NCBI RefSeq assembly: GCF_009389715.1
Contig: NW_024067979.1
Location: forward strand, 124,001-188,000
Reading direction: 5' to 3'
DNA length: 64,000 nt
Origin: Phoenix dactylifera
Lineage: Eukaryota; Streptophyta; Magnoliopsida; Arecales; Arecaceae
The translations under genes and the position numbers were made by a program. Shown here in pieces: positions 1-64,000 of the stretch (position 1 is its first letter; every line of letters starts with the position of its first letter). Under the pieces are notes generated by a model. It saw nothing but the letters and a program-made list of their open reading frames with translations. It made no database searches and was not told the origin of the DNA.

Positions 1-339
1 GGCTTTGAAAACTTCCGGTGGTAGATGACGCGGTTCTACCCTCAGCTCGACCTTTCAGAAATTCGGCCGAGATCGGGGCTTGGCAATGGAAGGGAGTCCG
101 ATCTGCCCTCGTCGCTGGAGGAGGAGGAGGCTGAGATCGAAGCCGCCGACGCAGGGGTCGGGGGAGGAGCCACCGAGGCCGAGCAAGTGGTTCGGGCGAC
201 TCTTGCAAAGGGGACTTCCGAGGTCGCCAACGGAGCTGCACATGCTCCTACAGAGGAGGGTCCCGAGCTAATCCCTACCAAGGTCCCCCATGTGATCATC
301 GCGGATGATCCCGATGCTGGCGAGGCCGGAGCTCCCTAG
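1..339 (+). pseudogene. Antisense extra ORF of the Ty3/gypsy fossil (3' end)
   Basis: A plus-strand reading frame runs opposite to the element's gag-pol and ends at 339. The translation starts MTRFYPQLDLSEIRPR, continues with an acidic Glu-rich stretch and ends in a low-complexity Ala/Gly/Pro-rich tail. Tat/Retand elements are known for an additional antisense ORF between integrase and the 3' LTR, and position and orientation fit. I do not recognise a conserved domain in the visible piece. It could instead be a chance frame in GC-rich sequence. Confidence 0.4.
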
Positions 340-1519
340 GAGTTGTTTTTCTCTCCTCCTTTTGTAAGTGAGTTCGGCCTTTGAATACGGCCGAACCTTA
401 ATTTTGTACTCGGCCTTTAAGCCTCTATTAAAGAAAAAGTTCTTCTCTATATTTATGCTTGTCTCTTTTTGCATAGTAGGTAAATTTTTACCTTGGCTGC
501 TTAAATCAAATTCCTCTTCCGCAAATTTCTCTAAGTGTTCAATCTCGGCTAGGTCCATAGACCTAGATTCTGGTGGCGTTTGCTAGATTGTTGGACCTAG
601 CTCTGATAGGGATCGCGCTAAGGCTCCGTGCTTAGATTTTAAGAAAATCCGCCAAGCCTTCGAGCTCGGGCTCCGAAGATGTCCTGCTGATCCTTTAGGC
701 TTAGACTCTAGAAATTTAGCCAAGTCCTTGGGCTCGGTTTCTAGGGTAAGCTTATTAAAGCTTAAGGTCGGATTCCGAAGGGATCCTGCCAGACCTTCGG
801 ATTTGTCTTCTGAAAAATTTTGCCGAATCTTTGGGCTCGGCTTCCAGAGTAGGCTTTAAGGTCGGACTCTGAAGAGGTCCTGGACCGAGGTTAGGCCATT
901 GTCGGGGCCTTCGCGCCCATTAATCTCGAACTCGGTTGGAGTGTCGACAGGTAGAATCCAAACTTACGGTGAGCGCTTTGGCGCCTCCGGGCTTAGCCAT
1001 GGTATCCTTGGGCGGAGCTCGAAGTAGTCGCCACAAGCCATCTCGGCTTGGATCAGCGTTTGAAGTCGGCCAAGCCCTCACTCGGAGGGGTCCGAAATAA
1101 ACGAGGATCGAGCTGTAGATCGGTGAATGGGGTCGAGAAGACCTCGGCTCATAGTTGGTTCAGAAGGGCATCCCGATCTTGGTCGGGGGAGGCCCTCGTT
1201 TCGGTCGGGATTTTGTCGATCGTTATAGTATATAACGAGTAGATGTAATAGGGCAGGCGCTAGATCGAAAGTACTTTTCGCCCCATTGGAGCCGAGCACG
1301 TTACATCGAGGTAGGCAGTTCCGCTCTGCGGTAGGTTCTTCGAGGCATTCTTCGGTTCATAGTTCGCTTCCGTAGGCGATGCCATCTGCCGTGGAAGTCT
1401 GCTTTAGGTGCGTCTACATGCTGGGGGGTCCGTGCAGGAGCCACTCCGTCGTTGAAGGCCACGGGGGTCCGCGAGGGTCCTACCCCGCTCTTGTCTTCCC
1501 GAGGTCGAGGGAGTTTGGG
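340..1519. other. Non-coding 3' region of the gypsy fossil
   Basis: No gene is visible. Between about 600 and 900 there are three degenerate units spaced about 98 bases apart, around the motifs at 670, 774 and 866 (related to CTCCGAAGATGTCCTG). The rest is GC-rich sequence resembling the retroelement's untranslated region, leading into the tandem array. Confidence 0.5.
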
Positions 1520-2750
1520 ACTCAACGGTCGACACACGGAGCATCCCGACCTTGGTCGAGGTATTGAGCATGAGATCGAGGGAGCTGGGGCTCACAATCG
1601 ACCTGGTGACACTTTCTGAGGTCGAGGAAGTTTGGAACTCTACGGTCGACGCACGGGGCATCCCGACCTTGGTCGAAGTATCGAGCCAAGCTTGGGCTCG
1701 CTGTCGACCTGGTGACACTTCCCGAGGTCGAGGGAGTTTGGGACTCTACGGTCGACACACGGGGCATCCCGACCTTAGTCTAGGTATCGAGCATAAGGTC
1801 GAGGGAGCTTGGGCTCGCTGTCGACCTGGTGACGTTTTTCGCGGTCGAGGGAGTTTGGGACTCTACAGTTGACACACGGGGCATCCCGACCTTAGTCGAG
1901 GTATCGAGCATGAGGTCGAGGGAGCTTGGGCTCGTTGTCGACCTGGTGACGCTTTCCGAGGTCGAGGGAGTTTGGAACTCTACGGTCGACACACGGGGCA
2001 TCCTGACCTTAGTCGAGGAATCGAGCACGAGGTCGAGGGAGCTTGGGCTCGCTGTCGACCTGGAGACGCTTTTCGAGGTCGAGAGAGTTTGGGACTCTAC
2101 GGTCGACACACGGGGCATCCCGACCTTAGTCGAGGGATCGTGTGCAAAGTCGAGGGATCGTGTGCAAAGTCGAGGGGTCTGGGAACGTACTGTCGACCTG
2201 CGACACTTTCCGACGTCGAGAGAGTTTGAGACTCTACGGTCGACACACGGGGCATCCCGACCTTAGTCGAGGGATCGAGCACGAGGTCGAGGGAGCTTAG
2301 GCTCGCTGTCGACCTAGTGACGCTTCCCAAGGTCGAGGGAGTTTGGGACTCTACGGTCGATACACGGGACATTCCGACCTTAGTCGAGGGATCATGCGCA
2401 AGGTCGAGGGGTCTGGGAACGCACTGTTGACCTGCGACGCTTCTCGAGGTCGAAGGAGTTTGGGACTCTATGGTCGACACATGGGGCATCCCGACCTTAG
2501 TCGAGGTATCAAGCACGAGGTCGAGCGAGCTTGGGCTCGCTGTCGACCTGGTGACGCTTTTCGAGATCGAGAAAGTTTGGAACTCTACGGTCGACACACG
2601 GGGCATCCCGACCTTAGTCGAGGAATCGTGCGAAAGGTCGAGGGGTCTGGGAACACACTGTCGACCTGCGACGCTTTTCGAGGTCGAGGGAGTTTGGGAC
2701 TCTACGGTCGACACACGGGGCATCCCGATCTTAGTCGAGATTTTTGAGGG
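1520..2750. repeat. Tandem array, 117-bp unit, about 11 copies
   Basis: The marker CGGTCGACACACGGGGCATC or a close variant begins at 1526, 1643, 1749, 1866, 1983, 2100, 2237, 2354, 2471, 2588 and 2704. Most steps are exactly 117 bases; one is 106 and one 137. The unit is a multiple of three, so long artificial reading frames open on both strands across the array. It lies in the 3' region of the gypsy fossil between integrase and the antisense ORF. Hypervariable 3' regions of Tat-type elements are a known source of new satellite repeats. Confidence 0.93.
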
Positions 2751-3058
2751 AGATCGAGACTGAACTCGATATCGACGCGGTGGAGCGTTCCAGGCTCTGC
2801 TGGGGCACTCGAGCTTGGTCGGGCATCCGAGCTTGGTCGGGTTTCCTGAGATTCATGAACATCCCGTTATCAAAAAGAGTATGAAATAATTAATGGAGAA
2901 CCGTAAGCGAATTATCACAAGTGGAGGGTGAGAGTTGTGTTTCCATTTGTCGACGACCCTCGAGGGGTTTATTGGTAGTACATCCGAAGATTCTCGGAGT
3001 TCCAGCTTCGAGGGATGAAAGTTCCCTCAAGTGGCTCCAATTTGTACGCTCCGGGCCG
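2751..3058. other. Spacer between integrase and tandem array
   Basis: Non-coding part of the gypsy fossil just downstream of integrase on the minus strand. It contains short degenerate relatives of the array unit (GAGCTTGGTCGGG appears twice near 2810-2840). I see no gene. Confidence 0.5.
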
Positions 3059-3984
3059 CTAGACTCGCGCGACCCGGTAAGGTCCTTCCCACTTTAGGGC
3101 TAGCTTTCCTTGCTCGGTTGGCTGAGAGGCTTCAGTTCTTCTGAGGACGAGATCTCCCACTTTGAAAAGCTTGGGTTTGACTTTGGAGTTGTAGTACTGG
3201 GTCGTTTTCTGCCGGTATCTCGCCATGCGGACTCGGGCGGCTTCCCTTGTCTCTTCGATGAGGTCCAAGTTGTTCCTGAGCCGAGAGAAGTTGGAGTCGG
3301 CGTCATAATGCTCCACTCTCGAGGAGGGGAGACCGATTTTCAATGGGATGACAGCCTCCGTACCGTATGCCAGGTTGAAAGGGGTTTCTCCTATGGGTAG
3401 TTCTCGACCCACTGTCCTTTGGACCAGTCGAGCCTGGCCTTGAGCCCCTGCAAAATAGTGCGATTTGTTACCTCGGTTTCTCTATTTGTTTGGGGATAGA
3501 CGACCGAGGTGAAGCGGTGGTCGATGCCGAGTTTGGAGCAAAATTCTCTAAAACGAATGTTGTCGAAATGGCGGCCGTTGTCGGATATGAGGATGCGAGG
3601 AAGTCCGAATCTGCAGATGATCGACTTCCACACAAAATTCCGCATTTTCTGCTCGGTGATCCGGGCCACTAGTTCAGCTTCGAACTACTTGGTGAAGTAG
3701 TCGATGGAGACAACCAGAAATTTTCTCTATCCGGTTGCCAGGAAAAATGGCCCCAGGATGTCGATTCTCCACTGGGCGAATGGCCAGGGGGCACTGATCG
3801 AGGTTAGCGGGGCCGACAGTCGGCGCTGGATATTGGCGTTTCGCTCGCATCGGTCGCATTTTCGGACGAAGTTCGTTGCGTCCTTTTGGAGTGTGGGCCA
3901 AAAGTATCCTTGGCGCAAAATTTTATGAGCCAATGCTCGGCCTCCCAAATGGTTCCCACATATTCCTTCATGGACCTCCCGCAT
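3059..3984 (-). pseudogene. Integrase region of the gypsy fossil
   Basis: The minus-strand translation shows an integrase HHCC zinc-binding segment (HEGICGNHLGGRALAHKIL, then CDRCERNA), then a catalytic-core segment with ISDNGRHFD and the downstream VVYPQTN. The tail has LAYGTEAVIPLKIGLPS and a C-terminal KVGDLVLRR segment. These are the classical parts of a Ty3/gypsy integrase in normal order. The region is broken, as is the rest of the element. Confidence 0.88.
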
Positions 3985-4197
3985 AGCATAGTCCGCCTCT
4001 GACGGGCGGAGGCATCTAAGAAGAGGAGAGGTGAAGGATTTTCGGTAGAGCTTGCCTTCATAAAATATGAATCGCGAGGCTAGACGCCTGATTTAGTGGG
4101 CCTCGAGCTCGTCATCGGGGAGGATTTCACTTTGTAGATAGTTGACGAGCTCGTCCATCCAGCTCGGTTCGACGTCGATGCACATGGTCGGCTCAGG

Positions 4198-4880
4198 TTA
4201 TTCTGTGCTGGGTGTTTGGAGATATTCGAGTACCGTTGTCTTCGGGAGCTCGCTCATGCGGAAGGTCGCCAACTTCGACAGTTGATCGGCCCTAAGGTTC
4301 TCCGTTCTGGGGATATGGTGAATATTAAAGGAGCCTAGGGCGGATGTGAGGTCTCGCACCTTTTGGAGATATTTCTGCATTGACGGCTTCTTTGCTTCAA
4401 AATCTTCTAGAACCTGGCTCACGACCAGTTGGGAGTCACTGAAGACCTTCAGGTGTTCTGCCTTCAGCTCCTTTGCCAACTCGAGCGCGGCAATGAGCGC
4501 CTCGTACTCTGCTTCATTGTTCGAGGCTGGAAACTCGAGGCGTAGGGTCTGCTCAGCCACTACCCCATCCGGGCTGGTGAGGATGAGACCTGCTCCACTA
4601 CCCCCCGAGGTCGAGGAGCCGTCCACATACAGGACCCATGGGGGCCTCGGGGTCCCCTCCATTAGCATGAGTGGGAGCTCGGGATCATCCGGTAAAGTGC
4701 ACTCCACGATGAAATCGGCGAGCGTTTGGGCTTTGATAGCCGGCCTTGGTCGGTATTCGAGATTGAACTCTCCGAGCTCGACTGCCCATTTGGCAATCCT
4801 CCCGGCGCGGTCCGACAACTGCAAGATTTGCTTCATAGGCTGGTCAGTCAGTATGGCCACAGTGTGGGCCCGAAAGTAGG
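4198..4880 (-). pseudogene. RNase H region of the gypsy fossil
   Basis: The minus-strand translation has YVDGSSTSGGSGAGLIL, NNEAEYEALIAALELA, FSDSQLVVSQV and, near the end, RADQLSKLA. These carry the four acidic positions of an RNase H fold. The upstream ILQLSDRAGRIAKWAVELGE segment is typical of gypsy RT/RNase H connections. A second (plant dual-type) RNase H is a known feature of the Tat group, but I did not resolve two separate domains. Confidence 0.85.
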
Positions 4881-6223
4881 GCCGGAGTCTCCGAGCTGAA
4901 GTGATCAGAGCGAAAATTATTTTCTCCAATTTAGAATATCGGGTCTCACATCCCTGAGGACCCGGCTGGTATAGTAGACAGCCCTCTGGAGCTTGTCCTC
5001 TTTCCGGACCAGGACTGAGCTTACTGCAATCGGAGAGACGGCCATGTACAAATAAAGGACTTCGCCTTGCTGAGGCTTGGTGAGTAGCGGAGGGGAGGCA
5101 AGAAGGCACCTAAGCTCTTCAAAGGCTTGCTGGCACTCCTCCGACCATAGGAAGTTCTTTGATCGTTTAAGGATTTTAAAGAATGGAAGGCAGCGCTCGA
5201 CCGACCTGGAGACAAACCTCCCTAGGGCCGCGACCCGCCCGGTAAGCCTCTGCACCTCTTTGATCGTCCTTGGAGGTACCATCTCTTGCAGTGCTCGAAT
5301 CTTCTCGGGGTTAGCTTCGACTCCGTGCTGGATTACTATGAAGCCCAGAAATTTATCCGAGGTGACTCCGAACGCGCATTTTGCAGGATTGAGCTTCATT
5401 TGGTACTTTCTAAGCTTGGAGAATGTTTCATTGAGGTCAGCCACATGGTGCTCTGCTGTTTGGCTTTTCACCAGCATGTCATCCACGTAGACCTCTATCT
5501 TTCGGTCTATCTGGTCTTTGAAGATTTGGCTGACCACTCTTTGGTATGTAGCTCCTACATTTTTCAATCCGAACGGCATCACCTTGTAACAATAAGTGCC
5601 CTTGTCGGTGATGAAAGCCGTCTTCTCCTCATCTTCAGGTGCCATTCGGATTTGATTGTATCCCGAAAAGGCGTCCATAAAGGTCAGCAGCTGATGTCCC
5701 GAGGTAGAGTCGACGAGCTGGTCGATACTGGGAGGGAAAAACTATTTTTTGGGCAGGCCTTGTTCAGGTCGGTGTAGTCCATGCACATACGCCATTTCCC
5801 ATTGGTTTTCTTCATGAGGACCACGTTGGCGAGCCAGTCCGGATAGGAGACCTTCCGGATGAAGCCGGCCTCGAGGAGTCTGTCTAGTTCCTCGGCCGCC
5901 GCTCGCTGTCGTTCCAGGGTGGAGCCCCGCTTCTTTTGCCTCACGGGTCTGCAGGTCGGTTTCACCTGGAGTCGGTGAACTATGACCTCGGGGTCGATTT
6001 CCGGCATGTCGGCGGGCGACCAGGCGAAGACATCCATGTTGGCCCGGAGGAATTCGATCAGGCGCTCCCTTTCGCCGGAGCTTAAGCCGGAGCCGACCTG
6101 CACGGTTAGCTCGGAGCAACTTTCCTGTAAAGAGATTTGGGTAAGAAGCTCACCAGGCTCTACCCGTTTCTTCCAGAGGTCGTTCCGCACATCTAAGGTT
6201 TCAATGGGCAGTATGCGATCCAT
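4881..6223 (-). pseudogene. Reverse transcriptase region of the gypsy fossil
   Basis: The minus-strand translation shows the finger and palm motifs in order: WLANVVLMKKTNGKWRMC, MDAFSGYNQIRM, YCYKVMPFGLKN, then the active-site YVDDMLVKS, followed by KLNPAKCAFGV and LGFIV. This is a Ty3/gypsy reverse transcriptase of normal architecture in several open stretches. Confidence 0.9.
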
Positions 6224-6226
6224 TGC

Positions 6227-7171
6227 TTAAGTTGGCGCCTCGGTCGGTAGCTCCTGTTGGCTTGATGCTTCAGCCGGTGGTTTTGCTTTGTAGGTCGCCA
6301 TGTAGCACCGCTTGGCCACCATCTGGTCTCCACGAGCTTCGCCTATCCCATGATCGGTGGGGAATCGCACGAGCAAGTGGTAAATTGAGACCATAGCCTG
6401 GAGGGCATTCAGTCCCGGTCTTCCCAAAATGGCATTGTAGGCTGAAGGCAGGCGGACTATAAGGAAGTCCATCCTCACGGTGCTTTCTCGAGGGGCGAGC
6501 CTAACTGTGACAAAAAAACCGATCTCGCCCGCAACCGGGACTGAGTCCCCGGTAAATCCGACTAGTGGAGCGTTCATTCTTCGAAGCTAGTTTTCTGTCA
6601 ACCCTATTTTTTGATAGGCATGGTAGTACAAAATATTTGCCGAGCTTCCATTATCAACCAAGACGCGCTTTACATCAAATTTATTTACAATCATAGAGAT
6701 GACCACAGCGTCATCGTGAGGGGTTTCAACCCCTTCCAAGTCCTCGTTCGAGAACGAGATGGCTTCAGAAGTGCGCGGATGCTTTGGGGGAACCCCTTCT
6801 TCGGCTGGCCCTTCAGCTGAGCTTCCTCCTCCAATGACATTGATGGCGCCAGCGATGGGCCTGTTGTCATTTGGATTTTCGGACGGCATGACGTTTTCCA
6901 CTGGCCTCCTTTCCTCACGTCGGTTCCTCACAAACCGATTGAGCACCCCGCGGCGGATAAGCGCCTCGATCTTATCTCGGAGCTGGAAACAATCCTTCGT
7001 GTCGTGGCCGTGGTTCCGGTGGAAGCGGCAATACTTCCTAGGGTTGCGCGGGATTCCTACATCCCGCATCGGGGGTGGGGGCCGAAAAAAGTCCCGACCC
7101 TCGATCTCCATTAGGATCTCGGCCCGGGGCGCGTTGATGGAAGTGTAATTCTCGTACCTCTCCGAGTGCAT
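6227..7171 (-). pseudogene. Gag zinc-knuckle and protease region of the gypsy fossil
   Basis: The translation contains YCRFHRNHGHDTKDC, a zinc-knuckle-like segment at the end of gag. The aspartic protease segment follows, with VLVDNGSSANILYYHAY; this Asn-Gly-Ser variant of the D-S/T-G active site is widespread in plant Tat-type elements. NAILGRPGLNALQA lies downstream, as in the second half of such proteases. Confidence 0.8.
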
Positions 7172-7199
7172 TCGAGGCCGTGGCGGGGACCTTGGTCGA

Positions 7200-8402
7200 A
7201 GCCGTCCCTGCTGCCGAGGCGGGCTCTTCAGCCGAGGCAGGTTCCTATCCCGGCGGAGAGAACAGCTTCTCGGGCGGCCAAACGCTCCTCGCGGCGCTTC
7301 CTTTGCTTCTTTGAGACCGGCTCGGTCGCGCCCCGCCTAGAGGCGATAGCCTCCTCGGCCTTCGCATATTTCCAAACTCGGGCCAGCATTTCGGTGAAGT
7401 CGGCGAGGAAGCTTTTCTCAATGGAGAAGAGGAATCTGTAGAAGCGAGCTCCGGTCTTCAGTGCCGACATGGCTATTGACTGGTCGAGCTCACGGATCTC
7501 CCAGGTTGCAGCGGTAAAGCGGTCGAGGTATTCTCTAAGGGACTCCCCCTCCTTTTGCTTGACGTCCAAGAGGGAATCTGATGTTCGCCGCTGGTGCCGA
7601 TTGGCAGCGAAGTTGGTGGCGAACTGCCGGCCCGAGCTGTTCGAATGAAGATATTGAGCTTGGCTTCAGTCCAGAGAACCAAAGCCGAGCAATTCTCCGA
7701 AGGGTAGCTGGGAAGGCCTTGCAGAGCACAGCCTCCGAGGACCCTTGCAATGCCATGAGGGCTCGGTAGCTCTACAGGTGGTCGAGGGGGTCGGCAGTCC
7801 CGTTGTAGGGCTCCACTTGGGGCATTTTGAACCTCGGTGGGACTGGCTCACCCTCGATTTGGCAGGAAAAAGGGAGACTTGGTGGTAAACTCAAAGTCAC
7901 CCTCGCGCCTTGCCTTCCTGTTATGAAGCGCTTCAATCTGGCACTCCACGTTTTCGACTTTCCTGTCGAGCTCTCCAACTTGGGGGATTGTCACAGTAGC
8001 CTACTCCGGTTCGTGGCGGTCCGGAGCTGACTCAGCCTCCGAAGGCTGCGGCCTTCTGTCCAGGCTTCTCCCCGGCAGTTTTCTCCGGGGAGACGCTCGT
8101 TCTTCATTATTAGCCCTGGAGGAGCCATGAAGATTTTGGCCCTGGGGGATCGGTCCATTTGGAGGAAGCACCGGTTGGGCCAGGGCCTGTGGAGGTAGCA
8201 TAGGTGAGGCTTCCTCATGCCGCAGGCCTTGGACGGCGGCGGCCAAAGCCTGGACCTGCTGCACCAGGATGTTGAACTGTTCCGGCTGGACTTGGGGAAC
8301 CGGGTTAGCCGGAGACGGCGAGTTCTGGACGGAGTGTCCAGGACTTGGTGGAAGACGCCGGAAAGCATTGGAGGCTCCTTTACTTCTCAACTTCATGGCC
8401 AC
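7200..8402 (-). pseudogene. Gag region of the gypsy fossil
   Basis: The most upstream stretch begins MAMKLRSKGASNAFRR near 8402 and has a Gln/Ala-rich segment likely to be helical. The conserved plant retrotransposon gag core follows (KEGESLREYLDRFTAATWEI, then EEAIASRRG). Spacing to the primer-binding site is about 10 bases, as expected for a gag start. Confidence 0.75.
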
Positions 8403-8410
8403 AACTCGGG

Positions 8411-8645
8411 CCCTTTCTCTAGCGCCAACTGTTGCTGGAAATTGGACCCGGGGGTGACCACTGGGTGAGAAGGGAGGAGCTCCGTCGTCTGGCAGTGGGG
8501 TGGCGATCCGTCAGTGGGCGGCGTCCTCTAGGAGACCTGCAAAAAAGTCGGTGGCCGAGGTTTCCGGTGCCGGCCCTCCGATGCCTAAGTCAGAGGGGGG
8601 AAAGATATATGGGAGAAAATATGTTCGAATAAAGATACAGCGGTC
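8411..8645 (-). mobile_element. Primer-binding site and partial 5' LTR of the gypsy fossil
   Basis: Read on the minus strand, an LTR end CAGCAACA is followed by TTGGCGCTAGAGAAAGGG, whose TGG start fits pairing with a tRNA CCA tail. The LTR remnant covers about 8430-8645 in window coordinates. I saw no matching LTR on the other side inside the window, and no target-site duplication, so the LTR is judged partial. Confidence 0.55.
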
Positions 8646-9193
8646 GGTCGGCTTTCTAAGATTTTCTTTTAATATTTTATTTCACCGTTTCAACGACGCC
8701 TAGATTTTCATATTTTCTTCGTACACTAGCTATGCTGCATGTGCCCGTATATTAAAACATTTTATTTCACGAATTAGAAATGTTATATAAGGGGAAACAT
8801 GAAAACAACTATTCTAGATAATCATCCGCTAGCAATGCCAAAGCCAATTGACTTTGCATTCAAATCCAAATCAAATGCAACTCCAATATTTTTCTGCAAA
8901 GAATAATTTGCATGGGATCTAACAAAAAAAAATTTAATAAATAAAAAATTTAATTAAAAAGATAAATTAAAAATTTTTATTGCGGTAGAATTTTTTAAAA
9001 ATATATTTTTCTGCAATAGGAGGAGGGTCGAAGAATCTAATTAGCTTGAATTTTTTGTGCTAGCGTGCACGAATTCTCTATGATTTTTTAAGCATTTCGA
9101 TGTTGAAAATCATAGAGCTTTCTTTTTCCTAGTTGGCTAATAGATAAAGAGATTTCTATAATCAAGATTTTTAATACTTTTACAATTTATAAT
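8646..9193. other. Module flank downstream of the lost A gene
   Basis: AT-rich sequence without a gene. It is homologous to 20165-20790 and 26395-26560, the 3' flanks of genes A1 and A2, and its beginning also matches 54484-54660. This shows that an A-type module once lay here. Confidence 0.7.
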
Positions 9194-10378
9194 TGTCACG
9201 CCCCGAGCCCGGAGCGCGGCAGACGCCGCACACCCGCACGACGGGCCGCACAGGCATGCAAGGTAGCAGATCATATCAGAGCAAATACAGATATTTAAAG
9301 ATGACATAATTATTTAAGTTGGTTAAAAGCAGTCTTACAAAATTTCAAAATAGCACATGCCAACATAATTCAAATGTCCAAGCTAATCTAACTAAAATGC
9401 TGATAACTGAAGAAATCATCAAAAAATTTAACGCACTCTCCGATCCCGTGCGATCAAGCCTCTGGATCTGAAAAATAGAGAAAATAAAATAATGAGCTAC
9501 ACTAGCCCAGTAAGCAACAAAATACCCCAAAGTAGGGTCAGAGCATATTCGATCAAAATAAAGGATAATGTCTGGAATAAATCATAAATAACATCGTTTT
9601 ACTATTTTCAAAACTTATTTTCATTTTTTCAAAAACTCTGATACCAGAATCTCAACATAATAGGCTACGGCCACGTAACCCAGCGGCATGGGTTGCACAA
9701 AGTATCAAATCCACTATTTTTATCCACCGATGGCAGCCGGTGTTGCACAAAGTGCCAAATCCATTATATTTACCCACCGATGGCAGCTGGTGTCCAAATC
9801 CACTATTTCAATCACTGGTGGCACGGTGTCGAAACCGGTTTCTCACAGATTATAAGTTGACATGTCCAACGTTTAATCCTCATTGGCGGGGCCAGAACAG
9901 AACATAACAGATCATAGCCATGCTGAGAATGCATATATATAAAAATAGATTTCATAAATTGTCCAGTCATATTCACGGATTTCAGATCATATAACATGAT
10001 TTTTAAATAAAATTTAACATGCGTGACCCATTTTACTGAATACAAAATATATTTCGAAATTTAATTCACTAATAATTATTTTACCAAATAATTTCAAAAA
10101 TGTACTTTGAAGTATTAAGTTACTTACTTCTTCTCGCTTAACTTCTACTTCAGGTAGGCGGATCAGGTTCACCTGTTTAAATTTAATTAATTTCTTTGTT
10201 AATTTTAGAGCTAAGCAAAAATCAAAAATAATACTATTGGGTTTCGGGTTCGGATTTCGGTTTCGTGTTCCAGATTTCGGGTTCCGGGTTCGGATCTGAA
10301 CTGGGCCCAGGTAGGGCCCACAAGGGTACTGCCCAACTGGGCCCAAGTTGGGCCTGCAGTGGACTGGGCCCAAGTTAG
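9194..10378. mobile_element. Truncated copy of the TGTCACG-type LTR element
   Basis: The sequence starts TGTCACGCCCCGAGCCCGG and is homologous to the first part of the longer copy at 46720-50526. It shares the GC-rich start, the block with repeated CCAAATCCACTATT units (about 9700-9810) and the GGGCCCAAGTTGGGCC-type repeats near 10300. It stops at about 10378, where module flank resumes, so no terminal duplication is expected. I treat it as a fossil LTR fragment of unknown lineage. Confidence 0.65.
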
Positions 10379-10790
10379 GTTTTAAATACTCATATAAGAT
10401 CAAAAAAATTTAAATAATACTTTTTAACGAGCCATTTTTTTGATGAATTTTTAGATTGTGACAAATAATATCAGAGCAAACCCAGATCATGGCTCATATG
10501 GGTTAGGAGACACTGCAGCATGGGTCTATTTGAGCTGACCATGAGGAGATCATGATGTTTGTGCTTGGATTTGTGGTTTTTGTAAATAAATTTGAAATAT
10601 TTGTTTAGTGAGGATGCAAGGACTTAAAAATCGAAAAAGTATGTGAGGATCATATGAGTATATATTTAGTCTCATATCGACTATATATTGCATAGATTTT
10701 GGATACTTATAAAGAGCCATAGAATCTATATATTATCATCTAGCTAGCCTTTTTGGGTGTGGTCCTAGGTTGTTATATATTCTCTCTTAA
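10379..10790. mobile_element. TRIM-like repeat, partial copy in module 1
   Basis: Homologous to 14362-14788. The CGGCTATATATTG-type LTR segment occurs near 10678 and the methionine-type primer site AATATCAGAGC occurs near 10467-10477. The start of the first LTR is cut off by the junction with the LTR fragment on its left. Confidence 0.5.
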
Positions 10791-10849
10791 TTTTGTACCC
10801 CTAAGCTAAAAACATTTTCAACAGGTGGTGAAACGATAAAGTATTTAAG

Positions 10850-11092
10850 CAAGATATATAGGACACATTTGGTTTGCAACCGTAATCAAAATTAAAATCA
10901 AAATCTGAATGAATTGGAATGAGAATAAGAATGGTTATATCCCTCGAAACTTTTGGTTCATGATCGGAATCGGAGTCAGAATGAAATTTGAATACTAGAG
11001 GAGAGGGTAGGGATTGGATTTTAAGGGATTGAGACATTTTTTATTCTCATCTAAAATCGGAATAGGAATGGGACTCTCCCCAACTAAACAGT
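10850..11092. mobile_element. MITE-like repeat copy 1
   Basis: The repeat begins near GGACACATTTGGTTTGCAAC and ends at CTCCCCAACTAAACAG. Related copies lie at 14845-15145, 29055-29285 and 41447-41740. In copies 1 and 3 the outer part is replaced directly by the decayed B gene. The facing TTTGGTT and AACTAAA ends suggest a DNA-transposon-derived MITE, superfamily uncertain. Confidence 0.5.
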
Positions 11093-11094
11093 TA

Positions 11095-11755
11095 GAAGCC
11101 ATGCCTTTCCCTAGGTTCCTTCAAACCCACTTGCGTTACCAAGTTGCCAAATTGTGTGCCTCTGTCGGGATCCAAAGGACATGCTAGCTCCGGGTGGCAC
11201 TTCAACAACAAGATGATATTGGCGATGGCGAACCCGGTTCCATTTGCAAAGGCCTTTGAGTTGTTCTGCAAAGGTGCTTTTCTGTTTGGAGAGGTATGCG
11301 ACCACGCTCTCGAGTACTAGGAGGAGAGCTTGAGGAGGCTCGAGAAGGTGTTGTTCTTGAAGTAGGAGGATATGATGGAAAAGCCAGCGGCGAACGTGAA
11401 GAGGTTGGCGGAGTTCTTGGGGTGTCCCTTTTCCCCTGAGGAAGAGAATGAAGGGGTGGTGGAGGAAATTATAAGGTTGTGTAGCTTTCAGAAGCTGAGC
11501 AAACTGGAGGCGACGAAGGCTAAATTAGGCTAGAATCACCTTACTGTGACCCCTCAAACATTTGCAGCATTCTTCAGGAAAGGAGAGGTGGGGGATTGAA
11601 GGAATCATATGATCAGTTTGGAGATGGCTTGAAAGTTGGACCATCTCATAGAGCAAAAGCTAAAGGGATCCGGTTTGACCCATGGACGTGGGACTGATGG
11701 CTGCTGCCACCACTGGTCGTATACCTTGCTCATAACATACAATTGCAATCTGTGA
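11095..11755 (+). pseudogene. Sulfotransferase pseudogene B1
   Basis: Homology to the SULT genes starts at EAMP(F)PR, so about 135 N-terminal codons including the P-loop are missing. Visible pieces include CRDPKD, the AFELFCKGAF region, KPAANVKRLAEFLGCPFSPEE and FFRKGEVGD. The copy is dead: a one-base deletion lies just after the CRDPKD-M codons (about 11186), and TGG, TAT or CGA codons have become stops in the EYW, KYED, WNHL, GDWRNH and ARK segments. The stops in EYW and WNHL are shared with B4. It stands upstream of gene C1, as B4 does upstream of C2. Confidence 0.93.
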
Positions 11756-12546
11756 TGCATCTCAAGCGATTCATCTTTGGGAACTGTTTGTATGCTTAAT
11801 TAATCTTATATACATTATATTTCATATATTGCAGTTTTATGATTCTTTGTTGCTTGATATTGAGGTTTCCTGCTTTTTCACTGTTGATGTATTTGGATGT
11901 ACTCTGAAAAATAAAAATCATGGCATTGTATAATATTGTCTTGTATTCTTTGAAATTACAAAGTATTTTGGATTAGTTGGTTTCCGATAGTAATAGAAGA
12001 TTCTACAAAATCTTTCATATGGTGGAATTAGAAAATCTCACTTAAAGTTAAAATTTATATCTCTTATTTTCTCTTGCAATTTTTTTTTGAGCTTCCTCCT
12101 TCTAGCGACAAAAAAGAAAAATCAAGTTTTTTATAATATTCTAAAACTTTTGAATTAAGGAGTAGACAAAATAATAATTTTAGAATTCGTAATGTTTAAA
12201 GATTATCTAAAATTTTTGAGTTTTTTTTGGCTGCTCGTCCTTCCGCTCATGACTTGTGGGGTGCAATTACTTGCGTGATACATGGAGATAAGCAAAAGAA
12301 TGATATACTTTTCCAGTTTATTAGGCTTTTTCCATTAAACATCTTTTTCAGAAGGGTAGAATATTATTGCAGCAAGTAGGCTTCACCTAACTCCTCCCTG
12401 CAATGTTTCTCTTCCTCCAATCCAATTTTTTTTAGTCTTTTATCGAAATAACGTGTGATTTAGGAACTTTGTATATGATTCATTTTAGAATGATTGATGG
12501 CACTCAAATATATATATATATTATATATATATATAATAAAATAATA

Positions 12547-12580
<34 letters not shown>
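11756..12580. other. Conserved spacer between B1 and C1
   Basis: AT-rich sequence without a gene, repeated downstream of B2 (24357-25140), B4 (38244-39000), B5 (45861-46660) and B6 (60892-61380). A (TA)n and (AAT)n simple-repeat tract of about 75 bases ends it at 12508-12583. Confidence 0.7.
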
Positions 12581-12582
<2 letters not shown>

Positions 12583-12599
12583 GCACTAGTTGATTCGTG

Positions 12600-13024
12600 C
12601 ACGAAGTAAGTTCACAAGGACATGCCACCTTTCAAAAAAGAAAACAAAAAATGTTACATATAATGATGATGGATGACAACTGGTAGTTCCATTATATAAT
12701 GGTTGTCTTCCCCGCCTTCTTGTTTCGTTTTCCACTTTTTTTTAATCCTTAAGTCTAGCATGTTTCTTCTGCTCTCGTCAAGAAGAGGTCGAATCCATCA
12801 TCTGAATGAATTCAGCATGCATGGACTCGTTCAACTGGTTCCGATATGACCCTCGGAAATAGAAGGCATTTCGTATTGGATATTTTTTTAATTGTTTCTG
12901 TTTCAATATGCGATCCTAATAGAATTCCAAAATAACCAGGCATAGGCTCGGCTCTACAAGTCCAGGAGGAGACCCGCTTCCCGCGGTTACCTGCAAAAAG
13001 CCTCCATTTCGCGTGATCTCGGTC
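12600..13024 (+). promoter_or_regulatory. Conserved upstream block of gene C1
   Basis: This segment is conserved upstream of C2 (39010-39345) and C3 (50527-50970), and near the LINE insertion (25140-25545). It contains a TATA-like ATTATATAAT at 12691-12700 about 325 bases before the ATG. Around 12820 lies a strongly conserved stretch with AATTCAGCATGCATGGACTC. The promoter role is inferred from position and conservation only. Confidence 0.4.
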
Positions 13025-14077
13025 ATGGCCACGCCTTCTTCCGTAATTCCCAATAGCGGACGTGCCTTAGCGCCCGAGGAAGCAAAGCGAGAGGATGCTC
13101 CAAAACCTCGGAAAGAGTTCGATGATCTCATCTCAACCCTGCCTCTAAATCAAGACTGGATACCCATCCGCCTCCGAAAATACCAAGACTTCTGGATCCC
13201 CGAGCACTCTCTTCCAGAAGTCATGGCCATGCAGCAAAACTTCCAGGCTCGCCTCGACGACCTCTTTGTGCTGAGCTACCCCAAGTCCGGCACCACCTGG
13301 CTCAAAGCGCTAGCCTTTGCCATCATGACCCGAACCCGCTACTCCATGGCCGACCACCCTCTCCTCCGCTCCACCCCCCACGACTTCGTGGTCTGCATCG
13401 ATAGATTCTTCTCCGGCGGCAGGCCGTCCAAATTAGAGGCCATGCCTTCCCCTAGGATGCTCAGCAGCCACTTGCCATACCCTCTGCTACCGGATTCCAT
13501 GAAAGGAGCCGGCGGCCGATTCTTGTACGTTTGCCGGGAACCCAAGGACGTGTTCGTCTCCCGGTGGCACTTCAACGACAAGATGAGGCCCGACTCCGTG
13601 GAGCCGATTCCATTCGGCAAAGCTTTCGACTTGTATTGCGATGGCGTCAGCCCCTACGGATCGATATGGGAGCACGCTCGCGGTTACTGGGGGGAGAGCT
13701 TGAGGAGGCCTGAGAAGGTGTTTTTCCTCAAGTACGAGGAGATGCTGGAGGAGCCGGCGGGGAGTGCGAAGAAGCTGGCGGACTTCATGGGGTGCCCGTT
13801 CTCGCCGGAGGAAGAGAAGGAAGGGGTGGTCGAGGAGATTACAAGGCTTTGTAGTTTTGATAGTCTGAGCAAACTGGCCGGGAGCATGCCGCGCAAGCTC
13901 AACACGAAGCTGCCGCTGCAGACTACTTCATTCTTTAGGAAAGGAGAGGCAGGGGACTGGAGGAACCACATGAGCGAGGAGATGGCTCGGAGGATGGACG
14001 CGGTAACCTCGCAGAAGCTGGAGGGATCTGGTCTGACCTTCGGGATTAGCGCGGGCGTGGAAGCTAATGGAATGTGA
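13025..14077 (+). CDS. Cytosolic sulfotransferase C1
   Basis: A 350-residue intronless plant SOT. It should transfer sulfate from PAPS to a hydroxyl of a small acceptor in the cytosol; family members act on flavonoids, hydroxyjasmonate, brassinosteroids or desulfoglucosinolates, and the substrate here is unknown. The PAPS 5'-phosphosulfate loop PKSGTTW is at residues 86-92, the catalytic-base histidine in SSHLPY is His149, the 3'-phosphate motif YVCREPKD is at 168-175 and the C-terminal RKGEAGDWRNH is at 305-315. No signal peptide or membrane segment is seen. The first ATG in frame is at 13025 and gives the same N-terminus MATPSS as C2. The length is normal for the family. It differs from C2 at about 19 positions; Leu77 in QARLDD, where the other copies have Pro, is unusual. 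Decayed copy B1 lies about 1.3 kb upstream. Confidence 0.95.
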   Translation: MATPSSVIPNSGRALAPEEAKREDAPKPRKEFDDLISTLPLNQDWIPIRLRKYQDFWIPEHSLPEVMAMQQNFQARLDDLFVLSYPKSGTTWLKALAFAIMTRTRYSMADHPLLRSTPHDFVVCIDRFFSGGRPSKLEAMPSPRMLSSHLPYPLLPDSMKGAGGRFLYVCREPKDVFVSRWHFNDKMRPDSVEPIPFGKAFDLYCDGVSPYGSIWEHARGYWGESLRRPEKVFFLKYEEMLEEPAGSAKKLADFMGCPFSPEEEKEGVVEEITRLCSFDSLSKLAGSMPRKLNTKLPLQTTSFFRKGEAGDWRNHMSEEMARRMDAVTSQKLEGSGLTFGISAGVEANGM

Positions 14078-14361
14078 TTTGCATTTTGATGTGTTTTACC
14101 TCTTCCAATCTTGGTTGGAATTGTTCCCCCAGTAATCACTTCATCTTGGGGTGCTTGGGTTAAATAATTTCTGGCTTAATCCCTATGTATTGCTGCCTTT
14201 TGCAATACTTAAATATAATACTATGATCTGCTATCAAGTGCTTGGTGTGATACTCAAGATGTGGGTTGAAAAGTTAGATATGTCCTCCTCCATTCTCCCA
14301 GGGTCTTCTATTTTTTTTCTTAATTTTTTATTTATTTCTATTTTTTGGTTCAAAATAATTT
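14078..14361. other. 3' flank of gene C1
   Basis: Probable 3' untranslated and flanking sequence, strongly similar to the segment after C2 (40653-40934). No further gene is visible. Confidence 0.6.
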
Positions 14362-14788
14362 TGTGAGTATTTGTAAGTATGTGTATTTTATTCTACATCG
14401 GCTATGCATTGAATAGATTTTAGATACTTATACAATATCAAATAATCCAAATAATATCTTTTCGATGAGTTTTCAAATTATAACAATGATATCAGAGCAA
14501 ACTCGGACCATGGCTCAAATGGGCTAGGAGACACTGCAGCATAGGGTCTACTAAAGCTGACCATAAGCAGATTGTAGTGTTTGTGCTTAGATTTGTGGTT
14601 TTTGTAAATGAATTTAAACCCTTTGCTTAGTAAGGATGTCAAGACATAAACAAAAAAAAGTATGTGAGGATCATGTAAGTGTATATTTAATCTCATATCG
14701 GCTATATATTGGGTAGATCTCGGATACTTGTAAAGAGCCAAAGAATCTACATATTACCATCTAGCTAGCCTTTTTGGCAAGGCCCTAG
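14362..14788. mobile_element. TRIM-like element, best copy
   Basis: Two direct repeats begin TGTGAG at 14362 and 14663 and share the CGGCTAT(G/A)(C/T)ATTG(A/G) core. The first ends ...TATAACA at 14487. Just after it stands ATGATATCAGAGC, very close to the TGGTATCAGAGC primer site of methionine tRNA used by many plant LTR elements. The two LTRs of about 125 bases and an internal part of about 175 bases carry no coding sequence, which is TRIM architecture. Copies also lie at 10379, about 28525 and about 40935, so the element is part of the duplicated module. Confidence 0.55.
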
Positions 14789-14844
14789 GTAAGCTAAAGA
14801 CATTTTCAACATGTGGTAAAAAGATAAAGTATTTAAGCAAGATA

Positions 14845-15145
14845 TATAAAGCACATTTAGTTTACAACTGGAATTAGAATTGGAATTAAAATCAGAATAG
14901 ATTGAAATGGGAATTAGAATGGCCACATCCCTCGAAGCTTTTGATTCGTGACCTGAATCGACCTGAATCGGAATCGAAATGAGATTTAAATAATTGGAAA
15001 GGATAGGGATCGGATTTCAAGGGATTGAGATATTTCCATTTTCCTTTGAAACCGAATAGGAATGGGACGCTCCTAACCAAACAGCTGGAATGGGAGTAGC
15101 TCTTTTTTATTTCTATCTCATAGTTCAACTTCTTCTAACTAAATA
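14845..15145. mobile_element. MITE-like repeat copy 2
   Basis: Homologous to 41447-41740. The outer ends read GCACATTTAGTTTACAAC and, on the far side, AACTAAATATATTCTTAAG, so the ends are roughly inverted. It has no coding capacity. Confidence 0.5.
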
Positions 15146-16098
15146 TATTCTTAAGTCAATATGCTGCTTTTATTTTTTATTTTTCAGTAATCTGTGCCGT
15201 AACACAATGGCCATACTCTTCTACTCATGAACAGGAGGTCATGACATGCATCCTCTAAATTCTCAGAAAAAGATGATTACTCTTGCGTTAGCGTTCTGGT
15301 CAATGTAGCCTTGTTAGTAAAACTACATGGGTTGGCACACCTTCGCAAATAGCTTGTACAAGTTTCAGAGTTTAAATTCTGAATATTGTTGAAAAACTAC
15401 ATCGGTTCGGAATTGGGTTTCTGATTGGTGTTCTGGTCTTCTTTCCTTCTTTTAATGAAGCCAACGCCTGTAGTAATCTTGGAAAACTGATTCACTAAAT
15501 CTTACCTTCACGAAGCATCTAGCGAGTGATATTTAATATGAGAATTTCCAAGACACTAATTAAGGAGGACAACCATGGACCACCTGAGATATTATATTTA
15601 TTTTCTAAAGCGATTAGTACAGCATCCAAGTATTATATGAGCGAATGGGACGACAGCCAAATCCCTCAAGCAGTCCACAAAAGATTCTATAGGACTTGGT
15701 GGTGGACCTCTATGTGGGCGCCGTTGGCTCTGATTGAAACCTACCACAAGGAACTCATAATTGCCTTTCATTCCCTTCCACCTACCCCCAATAATGGAGA
15801 TCCATTCTTGGGCCTGGATCCCCTCCGATGCCAGATATTTGAGTTATGATGCTAGAGGGAGTCACGAGCGAGTGGAACAACGATAGAATATATCATTCCA
15901 ATTTTCTAAAAAAAGACTAAATTATATTTTGTTAATTAAATTTAGCAGTTTTGAAAAAAATAATTATTAAAAGCTATTAGTTCCGTAGTTGGCACCAAAT
16001 GCGACATGGTACGATTGGATACTACGTTGTTGACATTAGAAATAACACCTCTCAAGATGCATGATAATTTCCTCACAAAACACGATACATTCAACATA
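15146..16098. other. Module flank between C1 and the Tourist-like MITE
   Basis: Repeated at 41760-42310 and partly at 61400-61830. An open frame of 107 codons at 15526-15849 has no recognisable domain, is not preserved in the homologous copies, and is not called a gene. Confidence 0.6.
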
Positions 16099-16101
16099 TA
16101 A

Positions 16102-16582
16102 GGGCCCGTTTGGTTTGCATGAAAAGGAGGGAAGAAAGTGTGGTCAACGGGAAAGTAATGAAATGCCTCTTGTTTGATTAGAGTTTTCAAAGGAGAGAGA
16201 TGAAAAAGTTGTATTCCCATGGGAATATGATTCCCACATTTCATGGGAAAGTCTTTCCCATGAGAAACATGGAAAAGTTACTTTCCCATGAGGTGGGAAT
16301 CACTCCTTTTTTATTTTTTTTCCAAAAAGACCCTTCAGCATTAAAGAAGCATTAAAGAGGCATTAAAGACCTAATTTTTATTAAGGGCATAATAGGAATT
16401 ATACATAACTTTTCTAGGAAAGTGGATGGTCAACCAAACATAAGCACTTTGGAAATTTGTCACTTTCCCATGGTTAACCAAACATGCCAAAAGTACTTTC
16501 CTAGGTATCCTCTTCCTAGGAATCGGATTCCTGGAAATCAGATTCCTAGGAGGGAAAATACTTCCGCGAACCAAACGAGCCC
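16102..16582. mobile_element. Tourist-like (PIF/Harbinger) MITE, 481 bp
   Basis: The ends are inverted (GGGCCCGTTTGGTT and, reversed, GGGCTCGTTTGGTT) and are flanked by a perfect 3-bp TAA duplication at 16099-16101 and 16583-16585. The homologous module at about 42950 reads straight through CATATAAGAGATTG and gives the empty site. TAA target duplications are typical of the PIF/Harbinger superfamily. It has no coding capacity. Confidence 0.9.
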
Positions 16583-18549
16583 TAAGAGATTGAGTGGACT
16601 CGCCCAATATAGGGTTCTCAAAACCCTTCTAGAGTGCTGATTTGGGGATGGCGAACAACCACAAACTAGGATTTGAGGATGGACCTTCTCAGTTCCAGAT
16701 CATACCAGCCTTTTTTTTTTTAAAAAAAAACCTTTGTCTTCAAAAATGTCACCACCTAAAGCAATGGGGCGTTAAGGATTTCCTTCTCCAAGGTCTCTCC
16801 TACGAGAAGCAGCTTTCTTCTAAGAGAAAAAGGTTTCTTTTCCAGAGCTCCCAATCTCAACCGGCCCAACTCTTTTCTTTCCATAAGAAAGACGCCAAAA
16901 AATGAAGCTAGCTTTACTTCGCGGCCTTCTCCATACCATGTAACCAGCCCAAAGTATGAATGACCTCTTCGTTTCATCAGGAGGGACACCCCAACGACAT
17001 CCATCTCCAACTTCTAGCTGGGAGATAAATACTACTGTATGGGCGCATTTTATTTTACTTTATGGTACAAACTTAATCTTAGAATTTGTCTTTGAGACAG
17101 TACTGGGTAGGCGGTAGAATCATGGAATAAGGCCTTTATTCCGCTGTTATACGATCAAACACAATTCTTTAGCTGGAAAACTAGTCTTTTATATTGAATT
17201 GGGATAAGTAAGGGGGATATAATTCTATTTCATGAAGCAAGTCCTATCCTCTCCACCTCTCTGGATAATGACGCAAGCTTCATCCATGTGCTGGCTGTTG
17301 AGAGAGAACAAGCGCCTGGAATAAGAAGAAGAGAAGTGGAAGAGAACTCCATGAAAGTTATATTGATCAAGCAAAACAATCCATTGCAAACTAAACCCTG
17401 AGCTGTCTTATGCAGACGAGCCTTACAAATTCGATTGAGAATGAGAAACTCGATTTGAAAATAAAATAAAATATACTAAGATTGTTCGACTACAAAATCT
17501 GAAAATATGATGAAAAACTAATATTGTCTCTAATGATTTTTTTTTTTAAAAAAAATGATCAAATATAATGGATCAATCGATTATGGCATCGTTGGGGCCT
17601 TCTGCTGCAAATCCGTTGGCTCCTAAAAGATTTGGCATGGTCCATAGCCAAAGAATAACTAGAAGCGGAACTTAAAACACCGTAGCGTAAGATAAATGCA
17701 GCCCTTTAAGCCCACGAACGGAACTTAAAGCTTACTAGTGGTCACAGCAAATATGTCAATGTGCCCGTAGGCGTGACTTTGGGTTAGGTCATGTGCTTTT
17801 AGCTTGATAGAATGGGTCAAGATTATAGACCTAAATCTCTTTCAAGCTAGGTTCATGCCAAATCCGGCTAGATTCTATCTCAATTCTATTTGATATATAT
17901 ATTAAATAAATTTGCATATTTTAGTTAATATCTCATACTAACAAACAATATCTTAAAAACTACTGGTAAATTCGGAATTGTCCACTAATTCCTTGTTTTA
18001 AGAGATATTATCATTGGTTGTTGATTTATTTGCTAAGTGTTGAGTCAACCACCTAAATATGCTATTTGATTACTGGAGAAGTGTGAAACAGTGGTCACTG
18101 CAGATTAGATAAACTAGCAGATGGAGGCCCCAATCTAGTCCTATTAAATAAGTCATGGGCAAGGTCTCTTGTGTGGTGTCGGACGGCTATTTCACATTTT
18201 TATTTTTAAGAGAAAAAACACATCCATTCTAGTCCCCTATCAACAACATCAACTACTGCCTGCTATTAATTTTGCAGGAAGTAATGGTACGGAACCCATG
18301 TGCGTGGTGAAGGGGAAAATCCTTTTTAATTAGTAGCATCTCACATGGTGTGTTTCTGGGCACCAAAAAAAAAAAAGACATGTTTTGGAGAGATCAATTT
18401 TCTTGATTTTCTTATTGTATTTTGTTTTACAATTCCAATAATATTGAGAATTTTATTTTTTAAAAAAAATAAAAAAATCATACAATAGTTCTTTAATTAA
18501 AATAATACAACGATATCTCTTTAATTTTTTACCATTTGCACTTAAACAC
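16583..18549. other. Module flank, no gene seen
   Basis: 16586-17285 is homologous to 42953-43977 and 18090-18549 to 53530-54030. 17286-18089 has no partner in the window and shows nothing recognisable apart from homopolymer runs near 17540. Confidence 0.6.
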
Positions 18550-18552
18550 TAA

Positions 18553-19728
18553 GGCCCTGTTTGGGGGAGCTTTTGGAGGGCCAGAAAGTGAAAGCACTTT
18601 CTGGCCCTCCAAAAGTACTTTTAGATGAAAAACTGTGTTTGGTAAATTTTTCAAAAAGCTGTTTCAGCTTTTGCAGGAAGCTGAAAACAACTTTTGGGAA
18701 GAAGCTCCAATTTGGAGCTTTTGGGAGGAAGCTGTTTCAGCTTTTTCGGAAAGTTGTATTTTTGACAAAAATGCCCATATTAAAATATAATAATTACATA
18801 GCTTGTCCCTTTATAAACCTAAAAATTTGCTGGAGCCAAGAACCCTAGCCGTCAGACTCCCTTCCGTAAGAAAAGGTATTTTTCTTTTCAATTTTTGTAT
18901 ACATCTCTTGAACCACATTTTAGAAGAAAAAATTTTTAATCCTTCTCCGTACCTTCCAAAATCAATTATTATTATTTTTTTTTTAATCATCAACCTCGCG
19001 GCCCATGCTGAGGTCCTCCTCGAGCGTGGACCACGAAGAAGAGCCCCTGGACCGCGAAAAATATTAATATATTATTTTAAATAATTTAATATTATGTTAT
19101 ATTATAAAAAATAATTTATACTAATAATTATAATATTTTATACCTTTATTATTGTATTATACTATAAATATTATATTATATTACATTACATTATAATACA
19201 TTAATATGTTATTTTAAATAATTTAATATTATGTTATATTATGAGAAATTAATTTATATTAATAATTATAATATTTTATACTTTTATTATTGTATTATAC
19301 TATAAATATAATATATATTACATTATATCATAATACATTAATATGTTATGTTAAATAATTTAATATTATGTTATATTACCAAATATTAATTTACTCTAAT
19401 AATTATATTACTATTATGCTATATTAACATAATATTAATTTATATTACAATAATATTATACTATATCGTATATTTATATATTAATTTATGTTATATTTTA
19501 TTATGTTCTGTTGTATAATACTATGCAATGTCCTTTATGATAATTTTATCATAAAAAAGTGCTTTCTCAGTTTTGTTTACCAAACATAAAACAAAGTACC
19601 ATAGCACTTTACGAATGTAGTTACCAAACAGTAAACAGCTTTTTATAACAGCTCTACTTCAGACAGCTCTACTTTCAACAGCTCTACTTCCAACAGCTCT
19701 ACTGCCAACAGCTCCCCCAAACAGGGCC
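18553..19728. mobile_element. Long Tourist-like MITE, 1176 bp
   Basis: Terminal inverted repeats GGCCCTGTTTGGGGGAGCT and its complement are flanked by TAA at 18550-18552 and 19729-19731. The related flank near 54035 lacks the element (ACCCTAAAACTTC). Close to both ends AGCTGTTTCAGCTTTT-like and AACAGCTCTACTTCC short repeats occur. The internal part is extremely AT-rich and includes a 137-bp minisatellite. No transposase is present. Confidence 0.88.
19065..19480. repeat. 137-bp AT-rich minisatellite inside the MITE
   Basis: The marker TAAATAATTTAATATTATG recurs with starts of the enclosing unit near 19072, 19209 and 19346, exactly 137 bases apart. About three units are recognisable and the last one is degenerate. 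Confidence 0.8.
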
Positions 19729-19731
19729 TAA

Positions 19732-21044
19732 AAATACTATTTTTTCAATTAAATCCTAAAATTTTGATTTTGATTGCAATATGATCCAGCTGCTTATCTC
19801 TATGGTAATAGATAAAAAATTTCACCGATACCCTTGATAGCTGGGATTATAAGAGAAGTTGTATTTTAGCGGAAATAAAAACTCAAGTGTATATTAGTAA
19901 TTTCACAATTGCGTTAGAGCTCGGATGGAAGTTGGGCATATTGCAACCAATTTGAATTCGTTGGATCTAATTGAAAAATTAGAATATTTGAGGTGTAAAT
20001 ATAAATCACGAAAAGTGGAAGAGGTACCTGTATAATTTTTTCTAAAATAAAACACCTTCCATCCTATCTACTGAGTAAGATACTTACATTTTCTATAAAT
20101 AAAATCTCATATAAAAATCCCTAGAAAATTTCTCCCATAAAGAGAAATAAATCCCGAATGTAGATGAAGAGGTCGACTTCCTAAGGTTTCTTTATAATAT
20201 TTCATTTCACCATTCCAATGATGTCTAGATTTTCAGATTTTCTTTGTCCACTAGCTACACTGCATATGCCCGTGTATTAAAACATTATATTTCACGAATT
20301 AGAAATGCTAAATAAGAGGAAACATGGAAACAACTACTTTAGATAATCATTTGCTAGTAAAACCATGGAAACAACTACTTTAGATAATCATTTGCTAGTA
20401 AAACCAAAGCCGGTTGACTGTATAAGTAAGCATTCAAACCCAAATCAACTGCAACTCCAATATTTTTCTGCAAAGAATAATTTGCAGGGGATCCAACAAA
20501 AAAAGTTTTGAGTAAATGAAGCTTTTAATTAGAAAAGATAAATTAGAAATTTTAATTGCGGTAGAATTCTTAAGAGAGATCTTTTTCTATAAGAGAAGTA
20601 GGGTAGAAGAATCTAGTTAGCTTGAAATTTATTTGGTAGCGTGCGCGAATTCTCTATTATTTTTCAAGCGTTCCTTCTGGATGTTGGAAATCAATAGAGT
20701 TTCCTCTTTCCTATCCGGTTAATAGATAAAGAGATTCCTACAGTAATAAAGATTTTTAATGCTTTTGCAATTCATAGTGGTAACAGAAATGCTGGACAAA
20801 CAATAGTTGGGCTTCCTATCCAAGGCCAGAAACTTCATCATTATTTAGGGAAGAGGGCCATATTGGAAAGAGGGTATCATGGGCAGCAAAATTTCCATAA
20901 TTTATTTAAATAATTATTTTTTTCACTATTTCAAATACATAGGCGAATCAGAGTAGGCTCGAAAGGGATTTGGTCCATTTAAGCCCCTATTCTAGCCCAT
21001 TCACTGCAATACGACTCACTGTTATTTATATTTTAGCAATTATT
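19732..21044. other. Flank downstream of gene A1
   Basis: 19732-20340 is homologous to 54060-54660, and 20165-21044 to 8646-9193 and 26395-26820. A 41-bp unit beginning CATGGAAACAACTACTTTAG is tandemly duplicated at 20323-20404. No gene is seen. Confidence 0.65.
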
Positions 21045-21262
21045 CTAAAGAAAACAAATAAATGTAGCATCAATAGCGTGAGACAGAAACATCACAAAGA
21101 CACCTCGATGGTACAAGTAACAGACGGCTCTGGGGTCAACAAAGGTTGACAGCAAGAGCAGAGACAGAGACGCTATACGGGGGTTACAGGATTGCAGCAA
21201 CTTCTTATGTAATCTCACACTAAACATCGAAAAAATAAAAAGAAGATCACAAACAACTTCGA

Positions 21263-22330
21263 CTAGGCTTGCGCTTGGACATCACAATTGGTGGCCGCGG
21301 CTTCCACATCCACACCATTGAGGGTAAGACCGGACCCCTCAAGCTTTTGCTCGGTGATGCGGTCCAACTTCCGCGCCATCTCCGGACTCATATGATTCCT
21401 CCAATCCCCTGCCCCTCCTTTCCTGAAGAGAGAATCATTGGTTTGGACGAAGTCGGGATGCAGTTTACCCGTCTTGTTGACCTCCAAGCTCTTCAGGTTG
21501 TCAAAGCTGCACAGCTGTATGACCTCCTCCACCACCCCTTCCTTCTCTTCCTCTGGAGAGAAGGGACACCCCATGAACTCGGCCAACCGCTTCACAATCC
21601 GCAGCGGATCCTCTAAGATCTCCTCGTACTTCAAGAACAGCACCTTCTCTGGCCTCCTCTGGCTCTCCTCCCAGTACTCGAGAACATGCTCCCATATCGG
21701 CCCATAGGGGCAATTGCCCTCACAGAACATCTCGAAGGCCTTGGTAAATGGAATTGGCTCCATGGGTTGCGGCCTCATCCCATTATTGAAGTACCACCGG
21801 GAGACCAACACATCCTTGGGGTCCCGGCACACATATATGACCTTACAGTCTAAGCTCTTGATGGTGTGTGGTAGGAGAGAGTATGGCAAGTGGGTGTTGA
21901 GGATACGAGGGGATGGCATGGCTTCTATTTCTGAGGGTTGGCCTAAGGAGTAGGTTCTGTCCAGGAAAGGGACGCACTCGTGAGGATTTCGGCGAAGGAG
22001 AGGGTGGTGATCGAAAGGGTATTGGGCTCGTGTCATGGTGGCGTAGGTGAGGGCTTTGAGCCAGGTGGTGCCGGACTTTGGGTAGCTAAGCACCCAGAGG
22101 TCGTCGGGGCGAGCCTTGAAGTTTTGCTGCATGTCCATGATGCCGGGGAGAGCACGTTGGGGGATCCAAAAGCCTTGGTATTTTCGGGTGCAGATGGGTG
22201 CCCAGCCTTCCTCCAAGGGGAGGGTTGAGATGAGGTCGGTGTAGTTGGATGGAGGTCTTGGATCCGCACCTTTTTTCCCTTGAGACTCCATTGGAGGGGG
22301 GCTGTTGCAAAGAGATGGTTGAGCAGCCAT
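21263..22330 (-). CDS. Cytosolic sulfotransferase A1
   Basis: A 355-residue intronless plant SOT that should use PAPS to sulfate a small hydroxylated acceptor in the cytosol; the acceptor is unknown. Motifs: PKSGTTW at residues 84-90, catalytic-type His147 in NTHLPY, YVCRDPKD at 166-173, RKGGAGDWRNH at 303-313. The N-terminal 30 residues are Pro/Ser-rich and variable, as usual in the family. The start at 22330 is the first ATG and is shared with A2 and with remnant A3. About 21 positions differ from A2. Transcription runs opposite to the C genes. A 1.6-kb solo LTR begins about 108 bases upstream of the start codon, inside the likely promoter, unlike in A2. Confidence 0.95.
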   Translation of the reverse strand: MAAQPSLCNSPPPMESQGKKGADPRPPSNYTDLISTLPLEEGWAPICTRKYQGFWIPQRALPGIMDMQQNFKARPDDLWVLSYPKSGTTWLKALTYATMTRAQYPFDHHPLLRRNPHECVPFLDRTYSLGQPSEIEAMPSPRILNTHLPYSLLPHTIKSLDCKVIYVCRDPKDVLVSRWYFNNGMRPQPMEPIPFTKAFEMFCEGNCPYGPIWEHVLEYWEESQRRPEKVLFLKYEEILEDPLRIVKRLAEFMGCPFSPEEEKEGVVEEVIQLCSFDNLKSLEVNKTGKLHPDFVQTNDSLFRKGGAGDWRNHMSPEMARKLDRITEQKLEGSGLTLNGVDVEAAATNCDVQAQA

Positions 22331-22437
22331 TGAAAAACGGATGCTATGCTATGCTCTCTAGCGGGTGTTTGTTTGCAGGGACTAGGGTTCAACTTCTCCC
22401 GGAGTGGCCTAGTTATCCCCTAAATAGAATAGATATA
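22331..22437 (-). promoter_or_regulatory. Proximal upstream region of gene A1
   Basis: About 107 bases are left between the ATG and the solo LTR. This segment is nearly identical upstream of A2 (28137-28243). It contains a TATCTATTCTATTTAGG stretch on the minus strand that could serve as a weak TATA region. The role is inferred from position. Confidence 0.35.
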
Positions 22438-24047
22438 TGATAGTCCCTAGACTCTATCACAAGTGCGTGGATCGTGACAAATAAAATAGGACAAAAAAAA
22501 AGTATCATTTCCACAACGAGGCGATTCAAGTATCAATTTATAAATTTTCTATATTATATAGATAACCCCAAATTGATGTGACTAAGTACAATTTCTTAAC
22601 CAAAAAATCAAATATGAAAGGTTCCTAGGGTTTGGATTTCATCAATTAAATTTCTTCAATGAATTTAAATCTGATTGTTAATATTCTGTTAATTACAATG
22701 ACCAAATCCCTTTTTTTTTAATGTGATATTCTCTTTTAAGGCATAACACCTATACCTATATTAGTCCTATATCTACTTTCGTGATCATATAGATTAATAT
22801 AAATTTATTATGATCCGTGAAATTCTTGAATGTAGGTCACAAGGGTATGCATTTATTTCTAAACTACACTGCCAATGTTTGATAAATTCATCAACTAATA
22901 TTGAACTTTAACTTTCGTTATTTCAGTCAACATCTTAAGCATGCAATTCATGGCTAGTAAAATGCAAGAATGAAAACCGAAATTATCAAATTGTAATTAA
23001 CAAAGGATATTGAATACAACCATACTCAATTTATATCAAAAATTCAATAACTACGTCCTAGCCCTAGGATAAGAAAACTAGCAAATCATAACTAATAAAT
23101 CAATCCAATTATTTCTCAAACATAAATTTCGCATTCAACATCCTTAATAACAATTCAGCAAATAAAAAAAATATCATAGAAAGGAAAAGAACTCTGTATT
23201 TGCAAAAACCCTCCGTTCCGTTCTTGCTCCCGGAATTCCAGCTTTTTTTCTTCTTCTAGAATTCCTGGCTTTTCCTCCTCTCAGAATTCGAGATTCTCTG
23301 AGTTTTCTTCTTCCTTATCTCCTTGCCACCCCCCTAGTATCTGCTGGCTCTCAGCTTCTCCCAACCGATTCTTCTTTTTTTTTTTTTGAATTTTAAAATA
23401 GATTTCCCCCATATCTACTGGCTGAAATGCGGAATTCTAGGCTGATTTTATTACTCGACTCCCAGCTAGATTTAGAGCACCAAAACGATACACTTTGGAG
23501 TTGGACCCTTCACGAAAGTTTTAGATCTTGTTCTCAGCTTTCCAACGCACCTAGGCTTGCATTATTCTGACGTCTAGAACTCCATGTACAAGCTGAAAGC
23601 CGAAACAGGGTCTGGGCTGCAGTAAACTTTTGGACAGATTCGGGCTTCTCCGTTTCGGCTAAGTTTTGAACTTCAAAATGGCAGAACTGGGTTTTGTGCT
23701 CTTATAAAAGTTTTAAGCCTACGTCTTATCTTTCCAACAAGCCAAACAATACCTAAAACCGAGGTCTGTAGCTCCAGTTAGAACCCAAAAGTCGAACAGT
23801 ATTCTGGTTTGACTAGACCAGCCCAACTAGGACTTGCTCTCTAGGCCTAGCCCAAATTTTACCTTTTCACATCAGCCTAATTTTAACCTAATTCAATAAT
23901 TAAACACCTGCAAAATATCAAAAATTTTTAAAAATTAAATAAATATAAAAAGCACTTAAATTCTAGATAAATGAGCTAAAAACATATCAAACATCCTAAA
24001 ACAAAACAAGGAGGGCTAAAAAATGTGTGAAATAAATTTTCACATCA
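22438..24047. mobile_element. Solo LTR fossil, 1610 bp
   Basis: The segment starts TGATAGTCCC and ends TTCACATCA, and is flanked by the 5-bp duplication ATATA (22433-22437) and ATGTA (24048-24052). The homologous site beside A2 (about 28237-28245) reads AGATATACTAAG without the insertion. It has TG...CA ends, a 5-bp duplication and no coding sequence, hence a solo LTR of an unidentified LTR retrotransposon. The mismatch in the duplication suggests it is not very recent. Confidence 0.8.
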
Positions 24048-24052
24048 ATGTA

Positions 24053-24263
24053 CTAAGAGAGTGACATGTTCAAATTAAAAGGTACGGCACGAGGGGCCGG
24101 ACCACGACATATTTAATAGGTTAACTTGTGAACTCGGCTGTGGCCTGTGGCGCATTAAATTATTGTGCCTATGGAGGTATCTCTTGGAGTGATAAGACGG
24201 AGTCACGAGCGAGTGAAACGACTAGGATCTTCATTTCGTAAAATAGATATGATTAGAATTGAG
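24053..24263. other. Module junction, A upstream to B2
   Basis: Homologous to 28243-28380 and 60460-60620. It contains CTAAGAGAGTGACATGTTC and GAGTCACGAGCGAGTG, short sequences that recur at module joints (15858, 28316, 61676). There is no gene. Confidence 0.5.
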
Positions 24264-24356
24264 TCTCGAAAGTTGGACCATCTCGTAGAGCAAAAGCTAA
24301 AGAGATCCGGTTTGTCCCCACTGGTCGTATACCCTGCTCATAACATTCAATTGTAA
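24264..24356 (+). pseudogene. Sulfotransferase pseudogene fragment B2
   Basis: Only the last part of a B-type gene remains, reading SRKLDHLVEQKLKRSGL. The rest was lost at the module joint. The following 1.2 kb are the usual B-to-C spacer, but no C gene follows. Confidence 0.85.
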
Positions 24357-25740
24357 TCTGTGTTGCATCTCAAGCGATTCATCTTTGGGAACTGTTTGCA
24401 TGCTTAATCTTACATACATTATATTTTAGATATTGCAATTTTATGATTCTTTGTTGCTTGATATTGAAGTTTTACTCTTTTTTACTGTGGATGTATTTGG
24501 ATGTACTCTAGAAAATTAAAATTACAGTATTGTATAATGTCTCATATTTTTTGAAATTACAAAATAGCATTTTGGGTTAGTTGGTTTCCGATAGTAATAG
24601 GAGATTCTACAAAATCTTTTATATGGTGAAATTAGAAAATCTTACTTAAAGTAAAAATTTCTATTTCTTATTTTTTCTTGAAATTTATTTTTGAGCTTCC
24701 TCTTTCTAGTGATAAAAAGGAAAAGTCTCAATTTTTTTTAAAATTCTAAAACTTTTGAATTAAGGAGTAGACAAAATAATAATTTAAAATTTATAATGTT
24801 TAGATATTATCTAAATTTTTTGGATTTTTTTGGATGCTCGCCCTTCCGCTCATGACTTGTGAAGATAAGCAAAAAAATGATTTATTTTTTTCAATTTATT
24901 AGGCTTTTCTCATTAAACATCTTTTTCGGGAGGACAGAATATTATTGTAACAAGTTGGTTTCACCTAATCCGGCTCTGCAATGCTTTTTTTTCTCCAATC
25001 CGAATTTTTTAGTCGTCTATCGAAATAACGTGTGATATAGGAACTTTGTATATTATTTATTTTGGAATGGTTGATGGCACTCTATCATTGTTCTGTCAAA
25101 AAAATAAAATAAAGAGAAAATATATAACAATAAGCACCAGTTGATTCATGCACATAGTAAGCTCAACAAGGACATGCCACCTTTCAAAAAAAAAAATTAA
25201 AAAACAAAAAATGTTATAATGATGGATGGCAACTGGAGCAGTTCCATTATATAAAGGAAGGACAAGACAGCAATAGCAGGAAAAATGGTTGCTTAGCCTA
25301 CCTTTTCTTTTTTTTTTTTTGTTTTCTGGCCTTTTTTAATTCTTCGGTCTAGCCTCTCTCTTCTGCTGACGTTAGGAAGAGGTCAAATCCATCATTTTAA
25401 TGAATTCAGCATGCATGGACTCGTTCAACTGGTTCCGATACGACCCTCGAAAATAAAAGACATTTCAAATCGGATATTTTTTTAATTGTTTCTGTTTCAA
25501 TAATCAATATGCAATTCTAATGAAATTCCAAAATAATTTTTGTATCGGATCATTAGATGCAGTTTAGCGGAGATCGATCTGATGCGATCAAAAACAATTT
25601 TTTTTTCTAAGGATCAAAGAAATATAAGCCAAATCTGGGGAGGAAAAGCACGGTTTTGCCGGTCAGCAGTTGGAAAAGGTTGGTGGGAAGCAGTTGTGAC
25701 GCTCGCTTGTAACTTATTCTGCACCAAAAAAAAAAAAAAC
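24357..25740. other. B-to-C spacer and upstream block without a C gene
   Basis: Homologous to 11756-12945 and 38244-39345, including the conserved block with AATTCAGCATGCATGGACTC near 25405. The end (25690-25735) matches 51400-51435, upstream of gene C3. The C gene expected here is missing. Confidence 0.7.
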
Positions 25741-26300
25741 GCCTGTTTCATCACATACATGAAAATTTCCACTTCGAATTTTCTCAAGATCAACTTCGAC
25801 GAATCGGTCCTAGATGAAGGTGTGCGAGGTGGTGCGGATTTTATGATACGGAGCCCGCACTCCAGAGTGGTGGCAGCAGGAGGCTGTCAGTTGTTCGGCA
25901 CATCAGTTTCCGGGGCAGAGCTACAAGCTGCCTGGGCAGGTCTTCGATGTGCGAGGCAGGTACTGCAGGCTGGCTCGATTGTCTTGGAGGACGACTCGGC
26001 TACAGTTATCAGTTGGATCCAGGGAGGGCTGAGGGGTGAGGGCTCAGACCACCCCTTGGTTCGGGATATTGGGATGATGTGTGGGGTTGGGGTAGCCATT
26101 CAGGCCAAACATGTATTCAGAGAAGCTAATGGGGCAGCCGACTGGATGGCTGCCTTCGCGGCTCATCATTCAGGGTACACTTTTTGGATGGGGAAGGGAG
26201 AGCTGCCACTGACTCTCCGTGAGTTAGTGTTTTTTGACTTTATTGGGTGTATTCGTACACGCACGGTATGAGAACCCGTTTTCAGCAAAAAAAGAAAAAA
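25741..26300 (+). mobile_element. 5'-truncated LINE with RNase H domain
   Basis: The reading frame that ends at 26271 encodes the RVT_3-type RNase H found at the C-terminus of many plant L1 LINEs. It shows INFDESVL (first Asp), SGAELQAAWAGL (Glu), LEDDSATVISW (Asp) and REANGAADW (last Asp), so all four acidic positions appear present. An A-rich tail follows at 26288-26303. The homologous site at 51425-51450 upstream of C3 lacks the insertion and is A-rich. Only the last part of the LINE was inserted, a typical result of incomplete reverse transcription. The frame is open but has no start of its own, since its first codons lie in host flank. Confidence 0.8.
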
Positions 26301-26303
26301 AAA

Positions 26304-27020
26304 TGTCGGTCACATCATGAACGTGGTGACGGAATTATTTTGAACCGCTCCTCTAAGCAGTGTCAGTACTTTCCATCCTATGTCACAAAATAGTTAGCTT
26401 GAAATTTTTGAGGTAGCGATGCACGAATTCCCTATGATTTTTCAAGCATTTCGATGTTGAGAATCATAGAGCTTCCTTTTTCCTAGCTGGCTAATAGATA
26501 AAAGAGATTTCTATAATCAAGATTTTTAATACTTTTACGATTCATAATAGTAACAAAAATGCTGGGGCAAATAAATAAAGGACCAGTAATGTTGGACAAA
26601 CAATAGTTGGGCTCCATATCCAAGACTTGAAACTTTTTGATTATTTAGTGAAATTTTTATGATTTATTTAAATGATTATTTTTTACACTCTTTCAAATAC
26701 ATAGGCGAATCAGAGTCGGCTGGAATGGGATTTGGCCCATTCCAGTCCATCCACTGGCACCGCAATATGACTCACTGTTATTTATATTTTAGCAATTATT
26801 CTAAATAAAACAAATAAATGTAGCATTAATAGCATGTGACGAAAACATCACGAAGGCACGTCGATGACAGAAGTAGCAGACGTCTTTCGCAGTTACACCT
26901 TATTGACGCTCTCTCGGGCCAACGAAGGTTGACTGCAAGAGCCGAGGCAGAGACGCTACAGCCAAGACTAGCTTGCAACAAGCGGGGGTTACAGGATTGC
27001 AGCAAACTTCTTACGTAATT
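26304..27020. other. Flank downstream of gene A2
   Basis: 26304-26394 matches 51440-51515, and 26395-27020 matches the 3' flank of A1 (20640-21262). Two module ends therefore meet near 26395. The last 200 bases are the probable 3' untranslated region of A2. Confidence 0.6.
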
Positions 27021-28136
27021 TCATTCTAAACATCCGAAAAATAAAAAGAAGATCACAAACAACTTCGACAAGACTTGTGCTTGGACATCACCATTGGTGG
27101 CCGCCGCTTCCACATCCACACCATGGAGGGTTAGACCGGACCCCTCAAGCTTTTGCTCGGGGATGCGGTCCAACTTCCGCGCCATCTCCGGACTCATATG
27201 ATTCCTCCAATCTCCTGCCTCTCCTTTCCTGAAGAAAGAATCCTTGGTTAGGACGAATTCGGGATGCAGTTTACCCGTCTTGTTGACCTCCAAGCTCTTC
27301 AGGTTGTCAAAGCTGCACAGCTTTATGACCTCCTCCACCACCCCTTCCTTCTCTTCCTCTGGAGAGAAGGGACACCCCATGAACTCGGCCAACCGCCTCA
27401 CAATCCGCAGCGGATCCTCTAACATCTCCTCATACTTCAAGAACAGCACCTTCTCTGGCCTCCTCTGGCTCTCCTCCCAGTACTCGAGAACATGCTCACA
27501 TATCGGCCCATAGGGGCAATTGTCCTCACAGAACATCTCGAAGGCCTTTGTAAATGGAATTGGCTCCACAGGTTGCGGCCTCATCCCATTATTGAAGTAC
27601 CACCGGGAGACCAACACATCCTTGGGGTCCCGGCACACATATATGACCTTACAGTCTAAGCTCTTGATGGTGTGTGGTAGGAGAGAGTATGGCAAGTGAG
27701 TGTTGAGGATACGAGGGGAGGGCATGGCTTCTATTTCTGAGGCTTGGCCTCTGGAGTAGGTTCTGTCCACGAAAGGGACGCACTCGTGGGGATTTCGGCG
27801 AAGGAGAGGGTGGTGATCGAAAGGGTATTGGGCTCGTGTCATGATGGCGTAGGTGAGGGCTTTGAGCCAGGTGGTGCCGGACTTGGGGTAGCTCAGCACC
27901 CAGAGGTCGTCGGGGCGAGCCTTGAAGTTTTGTTGCATGTCCATGATACCGGGGAGAACACGTTGTGGGATCCAAAAGCCTTGGTATTTTCGGGTGCAGA
28001 TGGGTGCCCAGCCTTCCTCCAAGGGGAGGGTTGAGATGAGGTCGGTGTAGTTGGAAGGAGGTCTTGGATCCGCACTTTTTTTTCCTTGAGACTCCATTGG
28101 AGGGGGGCTGTTGCAAAGAGATGGTTGAGCGGCCAT
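27021..28136 (-). CDS. Cytosolic sulfotransferase A2, C-terminally extended
   Basis: A close paralog of A1 with the same SOT motifs: PKSGTTW 84-90, His147, YVCRDPKD 166-173, RKGEAGDWRNH 303-313. It should have the same PAPS-dependent activity if expressed. Two oddities stand out. The A1 stop codon TAG reads TTG here, so translation continues for 16 residues into former 3' untranslated sequence and adds a hydrophobic tail with FVIFFLFF. Trp213 of the conserved PIWEH segment is Cys (TGG to TGT). The start at 28136 is the first ATG and matches A1. The gene may be functional or newly drifting; about 21 of 355 residues differ from A1. Confidence 0.92.
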   Translation of the reverse strand: MAAQPSLCNSPPPMESQGKKSADPRPPSNYTDLISTLPLEEGWAPICTRKYQGFWIPQRVLPGIMDMQQNFKARPDDLWVLSYPKSGTTWLKALTYAIMTRAQYPFDHHPLLRRNPHECVPFVDRTYSRGQASEIEAMPSPRILNTHLPYSLLPHTIKSLDCKVIYVCRDPKDVLVSRWYFNNGMRPQPVEPIPFTKAFEMFCEDNCPYGPICEHVLEYWEESQRRPEKVLFLKYEEMLEDPLRIVRRLAEFMGCPFSPEEEKEGVVEEVIKLCSFDNLKSLEVNKTGKLHPEFVLTKDSFFRKGEAGDWRNHMSPEMARKLDRIPEQKLEGSGLTLHGVDVEAAATNGDVQAQVLSKLFVIFFLFFGCLE

Positions 28137-28243
28137 TGAAGAAAGGATGCTATGCTATATGCTCTCTAGCGGGTGTTTGTTTGCAGGGACTATGGTTCTA
28201 GTTCTCCCGGAGTGGCCTAGTTATCCCCTAAATAGAATAGATA
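28137..28243 (-). promoter_or_regulatory. Proximal upstream region of gene A2
   Basis: Nearly identical to the segment upstream of A1 but without an insertion, so it represents the ancestral promoter arrangement. The promoter role is inferred. Confidence 0.35.
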
Positions 28244-28524
28244 TACTAAGAGAGTGACATGTTCAAATTAAAAGGTACAGCACGAGGGGCCGGACCACGA
28301 TGTGCCAATGGGGAGGGAGTCCCGAGCGAGTGGAACAACTAGGAACTTCATTTCGTAAAATAGATATGATTAGAATTGATTTTAAGGTCTTTTAGCATTT
28401 TCTTCAGCTTTCTCGGGTGCTCCTTGCGAACTTCTAGGATGTTGTTCGGGTTATCTATCTTGCCTTGGGCTTTCTATTTTTTTACTTTTTTATTTATATC
28501 TATTTTTTTGTTCTAAATTATATT
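28244..28524. other. Module joint upstream of A2
   Basis: Starts with the shared CTAAGAGAGTGACATG sequence and continues into the flank that precedes the TRIM-like repeat. No gene is seen. Confidence 0.5.
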
Positions 28525-28985
28525 GTGAGTATTCGTAAAATGTGTGTTTTATTCTTCATTGGCTATATATTGGATAGGTCTTAAATACTCATATAAGATC
28601 AAAAAAATTTAAATAATACTTTTTGACGAGCCATTTTTTTGATGAATTTTTAGATTGTGACAAATAATATCAGAGCAAACCCAGACCATGGCTCATATGG
28701 GTTAGGAGACACTGCGACATGGGTCTATTTGAGCTGACCATGAGCAGATCATGATGTTTGAGCTTGGATTTGTGGTTTTTGTAAATAAATTTGAAATATT
28801 TGTCTAGTGAGGATGCAAGGACTTAAAAATCGAAAAAGCATGTGAGGATCATATGAGTATATATTTAGTCTCATATCGGCTATATATTGGATAGATTTTG
28901 GATACTTATAAAGAGCCATAGAATCTATATATTATCATCTAGCTAGCCTTTTTGGGTGAGGTCCTAGGTTGTTATATATTTTCTC
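28525..28985. mobile_element. TRIM-like repeat, module 3 copy
   Basis: Homologous to 14362-14788. Both LTR-like segments (near 28555 and 28870) and the AATATCAGAGC primer-like site near 28668 are visible. Confidence 0.5.
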
Positions 28986-29054
28986 TCTTAATTTTGTACC
29001 CCTAAGCTAAAGACATTTTCAACGGGTGGTGAAACGACAAAGTATTTAAGCAAG

Positions 29055-29285
29055 ATATATAGCACACATTTGGTTTGCAACCGTAATCAGAATTAAAATT
29101 AAAATCTGAATGAATTAGAATGAGAATCAGAATGGTTATATCCCTCGAAGCTTTTGGTTCGTGACGGAAATCGGAATCAGAATGAAATTTGAATACTAGG
29201 AGAGGGTAGGGATTGGATTTTAAAAGACTGAGACATTTCTATTCTTATCTAAAATCGGAATAGGAATGGGACTCTCCCCAACTAA
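29055..29285. mobile_element. MITE-like repeat copy 3
   Basis: Homologous to 10850-11092. It begins CACACATTTGGTTTGCAAC and abuts pseudogene B3 in the same way as copy 1 abuts B1. Confidence 0.5.
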
Positions 29286-29292
29286 ACAGTTA

Positions 29293-29552
29293 GAAGCCAT
29301 GCCTTCCCCAAGGTTCCTCCAAACCCACTTGTGTTACACCATGCAACCAGGCTCGGTCCACGGCTCAAGTTGCCAAATTGTGTGCCTATGTCGGGATCCA
29401 AAGGACGTGCTAGCTCCTGGTGGCACTTCAACAGCAAGATGATATTGGCGATGGTGAACCCAGTTCCATTTGCAAAGTCCTTTGAGTTGTTCTGCAATGG
29501 TGCTTTTCCGTTTGGAGTAGTATGCGACCACTCTCTCGAGTACTGGGAGGAG
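29293..29552 (+). pseudogene. Sulfotransferase pseudogene B3
   Basis: Homologous to B1 from EAMPSPR to EYWEE. It shares the one-base deletion after the CRDPKDV codons (about 29412) with B1, B4 and B5. Coding homology ends at 29552; 28 unrelated bases separate it from the CACTA element at 29581. Confidence 0.9.
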
Positions 29553-29639
29553 ATACTATCAGAAAACATGCGTATAGTAACACTACAAGAAAATACACTT
29601 TCAGCGACCACTTTCGGCGACTAAATGAATAGTGGACGC

Positions 29640-30630
29640 TGCAAATAAGGCTATTTGTGACCAACATCCTTGTTTGTTACTGAATGATTGTCCTACACCG
29701 ACTAAATGCATATTTGGTCGTAGAAAATCAAAACCAAGTTGGCAGGGTGGAGGTAAAACGTTTGGCCACTAAAGTTTGGTCGCTGAAAATAAGGCTATTT
29801 GCGACCAACATTCTTGTTAGTTACTGAATAATTATCCTACACCAACTAAATGCATATTTGGTCACGGAAAAGCAATACCAAGTTGGCACGAGTCCAATAT
29901 TTCGCACGGGCGGGGGTAAAACTTTTGGCGACTAAATTTTAATCCTTAAAGGTTCACCTCCAGCGACTAAAAAAAAATTTAGTCCAGAAAAACTTTTACG
30001 AATGGCGCCTTTTTTCCATGACCAAACTTTTAACAGTGGAAGGTTTCCGTAAAACCGAACGATGTTGTACTAGCCCCTGTAAGATGCTAATTTCTAAGTT
30101 CAAAAAAAAAACTGCTTATTTTCAAATAGTGCCGTTTAACACCTTAATTCACTTAGGCATATCCTCATCTCTTCGGCTGAATCTCGATCCCACAACTTTT
30201 CTTCATACTTAAATTCTTTTTTATTTGTATTATTTTAATATAATTTTAAAAGCTCGAGCTCGGTGCTTGACTCCTTGTCAAATAAATATACGAATCGACA
30301 GGATACACGGCATGCGGACATGGGAATGGAAATCCGCTTAGAAATATATAGAATTCTTGGACATCCTACGGGCAAAATCTTTTTTTCATTAGCCCACCCG
30401 CACGATGGATCGAAAATCCGTTTAGAAATAATTTTGCATACATCCTTGTTAGTTACTGAATGATTGTCCTACACCAACTAAATGCATATTTGATCGCGAA
30501 AAATCAAAACCAAATTAGCACAAGTCCAATATTTCGCGCAGGCTGGAGGTAAAATTTTTGGCGACTAATTTTTGGTCCCTAAAGGTTCACCTCCAGTGAC
30601 TAAAAAAAATTTAGTCCAGAAAAGTATGCA
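29640..30630. repeat. Subterminal repeat block of the 7.5-kb CACTA
   Basis: A unit with GTTACTGAATGATTGTCCTA and AAATGCATATTTGGTC recurs near 29675, 29818 and 30450. Each copy is followed by TTCACCTCCAG(C/T)GACTAAA or related sequence. Such subterminal motif arrays are the known binding platform for TNPA in En/Spm-type elements. Confidence 0.7.
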
Positions 30631-30645
30631 TGTAGAGGACGTCAT

Positions 30646-31500
30646 GTGAGAAACCAAACAAACCTTAATTTTCTATTTCTCTATTCGGCTTTAACTCCTT
30701 GCCTTCGCCTGTTCGCCGTTCCCCTATCTAGAATCCCAAATCCCTCCCACTCGGTGCTAGCCAAGCCTTCTTCGCTTCCGAGTTCCTGCCCTATATCTGG
30801 AGAAGAGGAAGACCCTGTTCGGCTGCGGCGGAGGAACCTCTGGAGAAGACCCTGTTCGGCTGTCTGCGCGCCCACGAGTCTCTTCGGCGTCCCAAGGTAT
30901 GTCTCCTCCGGAATTTGTTTTAGCATAGGCCGGGAGGGCTTTTGTAAGAGGGTAACGAGGCCGGGCTTGAGGGAGAGGGAGAGGGAGAGGGAGAGGGAGA
31001 GGTGGGGGTCGTCGGGGGTTGTCGGAAGATTTGGAGGCGAGGCGGGAGAAGAAGAAACCCAGGAGGGCTTCTCCTCCTTCGCCGCCGCCGCAGCCACCGC
31101 GGAGGGCTTCTCCTCCTTCGCCAGGTTCATTTCGGTCAGCGCGGCAGGGAGAGGAGCGAGGAGGCGAAGGGGATTTGGGGCGAGGGCCTTTTCTTGGGCC
31201 GGCAGGGAGAGAGAGCGAGGAGGGATTTGGGGACAGTAGTTTTGTTTTGGGTGGAGAGAAAGAGAGGGGAGGGATTTGGTTGGCTTAATACACGTCTGAA
31301 GCCACTCTTATCTTTCATCCCTTCACTTTTTTGGTTTTGGTCTTGGTTTACCTTCCCTCACGTTACTTCTGATCCAGCTGGGCCATCGGGAAGAAAGATA
31401 GGGGGATTGGAGATGGACTTCTTAGAGGGTGGAGATTCTTTTAATTTTATCCTCTTTGTTTCTTCTCCTTTCTGTTTGGGTTGAATGGTTGTCGTGCTGT
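30646..31500 (+). other. GC-rich leader region of the 7.5-kb CACTA
   Basis: A sharp rise in GC, with CG dinucleotides and a (GAGAGG)n tract at 30969-31002. A possible splice donor CCAAG/GTATGT stands at about 30897. Open frames here are Arg/Ser/Glu-rich low complexity and match no family I know. It may be the transposon's 5' leader with promoter, or a captured 5' gene end. Confidence 0.4.
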
Positions 31501-31959
31501 GATATAGCTTGGGTATCGAAGGAGAGATGGGAGATGGTGGGATGGGACTTCTTTTAAACTAATTATTTTTTCATGCTTTTATTCAAGGATTATATTAAAC
31601 TGAAGAGGCTTCTTGTCTATCTTTGTTAGATTCATGCATCTTTGTTGAAATAGTATACTTGACAGCTATCTATTTTCATATCATTTTTTTAACTATTTTA
31701 TACTTATTAAAATTTATTATTATTATTATAATTAAAAAAAGAAAAGGTCTCATTCACTGAATTTGTCTTAGGCCCCCAAATGTATTGGGTCGCCGGTGAT
31801 TTTTTGCTGCAACTTTTTTTTGCAGGATACAAAAATAAATTTATAAACTAATCAATCTAACTTGATGAAGTAATTTGTAGGTCAGTCAAAATGGACAAGA
31901 ATTAGATGACAATAAAAAATAGAATGAAGAGTAAAGAGTATGGAGAAGGGGTGAAAGGA

Positions 31960-33650
31960 AATGATAAAAAATTTAGGCTCAGCAAATGATATTTGGTGTC
32001 CTTGTGTCGAGTGCATAAATGACAAAAAATAAAGCATTCAAGTTGTCAAGATTCATTTGATGTTGAAAAAAGTCTCGCCTTCTTACAAGACTTGGGTGCA
32101 ACATGGAGAATCTGTTCACGTGCATCAATCTTGTGTTTCAAATGATGCTAACTGTGACAATGGTGGAGGTGTTGAGGATAGAATGGCTGGGGATGGCACC
32201 GATGATAGGGATGAATTGTCTAATATGCTGGAAGCTGTTTACATGGGCACTTTCATGAATGACGATATTGACGAATTGCCTAATAACTTGGGGAGGGAGG
32301 ATGTACAGAAATTTGATAAGTTGTTCGATGATGCTCGACGACCCATTATCCTAGTTGCAAAATTTTTACAGTATTATCATTTGTTATTAAGATGCTTCAT
32401 ATTAAGGTGTACAACCAGTGGAGTAACTCCTCTTTTGACATGAACATGAAGGTATACAAGGAAATTCTACTGGAGTGTGATAAATCTGCTCCATGGACCC
32501 TTTATGAAGTCAAGAAATTTTTACGAGATTTAGGTTTGAGATATGTGCTAATTCAAGCATGCAAATATGATTGCGCTCTTTTTTGGAAGGAGAATGCGAA
32601 CCTGGAGAAATGCCCTATATGTGATGAGCCTAGATATAAACTGAATGATAGTAATGGTAAGAAGATTCCTCATAAAATTTTATGGTACTTTTTCCTGACA
32701 CCGAGATTGAAGCGCTTATTTTTGTCCCCAAAAATAGCTGTTGATATGAGATGGCACAAGGAGAAGCGAGTGGATGACAAAACATCAAGACATCCGGCTG
32801 ATGGGGAGGAATGGAGGAACTTTGATCGGCAACATCCTGAGTTTTTCAAGGATCCGCGGAATGTGAGGTTAGGGCTAGCCACCAATGGTTTCAATCCTTT
32901 TGAAAATATGAGCACATTGTACGGTATGTGGCCCGTTATCGTGATGCCTTATAATCTCCCACCTTGGAAGTGTATGAAAGAGCAATTTTGTATGCTGTCA
33001 TTGCTTATTCCCGAAAAATGGCTCCCGATAAAGAAATAGATGTTTACTTGAGGCTATTAATTGATGAGTTGAAAGAGCCTTGGAAGGATGGCGTGCAAAC
33101 TTATGATGCCTCTAGTAGAAGTACCTTTAGAATGCGTGCTGCTCTCATGTGGACCATTAATGACTTTCCTGCATATGGTAACATGTCTGGATGGCCAACA
33201 AAAGGTTACTTGGCTTGTCCCATTTGTAACGAAGATGCTACATCAAAATGTTTGAGGAGTAAGATTGGCTATATGGGTGCGAGGCGTTTCTTGCCTGAGA
33301 ACCACATATGGCAAAAGAACAAGCTCTTTAATGGTAAAAGTGAGGACATGTCAAGGCCACGAGAGTTCACAGGAGAAGAGATCTTGGAGCAAATTAATTC
33401 AGGGACATACAAGCTGTTGGGCAAGCATCCAAGCATTAATAAGAAAAGAAAAAGGGGAGAAGATGATGACACGATTTGGGCCAAGAAAAGTATTTTGTTT
33501 GATCTCCCTTATTGGAAAATACTCAAGCTGCGTCACAACTTGGATGTCATGTACATAGAAAAGAAACATTGCAGAAAATATTGTTGGGACAACTCGAGAG
33601 TATGTTTTTTTAAATTGCTTATTAAGGTTCAGCTATTGTATATTTAGTTG
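31960..33650 (+). pseudogene. TNP2-type CACTA transposase, broken
   Basis: A transposase-associated zinc-finger-like segment (CPCVECIND, then SPSYKTWVQHGE) lies around 32000-32110. The TNP2 core follows: LLHIKVYNQWSN, CPICDEPRYK, MRWHKEK, HPADGEEWRNFD, LGLATNGFNPF, MWPVIVMPYNLPPW, then DGVQTYDAS, FPAYGNMSGW and CPICNEDA. A shift of frame at a short A run near 33020 separates LLIPEKW from APDKEIDVYL. The sequence stops making sense after LDVMYIEKKHC near 33570, where the rest of the core is missing. A stop also lies near 32028 in the N-terminal segment. The enzyme would cut and move CACTA ends, but this copy cannot be active. Confidence 0.88.
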
Positions 33651-33689
33651 TTTTAGTCTTATATGTTACTTATACGTTACGGAATGTCG

Positions 33690-34280
33690 AATAGGGAAAA
33701 CAAGAACTACATACAAGGTGAGAGTGAAGTTGACATCACAAGCAGACAACGTAAAGAATTTTCCAAGTGGTTCAAAGATTACGTAAGCAAAATTAATTAA
33801 CATGTAGGCACCTTGAGTTATCCTTGTATTTGAAAGTGAAGTAACATATTATGTCACTTTTTTGTTATAGATGACTCAACTTCGAAACCAGCGATCACCG
33901 GAAGCTACTGATGAATTATGGTCATTGGCCAATGATCCTTCTCCGATAGTCAACATATATTCAGGGTGCTTTTGTAACGGTGTCCGATTCCATACCATCG
34001 AACGTGACAACCGCCGTAAAAGCCAGAATAGTGGGTTAGTTGTTGAAGGGGACCACGAAGGGCAACCGATTGACTTCTACGATTACTTGTGCAAAGTTTG
34101 GGAATTAACATATATGTTCGGACAACAAGTCGTTTTGTTTCATTGCGAATGGTTCGATACTAGAAGTAAAAAAACTTTCTGCATTGATGCACATTGCACT
34201 AGCATTGATACAAGAAGTGAACTTGTGCCGAGGCACCCTTTAGCAAATGCCGAGGCACCCCTTAGCAGATGCTGAACTTG
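33690..34280 (+). pseudogene. C-terminal DUF4216-like part of the CACTA transposase
   Basis: NKNYIQGESEVDI and RQRKEFSKWFKDY at about 33698-33780 are followed, after an apparent intron, by NIYSGCFCNGVRFHT, KSQNSGLVVEGDH, DFYDYLCKVWELTY and VVLFHCEWFDT. This matches the DUF4216 region that follows the TNP2 core in plant CACTA transposases. The intervening DUF4218 segment is missing, which marks an internal deletion near 33650-33690. Confidence 0.8.
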
Positions 34281-34529
34281 TGCCCGTGATGGCTGCCCAA
34301 CCTACTCTGCTCCCCACCTTTTCTACCGAGCAAATCCACGAGCTTACAAGTCCACCTATTATTGCTAACAGCGTGGGTGAGAAAACTCATCTTTCTGAAT
34401 TTTGTTATTGCTAAGATACTCTTGGTAAAATGATGGCATTTCAGTGGTTTTGTGTTTTTTTTTGCATTCTCTTTGTCTATCACTAGCAGGTTTGTCTTAT
34501 GGCCTAAAGTATTTAAGTATTTTAGCAGG

Positions 34530-36240
34530 TTCATTATCAAAGCGCATGCGGGGTAAGACAGTTGGGAAAGAAATTGATAAGCTCATTGCCCAGAATGGCG
34601 GAGAAAAGCTTTCTGTTCTAGTACTTGATGAGTGGAATGCTTTATGTGGTATTAATGCCCCAAAGGTAGCCAATCTGTTAGGGGTGTTCTGTTAGGGGTG
34701 TATATTAGGAGAATGTGTCCAATTAAGGGCATACCGACGTGGCGGCATGTAGACGAGGCTACTCAATCTGCTATCATACAATCTGTCCTTGTAATTATTT
34801 ATTGCACAATATTTTTTTAGGTACTTGTACTAGTTGCATTGATCATACTACATAATGATTTTACTTATGTTTTTAGGACAAGTTCAAAATCTCGGATGAT
34901 TATCATGGCAATCTAGTAGCTCAGCAATCTATACACAGAAAATGCTACAATATTCACAGAAATTAGAGGCACAATATAAAATTGCATTACAAGCATCTTA
35001 AGAACGTCTTACATGTGAACCCTTATAGTCATCCATACGAACATGTGACTCAAGAGGATTGTGGCACCACTTAATTGACGATGTGTGGAAAAGCAAAGAA
35101 CACAAGGTAACTTACATATTTAGTGCTTCAGAGTTTATAAGTAAAATATTTGATCATAATGTTTTCTTTAGATTTTTAATTTTTATTTTTTTGAAGGTGA
35201 GATCAAAAGATGGCAAAAAGAATAGGAAAAAGCTTGAGTACAATCGTTGTTCAGGATCTCGATCATTTGTTGCAACAATGACTATACCGGTAATATATTT
35301 TTGAGTATGTACCGGCTATATTTTTAGTGAACTGCCTGTGAAACAGTCTATGGGATAATTTTGGCTATTGTAAAATAGACAATTTGCTGCAAGTAGATTT
35401 TTTATTCTAGTTTGCTGCAAGTATATTTTTAGAATCCTTTTATGCAAGTAGATCTGACAGTTATTCTAGTTTTCTTATTATGTAGTGGCTATATGCTAAT
35501 CTAAATTACACTTTGCAGCCGGAGTTTAATGGTTGTGAAAATCTTGAATTTTCAGAATTCTATAAGAAAACTCATACCAAGAAGAACAAAGAGTGGATTG
35601 ATCCTATTTGCGCCGTGAAACATGTAGGTATCTAAAATCTCAATAATCATTTAAATCAGTTTCTGCTTTTGCAAGATTATATACATTTAATTCTGTTGTT
35701 ACCTTTGTATTGACAATCAAAGATGTTGAGCTTGCGAGAAGAATCTTCCCAATCCAGTGTGCAATTAACATCAGAGGAGATGTCTAGGCAGGCACTTGGA
35801 AAAAGGAAGAGATACATTCTTGGATTTGGGGTTGGGCCGAAGCCCTCTTCATCTTCTTCCACACCTAGTCGTGTGTCACAAGTCCATGTTAGGGAGTTGC
35901 AGAAACTTAAAGCTAAGATAGAGGAGATGAAGATGGAGCATAAGGAGCTGCGGAGGCAATTGGAGCAAGAGAGGAGAGAGCGTGAGGAGGAAAGAAAAGA
36001 GCGAGAGGAAGAACAAAAGCAAATTGCACATCTTACAATTTTGGTGACAGAGTTCTTAAAGAAAAAGACTCAAACGCACAAGTTATCTATCCATCATGAT
36101 GGGGCCATATATTCAACTGGTAGTACAAATACTCGTTGGTATATATTCTCATTTATATTACGTAGGTTATTTAGAGATTTTGACCAAATTAAGCGAAATA
36201 TCATTGTGAACTTATACTTGAATTTTAGTTTATTATTTTT
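34530..36240 (+). pseudogene. TNPA-like (Transposase_24) gene of the 7.5-kb CACTA
   Basis: Exon-like pieces in order: MRGKTVGKEIDKLI with GGEKLSVLVLDEW (34548-34690), HPYEHVTQEDC (about 35030), KDGKKNRKKLEYNRCSGSRS (about 35208), FSEFYKKTHTKKNKEW (about 35552) and the coiled-coil exon SRVSQVHVRELQKLKAKIEE (35863-36100) rich in Glu/Arg. This is the usual order of plant Ptta/En/Spm second-ORF proteins, which bind subterminal repeats. Some pieces seem damaged, and exon borders are not certain. Confidence 0.7.
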
Positions 36241-37113
36241 CACATGTGGTTATTGATTGTGTATTCTTTTTTGCTTTCTCAAATACATGGTGGAGTTATG
36301 AGCATGTGAAATCTAGTTTTTTGGTACATGAATAGCTTTTGTTCAGATGATCATGGTGGAGTTGTCTACAAGCAGAATTCAGTTTTTGGTATAAGAATAT
36401 TTTTGTCTACATGATGGTTGTTTGGATGAATAGCAAGATCAGATATTTTGGGATTTTTAATTTACATTTTGATGTATTTGGTGATGATTATCACCTTAAC
36501 ATATGGTATGGATGAAACATTGTGATGTATGGTTAATAGGTATACTTGACTTTAGACTTATAGATGATGATATTTATAATGAATGATTATAGATTCTCCA
36601 ATATTGCGTATACTTCTATTTGGATGAGCAAATGTATTGTGTAATATGGATATTGGATAGGCTGTGTTGGTTGTACAGGATTTGGAACGAACCCAAAAAT
36701 AAATATTAAGCTTATAATTTGAATTGTTAATTAAATACAGGTTAATACTTTCTGCCACCAAAAAATGTTTGTTGCCAATGCATTCTAATACATTCTGCGA
36801 CAATACTATTGGTGGAGAAAGATAGACATTCAGTGACCATTTTTTGGTAGCGGAAGACACATTCCACGACCAACTATTTGGTCGACGTTTAAATTAGTGA
36901 TAACAGATTTGGTCGCTGAAAATTTTCTTCGGCAACCAAACGTTGGTCGTTGTTGGTGTACCTTAGGTGACCACACAATATTGGTCGCCAAAACCTTTCA
37001 GTGACTAAGGTTCAGCGACGAAGAGTATGCTAGTCGTGAAAAGGTTTCGGCGACCAAATATGGTTATTCGGTGACTAGAATCTTAGTCGCTGAATATGTA
37101 TTTTCTTGTAGTA

Positions 37114-37560
37114 TGACAGACCGTTATCAGTCACTATTTGTGACGGATTAGTGATAGACAAAAATTTGATTACCATGGTGTGAACTTAGTGACAGATTAA
37201 TGACAGACCGGTCACAGAATATACGGGTAAGATGGGCGCCAAAACTTCGCGACCACCGTAGTGACGGGGTATCTGTTACAAAACTGGTAACCGAAATTGC
37301 AACGAGACAGTGACAAATTCAGTCGTTACAAATATCATAACCTAAGTGTTTATAAATTTTTAAATATTATTTTTGGCAGTGACGGGTTATTGACAGAAAT
37401 TTCCGTCACCAAATTTAATTTTTAATTTCAAAAATATTAAAAATATTATTTTTGAGTAATTATAAATTTTAAAAAAAAGAGGAAAATTCAAAATGAAACT
37501 AAGTGTGCCCGCCGTCCTGCCCAAATCCCTTCGATAGCCCAAATCCCAATCGCTCTCCAA
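37114..37560. mobile_element. Terminal-region fragment of a second CACTA-like family
   Basis: Repeated GTGACGG/CCGTCAC and GTGACAGA-type motifs (for example 37143, 37182, 37199, 37260, 37379) resemble subterminal repeats of a CACTA family different from the neighbour at 29581-37113. No intact terminus or coding sequence is seen. It sits between that element and pseudogene B4. Confidence 0.45.
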
Positions 37561-37590
37561 AAAATCCAAATCCCTTCTTCTCATTCCCAA

Positions 37591-38243
37591 ACCCACTTGC
37601 GTTACACCATGCTACCAGGCTCGGTACTCCACGGCTCAAGTTGCCAAATTGTGTGCCTCTATCGGGATCCAAAGGACGTGCTAGCTCCTGCTGGCACTTC
37701 AACAACAAGTTCATATTGGCGATGGCGAACCCGGTTCCATTTGCAAAGGTCTTTGAGTTGTTCTGCAAAGGTGCTTTTCTGTTTGGAGCGGTATGCGACC
37801 ACGCTCTCGAGTACTAGGAGGAGAGCTTGAGGAGGCCTGAGAAGGTGTTGTTCTTGAAGTATGAGGATATGATGGAAAAGCCAGCGGCGAACGTGAAGAG
37901 GTTGGTGGAGTTCTTAATTGGGGTGTCCCTTCTCCCCCGAGGAAGAGAATGAAGGGGTGGTGGAGGAAATTATAAGGTCCTGTAGCTGAGCAAACAGGAG
38001 GCGACGAAGGCTGAATTAGGCTAGAATCACCTTACTGTGACCCCTCAAACATTTGCAACATTCTTCAGAAAAGAAGAGGTGGGAGTTTGAAGGAATCATA
38101 TGATCAGTTTGGAGATGGCTCGAAAGTTGGACCATCTCATAGAGCAAAAGCTAAAGGGATCCGGTTTGACCCTTGGACGTGGGACTGATGGCTGCTGCCA
38201 CCACCGGTCGTATACCCTGCTCATAACATACAATTGCAATCTG
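37591..38243 (+). pseudogene. Sulfotransferase pseudogene B4
   Basis: It starts at THLRY (catalytic-histidine region) and runs to the C-terminus. It shares with B1 the one-base deletion after CRDPKDVL and the stops replacing Trp in EYW and in WNHL. It has further damage of its own: an insertion near 37917 and a lost segment near 37985. The shared lesions show that B1 and B4 descend from an already dead copy. Confidence 0.92.
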
Positions 38244-39009
38244 TGATGTATCTCAAGCGATTCATCTTTGGGAACTGTTTGCATGCTTAATCTTATATAC
38301 ATTATGTTTCATAATTGCAGTTTTATAATTCTTTGTTGTTTGATATTGAGGTTTCCTGCTTTTTCACTGTGGATGTATTTGGATGTACTCTGACACGGCA
38401 TTGTATAATGTCTTGTATTCTTTGAAATTACAAAGTAACATTTTGGATTAGTTGGTTTCCGATAGTAATAGAAGATTTTACAAAATCTTTCATATGGTGG
38501 AATTAGAAAATCTCACTTAAAGTTAAAATTTATATCTCTTATTTTCTCTTGCAATTTTTTTTTTGAGCTTCCTCCTTCTAGCAATAAAAAAAAAATCAAT
38601 TCTTTTATAATATTTTAAAACTTTTGAATTAAGGAGTAGACAAAATAATAATTATAAAATTTGTAATGTTTAAATATTATCTAAATCTTTTGGGTTTTTT
38701 TTGGCTGCTCGTCCTGCGGCTCATCATGACTTGTGAAGATAAGCAAAAGAATGTTTTACTTTTCTAGTTTATTAGGCTTTTCCCATTAAATATATTTTCG
38801 GAAGGGTAAAATATTATTGTAACAGGTAGGCTTTACCAAACCCAACTTGCAATATTTTTTTTTCTCCAATCCAAATTTTTTTAGTCGTCTATCGAAATAA
38901 CGTGTGATATTGGAACTTTGCATTTCATTCATTTTAGAAGGATTGATGGCACTCTATCGCTGTTCTGTCATCTCTGATCTCTCTCTCTCTATATATATAA
39001 TAACCACCA
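38244..39009. other. Conserved spacer between B4 and C2
   Basis: Homologous to 11756-12600. It ends in a CT/TA simple repeat near 38975-39000. No gene is seen. Confidence 0.65.
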
Positions 39010-39599
39010 GTTGATTCGTGCGCGAAGTTCAACAAGGACATGCCACCTTTCGAAAAAACAAACAAAAAATGTTACATATAATGATGATGGATGACAACTA
39101 AAGTAGTACCATTATATATTTCGTTTTCCGCCTTCTTTTTTTTATCCTTAAGTCTGACATGTTTCTTCTGCTCTCGTTACAAAGAGGTCAAATCCATTAT
39201 CTGAATGAATTCAGCATGTATGGACCCGTTCAACTGGTTCCGATATGACCCTCGGAAATAGAAGGCATTTCGAATTGGATATTTTTTTAATTATTTCTGT
39301 TTCAATATGCAATTCTAGTAGAATTCCAAAATAATTTTTGTATCTGTTCAAATGTAGATATGAAGCTACAAAATTTTGCGGAATATGGATCCAATATCCA
39401 CATTAGACTTACGCGTGGTATATGGTTTATCAGTCTTGGTATCATATTTATTAATCCGTGAAGCGGGTCACCACCAATAATAACCAGGCATAGGGCTCGG
39501 CTCTACAAGTCCAGGAGGAGCCCCGCTTCCCGCGGTTACCTGCGACAGTATAGAGTACCTTCCAGGGCTACCAAGCCTCCATTTCCCGTGAGCTCGGTC
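39010..39599 (+). promoter_or_regulatory. Conserved upstream block of gene C2
   Basis: Homologous to the C1 upstream block. A TATA-like ATTATATATT lies at 39111-39120, about 480 bases before the ATG, and the conserved AATTCAGCATG(T/C)ATGGAC stretch near 39207. About 130 bases (39345-39475) are extra relative to C1. Promoter function is inferred. Confidence 0.4.
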
Positions 39600-40652
39600 A
39601 TGGCCACGCCTTCTTCCGTAACTCCCAATAGCGGATTTGCCTTAGCGCCCGAGGAAGCAAAGCGAGAGGATGCTCCAAAACCTCCGAAAGAGTTCGATGA
39701 TCTCATCTCAACCCTGCCTCTAAACCAAGACTGGATACCCATCCGCCTCCGGAAATACCAAGACTTCTGGATCCCCGAGCACTCTCTTCCAGACGTCATG
39801 GCCATGCAACAAAACTTCCAGGCTCGCCCCGACGACCTCTTCGTGCTGAGCTACCCCAAGTCCGGCACTACCTGGCTCAAAGCGCTAGCCTTTGCCATCA
39901 TGACCCGAACCCGCTACTCCATGGCTGACCACCCTCTCCTCCGCTCCACCCCCCACGACTGCGTGGTCTTCATCGAGAGATTCTTCTCCGGCGGCAGGCC
40001 GTCCAAATTAGAGGCCATGCCTTCCCCAAGGATGCTTAGCAGCCACTTGCCATACCCTCTGCTACCGGATTCCATGAAAGGAGCCGGCGGCCGATTCTTG
40101 TACGTTTGCCGGGAACCCAAGGACGTGTTCGTCTCCCGGTGGCACTTCAACGACAAGATGAGGCCCGACTCCGTGGAGCCGATTCCATTCGGCAAAGCTT
40201 TCAACTTGTATTGCGATGGCGTCAGCCCCTACGGATCGATATGGGAGCACGCTCGCGGTTACTGGGAGGAGAGCTTGAGGAGGCCTGAGAAGGTGCTTTT
40301 CCTCAAGTACGAGGAGATGCTGGAGGAGCCGGCGGGGAGTGCGAAGAAGCTGGCGGAGTTCATGGGGTGCCCTTTCTCGCCGGAGGAAGAGAAGGAAGGG
40401 GTGGTCGAGGAGATTACAAGGCTCTGTAGTTTTGATAGTCTGAGCAAACTGGCCCGGTGCATGCCGCACAAGTTCAACACGAAGCTGCCGCTGCAGACTA
40501 CTTCATTCTTTAGGAAAGGAGAGGCAGGGGACTGGAGGAACCACATGAGCGAGGAGATGGCTCGGAGGTTGGACGCGGTAACCACGCAGAAGCTAGAGGG
40601 ATCTGGTCTGTTCTTCGGGATTAGTGCGGGCGTGGAAGCTAATGGAATGTGA
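39600..40652 (+). CDS. Cytosolic sulfotransferase C2
   Basis: A 350-residue intronless SOT, close paralog of C1 with about 19 differing residues. PKSGTTW at 86-92, catalytic-type His149 in SSHLPY, YVCREPKD at 168-175 and RKGEAGDWRNH at 305-315 are intact. It should sulfate a small hydroxylated acceptor with PAPS in the cytosol; the acceptor is unknown. The first ATG in frame is at 39600 and matches C1. Most differences to C1 fall in the N-terminal 30 residues, in HDCVVFIERF, and in the LARCMPHKFNT loop ahead of the C-terminal motif. The latter two could touch acceptor specificity, as inference. Confidence 0.95.
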   Translation: MATPSSVTPNSGFALAPEEAKREDAPKPPKEFDDLISTLPLNQDWIPIRLRKYQDFWIPEHSLPDVMAMQQNFQARPDDLFVLSYPKSGTTWLKALAFAIMTRTRYSMADHPLLRSTPHDCVVFIERFFSGGRPSKLEAMPSPRMLSSHLPYPLLPDSMKGAGGRFLYVCREPKDVFVSRWHFNDKMRPDSVEPIPFGKAFNLYCDGVSPYGSIWEHARGYWEESLRRPEKVLFLKYEEMLEEPAGSAKKLAEFMGCPFSPEEEKEGVVEEITRLCSFDSLSKLARCMPHKFNTKLPLQTTSFFRKGEAGDWRNHMSEEMARRLDAVTTQKLEGSGLFFGISAGVEANGM

Positions 40653-40934
40653 TTTGCATTTTGATGTGTTTTACCTCTTCTAGTCTTGGTTGGAATTGTC
40701 CCCCCCATAATCACTTCATCTTGGAGTGCTTGGGTTAATAATTTTCTGGGTTAATCTCAATGTATTGCTGCCTTTTGCAATACTTAAATTTAATACTATG
40801 ATCTGCTATCAAGTGCTTGGTGTGATACTCAAGATTTTGGCTGAAAAGTTAGATATGTCCTCCTCCATTCTCCCCGGGTCTTCTATTTTTTTCCTTACTT
40901 TTTTTTATTTATTTCGATTTTTTTGTTCTAAATC
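40653..40934. other. 3' flank of gene C2
   Basis: Probable 3' untranslated and flanking sequence, nearly identical to that of C1 at 14078-14361. Confidence 0.6.
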
Positions 40935-41340
40935 ATTTTGTAAGTATTCGTAAGTATGTGTATTTTATTCTACATTAGCTATGTATTGGATAGATTTTAG
41001 ATACTTATATAAGAGCAAATAATCCAAATAATATCTTTTGACTGGCCATTTTTGATGAGTTTCAAAATTATGACAAATGATATCAGAGCAAATCTGTACC
41101 ATGGCCCATATAGGTCTATTTGAGCCGACAATGAATAGATCGTAGTGTCTGTGCTTAGATTTCTGGTTTTCGTAAATGAATTTGAATTCTTTGCCTGACG
41201 AAGATCCTAGGACTTAAACAGAAAAGTATTTGAGGATCATATGAATGTGCATTTGGTCTCATATCAGCTATATATTTGGTAGATCTTGGGCACTTATAAA
41301 AGGCCATGAAATCTACATATTACTATCTAGCTAGCCTTTT
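40935..41340. mobile_element. TRIM-like repeat, module 4 copy
   Basis: Homologous to 14362-14788; the primer-like ATGATATCAGAGC lies near 41078-41090. Confidence 0.5.
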
Positions 41341-41446
41341 TGGATGAGGTTTAGTTTGTTATATATTTTCTGTCTTAATTTTGTACCCCTAAGCTAAAGA
41401 CATTTTTAGCATGTGGGGAAAAGAGAGTATTTAAGCAAGATATATA

Positions 41447-41740
41447 GGACATATTTGGTTTGCAACCGTAATCAGATTAGAAACAAAATCTGAATGGATT
41501 GGAATGAGAATCGGAATGGCTATATCTCTCGGAGCTTTTTGTTCGTGACTGGATTCGGAATCGGAATGAGATTTGAATACTAGAAGCGGATAGGGATTGC
41601 GTTTTAAGGGATTGAAACATTTCCATTTTTCTCTAAAATCGAAATAGGATGGGACTCTCCCCAACCAAGCAGGTGGAGTGGGGGTGGCTCTTTTTCATTT
41701 CTATCTTACAGTTCAACTTCTTTTAAGTAAACATGTTCTT
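41447..41740. mobile_element. MITE-like repeat copy 4
   Basis: Ends AGGACATATTTGGTTTGC and AAGTAAACATGTTCTTAAG are roughly inverted. Homologous to 14845-15145. Confidence 0.5.
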
Positions 41741-43431
41741 AAGTCAATATGCTGCTTTTATTTTTTATTTTTTGAATAATCTAGGTAGTAACTCAATGGC
41801 CATACTCTTCTACTCATGATCAAGATCATGGCATGCATCCTCAAAATTCTCAGCAATAGATGATTACTCTTGCATTAGCTTTCTGGTCAATGTGGCCTTG
41901 TTAGTAAAACTACATGGGTTGGCACACCTTCGCTAATAGCTTGTAGAAGTTTCAGAGTTTAAATTGTGAATATTGTTGAAAAAATAATAAAGATAAAGAT
42001 AAAATTAACCAACGTTATCTTGTTTGTCTTGTTTGAGACGACAAGTTCTAGTTGGTTTTACGTGATGCAAGTTTCGCTGTACATGGACGTTTCGATTACC
42101 ACAATGATTTCTTCAGATTTGATAGAGAAATCCCTACGGGGATAATATATAATTTCTATGGTGGAAATTTGGACATAAATTTGCTTCTTTGGCTTGCCAG
42201 AAAAAAACATTGCCACTAGTTGTCAGGACTATTTGCATAGTCTCGGAAATATATCATTCCAATTTTCAAAAAGACTAAATTATATTTTGTTAATCAAATT
42301 TAGCAGTTTTGAAAATATAATTATTAAACAAATTAAGATGGCAAGGACAACAAACAAATTAAGAACGACTCTTTGCGGATCCAATCGGAGCATGATATAT
42401 ACAAAGAAGTGTATACCAGTGCACACAGATATAGGCCAAAACTAGCGCACATATAGCTGGAACCGCCAAGAAACAAGAGACCATTATTTCTATCTAGAAA
42501 ACTTTAATGCAAAAAAATTCCTTGGGATCGTGTCCACTAGATCAACCTTCAAATACCTTCAGGTAATAAGATTAATAAGTTATTCATGGTAAACCAACAT
42601 CAAAACATCAAGAAAACATCTTTTTCGGGGTAAAGTTCCCGTTAGGCTATATCTAGAGTTTACCAAATAGGGGTAGTAGATCGGATCAGATATGAATTAG
42701 GTCAGATATATAATAAATCAAAAATTTGTCAACTCGAGTTCGATCCATTTATTAAATAGGTTAAAAATTTATATTCGAACTTGATCTTTTTGTTTAATAG
42801 GTAATTCAGCCTAATTTATAACAGGTTGAAAAAAACTAAACGGATTGTTTGGTTAATTATTATCGCTTCTACCACCAAATATCAGGAAACAACACCTTCC
42901 GAGATGCATGTTAATTTCCTCACAGAACCCGATACATTCAACATATAAGAGATTGAGTGGACTCGCCCATATAGGGTTCTCAAAACCCTTCTAGAGTGCT
43001 GATTTGGGGATGTCGAACAACTACAAACTAAAATTTGAGGATGGACCTTCTCAATTCCAGATCATACCGGCTTTTTTTTTAAAAAAAAACCTTTGTCTTC
43101 AAAAATGTCACCACCTAAAGCAATGGGGCGTTAAGTGTTTCCTTCTCCAAAGTCTCCCACGAGAAGTAGCTTTCTTGTAAGAGAAAAACGCTTCTTTTCC
43201 AGAGCTCCCAATCTCAACCAGCCCAACTCTCGTCTTTCTATAAGAAAGACGCCAAATAATGGAGTAGGCTTTAGTTGGCGGCCTTCTCCATACCATGTAA
43301 CTAGCCCAAAGTATGAATGGCCTCTTCGTTTCATCAGGAGGGGCACCCCAACAACATCCATCTTCAACTTCAAGCTGGGAGGTAAACACTACTGTACGGA
43401 CCCATTTTATTTTACTTTTGTGGTACAAACT
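41741..43431. other. Module flank downstream of C2, no gene seen
   Basis: 41760-42310 is homologous to 15170-15960 and 42890-43431 to 16040-17060 without the Tourist-like MITE. 42665-42850 contains GATCGGATCAGATATG and several TTTATTAAATAGGTTA-type motifs that look like a degenerate relative of the hAT MITE at 49748-50318. Confidence 0.55.
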
Positions 43432-43768
43432 TGATGTGGGGTCGGAACCCCGACACCAGCCCACACACCGGCCGAGCAGGGAAAGCATCTGCGTCCCTCC
43501 CGAGGTATTGTCCGCTCTGGGATTGCCGCTTCGGGTCTGCGGGAGATCGCCCAGGGAGGTCGCCCAGGGTCGGAGCCCAATGACAGTCCCAATGACAGTC
43601 CCGAGCCCTGACGGCGCGGGGGGCCGCGGAGGTTACCCCCTACCCTCACGGTTTTGTCCTATAAAAGGCGCCTCGTGAGGAAAGGTTTTAGGCCTCCTCA
43701 TTATAAGGCACAGACCTTTCCGCTGATTAGCCGATGTGGGACTAAACTGGAAACCCCATCCCACAACA
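43432..43768. mobile_element. Small solo LTR or TRIM-type LTR fossil, 337 bp
   Basis: Starts TGATGTGGGGTCGG, ends CCCATCCCACAACA, and is flanked by a perfect 5-bp AAACT duplication (43427-43431 and 43769-43773). The related flank at 17070-17080 lacks the insertion. A TATAAAAGGC box lies near 43661, as in an LTR promoter. There is no coding sequence. The GC-rich content differs sharply from the AT-rich flanks. Confidence 0.8.
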
Positions 43769-43977
43769 AAACTTAATCTTGGAGTTTGTCCTTGAGGCAG
43801 TACTCGGCAGGTGGTAACAACATGGAATAAGGCCTTTATTCCAATGTCATACCATCAAACACGATTCTTTAGCTCGAAAAATAGTCTTACATCTTGAATA
43901 GGGATAAGTAAGGGGGGATATAATTCTATTTCATCAAACAAGTCCTATCATCTACACCTCTCTGGATAACGATGCAA
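43769..43977. other. Module flank before LINE remnant
   Basis: Homologous to 17080-17285; homology stops at about 43977 where the LINE remnant begins. Confidence 0.6.
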
Positions 43978-45010
43978 GATGACACACAAGCCAAAAATAT
44001 GACGAATATGTCTAGAGTCCTGCCTTGCCTCGTCAGGCTGGAGGAGATCAATAACCCACAAGCCATCCGTAGTCTCGACATTGACCATGGTCGGCCAAAG
44101 CCCCACCAGGAAGGTATCCACCCAAGGGTCCTGCATAACATCGACACTGTGCCTATCTCTAATAAGCCATCTCGTGTTCGCCTGGACAGTGAGAACATAT
44201 ATACCTATAAATCTCCCTCCACATAAAGGGGCATCTTCAACCACTTTGAAAAGCCCTATCGATGGTTCTCTGGGCATACCAGGCTATCATCATTTGACTC
44301 CACGGGTATTAAGACTCGAGGACCAGTCTGGCAGCATGCCTGGTGACTAGTGCTTCTCTCCTCGTAGGCACCCAACCCCCATCCTGAATCAGCTGGCAAA
44401 CGATACCTCGAGCTAGCAGATGCACTGCATATCCGCCACCGTATGAGCCCCACAAAAGGCTATGAAACATCTACTAAATCCTCACCAGCATCGCCTTCTG
44501 GACAATCATATTGTACATAAGGTGGACATGCATAGAGCTGAAGACCGACCTCACAAGAGTCAGCCTATCCATCATAGATAGTGACGCTGCTCTCCAACCT
44601 TCCGGCTGCTCTTGGATGCGCTCCACCATACCTAAGCACTCCATCGTCCGCTGTCTCCACTCAGTGATGAGGATGCCCAGGTAAACCTAAGGCCCCTCCA
44701 GCTCTCTTATGCCCAGAAGCTCTCTGATAGTCTGCTTCATCCGCATCTTGGTCTTCAGACTAAAGCAAATGGTTGACTTGAGGAAGTTCACCTTCTTACA
44801 CAAAGCCTCGCAATAATCCTCTAGGATGCGTCTGAGAGCCATGCCGTCCCTCATCTTTACCCTATCTAGGAGGAGGCAGTCATCTGCAAAGAGAAGCTAG
44901 GAGATCGGTCTAGCCCTCGAGGTTGGCATGTAGGCGTCAATAGCCGATCCCGACATGCAGTCTGCAGAGATTGAGATAAAACATTAGCACAAATGATGAA
45001 CAGATAAGAG
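43978..45010 (-). mobile_element. LINE (L1-type) remnant, RT and zf-RVT region
   Basis: On the minus strand a reverse transcriptase segment contains LLFADDCLLL (the FADD codons lie at 44879-44890), then RRILEDYCEALCKKVNFLKS, TKMRMKQTIRELLGI and EGWRAASLSMMDRLTLVRSV, in the order of a plant L1 non-LTR reverse transcriptase. Downstream (44277-43948) comes a segment with HSVDVMQDPWVDTF and WPTMVNVET, typical of the part before the zinc-finger zf-RVT domain. An in-frame stop precedes the FADD motif and the frames are broken. Both ends of the LINE are missing. Confidence 0.82.
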
Positions 45011-45270
45011 GACAAGAGGCATTTTGCCGCAACCAGATCATCGAGTGGAAGAAAGGCGAAGGTGTCTCATTGATGAAGATAGAATCCATATTTTACGTAG
45101 GAAAAAGAATAGCAAGGGCTCCTCTAACCCTACAATCAAAAGCTGCCACGTACCCAAATTGCATGATTTTTCTCAAACATCAACTTCAGAAATCTGCTGC
45201 CATGGCATGGTTGGCGAGCATGCTGGTTGTGGCTATATAAGAGACCAAGGTAAGAAACCTCTCTTGCCAC
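45011..45270. other. Unassigned segment between LINE remnant and B5
   Basis: No homolog elsewhere in the window and no convincing reading frame. It may be flank captured at the module joint. Confidence 0.4.
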
Positions 45271-45860
45271 TGTCGGGATCCAAAGGACGTGCTGTCTCCT
45301 GGTGGAACTTCAATTAACAAGATGATATCGGCGACGGCGAACCCGGTTCCATTTGCAAAGGCCTTTGAGTTGTTCCGCGTCGGTGCTTTTCCGTTTGGAG
45401 CAGCATGGGACCACGCCCTCGAGTAATGGGAGGAGACCTTGAGGAGGCCCGAGGAGGTATTGTTCTTGAAGTCTGAGGATATGATGGAGAAGCCAGCAGG
45501 GAACGTGAAGAGGTTGGCGGAGTTCTTGGGTTGACCCTTCTCCCCCGAGGAATAGAATGAACTGAAGGGGTGCTGGAGGAAATTATAAGGTTGTTTAGCT
45601 GCCATAAGCTGAGCAAACTAGAGGCGACGAAGGCTCAATTATGCTGGAATCACCTTGCTGTGACCCCTCAAACATTTGCAGCATTCTTCAGGAAAGGAGA
45701 GGTGGGGGATTGGAGGAATCATATGATCAGTCCGGAGATGGCTCGAAAGTTGGACCACCTCGTAGAGCATAAGCTAAAGGGATCCGATTTGACTCTTCGA
45801 CGTGGGACTGATGGCTGTTTCCACCACTGGTCGTATTCCCTGCTCATAGCATACAATTGC
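45271..45860 (+). pseudogene. Sulfotransferase pseudogene B5
   Basis: Homology begins abruptly at CRDPKDV. The one-base deletion seen in B1, B3 and B4 is present in the same codon neighbourhood (about 45290), and more damage follows: TAATGG in EYW, TGACCC after FLG, and an insertion in the EEENE region. The last part, from LEATKAQLCWNHL through FFRKGEVGDWRNHM to LKGSDLTL, is open. Confidence 0.92.
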
Positions 45861-46719
45861 AATATGTGATTGTGATGCATCTCAAGTGATTCATCTATGG
45901 AATATGTTTGCATGCTTAATCTTATATACATTGTATTTGATATATTCGATTTTTATTATTCTTTGTTGCTTGATACCGAGGTTTCCTGTTTTTTCACTGT
46001 GGATGTATTTGGATGTACTTTGAAAAATAAAAATCACGGTATTGTATAATGTCTTAAATTCCTTGAAATTACAAAGTAACATTTTGGATTAGTTGGTTTC
46101 CGATAGTAATTGAATATTCTACAAAATCTTTCATATGGTGAAATTAGAAAATCCCACTTAAAGTGAAAATTTCTATCTCTTATTTTCTCTCGCACCTTTT
46201 TTTTTTTTTGAGCTTCCTCCTTCTAGTGATAAAAAAGAATAATCTTATTTTTTTTAAAATTCTATAACTTTTTGAATTAAGGAGTAGATAAAATAAATTT
46301 TAAAATTTGTAATGTTTAAATATTATCTAAACCTTTTGGGTTTTTTGGCTCCTCGTTCTTCCGCTCTTGACTTGTGGGGTGCAATTGCTTGCGCGATGCA
46401 TGAAGATAAGCAAAAGAATGATTTACTTTTCTAGTTTAATAGGCTTTTCCAATTAAGCACCTTTTTCAGAAGAGTAGAATATTATTGTAACAAGTAGGCT
46501 TCACCGAACCCAACCCTGCAATGTTTTTCTTCCTCTAATCCGAATTTTTTAAGTTGTTTATCAAAATAACGTGTGATATAGGAACTTTGTACATCAATCA
46601 TTTTGGAATGACCGATGGCACTCTATCTCTGTTCTGTCAAAAAAAAAAAAAATGAAAATAAAATGTTAACAATATGCACCAGATGATTCATGCATGTAGT
46701 AAGTTCAACAAAGACATGC
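45861..46719. other. B-to-C spacer of the C3 module
   Basis: Homologous to 11756-12615 and 24357-25170. It is interrupted at GACATGC by the LTR fossil at 46720 and resumes at 50527. Confidence 0.7.
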
Positions 46720-46866
46720 TGTCACGGCCCAAGCCCGGAGCGCGGCAGATGCCGCACGCCCGCACGGCGGGCCGTATGGACGTGCAAGACAGTAGAACAT
46801 ATCAAAGAAATTACAGATGCTTAAAATTGACATAATTAATTAAAGTTTTCAAAGCAGTTTTATGAT

Positions 46867-47962
46867 CACTACAAAAGAAGGAAGAACTTCCGACGCTTTT
46901 TTTTGTCTCTACCGACGTTTATAAGCGTCGGCGAATTCCCAGCCCACGCTTCGCAAAGCGTGGGTCAAACGTCGGGCAGGTGGGCGTGGGTCCGGTTTTT
47001 GCCGACGCTTTCTCTTAGCGTCGGCAAAAACAGGACTTTCCCGACGCTAATGAAAGCGTCGGGAAAATACTCAACGCCGACGCTTATAAGCGTCGGCGTT
47101 AGCAACCTGTATTTTTTAAAAAAAATTAAAACAGAAAGAGGGGAACCAGGCCATGGCCGCCATGGACAACGGCGAAACCCTTCCTCGTATAGCCCTGGCA
47201 AAATCTTCCGCCATGGACGACGGCATGGGCGACATGGGACATCATGGTATGGCGCCCATGGGCGATATGGGACAAGGCATGGGCGACATGGGACACGGGA
47301 TGGACGACATGCACATGACTTTCTCCTGGGGCAAGAACGCCTAGATCCTCTTCTCTGGTTGGCCGGGCGATAGGGGCGGCATATATGTCCTTGCGCTCAT
47401 CGTCGTCTTCGTTCTCGCAGTCCTCCTCGAGTGGTTCAACTACAGCCGGGTGATCAGCCCTCGATGGAGCCGTGTGGTGGCTGGGCTGGTTCAGACGGCG
47501 ATCCGGAGGAGCCCTCGAGTGCCCCTGCTTCGAAGCCCAGGCGGCGGCGGATTAAAAGAAATTAGGGGAGAACGGGTGGGGTCTCCGGTGTGGGATTAAA
47601 AGAAGAACGGCGGATGGTGGGGTGGGCGGATGGAGCGGCAGAAAAAGGAGGGATCGGGGGAGCGGCTGGGTGAAGAAGGAGGGACCTCCGACGACGCTTT
47701 AAAGCGTCGTCGTCTCTAAGATCGGGGGAGCGGCTGGGTGAAGGAGGGATCGGGGGAGTTGGGCCCCTTTTGGCCTCCGACGACGCTTTAAAGCGTCGTC
47801 GTATCTTTTGGCCTGCGACGACGCTTTAAAGCGTCGTCGTATCCAAATTTCACCCGACGCTAAAACAAAGCGTCGTCGAGTTTCGACCCCGCTCGGTTTT
47901 CGCCGACGCTTTTTGATAGCGTCGGCGGGGAAGAGTCGGCAAAACCATAATTTTTTGTAGTG
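46867..47962. mobile_element. Non-autonomous Pack-CACTA, 1096 bp, with COPT fragment
   Basis: It begins CACTACAAAAGAAGG and ends TTTTTTGTAGTG, with a perfect 3-bp GAT duplication (46864-46866 and 47963-47965). The interrupted LTR reads through at 9350 in the truncated copy. Subterminal arrays of CCGACGCTT/AAGCGTCGG motifs lie on both sides. The first 150 bases are homologous, in inverse orientation, to the right end of the element at 54809-60390, so the two belong to one family. It carries no transposase and instead holds a host gene fragment. Confidence 0.93.
47153..47500 (+). pseudogene. Captured COPT/Ctr copper transporter fragment
   Basis: The translation starts MAAMDNGETLPR and continues with a Met/His/Gly/Asp-rich N-terminus (GMGDMGHHGMAPMGDMGQGM). 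The family signature HMTFSWGKNA follows, then ILFSGWPG and a membrane segment with LALIVVFVLAVLLEW. Copper transporters of the COPT/Ctr type have such a Met-rich extracellular part before the first membrane helix. A TAG at 47342-47344 replaces the Glu expected in KNAEILFSGW. Homology ends after GLVQTA near 47500, before the second and third helices. It is therefore a dead 5' gene piece carried by a CACTA element. Confidence 0.85.
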
Positions 47963-49747
47963 GATTCAAAATAACAAATGACAATATATTTCAAATGTCC
48001 AAGCTAGTCTATTTAGAATTCCAAGAATTAAGCAAAATTTGTCAAATTTAATGCACTCCCCAATCTCGTGCGATCAAGCCTCTGGATCTGAAAAACAGAG
48101 AAAATAAGATAATAAGCTTCACTAGCCCAGTAAGCAACAAAATACTCCAGAGTGGGGTCAAGGCATATCAGATGATTAATCAAAACACAAAATAATGACT
48201 GAAAATTAAATCACAAATAAGCATATTTTTTTTTAAAATTTATTATCATCTTTACAAAAACTTTTATACTAAAGTCTCAACATAAATCGGCTAAGGCCAC
48301 ATAACTCAGCAGCATGGGTTGCACAAAGTGCCAAATCCACTATTATTAGTCACCGGTGGCATCGGTATCCAAATCTACTATTATTAATTATTGGTGGCAA
48401 TGGTGTTCAAATCCACTATTATTAATCAACGGTGGCAACAGTGTCTAAATCCACTATTTTAATCACCAGTGGCGCGGTATCGAAATCGGTTCCTCACATA
48501 TATAAATCGACAGGGCCAACGAATAATCCCCATTGGTGGGGCCAGAATAGATTATAGCCTTGCTGAGGATATATACATATAAAAATAGATTTCATCAATT
48601 GCCCAATCATATTTTACGAATTTCAGAGCATATAACAAAATTTTTAAATGAAGTTTAACATGCGAGACCCATTTTTACTAAGTATAAAATATGTTTCAAA
48701 ATTAAATCCACCAATAATTACTTTGTTAAGCACTTTGTTAGACACTTGGAAAAATACACTTTGAAGTATTAAGTTACTTACCTCTTCTTGCTTAAATCCT
48801 ACTTCAAGTAGGCAGATCAGATTCACCTGTTTAATTGTCATCAATTAAATATAACTATTTTTTTAAAAAAATTTAGAGCTAAGCAAAACCTAATTTACTA
48901 TTGGGCACTGCCCAATAAGGCCTAAAGTCGGCCCATAAAGAGCATGGACTAATAGGGTCCAAAATGACCAAAGTGGGCCCACAATGGGTACGACCCTAAT
49001 AGGGCTCAACACGGTTGAAGTGAGTCCAAGTTAGGCGCACAATGGGTACGGCCCAAATAAGGCCCAACAAGGCTGAACTGGGTCCAAGTTGGGCCCACAA
49101 ATGGTACAGGCCAACTGGGCCCATCATGGCTAAAGTGGGCCCAAGTTTGGGCTCACAATGGGTACGGTCCATCTGGGCCCATCACGACTAGTGGGCCCAA
49201 GTTGGGCCCACAGTGAACAAGGCCCAAGCTTGGCCCACGATGGGCCTTCTTCTTCCCAAACTCCCATGGACAGGGAAGAAGAAAACCAAGAGAAGAAGGA
49301 AGGGGGCAGGCTGGGTGGCCGGGGTGGCCGGGGGCTGTCGCCCGGTTGACGGCCAGCCGGCTGCAGCGGCGGGCGGCGGCCGCTGCGGCGACGGGCATAG
49401 AGAAGAGACCGTGAATGGTCTTGGTTTTTGGGGCCAGTATAGGGGAAGAACTTAAGCTATTTGGCAACGGAACGAATAGCAAAAAGAAAGGGCTTACCGG
49501 CGATTGACGGAGGTAGCGGATCCCAGCTGTGGGTGGCTCAGTCCGGCGGTGATCAAGAGGCCGCAGCAGCGGCGCTTTCCAACGGCCAAAATAGATCGAA
49601 AAATAGAGGAACAAGGCTCGGGTGGTGGTAGTGCTTGACCGGGGTGGCACGCCGGCCATTGGAAAGCAAGAGTAGAGGAAGAAGAGGGAGGAGAGGAAGA
49701 GAGGGCTCAGAGGTGATCTCAGGAGGAGGAGGGATGGGGGTTTTATG
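47963..49747. other. Inner part of the LTR fossil between nested insertions
   Basis: No genes. CCAAATCCACTATT units lie near 48320-48470 and GGGCCCA-rich degenerate repeats of about 40 to 60 bases at 48920-49240. A GC-rich part at 49250-49740 opens a 216-codon minus-strand frame of low complexity that I do not regard as a gene. Confidence 0.55.
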
Positions 49748-50318
49748 TACGGGTGGCAAAATATGACCCGATCCGCCAATCCGACCCGTGTTCGATCCGC
49801 CATAAACAGGTTTGGGTTTGGCCTAAACAGGTTTGGGTCGTAAACAGGTCGACCCGTTTAACCTGTTTATTAATTGGGTCGAATACAGGTTTTAGATGTC
49901 TGACCCGTTTAAACCGTTTAACCCTTTTAACTGTTGGGCAGGTTAAACAGGTCTAAACAGGTTAAACGGGTTAAACAGGTCTAAACAGGTTAAACGTGTC
50001 TCAACAGGTCTAAACAGGTCAGATTGGACAGGTTAAATAGGTTGGGTTGGGCAGGTTAAACAGGTCTAAATAGGTTAAACAGGTTGGATTGGGTAAACAG
50101 ATTAAACATGTTGGGTCGGATTGGGCAAACTGGTTACCTGTTTATTAAACAGGTTAAACGGGTCAGTTCGGGTTACCTGTTTATTAAACATGACAAGTTG
50201 AGGTTGTAATTTCTGACCTATTTAATAAACAGGTCGGATTCAGGTTTATGATTTTCTAATCCGATCTGTATGTGACCCGACCTGTTTATGACCCGACCCG
50301 ACCCGATTGCCATCCCTA
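49748..50318. mobile_element. hAT-type MITE, 571 bp
   Basis: The ends are TACGGGTGGCAA and, inverted, TAGGGATGGCAA, flanked by a perfect 8-bp GTTTTATG duplication (49740-49747 and 50319-50326). An 8-bp target duplication is the hallmark of hAT elements. The interior is an array of AACAGGTCTAAACAGGTTAA-like motifs and the ends are rich in GACCCG. It has no coding sequence. Confidence 0.9.
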
Positions 50319-50531
50319 GTTTTATGGTGTGATTCGAATGGCTCACCGCTGCAAAAATCGCGGCGGTTGTGCATAATCAGCAGCCACGAAATGGCTGGAG
50401 GGGGAATGCCGCGAAGTAGTGGCCACGGAATCAGCGGCTATGCACTCGAAGAAGTCGGAGAGGATCGTAATCACAGTCCATTGGCTCCTTCCAAAAAGGT
50501 TATGGGGCTGAAGTTAGCTGCTCACACGTGC

Positions 50532-51576
50532 CACCTTTGTAAAAAAAAGAAAAAATGTTACATACAATGATGATGGATGACAAGTTAACAACTAGTAGTT
50601 CCATTACATAAAGGAAGGGACCAGTCGGCAAAAGCAAGACACATGCGTCGGCGGTGGTGGGCAAATGGTTGCTTTCCCCACCTTTTTCTTGTTTCGTTTT
50701 CTGCCCCTTTTTTTTTGTCTAGCATTTTATGGTTGCTTTCCCCACCTTTTTCTTGTTTCGTTTTCTGCCCCTTTTTTTTTGTCTAGCATTTTTCTTCTGC
50801 TCTCGTTAAGAAGAGGTTAAATCCATCATCTGAATGAATCCAGCATGCATGGACTCATTCAACTGGTTCCGATATGACCCTCGGAAATAGAAAGCATTTC
50901 GAATCGGATATTTTTTTAATTGTTTCTGTTTCAATATGCAATTCTAATCGGATTCCAAAATAATTTTTTATCTGATCAAACGTAGATATGGATCCAATAT
51001 CCACATAAAACCTAGATGTTAAAACGTGCCAAAATAATGGTAGAAGATGGAATCATACCCCTGCCTTAGTTGACAACTTTAACAGTAAAGGCAATATTGA
51101 TTAGTGTATCAGAATGGCGGTTTATTATGCTTAATAAAATCTTTTCTTATTGGTGTAATTTAAAATATGTTGCTAAGCTTCAGTAATTATTTTTTTGATA
51201 TAAAAATAATTCTTTTTCCCTATGATAGCAAATAGACAAAAAAAAACTTTATTTATTTTCTAAACTTTGGAATTTCTAATAGAAAAAGATATCAATGAAC
51301 TCTAAATATCTTACATTGTGTATAACTTAAAGTTATTTATTTTTTTAACAAAAATAGATGATTTGTAATTATTTTTAATTAAGCTATAATTAAGTTGCCG
51401 TGACGCTCGCTTGCAACTTATTCTGCACCAAACAAACAAAACGTCGGGCAAGCGGGCACATGATGAACGTGGCGACCGAATTATTTTGAGCCGCTCCTCT
51501 AATCGTTGTCATTACGTATCAAAAGTTATTGCTTATAAGAGCTGAAGATCAGCATTGGAGCTTCCTCCATCCCGTC
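50532..51576 (+). promoter_or_regulatory. Upstream region of gene C3
   Basis: 50532-50970 is the conserved C-type upstream block (AATCCAGCATGCATGGACTC near 50836), and 51400-51520 is shared with the segment around the LINE at 25690-26394. A 64-bp unit from ATGGTTGCTTTCCCC to TCTAGCATTTT is tandemly duplicated at 50665-50792. 50990-51390 is unassigned AT-rich sequence. No clear TATA box could be fixed. Confidence 0.4.
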
Positions 51577-52602
51577 ATGGCCACTTATCCCCCTCGCTCT
51601 GGTGCCCCCATTCCGTTCAAAGTAATAGAAGAACAGGAGGACCACCCTTCTCAGCCACGTCTTGAGGATTACGATGACTTCATCTCAACTCTCCCATTCG
51701 AGAAAGGATCGGTTCCTTCCAGAAAATACCAAGGCTTCTGGTACCCGGAGGGCTTTCTCCCGGGCGCCATGGCCATCCAGCAGCGCTTCAAGGCACGTCC
51801 CGACGACCTCTTCCTTGTATCCTTCCCCAAATCCGGTACCACCTGGCTAAAAGCCCTCGTCTTCGCCACCATGACCCGAAAACAGTACCCTCTGGCTCGC
51901 CACCCTCTCCTTAGCCTGAACCCTCACGACTGCGTTGCTTATATAGAGGAACGCTTCGCCATCGGCCAAGCCTCCAAAGTTGAAGCCTTGCCTTCACCGA
52001 GGATCCTCTCCACCCACATGCCTTACTCCTTGCTCCAGGACTCGGTCGCGGGCTCCGGCTGCAGGATTATCTATATTGCCCGGGACCCCAAGGATGCCTT
52101 GGTCTCCTTTTGGCACTTCACCCAGAAGTCTTCTCCGAAGCTGAACAAAATTCCATTTACGGAGGCCTTTGAGGCTTTCTGCGAGGGGAAGTTTCCTTTT
52201 GGGCCCATATGGGACCATTTGTTGGGGTGGTGGAGGGAGAGCTTAAAAAGGCCCGAGAAGGTGCTGTTCCTCAAGTATGAGGGATTGTTGGAGGAGCCGG
52301 TGGCCAACGTGAAGAGGTTGGCGGAGTTCGTGGGGTGTCCGTTCTCCGAAGAGGAGGAGGAGGGAGGGATGGTGGAGGAGATTGTAAGGTTGTGCAGCAT
52401 GGAGAGCATGAAGAGCTTGGAGGTGAATAAGGTTAGGAAACACGGGCCGATTTATCAGTTTGCCAATTCCTCGTTCTTCAGGAAAGGAGTCAAGGGCGAT
52501 TGGAGGAATCATATGAGTCCGGAGATGGCTCGGAGGTTGGACGTCATCATCGAGGAAAAGCTTCAGGGATCTGGTTTGACCGGTTGGAGTTCCCAAGCTT
52601 AG
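51577..52602 (+). CDS. Cytosolic sulfotransferase C3
   Basis: A 341-residue intronless SOT and the most divergent of the five. PKSGTTW at residues 84-90, catalytic-type His147 in STHMPY, IYIARDPKD at 165-173 and RKGVKGDWRNH at 302-312 are intact, so a PAPS-dependent cytosolic enzyme is expected. The acceptor pocket segments differ clearly from the A and C1/C2 types (for example EERFAIGQASKVEALPS and FWHFTQKSSPKLNK), which suggests another substrate. The first ATG in frame is at 51577 and aligns with the MAT start of C1. The gene ends at 52602 with GWSSQA. It follows pseudogene B5 in the module order, but the LTR fossil separates them. Confidence 0.95.
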   Translation: MATYPPRSGAPIPFKVIEEQEDHPSQPRLEDYDDFISTLPFEKGSVPSRKYQGFWYPEGFLPGAMAIQQRFKARPDDLFLVSFPKSGTTWLKALVFATMTRKQYPLARHPLLSLNPHDCVAYIEERFAIGQASKVEALPSPRILSTHMPYSLLQDSVAGSGCRIIYIARDPKDALVSFWHFTQKSSPKLNKIPFTEAFEAFCEGKFPFGPIWDHLLGWWRESLKRPEKVLFLKYEGLLEEPVANVKRLAEFVGCPFSEEEEEGGMVEEIVRLCSMESMKSLEVNKVRKHGPIYQFANSSFFRKGVKGDWRNHMSPEMARRLDVIIEEKLQGSGLTGWSSQA

Positions 52603-54668
52603 GGGGATTAGAAGCTACAGCGGGCGATTCCACAGCTCGCGGGGTGTGATTTTTCTTTCAAATGCGTCCTTGTAAACTTTGTTAATCTTTTCTTAGAAAA
52701 GATTAAAAGCAAAGTGTGCCCCCATCATATTTTATGATCTTAATAAAAGTTCCATGGAACTTACCAATCTTTTCTTTTTTCTGATAAATTTACCAATCTT
52801 CTTCTGGAAACCTCCTCCTCTTGTTTTTCTATTGAAAAGAAAAAAAAACTAACTTCATGCCGCTGCCTAAATGAGCAGAGGCGGTGCAGGGAAGGAAGAT
52901 GAAGATAAAAAGAACTTTCACTTAATCTTTCCTTGAATGGAATTCTTCAAAAGGATGTAAAGGATTTGCATATAGCGGCCTCTAGCGGTGGCAACGATGA
53001 TGGCCCTGAGCAACGAGCTGCGGCAGGCAGTGGTTGACAAAAAGAAAGGGAGAAGTAGAAAGCAAGGGAGACTTTGTTCATGCCCATCTGGCAGCTCGCC
53101 AGCCCAAATCAAGTACTATAACACCGGAAAAAGAAAAGAAGAAGAGGAGCTTGGGCCTTTATCTAAGTCCAGCAATCTTCTCCGGCGGTAATCCAAGGAA
53201 AAACTTGGCAAAAGGCTTGGTAATTGATAATGATTCCCCGCAGTTTTGGTGGTGGAGTCCATAGAAGGAAGAGGACATTCTTTTTATAGATTAGAACCTA
53301 GGGTTTTAGTCGTGTTCAACTTGCCCTCGAACTTCTGGAGTCTGCCGGCGTTGGGAGGGAAGAAGGCTTACAATCGGAATCTTCTTCTCAACCATCACGT
53401 GCAAAGCATGCATGGTCAATGGGCCCAAACCTCTCTGACTGGCCCACTGACCTAAATATATTATCACAATATGAGACATATTTATTGGGGATGTTAAAAA
53501 AAATTAGCCTTTGGATTGTAGCATACCAAATACAGTGCCCTTAGATCACTGTAGATTAGATAAACCAGCAGATAGATACCACAATCTAATCCTATTAAAT
53601 AAGTCATGGGCGAGGCCTCTTGTGTGGTACCAGACAACCGTTTCACATACTTCCTTTTATTTATTTTTTTTGTTGTCGTCATTCTTTGTTGGCTTTATAA
53701 GAGAAAAAAATACCACATCTCTGATAGTTCCCCATCAACAACCTCAACTATTGCCAGCTATTAATTTTGTAGGAAGTAATGGCATGGAGCACATGCTTCT
53801 TAATTTGGCGCCTAATTGGTGTCCTTCGGATTAGCAGCACCTCACATGACGTGTTTCTAGAGCCCAAAAAAAGGCATGCTTTAGGAAGATCGGTTTTCTA
53901 GATTTTCTTATTATATTTTGTTTTATGATTCCAATAATGTTGAGAATTTTAAACTATTTTAAAATAATTTTTTTTATCATAGTTATTTAATTAAAATAAT
54001 ACATCAATATATCTTCAACTTTTTATCATTTGCACCTAAACCCTAAAACTTCTATTTTTTCAATTAAATCTTAAAATTCTGATTTTGATTGCAATATGAT
54101 CCCCCCGTTTATCTTCATGGTAATAAATAAAAAATTCCTCCAATACCCTTATTAGTTGGATTAGAAGAGAAGTTGTATTTTAGCGGAAAGAAAAACCCAA
54201 AAGTACTTTGGTAATTTCACACTTGCGTTGGAGCTGGAATGGAAGTATGGGCCATATTGCAACTAATTCGAATTCGTTGGATCTAATTGAAAAATTTAGA
54301 ATATTCGAGGTGTAAATATAAATCACGAAAGGTGAGAGAGGTATCTATGTATTTTTTTTCTAAAATAAAATACCTTCCATCCTATCTCCTTGATGTAAGA
54401 TACTTACATTTTCTAGAAATAAAATCTCATATAAATTAAAGTCCCTGGAAGATTTCTCCTATGAAGAAAAATAAATCTCGAATTTAGATGAAGAGGTGAA
54501 CTTTCTAAGGTTTCCTCATGATATTTCACTCCACAATTCCAATGATGCCTACATTTTCAGATTTTCTTTGTATACTAGCTACACTGCATGATGCTCGTGT
54601 ATTAAAACATGTTATTTCACGAACTAGAAATGCTAAATAAGAGGAAAAATGGAAACAACTATTGAAAA
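52603..54668. other. Flank downstream of C3 up to remnant A3
   Basis: 52603-53500 has no partner in the window and no convincing gene; the short frames at 52918-53264 lack homology. 53530-54060 matches 18090-18549, 54060-54360 matches 19732-20050 (without the long MITE), and 54484-54660 matches 20165-20340. It is therefore the A-type downstream flank. Confidence 0.6.
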
Positions 54669-54772
54669 GAGATGAGGTCGGTGAAGTTTGAAGGAGGTCT
54701 TGGATCCGCACTCATTTTGCCTTGAGACTCCATTGGAGGGGGGCTGTTGCAAAGAGATGGTTGAGCACCCAT
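54669..54772 (-). pseudogene. Sulfotransferase remnant A3 (N-terminal codons only)
   Basis: The minus-strand sequence reads from the ATG at 54772 through QPSLCNSPPPMESQGK to DPRPPSN and TDLIS, like the first 35 residues of A1 and A2. The homologous flank joins directly at 54668, so about 90% of the gene and its 3' flank has been deleted. The upstream region is preserved and carries the CACTA insertion at 54809. Confidence 0.9.
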
Positions 54773-55380
54773 TGAAAAAAGGATGCTAGGCTATGCTCTC
54801 AAGGGGGTCACTACAGTAAAAGTGTGAAAAGCCGACGCTTAAATGCCGACGCTAAGGGAAAGCGTCGGCATTTCCTGCTCCCGCGCCAAGCTTTCCCGAC
54901 GCTCTTGGTGAGCGTGGGAAATTTGAAGCAGTGGACGCTCTTGGTGAGATATTCTTTTGTTGTTGGGTTGGGAGAGTAGCAGCATGTAAATTATATCATA
55001 TTATGCATCAGACATGGGGAAAGAAACATGGTTAAGGGCTAAAGATCTGAGTCATCTGACAGACACAGGAAGTATGCACAAGGTCTTCCTTCTCCCATGC
55101 CCTTCTTCTGCTGACTGAAACCTTTTCAATTTTTTTCTTGGGAAAAAAAGGTTCTTCTCCCATGTCGTATCCAATTTAAGTCATTCTTTTCAAGTCTAAC
55201 AACAAAAGTTGATGTCATTCTTTTCAAGTCTTACAACCATGCAGTAATATGTTTACGACCATGAAAGCATTAAAATTTCTAGCAAGATGATGATGCCTCC
55301 ATGGCAATGGAACTTTATTTAGTATAAATTTATCATTTAACCAAATATTGATTCTTTTTTGTGCATACCAGGTAACAATA

Positions 55381-57218
55381 TGCTCCGAGGGAGACGATTT
55401 AGAGATGTGGAGTTCCAGCATTCTCAGGTGGGATCTACTTCTGATCAGTCCCTACAGTCCCAGCAGCCATGTGAGCATCAGCAGCACGAGTCAGGATCTC
55501 AGCGCGAGCCTCCTGCTGATTGCCCGGAGGATGAGCTCCGGATCCAGGATAATTCGATTTAAAGTTCATATTTTATGTTCATATTTGTCTTCAACTTTTT
55601 AAGACGTATTTTATTTAATTTTAATAGATGGACAAGGGACGGTGAGGACGAGACGGGGACCCACTCAAGCAAAGGATGTGTGGAAGCTTCCTCCGGGTGA
55701 GAAGATCATCATCCGATGCAACGAATTGGGGCAGCCCATCAATAGAGCTGGAAGTCTACTATCAAGCTTTTTAGGATCGGTTGCACGCAAGGGTCAGCTG
55801 TGTCCACTCAACAATACAAAGTGGAATGACATGTTTCCTTCGTATAAGGTTGAGCTTCTTAGACTCATACAGGTAATGAATTGAATTTATTCTTTTTAAT
55901 TCGATACCTCCTGTATATTAATTTGCTTAGTATCATAATTTTATTTTAGATGTTTAATATTATTATAACATTCTGATCTTGTTGTAGGGTAAGTTTGTAC
56001 TCCCTCCAGAGAGCCATGATTGGGTGCTAAAGTCCCTCAATCGCAAATGGAAAGAATATAAAGCAAAATTAAAGACGGACTTCAAGCGCGAAGGTATGAT
56101 AGAGGAGGAGGTTGCTTGTGTGACTCCTCCTGATGTATACCCTCAGCAGTGGAGGGAGCTTGTTCATTACTGATTTTCTGAAAGAGGACAGGTCACGTAT
56201 ATTGTTTCAATATCTTCTATTATCTTTATTATTAATATAGAGTGCAAATATATACATTGAATCATATTATACTGTGTGCTTTTATTTTGGCAGACATATT
56301 CTAATATTGGTAGAGCTGCACGAGCATCTCAAGCAGTTCCTCATACTTCAGGCTCGAAGAGTTATGCGAGACGTAGAAATGAATTCGTAAGTTCTTTTGA
56401 AACTATTTGAAACTCTACTAACATATAGCACGTATCATGATATATAGTTTGCCCATATACTTTCCGTATGTGTAGATAGTAAAGCATGGAAGGGAGCCTG
56501 GTGAGGTAGAGTTTTATAAGATGACCCACACTCACCGAGATGGCAGCTTTGTCCGGGACGAGTCGAGAGATATAGTTGTATGTATTCATTTTTTATTTGA
56601 TCATAATTATTAATTTTACTTCCTTTAAATTATTAATGTGACTGTTTATTTTTTTGAGAGAGATATAGGAAAGAGCTACAAATCTCATTTCAGAGCGCGT
56701 CGGGGAGTCATCATCATCCGACGCGGCCAGTCGCGTCGAGGCTCAGGTCTATGTAGAATTGATGGGCCCAGAACGTTATGATCGGGTGAGGGGTTACAGT
56801 TTCGGAGTTACCCCCACTCAGCTGTCTGCAGTGAGCCGATATACCCAAGATGCCAGACAAGGTACTAGCACTGCAGAGGTTTGTAGTTTGAAGACAGAGA
56901 TGGCACAGATAAAGCAGTCATATGAGACAAGGATAGAGGAGATGAGGCAGAGTCATATGACTGATATGGCGGAGTTGAAGCAGAGCCAAGAGTTGAAGAT
57001 ACAATCTTTGCAGGATCAGCTTGACCATATTTCATCTTTTTTGCAGAGATTTGCTCCTCCGGTACATAACTAAATATATTTGAATATTTTATATAATTAT
57101 AATGTATTCTTGTATGAGCGTGATGACTTTCGTATTTTTAGTTTCTAAAGTATTTTTTTTCTTGTAGGTTGCTGATACTTCATCTACTCGTAGAGATGAT
57201 GATGCCGTCGACTCTTGA
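55381..57218 (+). pseudogene. TNPA-like (Ptta/En/Spm, Transposase_24) gene of the Pack-CACTA
   Basis: Exons by reading frame and GT/AG borders: a first part from MLRGRRFRDVEFQHSQ at 55381, then about 55628-55872 (GPTQAKDVWKLPPGEK, SFLGSVARKG), 55988-56191 (GKFVLPPESHDWVLKSLNRK), 56294-56386 (SNIGRAARAS), 56476-56574 (GREPGEVEFYKMTHTHRDG), 56669-57061 and 57168-57218 ending DDDAVDS. The exon at 56669 holds a coiled coil rich in Gln/Glu/Met (MAQIKQSYETRIEEMRQSH). One in-frame TGA at 56171-56173 stands where Trp is expected in LVHYWFSERGQ. The border after the first part is unclear. Proteins of this type bind subterminal repeats of CACTA elements. Confidence 0.8.
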
Positions 57219-57336
57219 TATATCGTAGATTGTGTACTTACGATTTTGAGATGAATGTTTTTAGATTGTTTTAAATTTTTTTTTTTTTGATACTTACCTC
57301 AATTTCCAAAGTACGATTATGCCAGAACTTTGATAA

Positions 57337-57400
57337 GTATAGATCTTGGAAAGGACTTTAATTAGTATGTTCTATGTTGACTTGACAGGAACATGGTTTC
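57337..57400. repeat. 64-bp direct repeat, left copy
   Basis: Starts GTATAGATCTTGGAAAGG and ends AACATGGTTTC. An identical copy lies at 58416-58479. The pair brackets the captured SERINC segment. Confidence 0.95.
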
Positions 57401-57609
57401 CAAAATCTTATGTATAACAATTAGTTTGTAGAGTTTGATCGGTTTAAGATAGATAATGCAGATTCGGTCAACCTCAGCCAAAGGAAGAAACACTATCTAG
57501 ACACTCCACTCCATTTTAGGTCCTAACGGGCTCTAGGGCCAATAGACCGGTCCCATTACTGGTATAATGGTATAACCCTTGCACTATTGACAAGTCTTCA
57601 GTTTTCTAG

Positions 57610-58200
57610 ATGGCCTTTGACATGTGCTCGATGTTTCCTGTGTTCCACCTGGTGTAGGCTCTGAGAGGCCTTTGCTTCCTTTTGACAAGGTAGAGGAGCA
57701 GGAAGACAGGAAGAAGGATGAGGCTAAGCCTGTCTCCTATTCATATTCCTTCTTCCACCTCATTTTCTCCCTTGCCAGCATGTACTCGGCTATGCTTCTT
57801 ACTGGCTGGTCCACGTCCGTTGGTGAAAGTGGTAAGCTTGTTGATGTTGGGTGGCCCTCTGTGTGGGTCAGGATTGTGACTGGGTGGGCCACAGCAGCTC
57901 TCTACATCTGGTCTCTAATTGCTCCCATTCTCTTCCCAGATAGGGAGTTCTGACTCCCAAGTATGTAAAAGGATGCAATAATTATTTGGGACCCAAGTCC
58001 AGTATCATTGAGTCTGTACATGTCTCTGTACACAGCTCTCGATGCTGCATTTATGGAGGAATCTGTATTATAGATGCAGGCTAAACTTATGTGTGATTCA
58101 AGAATGATAGAGATGTTGCTATAATGTTTGGAATTGTAACCATGGTGCTTCATAATTGAACAGTAAGATGGTCATCCTTTCTTGTGCATGATTCACTGGC
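57610..58200 (+). pseudogene. Captured serine incorporator (SERINC/TMS1-like) 3' end
   Basis: The frame from about 57650 reads SERPLLPFDKVEEQEDRKKDEAKPVSYSYSFFHLIFSLASMY and SAMLLTGWSTSV in neighbouring pieces. It then gives VGWPSVWVRIVTGWATAALY and ends IAPILFPDREF with a stop at 57951-57953. This is the well-conserved C-terminal exon of plant SERINC membrane proteins, with its last two membrane helices. It is followed by AT-rich sequence that resembles the gene's 3' untranslated region to about 58200. The other exons are missing, so it is a gene piece and not a functional copy. Confidence 0.85.
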
Positions 58201-58415
58201 AACATGCAAATATTTGCTGGGTAAACTTTGATTTCATTCTCTGAAACTTTAGATAATGGGAACAATTTGTATTGGGTAATCCTACTGTTTGCTCGGCCGG
58301 AAGGAAGGTATGCTTTCTTCTGCTTTACATGTTGGACTGGGAGCCGCAGTTATTGAAAATATTGGGCAGGCTTTTGGTACTAAAAAAACAGCAGCGGTTG
58401 TTGCAGTATGATCGG

Positions 58416-58479
58416 GTATAGATCTTGGAAAGGACTTTAATTAGTATGTTCTATGTTGACTTGACAGGAACATGGTTTC
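58416..58479. repeat. 64-bp direct repeat, right copy
   Basis: Identical to 57337-57400. It lies between the SERINC segment and the LEUNIG segment. Confidence 0.95.
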
Positions 58480-58679
58480 AGGACAGGCAGTCCGGCTGGA
58501 CGACTTGACTCCCACGATCTAGATGAGGTAACTGGAATACATCTTCTTCATGAAAGTAAACTGTAGATTTTGCTTTTCTTCCTCTTGTTCTTCTTCGATG
58601 GTTAGCAGGGCTACTTGTCATACATGAGAAACCTGATAGATCATTCTTGTGGTTCTATTTTGCTGGCCAGCAATCTTGA

Positions 58680-58970
58680 TCGTTTGCATTTTACTTGATT
58701 GTGTGCTTTTGCTAATTTTTGTTCTGTATTCTTTCAATTCTTGCAGTCTTTGGAGCTGTGGAATGTGATAGAGAACCAAACCATGACGGTCCAGGCACAC
58801 GAAGGTCTTATTGCAGCATTGGCACAGTCACAAGCCACAGGAATGGTGGCCTCTGCTAGCCATGACAAGTCTGTTAAGCTGTGGAAGTAAACATGGGGGT
58901 GCTGCAGTGGAAGTAAGCTGTGGAAGTAAGCCACAGGAATTTTTGGAAGCTACTTTGATGGTTTATGTAT
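58680..58970 (+). pseudogene. Captured LEUNIG-type WD40 corepressor 3' exon
   Basis: After an intron end TTCTTGCAG at 58738-58746 the exon 58747-58890 reads [20 protein letters not shown], then [20 protein letters not shown] and KSVKLWK followed by a stop. This corresponds to the last WD40 repeat of plant LEUNIG/LEUNIG-homolog transcriptional corepressors, which read very similarly up to their C-terminus. Intron sequence before it and probable 3' untranslated sequence after it are included, so genomic DNA and not cDNA was captured. GGAAGTAAGC is duplicated near 58910-58930. Confidence 0.82.
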
Positions 58971-59317
58971 TCGTAGACTAAATGTTTTGTGTCATCTGTA
59001 CTGAACTTCTTGTTCTATCTTACTAATCCCAGTGGTGTAGAAATGCATACCTTGTTATAATTAGTGTTGGAAGCAGTGGAACAGAGCTACTGCTGCACTG
59101 ATTGTTGGTAAATCTTAGTTTTTAAGGTAACACGTGCTTGCTTTTCCATGTCTAGCCTCCATGATGGATGTGCTTCTTGGCAAACTATGTCTCTTCAACC
59201 AAATGATACTTTATATAATATATCTTTGAACCATGTAATTTATGTTGATTTGGAGAAATAGTGCGATCTGATGACTAGTGTAATTTATGTAATTTATGTA
59301 ATTTATGTTGATTCATG

Positions 59318-59950
59318 TATGAGGTTTAACTATGCTCGTGATGAAGTTGATTTGATTGGTAAGGATGTGGGTGGTGCAGAATTGACTGGGTATGGTAATC
59401 GAAGATATTCCTCTGTTCTGAAAGCAGCTAGAGATCGTGGGAGAAGTCACATTAGCTTCAAAGATTCTGACAATGATTCTCATATGATTTCCCCATCAGT
59501 CTGGAAATCTGGAGGCCCATATCATGTGGCTCGTAGGGCATACCAGGAAGATTCGGACGAGTGTTATGAGACAGTTTATGCTGCTCGTCTCAGTGACAGG
59601 ACGAGGCCTATGCTGTTTGATGTGGATTTGACGGTTCAAGCAAGTTATCAAGGTGAGCATGTTCCTCTGGTTTCTCTGATGAGCAGATTGAATGGCAAAG
59701 CAATTATAGGACACCCTGTTCAAATTGAAATACTCAAAGATGGTTCCACTGATCCACTTGTTTCTAGAAATCTTTTTGGTCTGGATGAAAATACAGCATG
59801 CCCACCTGTCTGGAGGACTGCAAGAAGAACTGCCATGCAACGAGTTCCTCGTTCTAACCCATCAGCCTTGGATGGTGAAGATGCTGGTGGTCTTCAATAT
59901 AGAGACAGAGAAAGCAAACCTCAAGTTCACAGCTACCAGAAATTCGCAAC
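59318..59950 (+). pseudogene. Captured PWWP/Tudor-type protein fragment
   Basis: An open frame of about 210 residues reads FNYARDEVDLIGKDVGGAEL, VWKSGGPYHVARRAYQED, LFDVDLTVQASYQGEHVPLV, SLMSRLNGKAIIGHPVQIEI and VWRTARRTAMQRVPRSNP in order. The segment V-A-SY---HVP--SLMS-LNG--IIGHP resembles the C-terminal part of plant Tudor/PWWP/MBT-superfamily proteins such as the At1g51745 type, whose role is poorly known. No PWWP domain itself is in the piece. The frame runs into the subterminal repeats and stops at 59969. The long open frame suggests recent capture. Confidence 0.6.
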
Positions 59951-59969
59951 CCATAGGTTTGATGTTTAA

Positions 59970-60360
59970 CGACGCTTTATTGCGTCGCTCAAGTAGCATA
60001 AACCGACGCTTTTAAGCGTCGGCATAGTCCAACACAAAATACGGTGGGAAGCGTGGGTTGAAGTACGCCGACGCTTTTAAGCGTCGGGTTTGTATAAAAT
60101 GAACGACGCTTAAAAGCGTCGGCATAGTCCAACAGAAATACGGTGGCAAGCGTCGGTTCAAGTACGCCGACACTTTTAAGCGTCGGGTTTGTATAAAATG
60201 ATCGACGCTTAAAAGCGTCGGCATAGAGCGACGACGCTTTTTTGACGCGTCGGGTTAAACCCGACCCACGCCCACCTGCTCGACGTCTGACCCACGCTTT
60301 GTGATGCGTGGGCTGGAAATTCGCCGACGCTTAAGAGCGTTGGGAGAGACCAAAAAAAGC
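59970..60360. repeat. Right subterminal repeats of the Pack-CACTA
   Basis: CGACGCTTTTAAGCGTCG palindromes and their halves occur about a dozen times, separated by about 60-bp units with GGCATAGTCCAACA. 60230-60360 is inversely homologous to 46870-47000, the left end of the smaller Pack-CACTA. Confidence 0.88.
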
Positions 60361-60390
60361 GCTGGGAGATATTTTTTTTTTTTTGTAGTG

Positions 60391-60706
60391 GGGGTTTGCT
60401 TGCAGGGACCATAGTACAAGAGAGAGTGACGTGTTAAAATTAGACTCGATGGTAAGAGAGTGACGTGTTATTCTCTAAATAAAATCGATGATAAGAGAGT
60501 GACGTGTTGTCCTCTAAATAAAATCGATGATGAGAGAGTACAGTACAAGGGGCCCAGACCATGGCATGTTTAATAGGCTAAGTTGTGGCCTCGGTTGTCG
60601 CACATTAAATTATAAGTATCTCCTGCAGTTGCAAAAGGTGCCGAGAAAAAAATAAACGGAGGCAATTGGTTGGCTCTTGATATTTGGGAATCCAATGGAC
60701 CCGAAC
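60391..60706. other. Module joint upstream of A3 and before B6
   Basis: The segment GATAAGAGAGTGACGTGTT with its neighbour AATAAAATCGATGA is present in about three tandem units at 60430-60540. The rest matches 24075-24180. No gene is seen. Confidence 0.55.
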
Positions 60707-60891
60707 CTACTGGAGGCGAAGAAGGCTGAATTAGACTGGAATCATCTTACTGTGACCCCTCAAACATTTGCAGCATTCTTCAGGAAAGGAGAGGTGGGGG
60801 ATTGGAGGAATCATATGATCAGTCCGGAGATGGCTCGAAAGTTGGACCACCTTGTAGAGCAGAAGCTAAAGGGATCCGATTTGACTCTTGG
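60707..60891 (+). pseudogene. Sulfotransferase pseudogene fragment B6
   Basis: The C-terminal part of a B-type gene reads LLEAKKAELDWNHLTVTP, FFRKGEVGDWRNHM, SPEMARKLDHLVEQKLKGSD without a stop; the Trp codons that are stops in B1 and B4 are intact. All upstream domains are missing, so it cannot be functional. Confidence 0.88.
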
Positions 60892-61912
60892 ATTAGTTGG
60901 TTTCCAATGGTAATTGAAGATTCTACAAAATCTTTCATATGGTGAAATTAGAAAATCTCACTTAAAGTGAAAATTCCTATCTCTTATTTTCTCTCGCAGC
61001 TTTTTTTTTGAGCTTCCTCCTTCTAGTGATTAAAAAGAATAATCTTATTTTTTAAAAAATTCTAAAACTTTTGAATTAAGAAGTAGACAAAATAATAATT
61101 TTAGAATTTGTAATGTTTAAATATTATCTAAACCTTTTGGGTTTTTTTGTGGCTGCTTATCCTTCTGCTGATGATTTGTAAGGTGCAATTGCTTGCGCGA
61201 TACGGGGAGATAAGCAAAAAAATAATTTACTTTTCTAGCTTATTATCAAACACTTTTTTTACAGAAAAGTAGAATATTATTGTAACACCAAACCCGGCCC
61301 AGCAATGTTTTTCATGTTCCAATCAGAATTTTTTAAGTCGTTTGTCGATAAACGTGTGATATTGAAACTTTGTACGTCATTAAAAATTACCTTGACGTTG
61401 CATCCAGTGAGTGACGTTTAATATGAGAATTTCCACAAAGCCTTTATGAGATATTATATTTATTTTCTAAAGCGTTTGGTACAGCATCCAAGTACTATAT
61501 GAGCGAATGGGACGCAACCCAAATCCCTCGAGGAGCCCACAAAAGATTTTATAGCCTGCCGTTGCTGTCGGGCTTCTTTCAAGCGGGCAAGAAACATGTG
61601 GACTTTGTGCTACCCTTTCGCCTAATAATGGAGATCTATTCTTGCGCCAGACATTTGAGTTATGATGCTATAGGGAGTCACGAGCGAGTGGAACAACTAT
61701 AGAATATATCATTTCAATTTTCTAAAAAGAGAATAAAGTATATTTTCTTAATAAAATTTAGTAGTTTTGAAAATATAATTATTAAAAGCTATTAGTTCCG
61801 TAGTTGGCACCAAATGTGACACGGTACATTTGGATACCACGTTGTTGAGATGGAAAAGGACGACAAGCAAATTTAGAACAACTATTTTCGGGTCGAATCG
61901 AAGCATGGCACA
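60892..61912. other. Module flank before the copia fossil
   Basis: 60892-61390 is the B-to-C spacer, and 61400-61912 matches 15490-16010, the flank downstream of C1. So the C gene is missing between the two. There is no gene. Confidence 0.6.
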
Positions 61913-62545
61913 TGTTGGAATATTTGAAAATTCTAATTCTGCCCTTCTTTGTCTTTTGTCTTTTGTCCAGTATACTTTATTTAGTCCCATATTGGAAAGA
62001 GATAAAACTTAAAAGGTCTTTATGTAGTATTCAACCTTTTAACTTGGTGAAGCAAAGAAAGTAAGTAGCCCACATGCATACAAGCCCAATAGAGGCCCAA
62101 GCCAAAATTGGCGAATCCGATCCGGAAACGTTTAACCGGGCGCATCGCGCTCAATCAACGCGCGCAGGGGGGACCCCCCTACGGGTGTGGGCTTGAGTCT
62201 GGTTTCTTTTTGCCGTTTAATTTTTTAAATTTAAAACTTTTTTTTTGTCACTTGGTAAAACGCCGTGTCTCTTAAAAAACGCATCTTCCTTTCTTTTCAA
62301 ACCCTATCAGATTCGAGAGCCTCCCTCTTCCTCTCCTCTGTTCTATCCCTTCCTGAGCGGTGTTGGGCTGTTCGACAAATCACTGCATCTGCGAGTGTAT
62401 GCTTGGAGTGATCCAGTTGTTGTATCTTGGAGGATAGACCGCCATTACCTGCTACACCGAGATTCATTGTGAAATCATGCCTCAACTGATAAGTTCTTCC
62501 TTCTTTCATCTATTATTTTTATAACAATCTTAAGAATAGATCAAC

Positions 62546-63230
62546 ATGGATTCTGCTATGATTACTGCTAGATCAATTCCTGATACTTCTAAAATTGAGA
62601 GTTTCAATGGTATGTATTTTAAGAGATGGCAAGAACGTGTTTATTCTGCATTGGATATGCTTAATTTTGCTCGGTATTTAAATCAGTCAAAACCGATAGA
62701 AGGGTCTGAAGATTTTGACACCAAATTCAAAAAGTGGGAACATGGAAATAAGATCTGTAGGCACACAATTCTGAGTACACTGTCCAATGAACTATTTGAT
62801 GTATACTGTTCATGCAAAGAAGCTGCAGAAATTTGAAAAAATCTGAATAAAAAATATGTGTTAGAAGATGCTGGAGTACAGAAATATGCTATAGGAAATT
62901 TTCTGCACTTTCAAATGATTGAGGATAGGGATGTGTCATCCCAAATCTATGATTTTCATAGGCTGGTCACTGATCTTAAAAATGAAGACATAATACTTCA
63001 AGAAGTTTTCCTAGCCGGCTGGCTGATTGAAAAATTACCTGAGTCTTGGAAAAATTATAAAAACAGCATGAAACACAAAAGAAAACATATGAGTCTTGAA
63101 GATGTTATTGTTCATATTAGAATTGAAGAACAAAATCGAGTCAGAGACCGAGAACAATTGGCCAAGGAAATGACTTCCAAAGCCAATGTAATAGTCAGCA
63201 AACCAGGTGGGTCTCGTTCAATAGGAAAAG
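62546..63230 (+). pseudogene. Gag region of the copia fossil
   Basis: The translation includes IESFNGMYFKRWQERVYSAL, KWEHGNKICRHTILSTLS, MIEDRDVSSQIYDFHRLVTD and LIEKLPESWKNYKNSMKHK. These are typical for the UBN2-type gag of plant copia elements. Confidence 0.85.
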
Positions 63231-64000
63231 TGTTCATGGGTGGTAGACTCTGGGGCTACCAGACATATTTGTGGCAATAGGAGTGCGTTTACTTCCTACA
63301 CTCCATTGAATGAAGGCGAAGAACAAGTGTTCATGGGTGATTCAAGACCCTCGCTAGTGGTTGGTAAAGGAAAAGTACTCCTCAAGCTAACATCAGGAAA
63401 AGTCCTTTCCATGAATGATGTGCTGCATGTTCCTAATATCCGTTGGAACTTAGTATCTGTTTCTTTATCAGGAAAGGCTGGAGTTAAAGTGTATCGTGAG
63501 TCTGATAAATTGTAATGACTAAGAACAATGTTTTCATTGGGAAGGGTTATTGTAACTAGAGTTTATTTGTCTTGAATGTAACCGAAACTATGAATGAAAA
63601 TGCATCATCTTTTGCTTATTTGATTGATTCTGTTGATGTATGGCATGGTAGATTAGGACATGTTAATTTTTCTTATATCAAGAAAATGAAAGACCTAGGC
63701 TTGTTAAATAACATTACATTTTTGGAAATGTGAATGATAAATGTGAAGTGTGTATAGAGTCTAAATCTACTAAAAAGAGTCATAAGTCAATAGAAAGAGA
63801 AACTGAATTGCTTGGATTAATACATTCTGATTTAGGAGATTTCAAACACACTCCAACTAGTGGAGGAAAAAGATTTTACATAACTTTTATTGATGAATAT
63901 TCTAAATATACTAAGGTATATCTACTTAGGACAAAAGATGAAACTTTTGAAAAATTTCAGCAATATGTTACTGAAGTAGAAAATAAATTTAATAAGAAAA
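63231..64000 (+). pseudogene. Protease and integrase region of the copia fossil
   Basis: VDSGATRHICGNRSAF marks the aspartic protease near 63240. VWHGRLGHVNFSYIKKMKDL near 63640 is the pre-integrase zinc-binding segment. The integrase core begins with LIHSDLGDF and YITFIDEYSKYTKVYLL near the window end. Reverse transcriptase lies outside. Confidence 0.85.

Follow-up and report, generated by a model that had tools for sequence, protein, structure and literature searches.

Structure of the element

The window, i.e., the whole stretch of 64,000 nucleotides of Phoenix dactylifera DNA that was analysed, harbors a CACTA element that combines a TNPA-like gene with pieces of unrelated host genes. The backbone comprises the following features:

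54809..60390, + strand: CACTA element, 5582 bp, with termini CACTACAGTAAAAG...TTTTTGTAGTG
54809..54944, + strand: short region at the 5' terminus, with interior sequence from the joint at 54945 onward
55628..57218, + strand: TNPA-like gene (Transposase_24, PF03004, E=3.8e-29)
55628-55872, 55988-56191, 56294-56386, 56476-56577, 56669-57061 and 57168-57218, + strand: the six exons of the TNPA-like gene as annotated here
about 56395-56411, no strand: inferred mosaic breakpoint; sequence to the left resembles L029/L030, sequence to the right the other copies compared
59970..60390, + strand: 3' subterminal repeats and terminus (repeat analysis)

The termini typical of the CACTA (En/Spm) superfamily, CACTA...TAGTG, fall exactly at 54809 and 60390, and the flanks GGT (54806-54808) and GGG (60391-60393) form a probable target duplication with one mismatch. 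GCCGACGCTT/palindrome repeats occur at both ends of the element, more densely at the 3' end, where CCGACGCTTTTAAGCGTCGG palindromes are found. Two paralogs within the window, near 22366 and 28172, represent the empty site (sequence there GGGTGTTTG). The preliminary description of this DNA had already reported the ends, the subterminal repeats and the two empty-site paralogs, and all of these were recovered. Upstream of the interior sequence joined at 54945, one sister copy (L013) continues with different sequence. The introns of the TNPA-like gene are of the GT-AG type and a single in-frame stop is present at 56171-56173; a further first exon may lie upstream of 55628. No match to TNPD was found among those element ORFs that were scanned, a subset of all ORFs. 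An ORF with a Transposase_21 match is located elsewhere in the window, outside the element, at 32332-33039.

Host-derived cargo

Downstream of the TNPA-like gene the element consists of the following pieces, whose parents were obtained from the same 773-Mb genome (assembly in 2391 contigs):

57337..57400, + strand: first copy of a 64-bp direct repeat (repeat analysis)
57401..57599, + strand: what is left here of a 541-568 bp block that is longer in sister copies
57596..58418, + strand: SERINC piece covering the last exon, the 3' UTR and DNA beyond it (parent C7:1985534-1986356, L022; 98.3%)
58416..58479, + strand: second copy of the 64-bp direct repeat, without differences from the first (repeat analysis)
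58480..58564, + strand: element sequence that directly follows a single 64-mer in L036 and L037 (sister comparison)
58565..58907, + strand: WD40/LEUNIG-type piece with last intron, last exon, stop and start of the 3' UTR (parent on C18, L031)
58908..58935, + strand: 28-nt filler (J2), in which the LEUNIG last exon is re-copied three times with overlap (0/5000 shuffles, a crude control)
58936..59206, + strand: fourth host piece (Z), a putative gene fragment (parent locus C14:10536103-10536372, L035; 97.8%)
59207..59274, + strand: LEUNIG-type downstream piece (parent L031, 5665-5732)
59275..59323, + strand: filler (J3), in which the LEUNIG end just before it is re-copied three times, with GTAATTTATGT units (0/5000 shuffles, the same crude control)
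59324..59922, + strand: third gene piece, from within an exon of its parent (C5:13667717-13668315, L025; 99.2%)

The best-matching parent loci of the four host pieces each lie on a different contig, and the cargo deviates from its parents by roughly 0-2%. Two further loci, L032 (82%) and L026 (90%), were considered as parents and rejected in favor of L022 and L025. The SERINC piece matches Pfam PF03348 (6.8e-32) and its parent contains more Serinc exons upstream of the matched part, which confirms the earlier assignment. The parent of the LEUNIG-type piece has extra WD40 exons upstream, and the core of the piece shows no differences from it (0/325); the WD40 match of the piece itself (1.8e-5, 25.6 bits) is slightly below Pfam's 27-bit cut-off. 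The third piece had been read as the C-terminal part of a PWWP/Tudor-type protein. This identity is unconfirmed: neither the piece nor two long ORFs of the parent had a Pfam match, and the WWP motif is absent from three frames of 9.9 kb of parent sequence. A C-terminal position was also rejected, since the piece is internal to an open exon of 427 aa that in the parent extends about 120 aa past it.

A Pack-CACTA with intron-containing genomic pieces beside a nearly intact TNPA-like gene, as originally proposed, is borne out. Parent loci, whose absence would have spoken against the proposal, were found elsewhere for all three pieces then recognized. The view of three 3' ends in a row holds for SERINC and LEUNIG only, the third piece being internal and the number of pieces at least four. 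This fourth piece (58936-59206) and the two filler stretches are absent from the preliminary description, which also did not recognize what the 64-bp repeat signifies.

Sister copies

For comparison, 20 sister loci were fetched. An intact TTTGTAGTG-type 3' end is present in 17 of them, while the first 60 bp of the window element are matched only by L010 and L021, at 78% (most other fetched loci stop short of the 5' end). Sharing of the ends with other copies, whose absence would likewise have spoken against the proposal, is wide for the 3' end and only loose for the 5' end. Six relatives are flanked by exact 3-bp target duplications (L010 AAC, L014 ATA, L015 TCC, L016 ACC, L021 AGA, L027 AAA), so that the element has moved as a unit, with multiple insertions that each have their own target duplication. 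The cargo of the sister loci occurs in shuffled order and at times comprises different pieces. Five coding cargos were recognized in the family: SERINC, WD40, the third gene, GT8 and NAP. All of them lie in sense to TNPA, in line with the transposon orientation noted before; with a chance of 1/32 under random orientation, this is only suggestive of a non-random arrangement.

The SERINC-64 bp-LEUNIG joint is the same in 10 copies at separate places, including the window element. In this count L009 and L011, one insertion present on two contigs, are taken as one, and such a double representation in an assembly of many contigs is what might raise the suspicion of an assembly artefact or of chance similarity. 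The recurrence of the joint and the differing target duplications of the six relatives make this explanation extremely improbable.

Origin of the cargo

We consider it likely that this element, a non-autonomous Pack-CACTA whose family was amplified recently, gained its cargo through break repair with template switching. Three traces in the DNA suggest break repair: 64-bp repeats whose site is uninterrupted in two sister elements, filler re-copied from the adjacent gene piece, and the nesting of Z in LEUNIG.

The 64-bp direct repeats bracket the SERINC-bearing block in the window element, and the interrupted form (tttgataa, 64 bp, caaaatc...atgatcgg, 64 bp, aggacag) is shared by the window element, L009, L011 and L017. 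Both SERINC-less sister elements with sequence examined (L036 and L037) have the uninterrupted site (tttgataa, 64 bp, aggacaggcagt), but with 99.4% identity over 492 columns these two may not be independent. Nor need their site be ancestral: it could stem from a precise loss in which the two 64-bp copies annealed. Since four other elements (on C904, on C17, at C1:3511xxx and at C11:27570xxx) contain the first 541 bp of the block ahead of a complete 58416-58564 with no SERINC match, the 64-bp duplication may stem from an earlier insertion, SERINC being a later replacement. A reading of 58416-58564 as another, independently captured gene fragment that contains a small exon was rejected, because in L036 this sequence runs straight on from the TNPA 3' flank.

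Z is set inside the LEUNIG piece, with 8 nt of LEUNIG missing at the join, and L017 has the same kind of order (LEUNIG...TTGCAG, filler, Z, TTGCAAAATTTC...LEUNIG). J2 is composed of stretches that match the LEUNIG last exon (11, 18 and 13 nt), followed by GGAAT, which is common to Z, and J3 of stretches that match the LEUNIG end (12, 13 and 18 nt). Because the number of 9-bp units within J3 differs between copies, slippage may lie behind part of it. A single short capture of LEUNIG was rejected: upstream parts survive in sister copies (parent 2753-3479 in L021; 4555-4983 in L027/L028) and, judging from these, the window piece is the leftover of a larger capture.

These joints bear on two alternatives. 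In the model given for Pack-TYPE elements (Catoni model; PMC8903248 and PMC13317346, available parts), two CACTA copies insert on opposite sides of host DNA; once their inner ends have degenerated, the outer ends mobilise the whole as one element. The near-identical interiors with unlike 5' termini of L010 versus L015 and L016 are as would be expected for such hybrids. However, the pieces in the window border TNPA 3' sequence, other cargo or filler, with no terminal repeats seen at the joints, and fusion of neighbours does not predict the LEUNIG-Z-LEUNIG nesting, the re-copied filler or a 64-bp duplication whose site is uninterrupted in sister elements; we regard it as unlikely. Gap repair after excision, in which the gap left by the transposase is refilled from the sister copy with switches into host genes, should leave similar joint signatures, and microhomology gap filling is reported for animal Pack-TIRs, where, in the available part of PMC8277862, it is mostly transposition-independent. 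It presupposes that excision broke the DNA at the element ends, but the 64-bp duplication and the Z insertion indicate breaks in the interior. The present data do not cleanly separate it from template-switch repair of internal breaks, but we judge it quite improbable.

Under the favored reading, break repair with template switching, breaks inside the element would have occurred first just 3' of TNPA and later within the cargo. Repair synthesis would have jumped to unrelated host genes and back at microhomology, and subsequent internal deletions would have shortened the captured pieces. Recombination inside TNPA would then have shifted the cargo block to another backbone, and copies would have spread by transposase supplied in trans.

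The lineage of the window element is a mosaic of two TNPA lineages. The signal at 56395-56411 was reached in 0/10000 permutations; of three control triples, two gave no signal (2118/5000 and 1004/5000) and one a weaker signal (23/5000). In a comparison between lineages, the window element and L015 differ at 64/1970 positions in TNPA versus 10/1720 in the cargo (Fisher 2e-9), but uneven mutation could partly cause this gap: among members of the window element's clade, the ratio of TNPA to cargo divergence is 1.9-3.0, where 1 would be expected.

Comparison with known systems and implications

According to the available part of PMC1947982, Tgm-Express1 is a 5.7-kb soybean CACTA with five host gene fragments, including introns, which are processed as exons of its host-site gene. 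The window element resembles it in length and in carrying several unrelated host pieces with introns but differs in its retained TNPA-like gene, its 20 fetched sister loci, shuffled cargo and intermediate states. Chimeric transcripts of the Tgm-Express1 kind, and small RNAs against the parent genes as suggested in the preliminary description, are conceivable for the window element. As in the Pack-CACTA/Pack-TYPE elements covered by the consulted portions of PMC8903248 and PMC13317346, host coding DNA lies between the ends, copies are multiple and gains are stepwise within clusters; in contrast to the proposal made there, neighbour fusion fits the joints here less well than template-switch repair. 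The grapevine Cactavine-5 transduplications likewise have host sequence downstream of the transposase ORF, but, in the available text of PMC2528002, opposite to that ORF, whereas the five coding cargos here are in sense. Joint microhomology and captures in the element interior are shared with the animal Pack-TIRs described in the accessible part of PMC8277862, which differ in their hosts; as far as that part goes, re-copied filler and a 64-bp duplication accompanied by sister sites set the present family apart.

Pack-CACTA elements are a known kind, but this family is unusually legible for testing the mechanism of capture. The way in which cut-and-paste transposons acquire host genes is, as far as the available parts of these sources go, still disputed between neighbour fusion (PMC8903248, PMC13317346) and gap filling (PMC8277862). 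Because parents, uninterrupted sites, intermediates and joint scars coexist in one genome at roughly 0-2% divergence, the rival mechanisms give distinct, checkable predictions. It is conceivable, though we put this forward tentatively, that the family is a repair-driven assembler of cassettes, with a recurrent break site just 3' of TNPA at which template switching copies in host pieces, later captures nested in earlier ones, and the growing cassette handed from one element lineage to another by recombination inside TNPA, so that cargo and backbone evolve separately. If the cargo has truly changed backbones, this would explain how one set of gene pieces spread past its original carrier lineage.

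The element and its insertion site

The features considered, the first of which is the element under study, are as follows.
54809-60390: main CACTA element, ends CACTACAGTAAAAG...TTTTTGTAGTG
46867-47962, opposite orientation to the main element: second element of a related CACTA group, 1096 bp, GAT duplication without mismatch, resembling the main element's 3′ end at 75%
32332-33647: ORFs, of which 32332-33039 matches Transposase_21 (TNPD/tnp2)
29581: CACTACAAG end, of a different type
12923-14077, 21263-22348, 27021-28154, 39462-40652, 51490-52602: sulfotransferase-like ORF cluster (Pfam run for 21263-22348, 27021-28151 and 51490-52602)
4198-6226, minus strand: retroelement-like ORFs; 4917-5741, the one submitted to Pfam, matches reverse transcriptase and RNase H-like
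1466-2761: ~117-bp tandem repeats, overlapping a long minus-strand open frame (2097-2852)

The ORFs at 32332-33647 and the end at 29581 possibly represent another CACTA family. The empty site claimed in the preliminary description was indeed found: two paralogs in the window (near 22366 and near 28172), adjoining sulfotransferase ORFs (PF00685), run uninterrupted across the insertion point, and the subterminal repeats are likewise present, densely so at the 3′ end. The target duplication, from paralogs compared by eye, is GGT/GGG (3 bp, one mismatch). In two paralogs the insertion position corresponds to a point just upstream of a sulfotransferase-like ORF.

The TNPA-like gene was annotated here with six exons, GT-AG introns and a single in-frame stop (56171-56173); with the stop read as X, its product matches PF03004, a plant transposase family (3.8e-29), and on this ground the host is taken to be a plant. 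Six of the 14 copies with at least 90% of the exons covered, window included, lack an internal stop (L013, L015, L016, L017, L021, L028), as counted from substitutions only, insertions and deletions being ignored. The 5′ 136 bp join, at 54945, interior sequence that continues differently upstream in the sister element L013, which makes the window copy look shortened.

Relatives in the genome

In the 773-Mb genome holding the window (G000:C332:124001-188000), 40 of 620 candidates were scored and all counts of relatives are, therefore, lower bounds. The 26 stretches fetched comprise 20 element loci, three parents (L022, SERINC; L025, third gene; L031, LEUNIG-type), two diverged paralogs (L026, L032) and L012, the continuation of L011. 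Both ends and an exact target duplication lie within the fetched DNA of 6/20 element loci (L010, L014, L015, L016, L021, L027), L014 starting with TACTA and L027 finishing with TATAGTG; the 3′ terminus is intact in 17/20. L023 and L024 lie ~20 kb apart on one contig. L009 and L011 are a single insertion present on two contigs; L011 (contig C1917) holds ~8.2 kb of additional DNA at ~6752-14930, missing from the otherwise 99% alike L009.

A mosaic backbone

The window differs from L015 at 64/1970 positions in TNPA and 10/1720 in the captured block (cargo; Fisher 2e-9). The TNPA:cargo divergence ratio is 4.0-6.9 against L014, L015, L016, L017 and L020, 3.8 against L010, where TNPA is only partly covered, and 1.9-3.0 against the window's own clade (L009, L011, L013; 24-30 of ~1976 in TNPA, 6-11 in cargo). 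Among the pairs tabulated, the 3′ subterminal repeats diverge more than the cargo. Sites uniting the window clade and L029/L030 against other copies all fall left of 56453 (17/17), and sites of the opposite kind mostly right of 56410 (33/36). The best TNPA split, 56395/56411 (0 of 10000 permutations), was found again using the window alone (0/5000). Two of three control triples gave no split (2118/5000, 1004/5000); the third, the L015 clade, gave a weaker one at another place (23/5000), and exchange between elements may thus be general. A possible source of swapped 5′ ends is the fusion of neighbours described in PMC8903248 and PMC13317346, in which two CACTA copies flanking host DNA move as one.

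Joints of the captured block

The SERINC-bearing block is bounded by identical 64-mers (57337-57400 and 58416-58479), and in sisters L036 and L037 a single 64-mer is flanked on its left by the sequence that precedes the window's first copy and on its right by that following the second. Among 21 elements (window plus 20), four have both copies, seven only the SERINC-side one, four only the TNPA-side one and six neither, in keeping with subsequent deletions. However, at least four elements (on contigs C904, C17, C1:3511xxx and C11:27570xxx; 40 of 62 candidates scored for the 58416-58564 segment) carry the block's first 541 bp followed by the full 58416-58564 segment, the first 64-mer being listed too for those on C1 and C11, and no SERINC match was obtained in these four when all 29 of 29 SERINC candidates were scored. 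This argues against a simple reading of the duplication and suggests that SERINC may be a second step, after an earlier insertion of the block.

The 28-nt filler at 58908-58935 consists of overlapping 11-, 18- and 13-nt matches to the LEUNIG last exon, and the GGAAT after it is common to Z, the fourth host piece (58936-59206). In L017, LEUNIG runs to ...GTGTTGCAG, is interrupted by Z and resumes as TTGCAAAATTTC..., with 8 nt lost and TTGCA common to both at the exit from Z. The filler at 59275-59323 comprises three re-copies of the LEUNIG piece end, and slippage may contribute to it, since unit number differs among copies; beyond it, the third gene follows in 7/13 copies and other sequence in 6/13 (window included).

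Formation of the element

Our limited literature search, which says little about the wider literature, did not find LEUNIG or SERINC together with CACTA; small tandem duplications formed at DNA breaks are the topic of PMC8355091. The pieces, fillers, nesting and 64-bp duplication fit synthesis-dependent repair with template switching. Breaks within the element would have been repaired by synthesis, with template switches into host genes, and deletions and exchange between elements would have followed.
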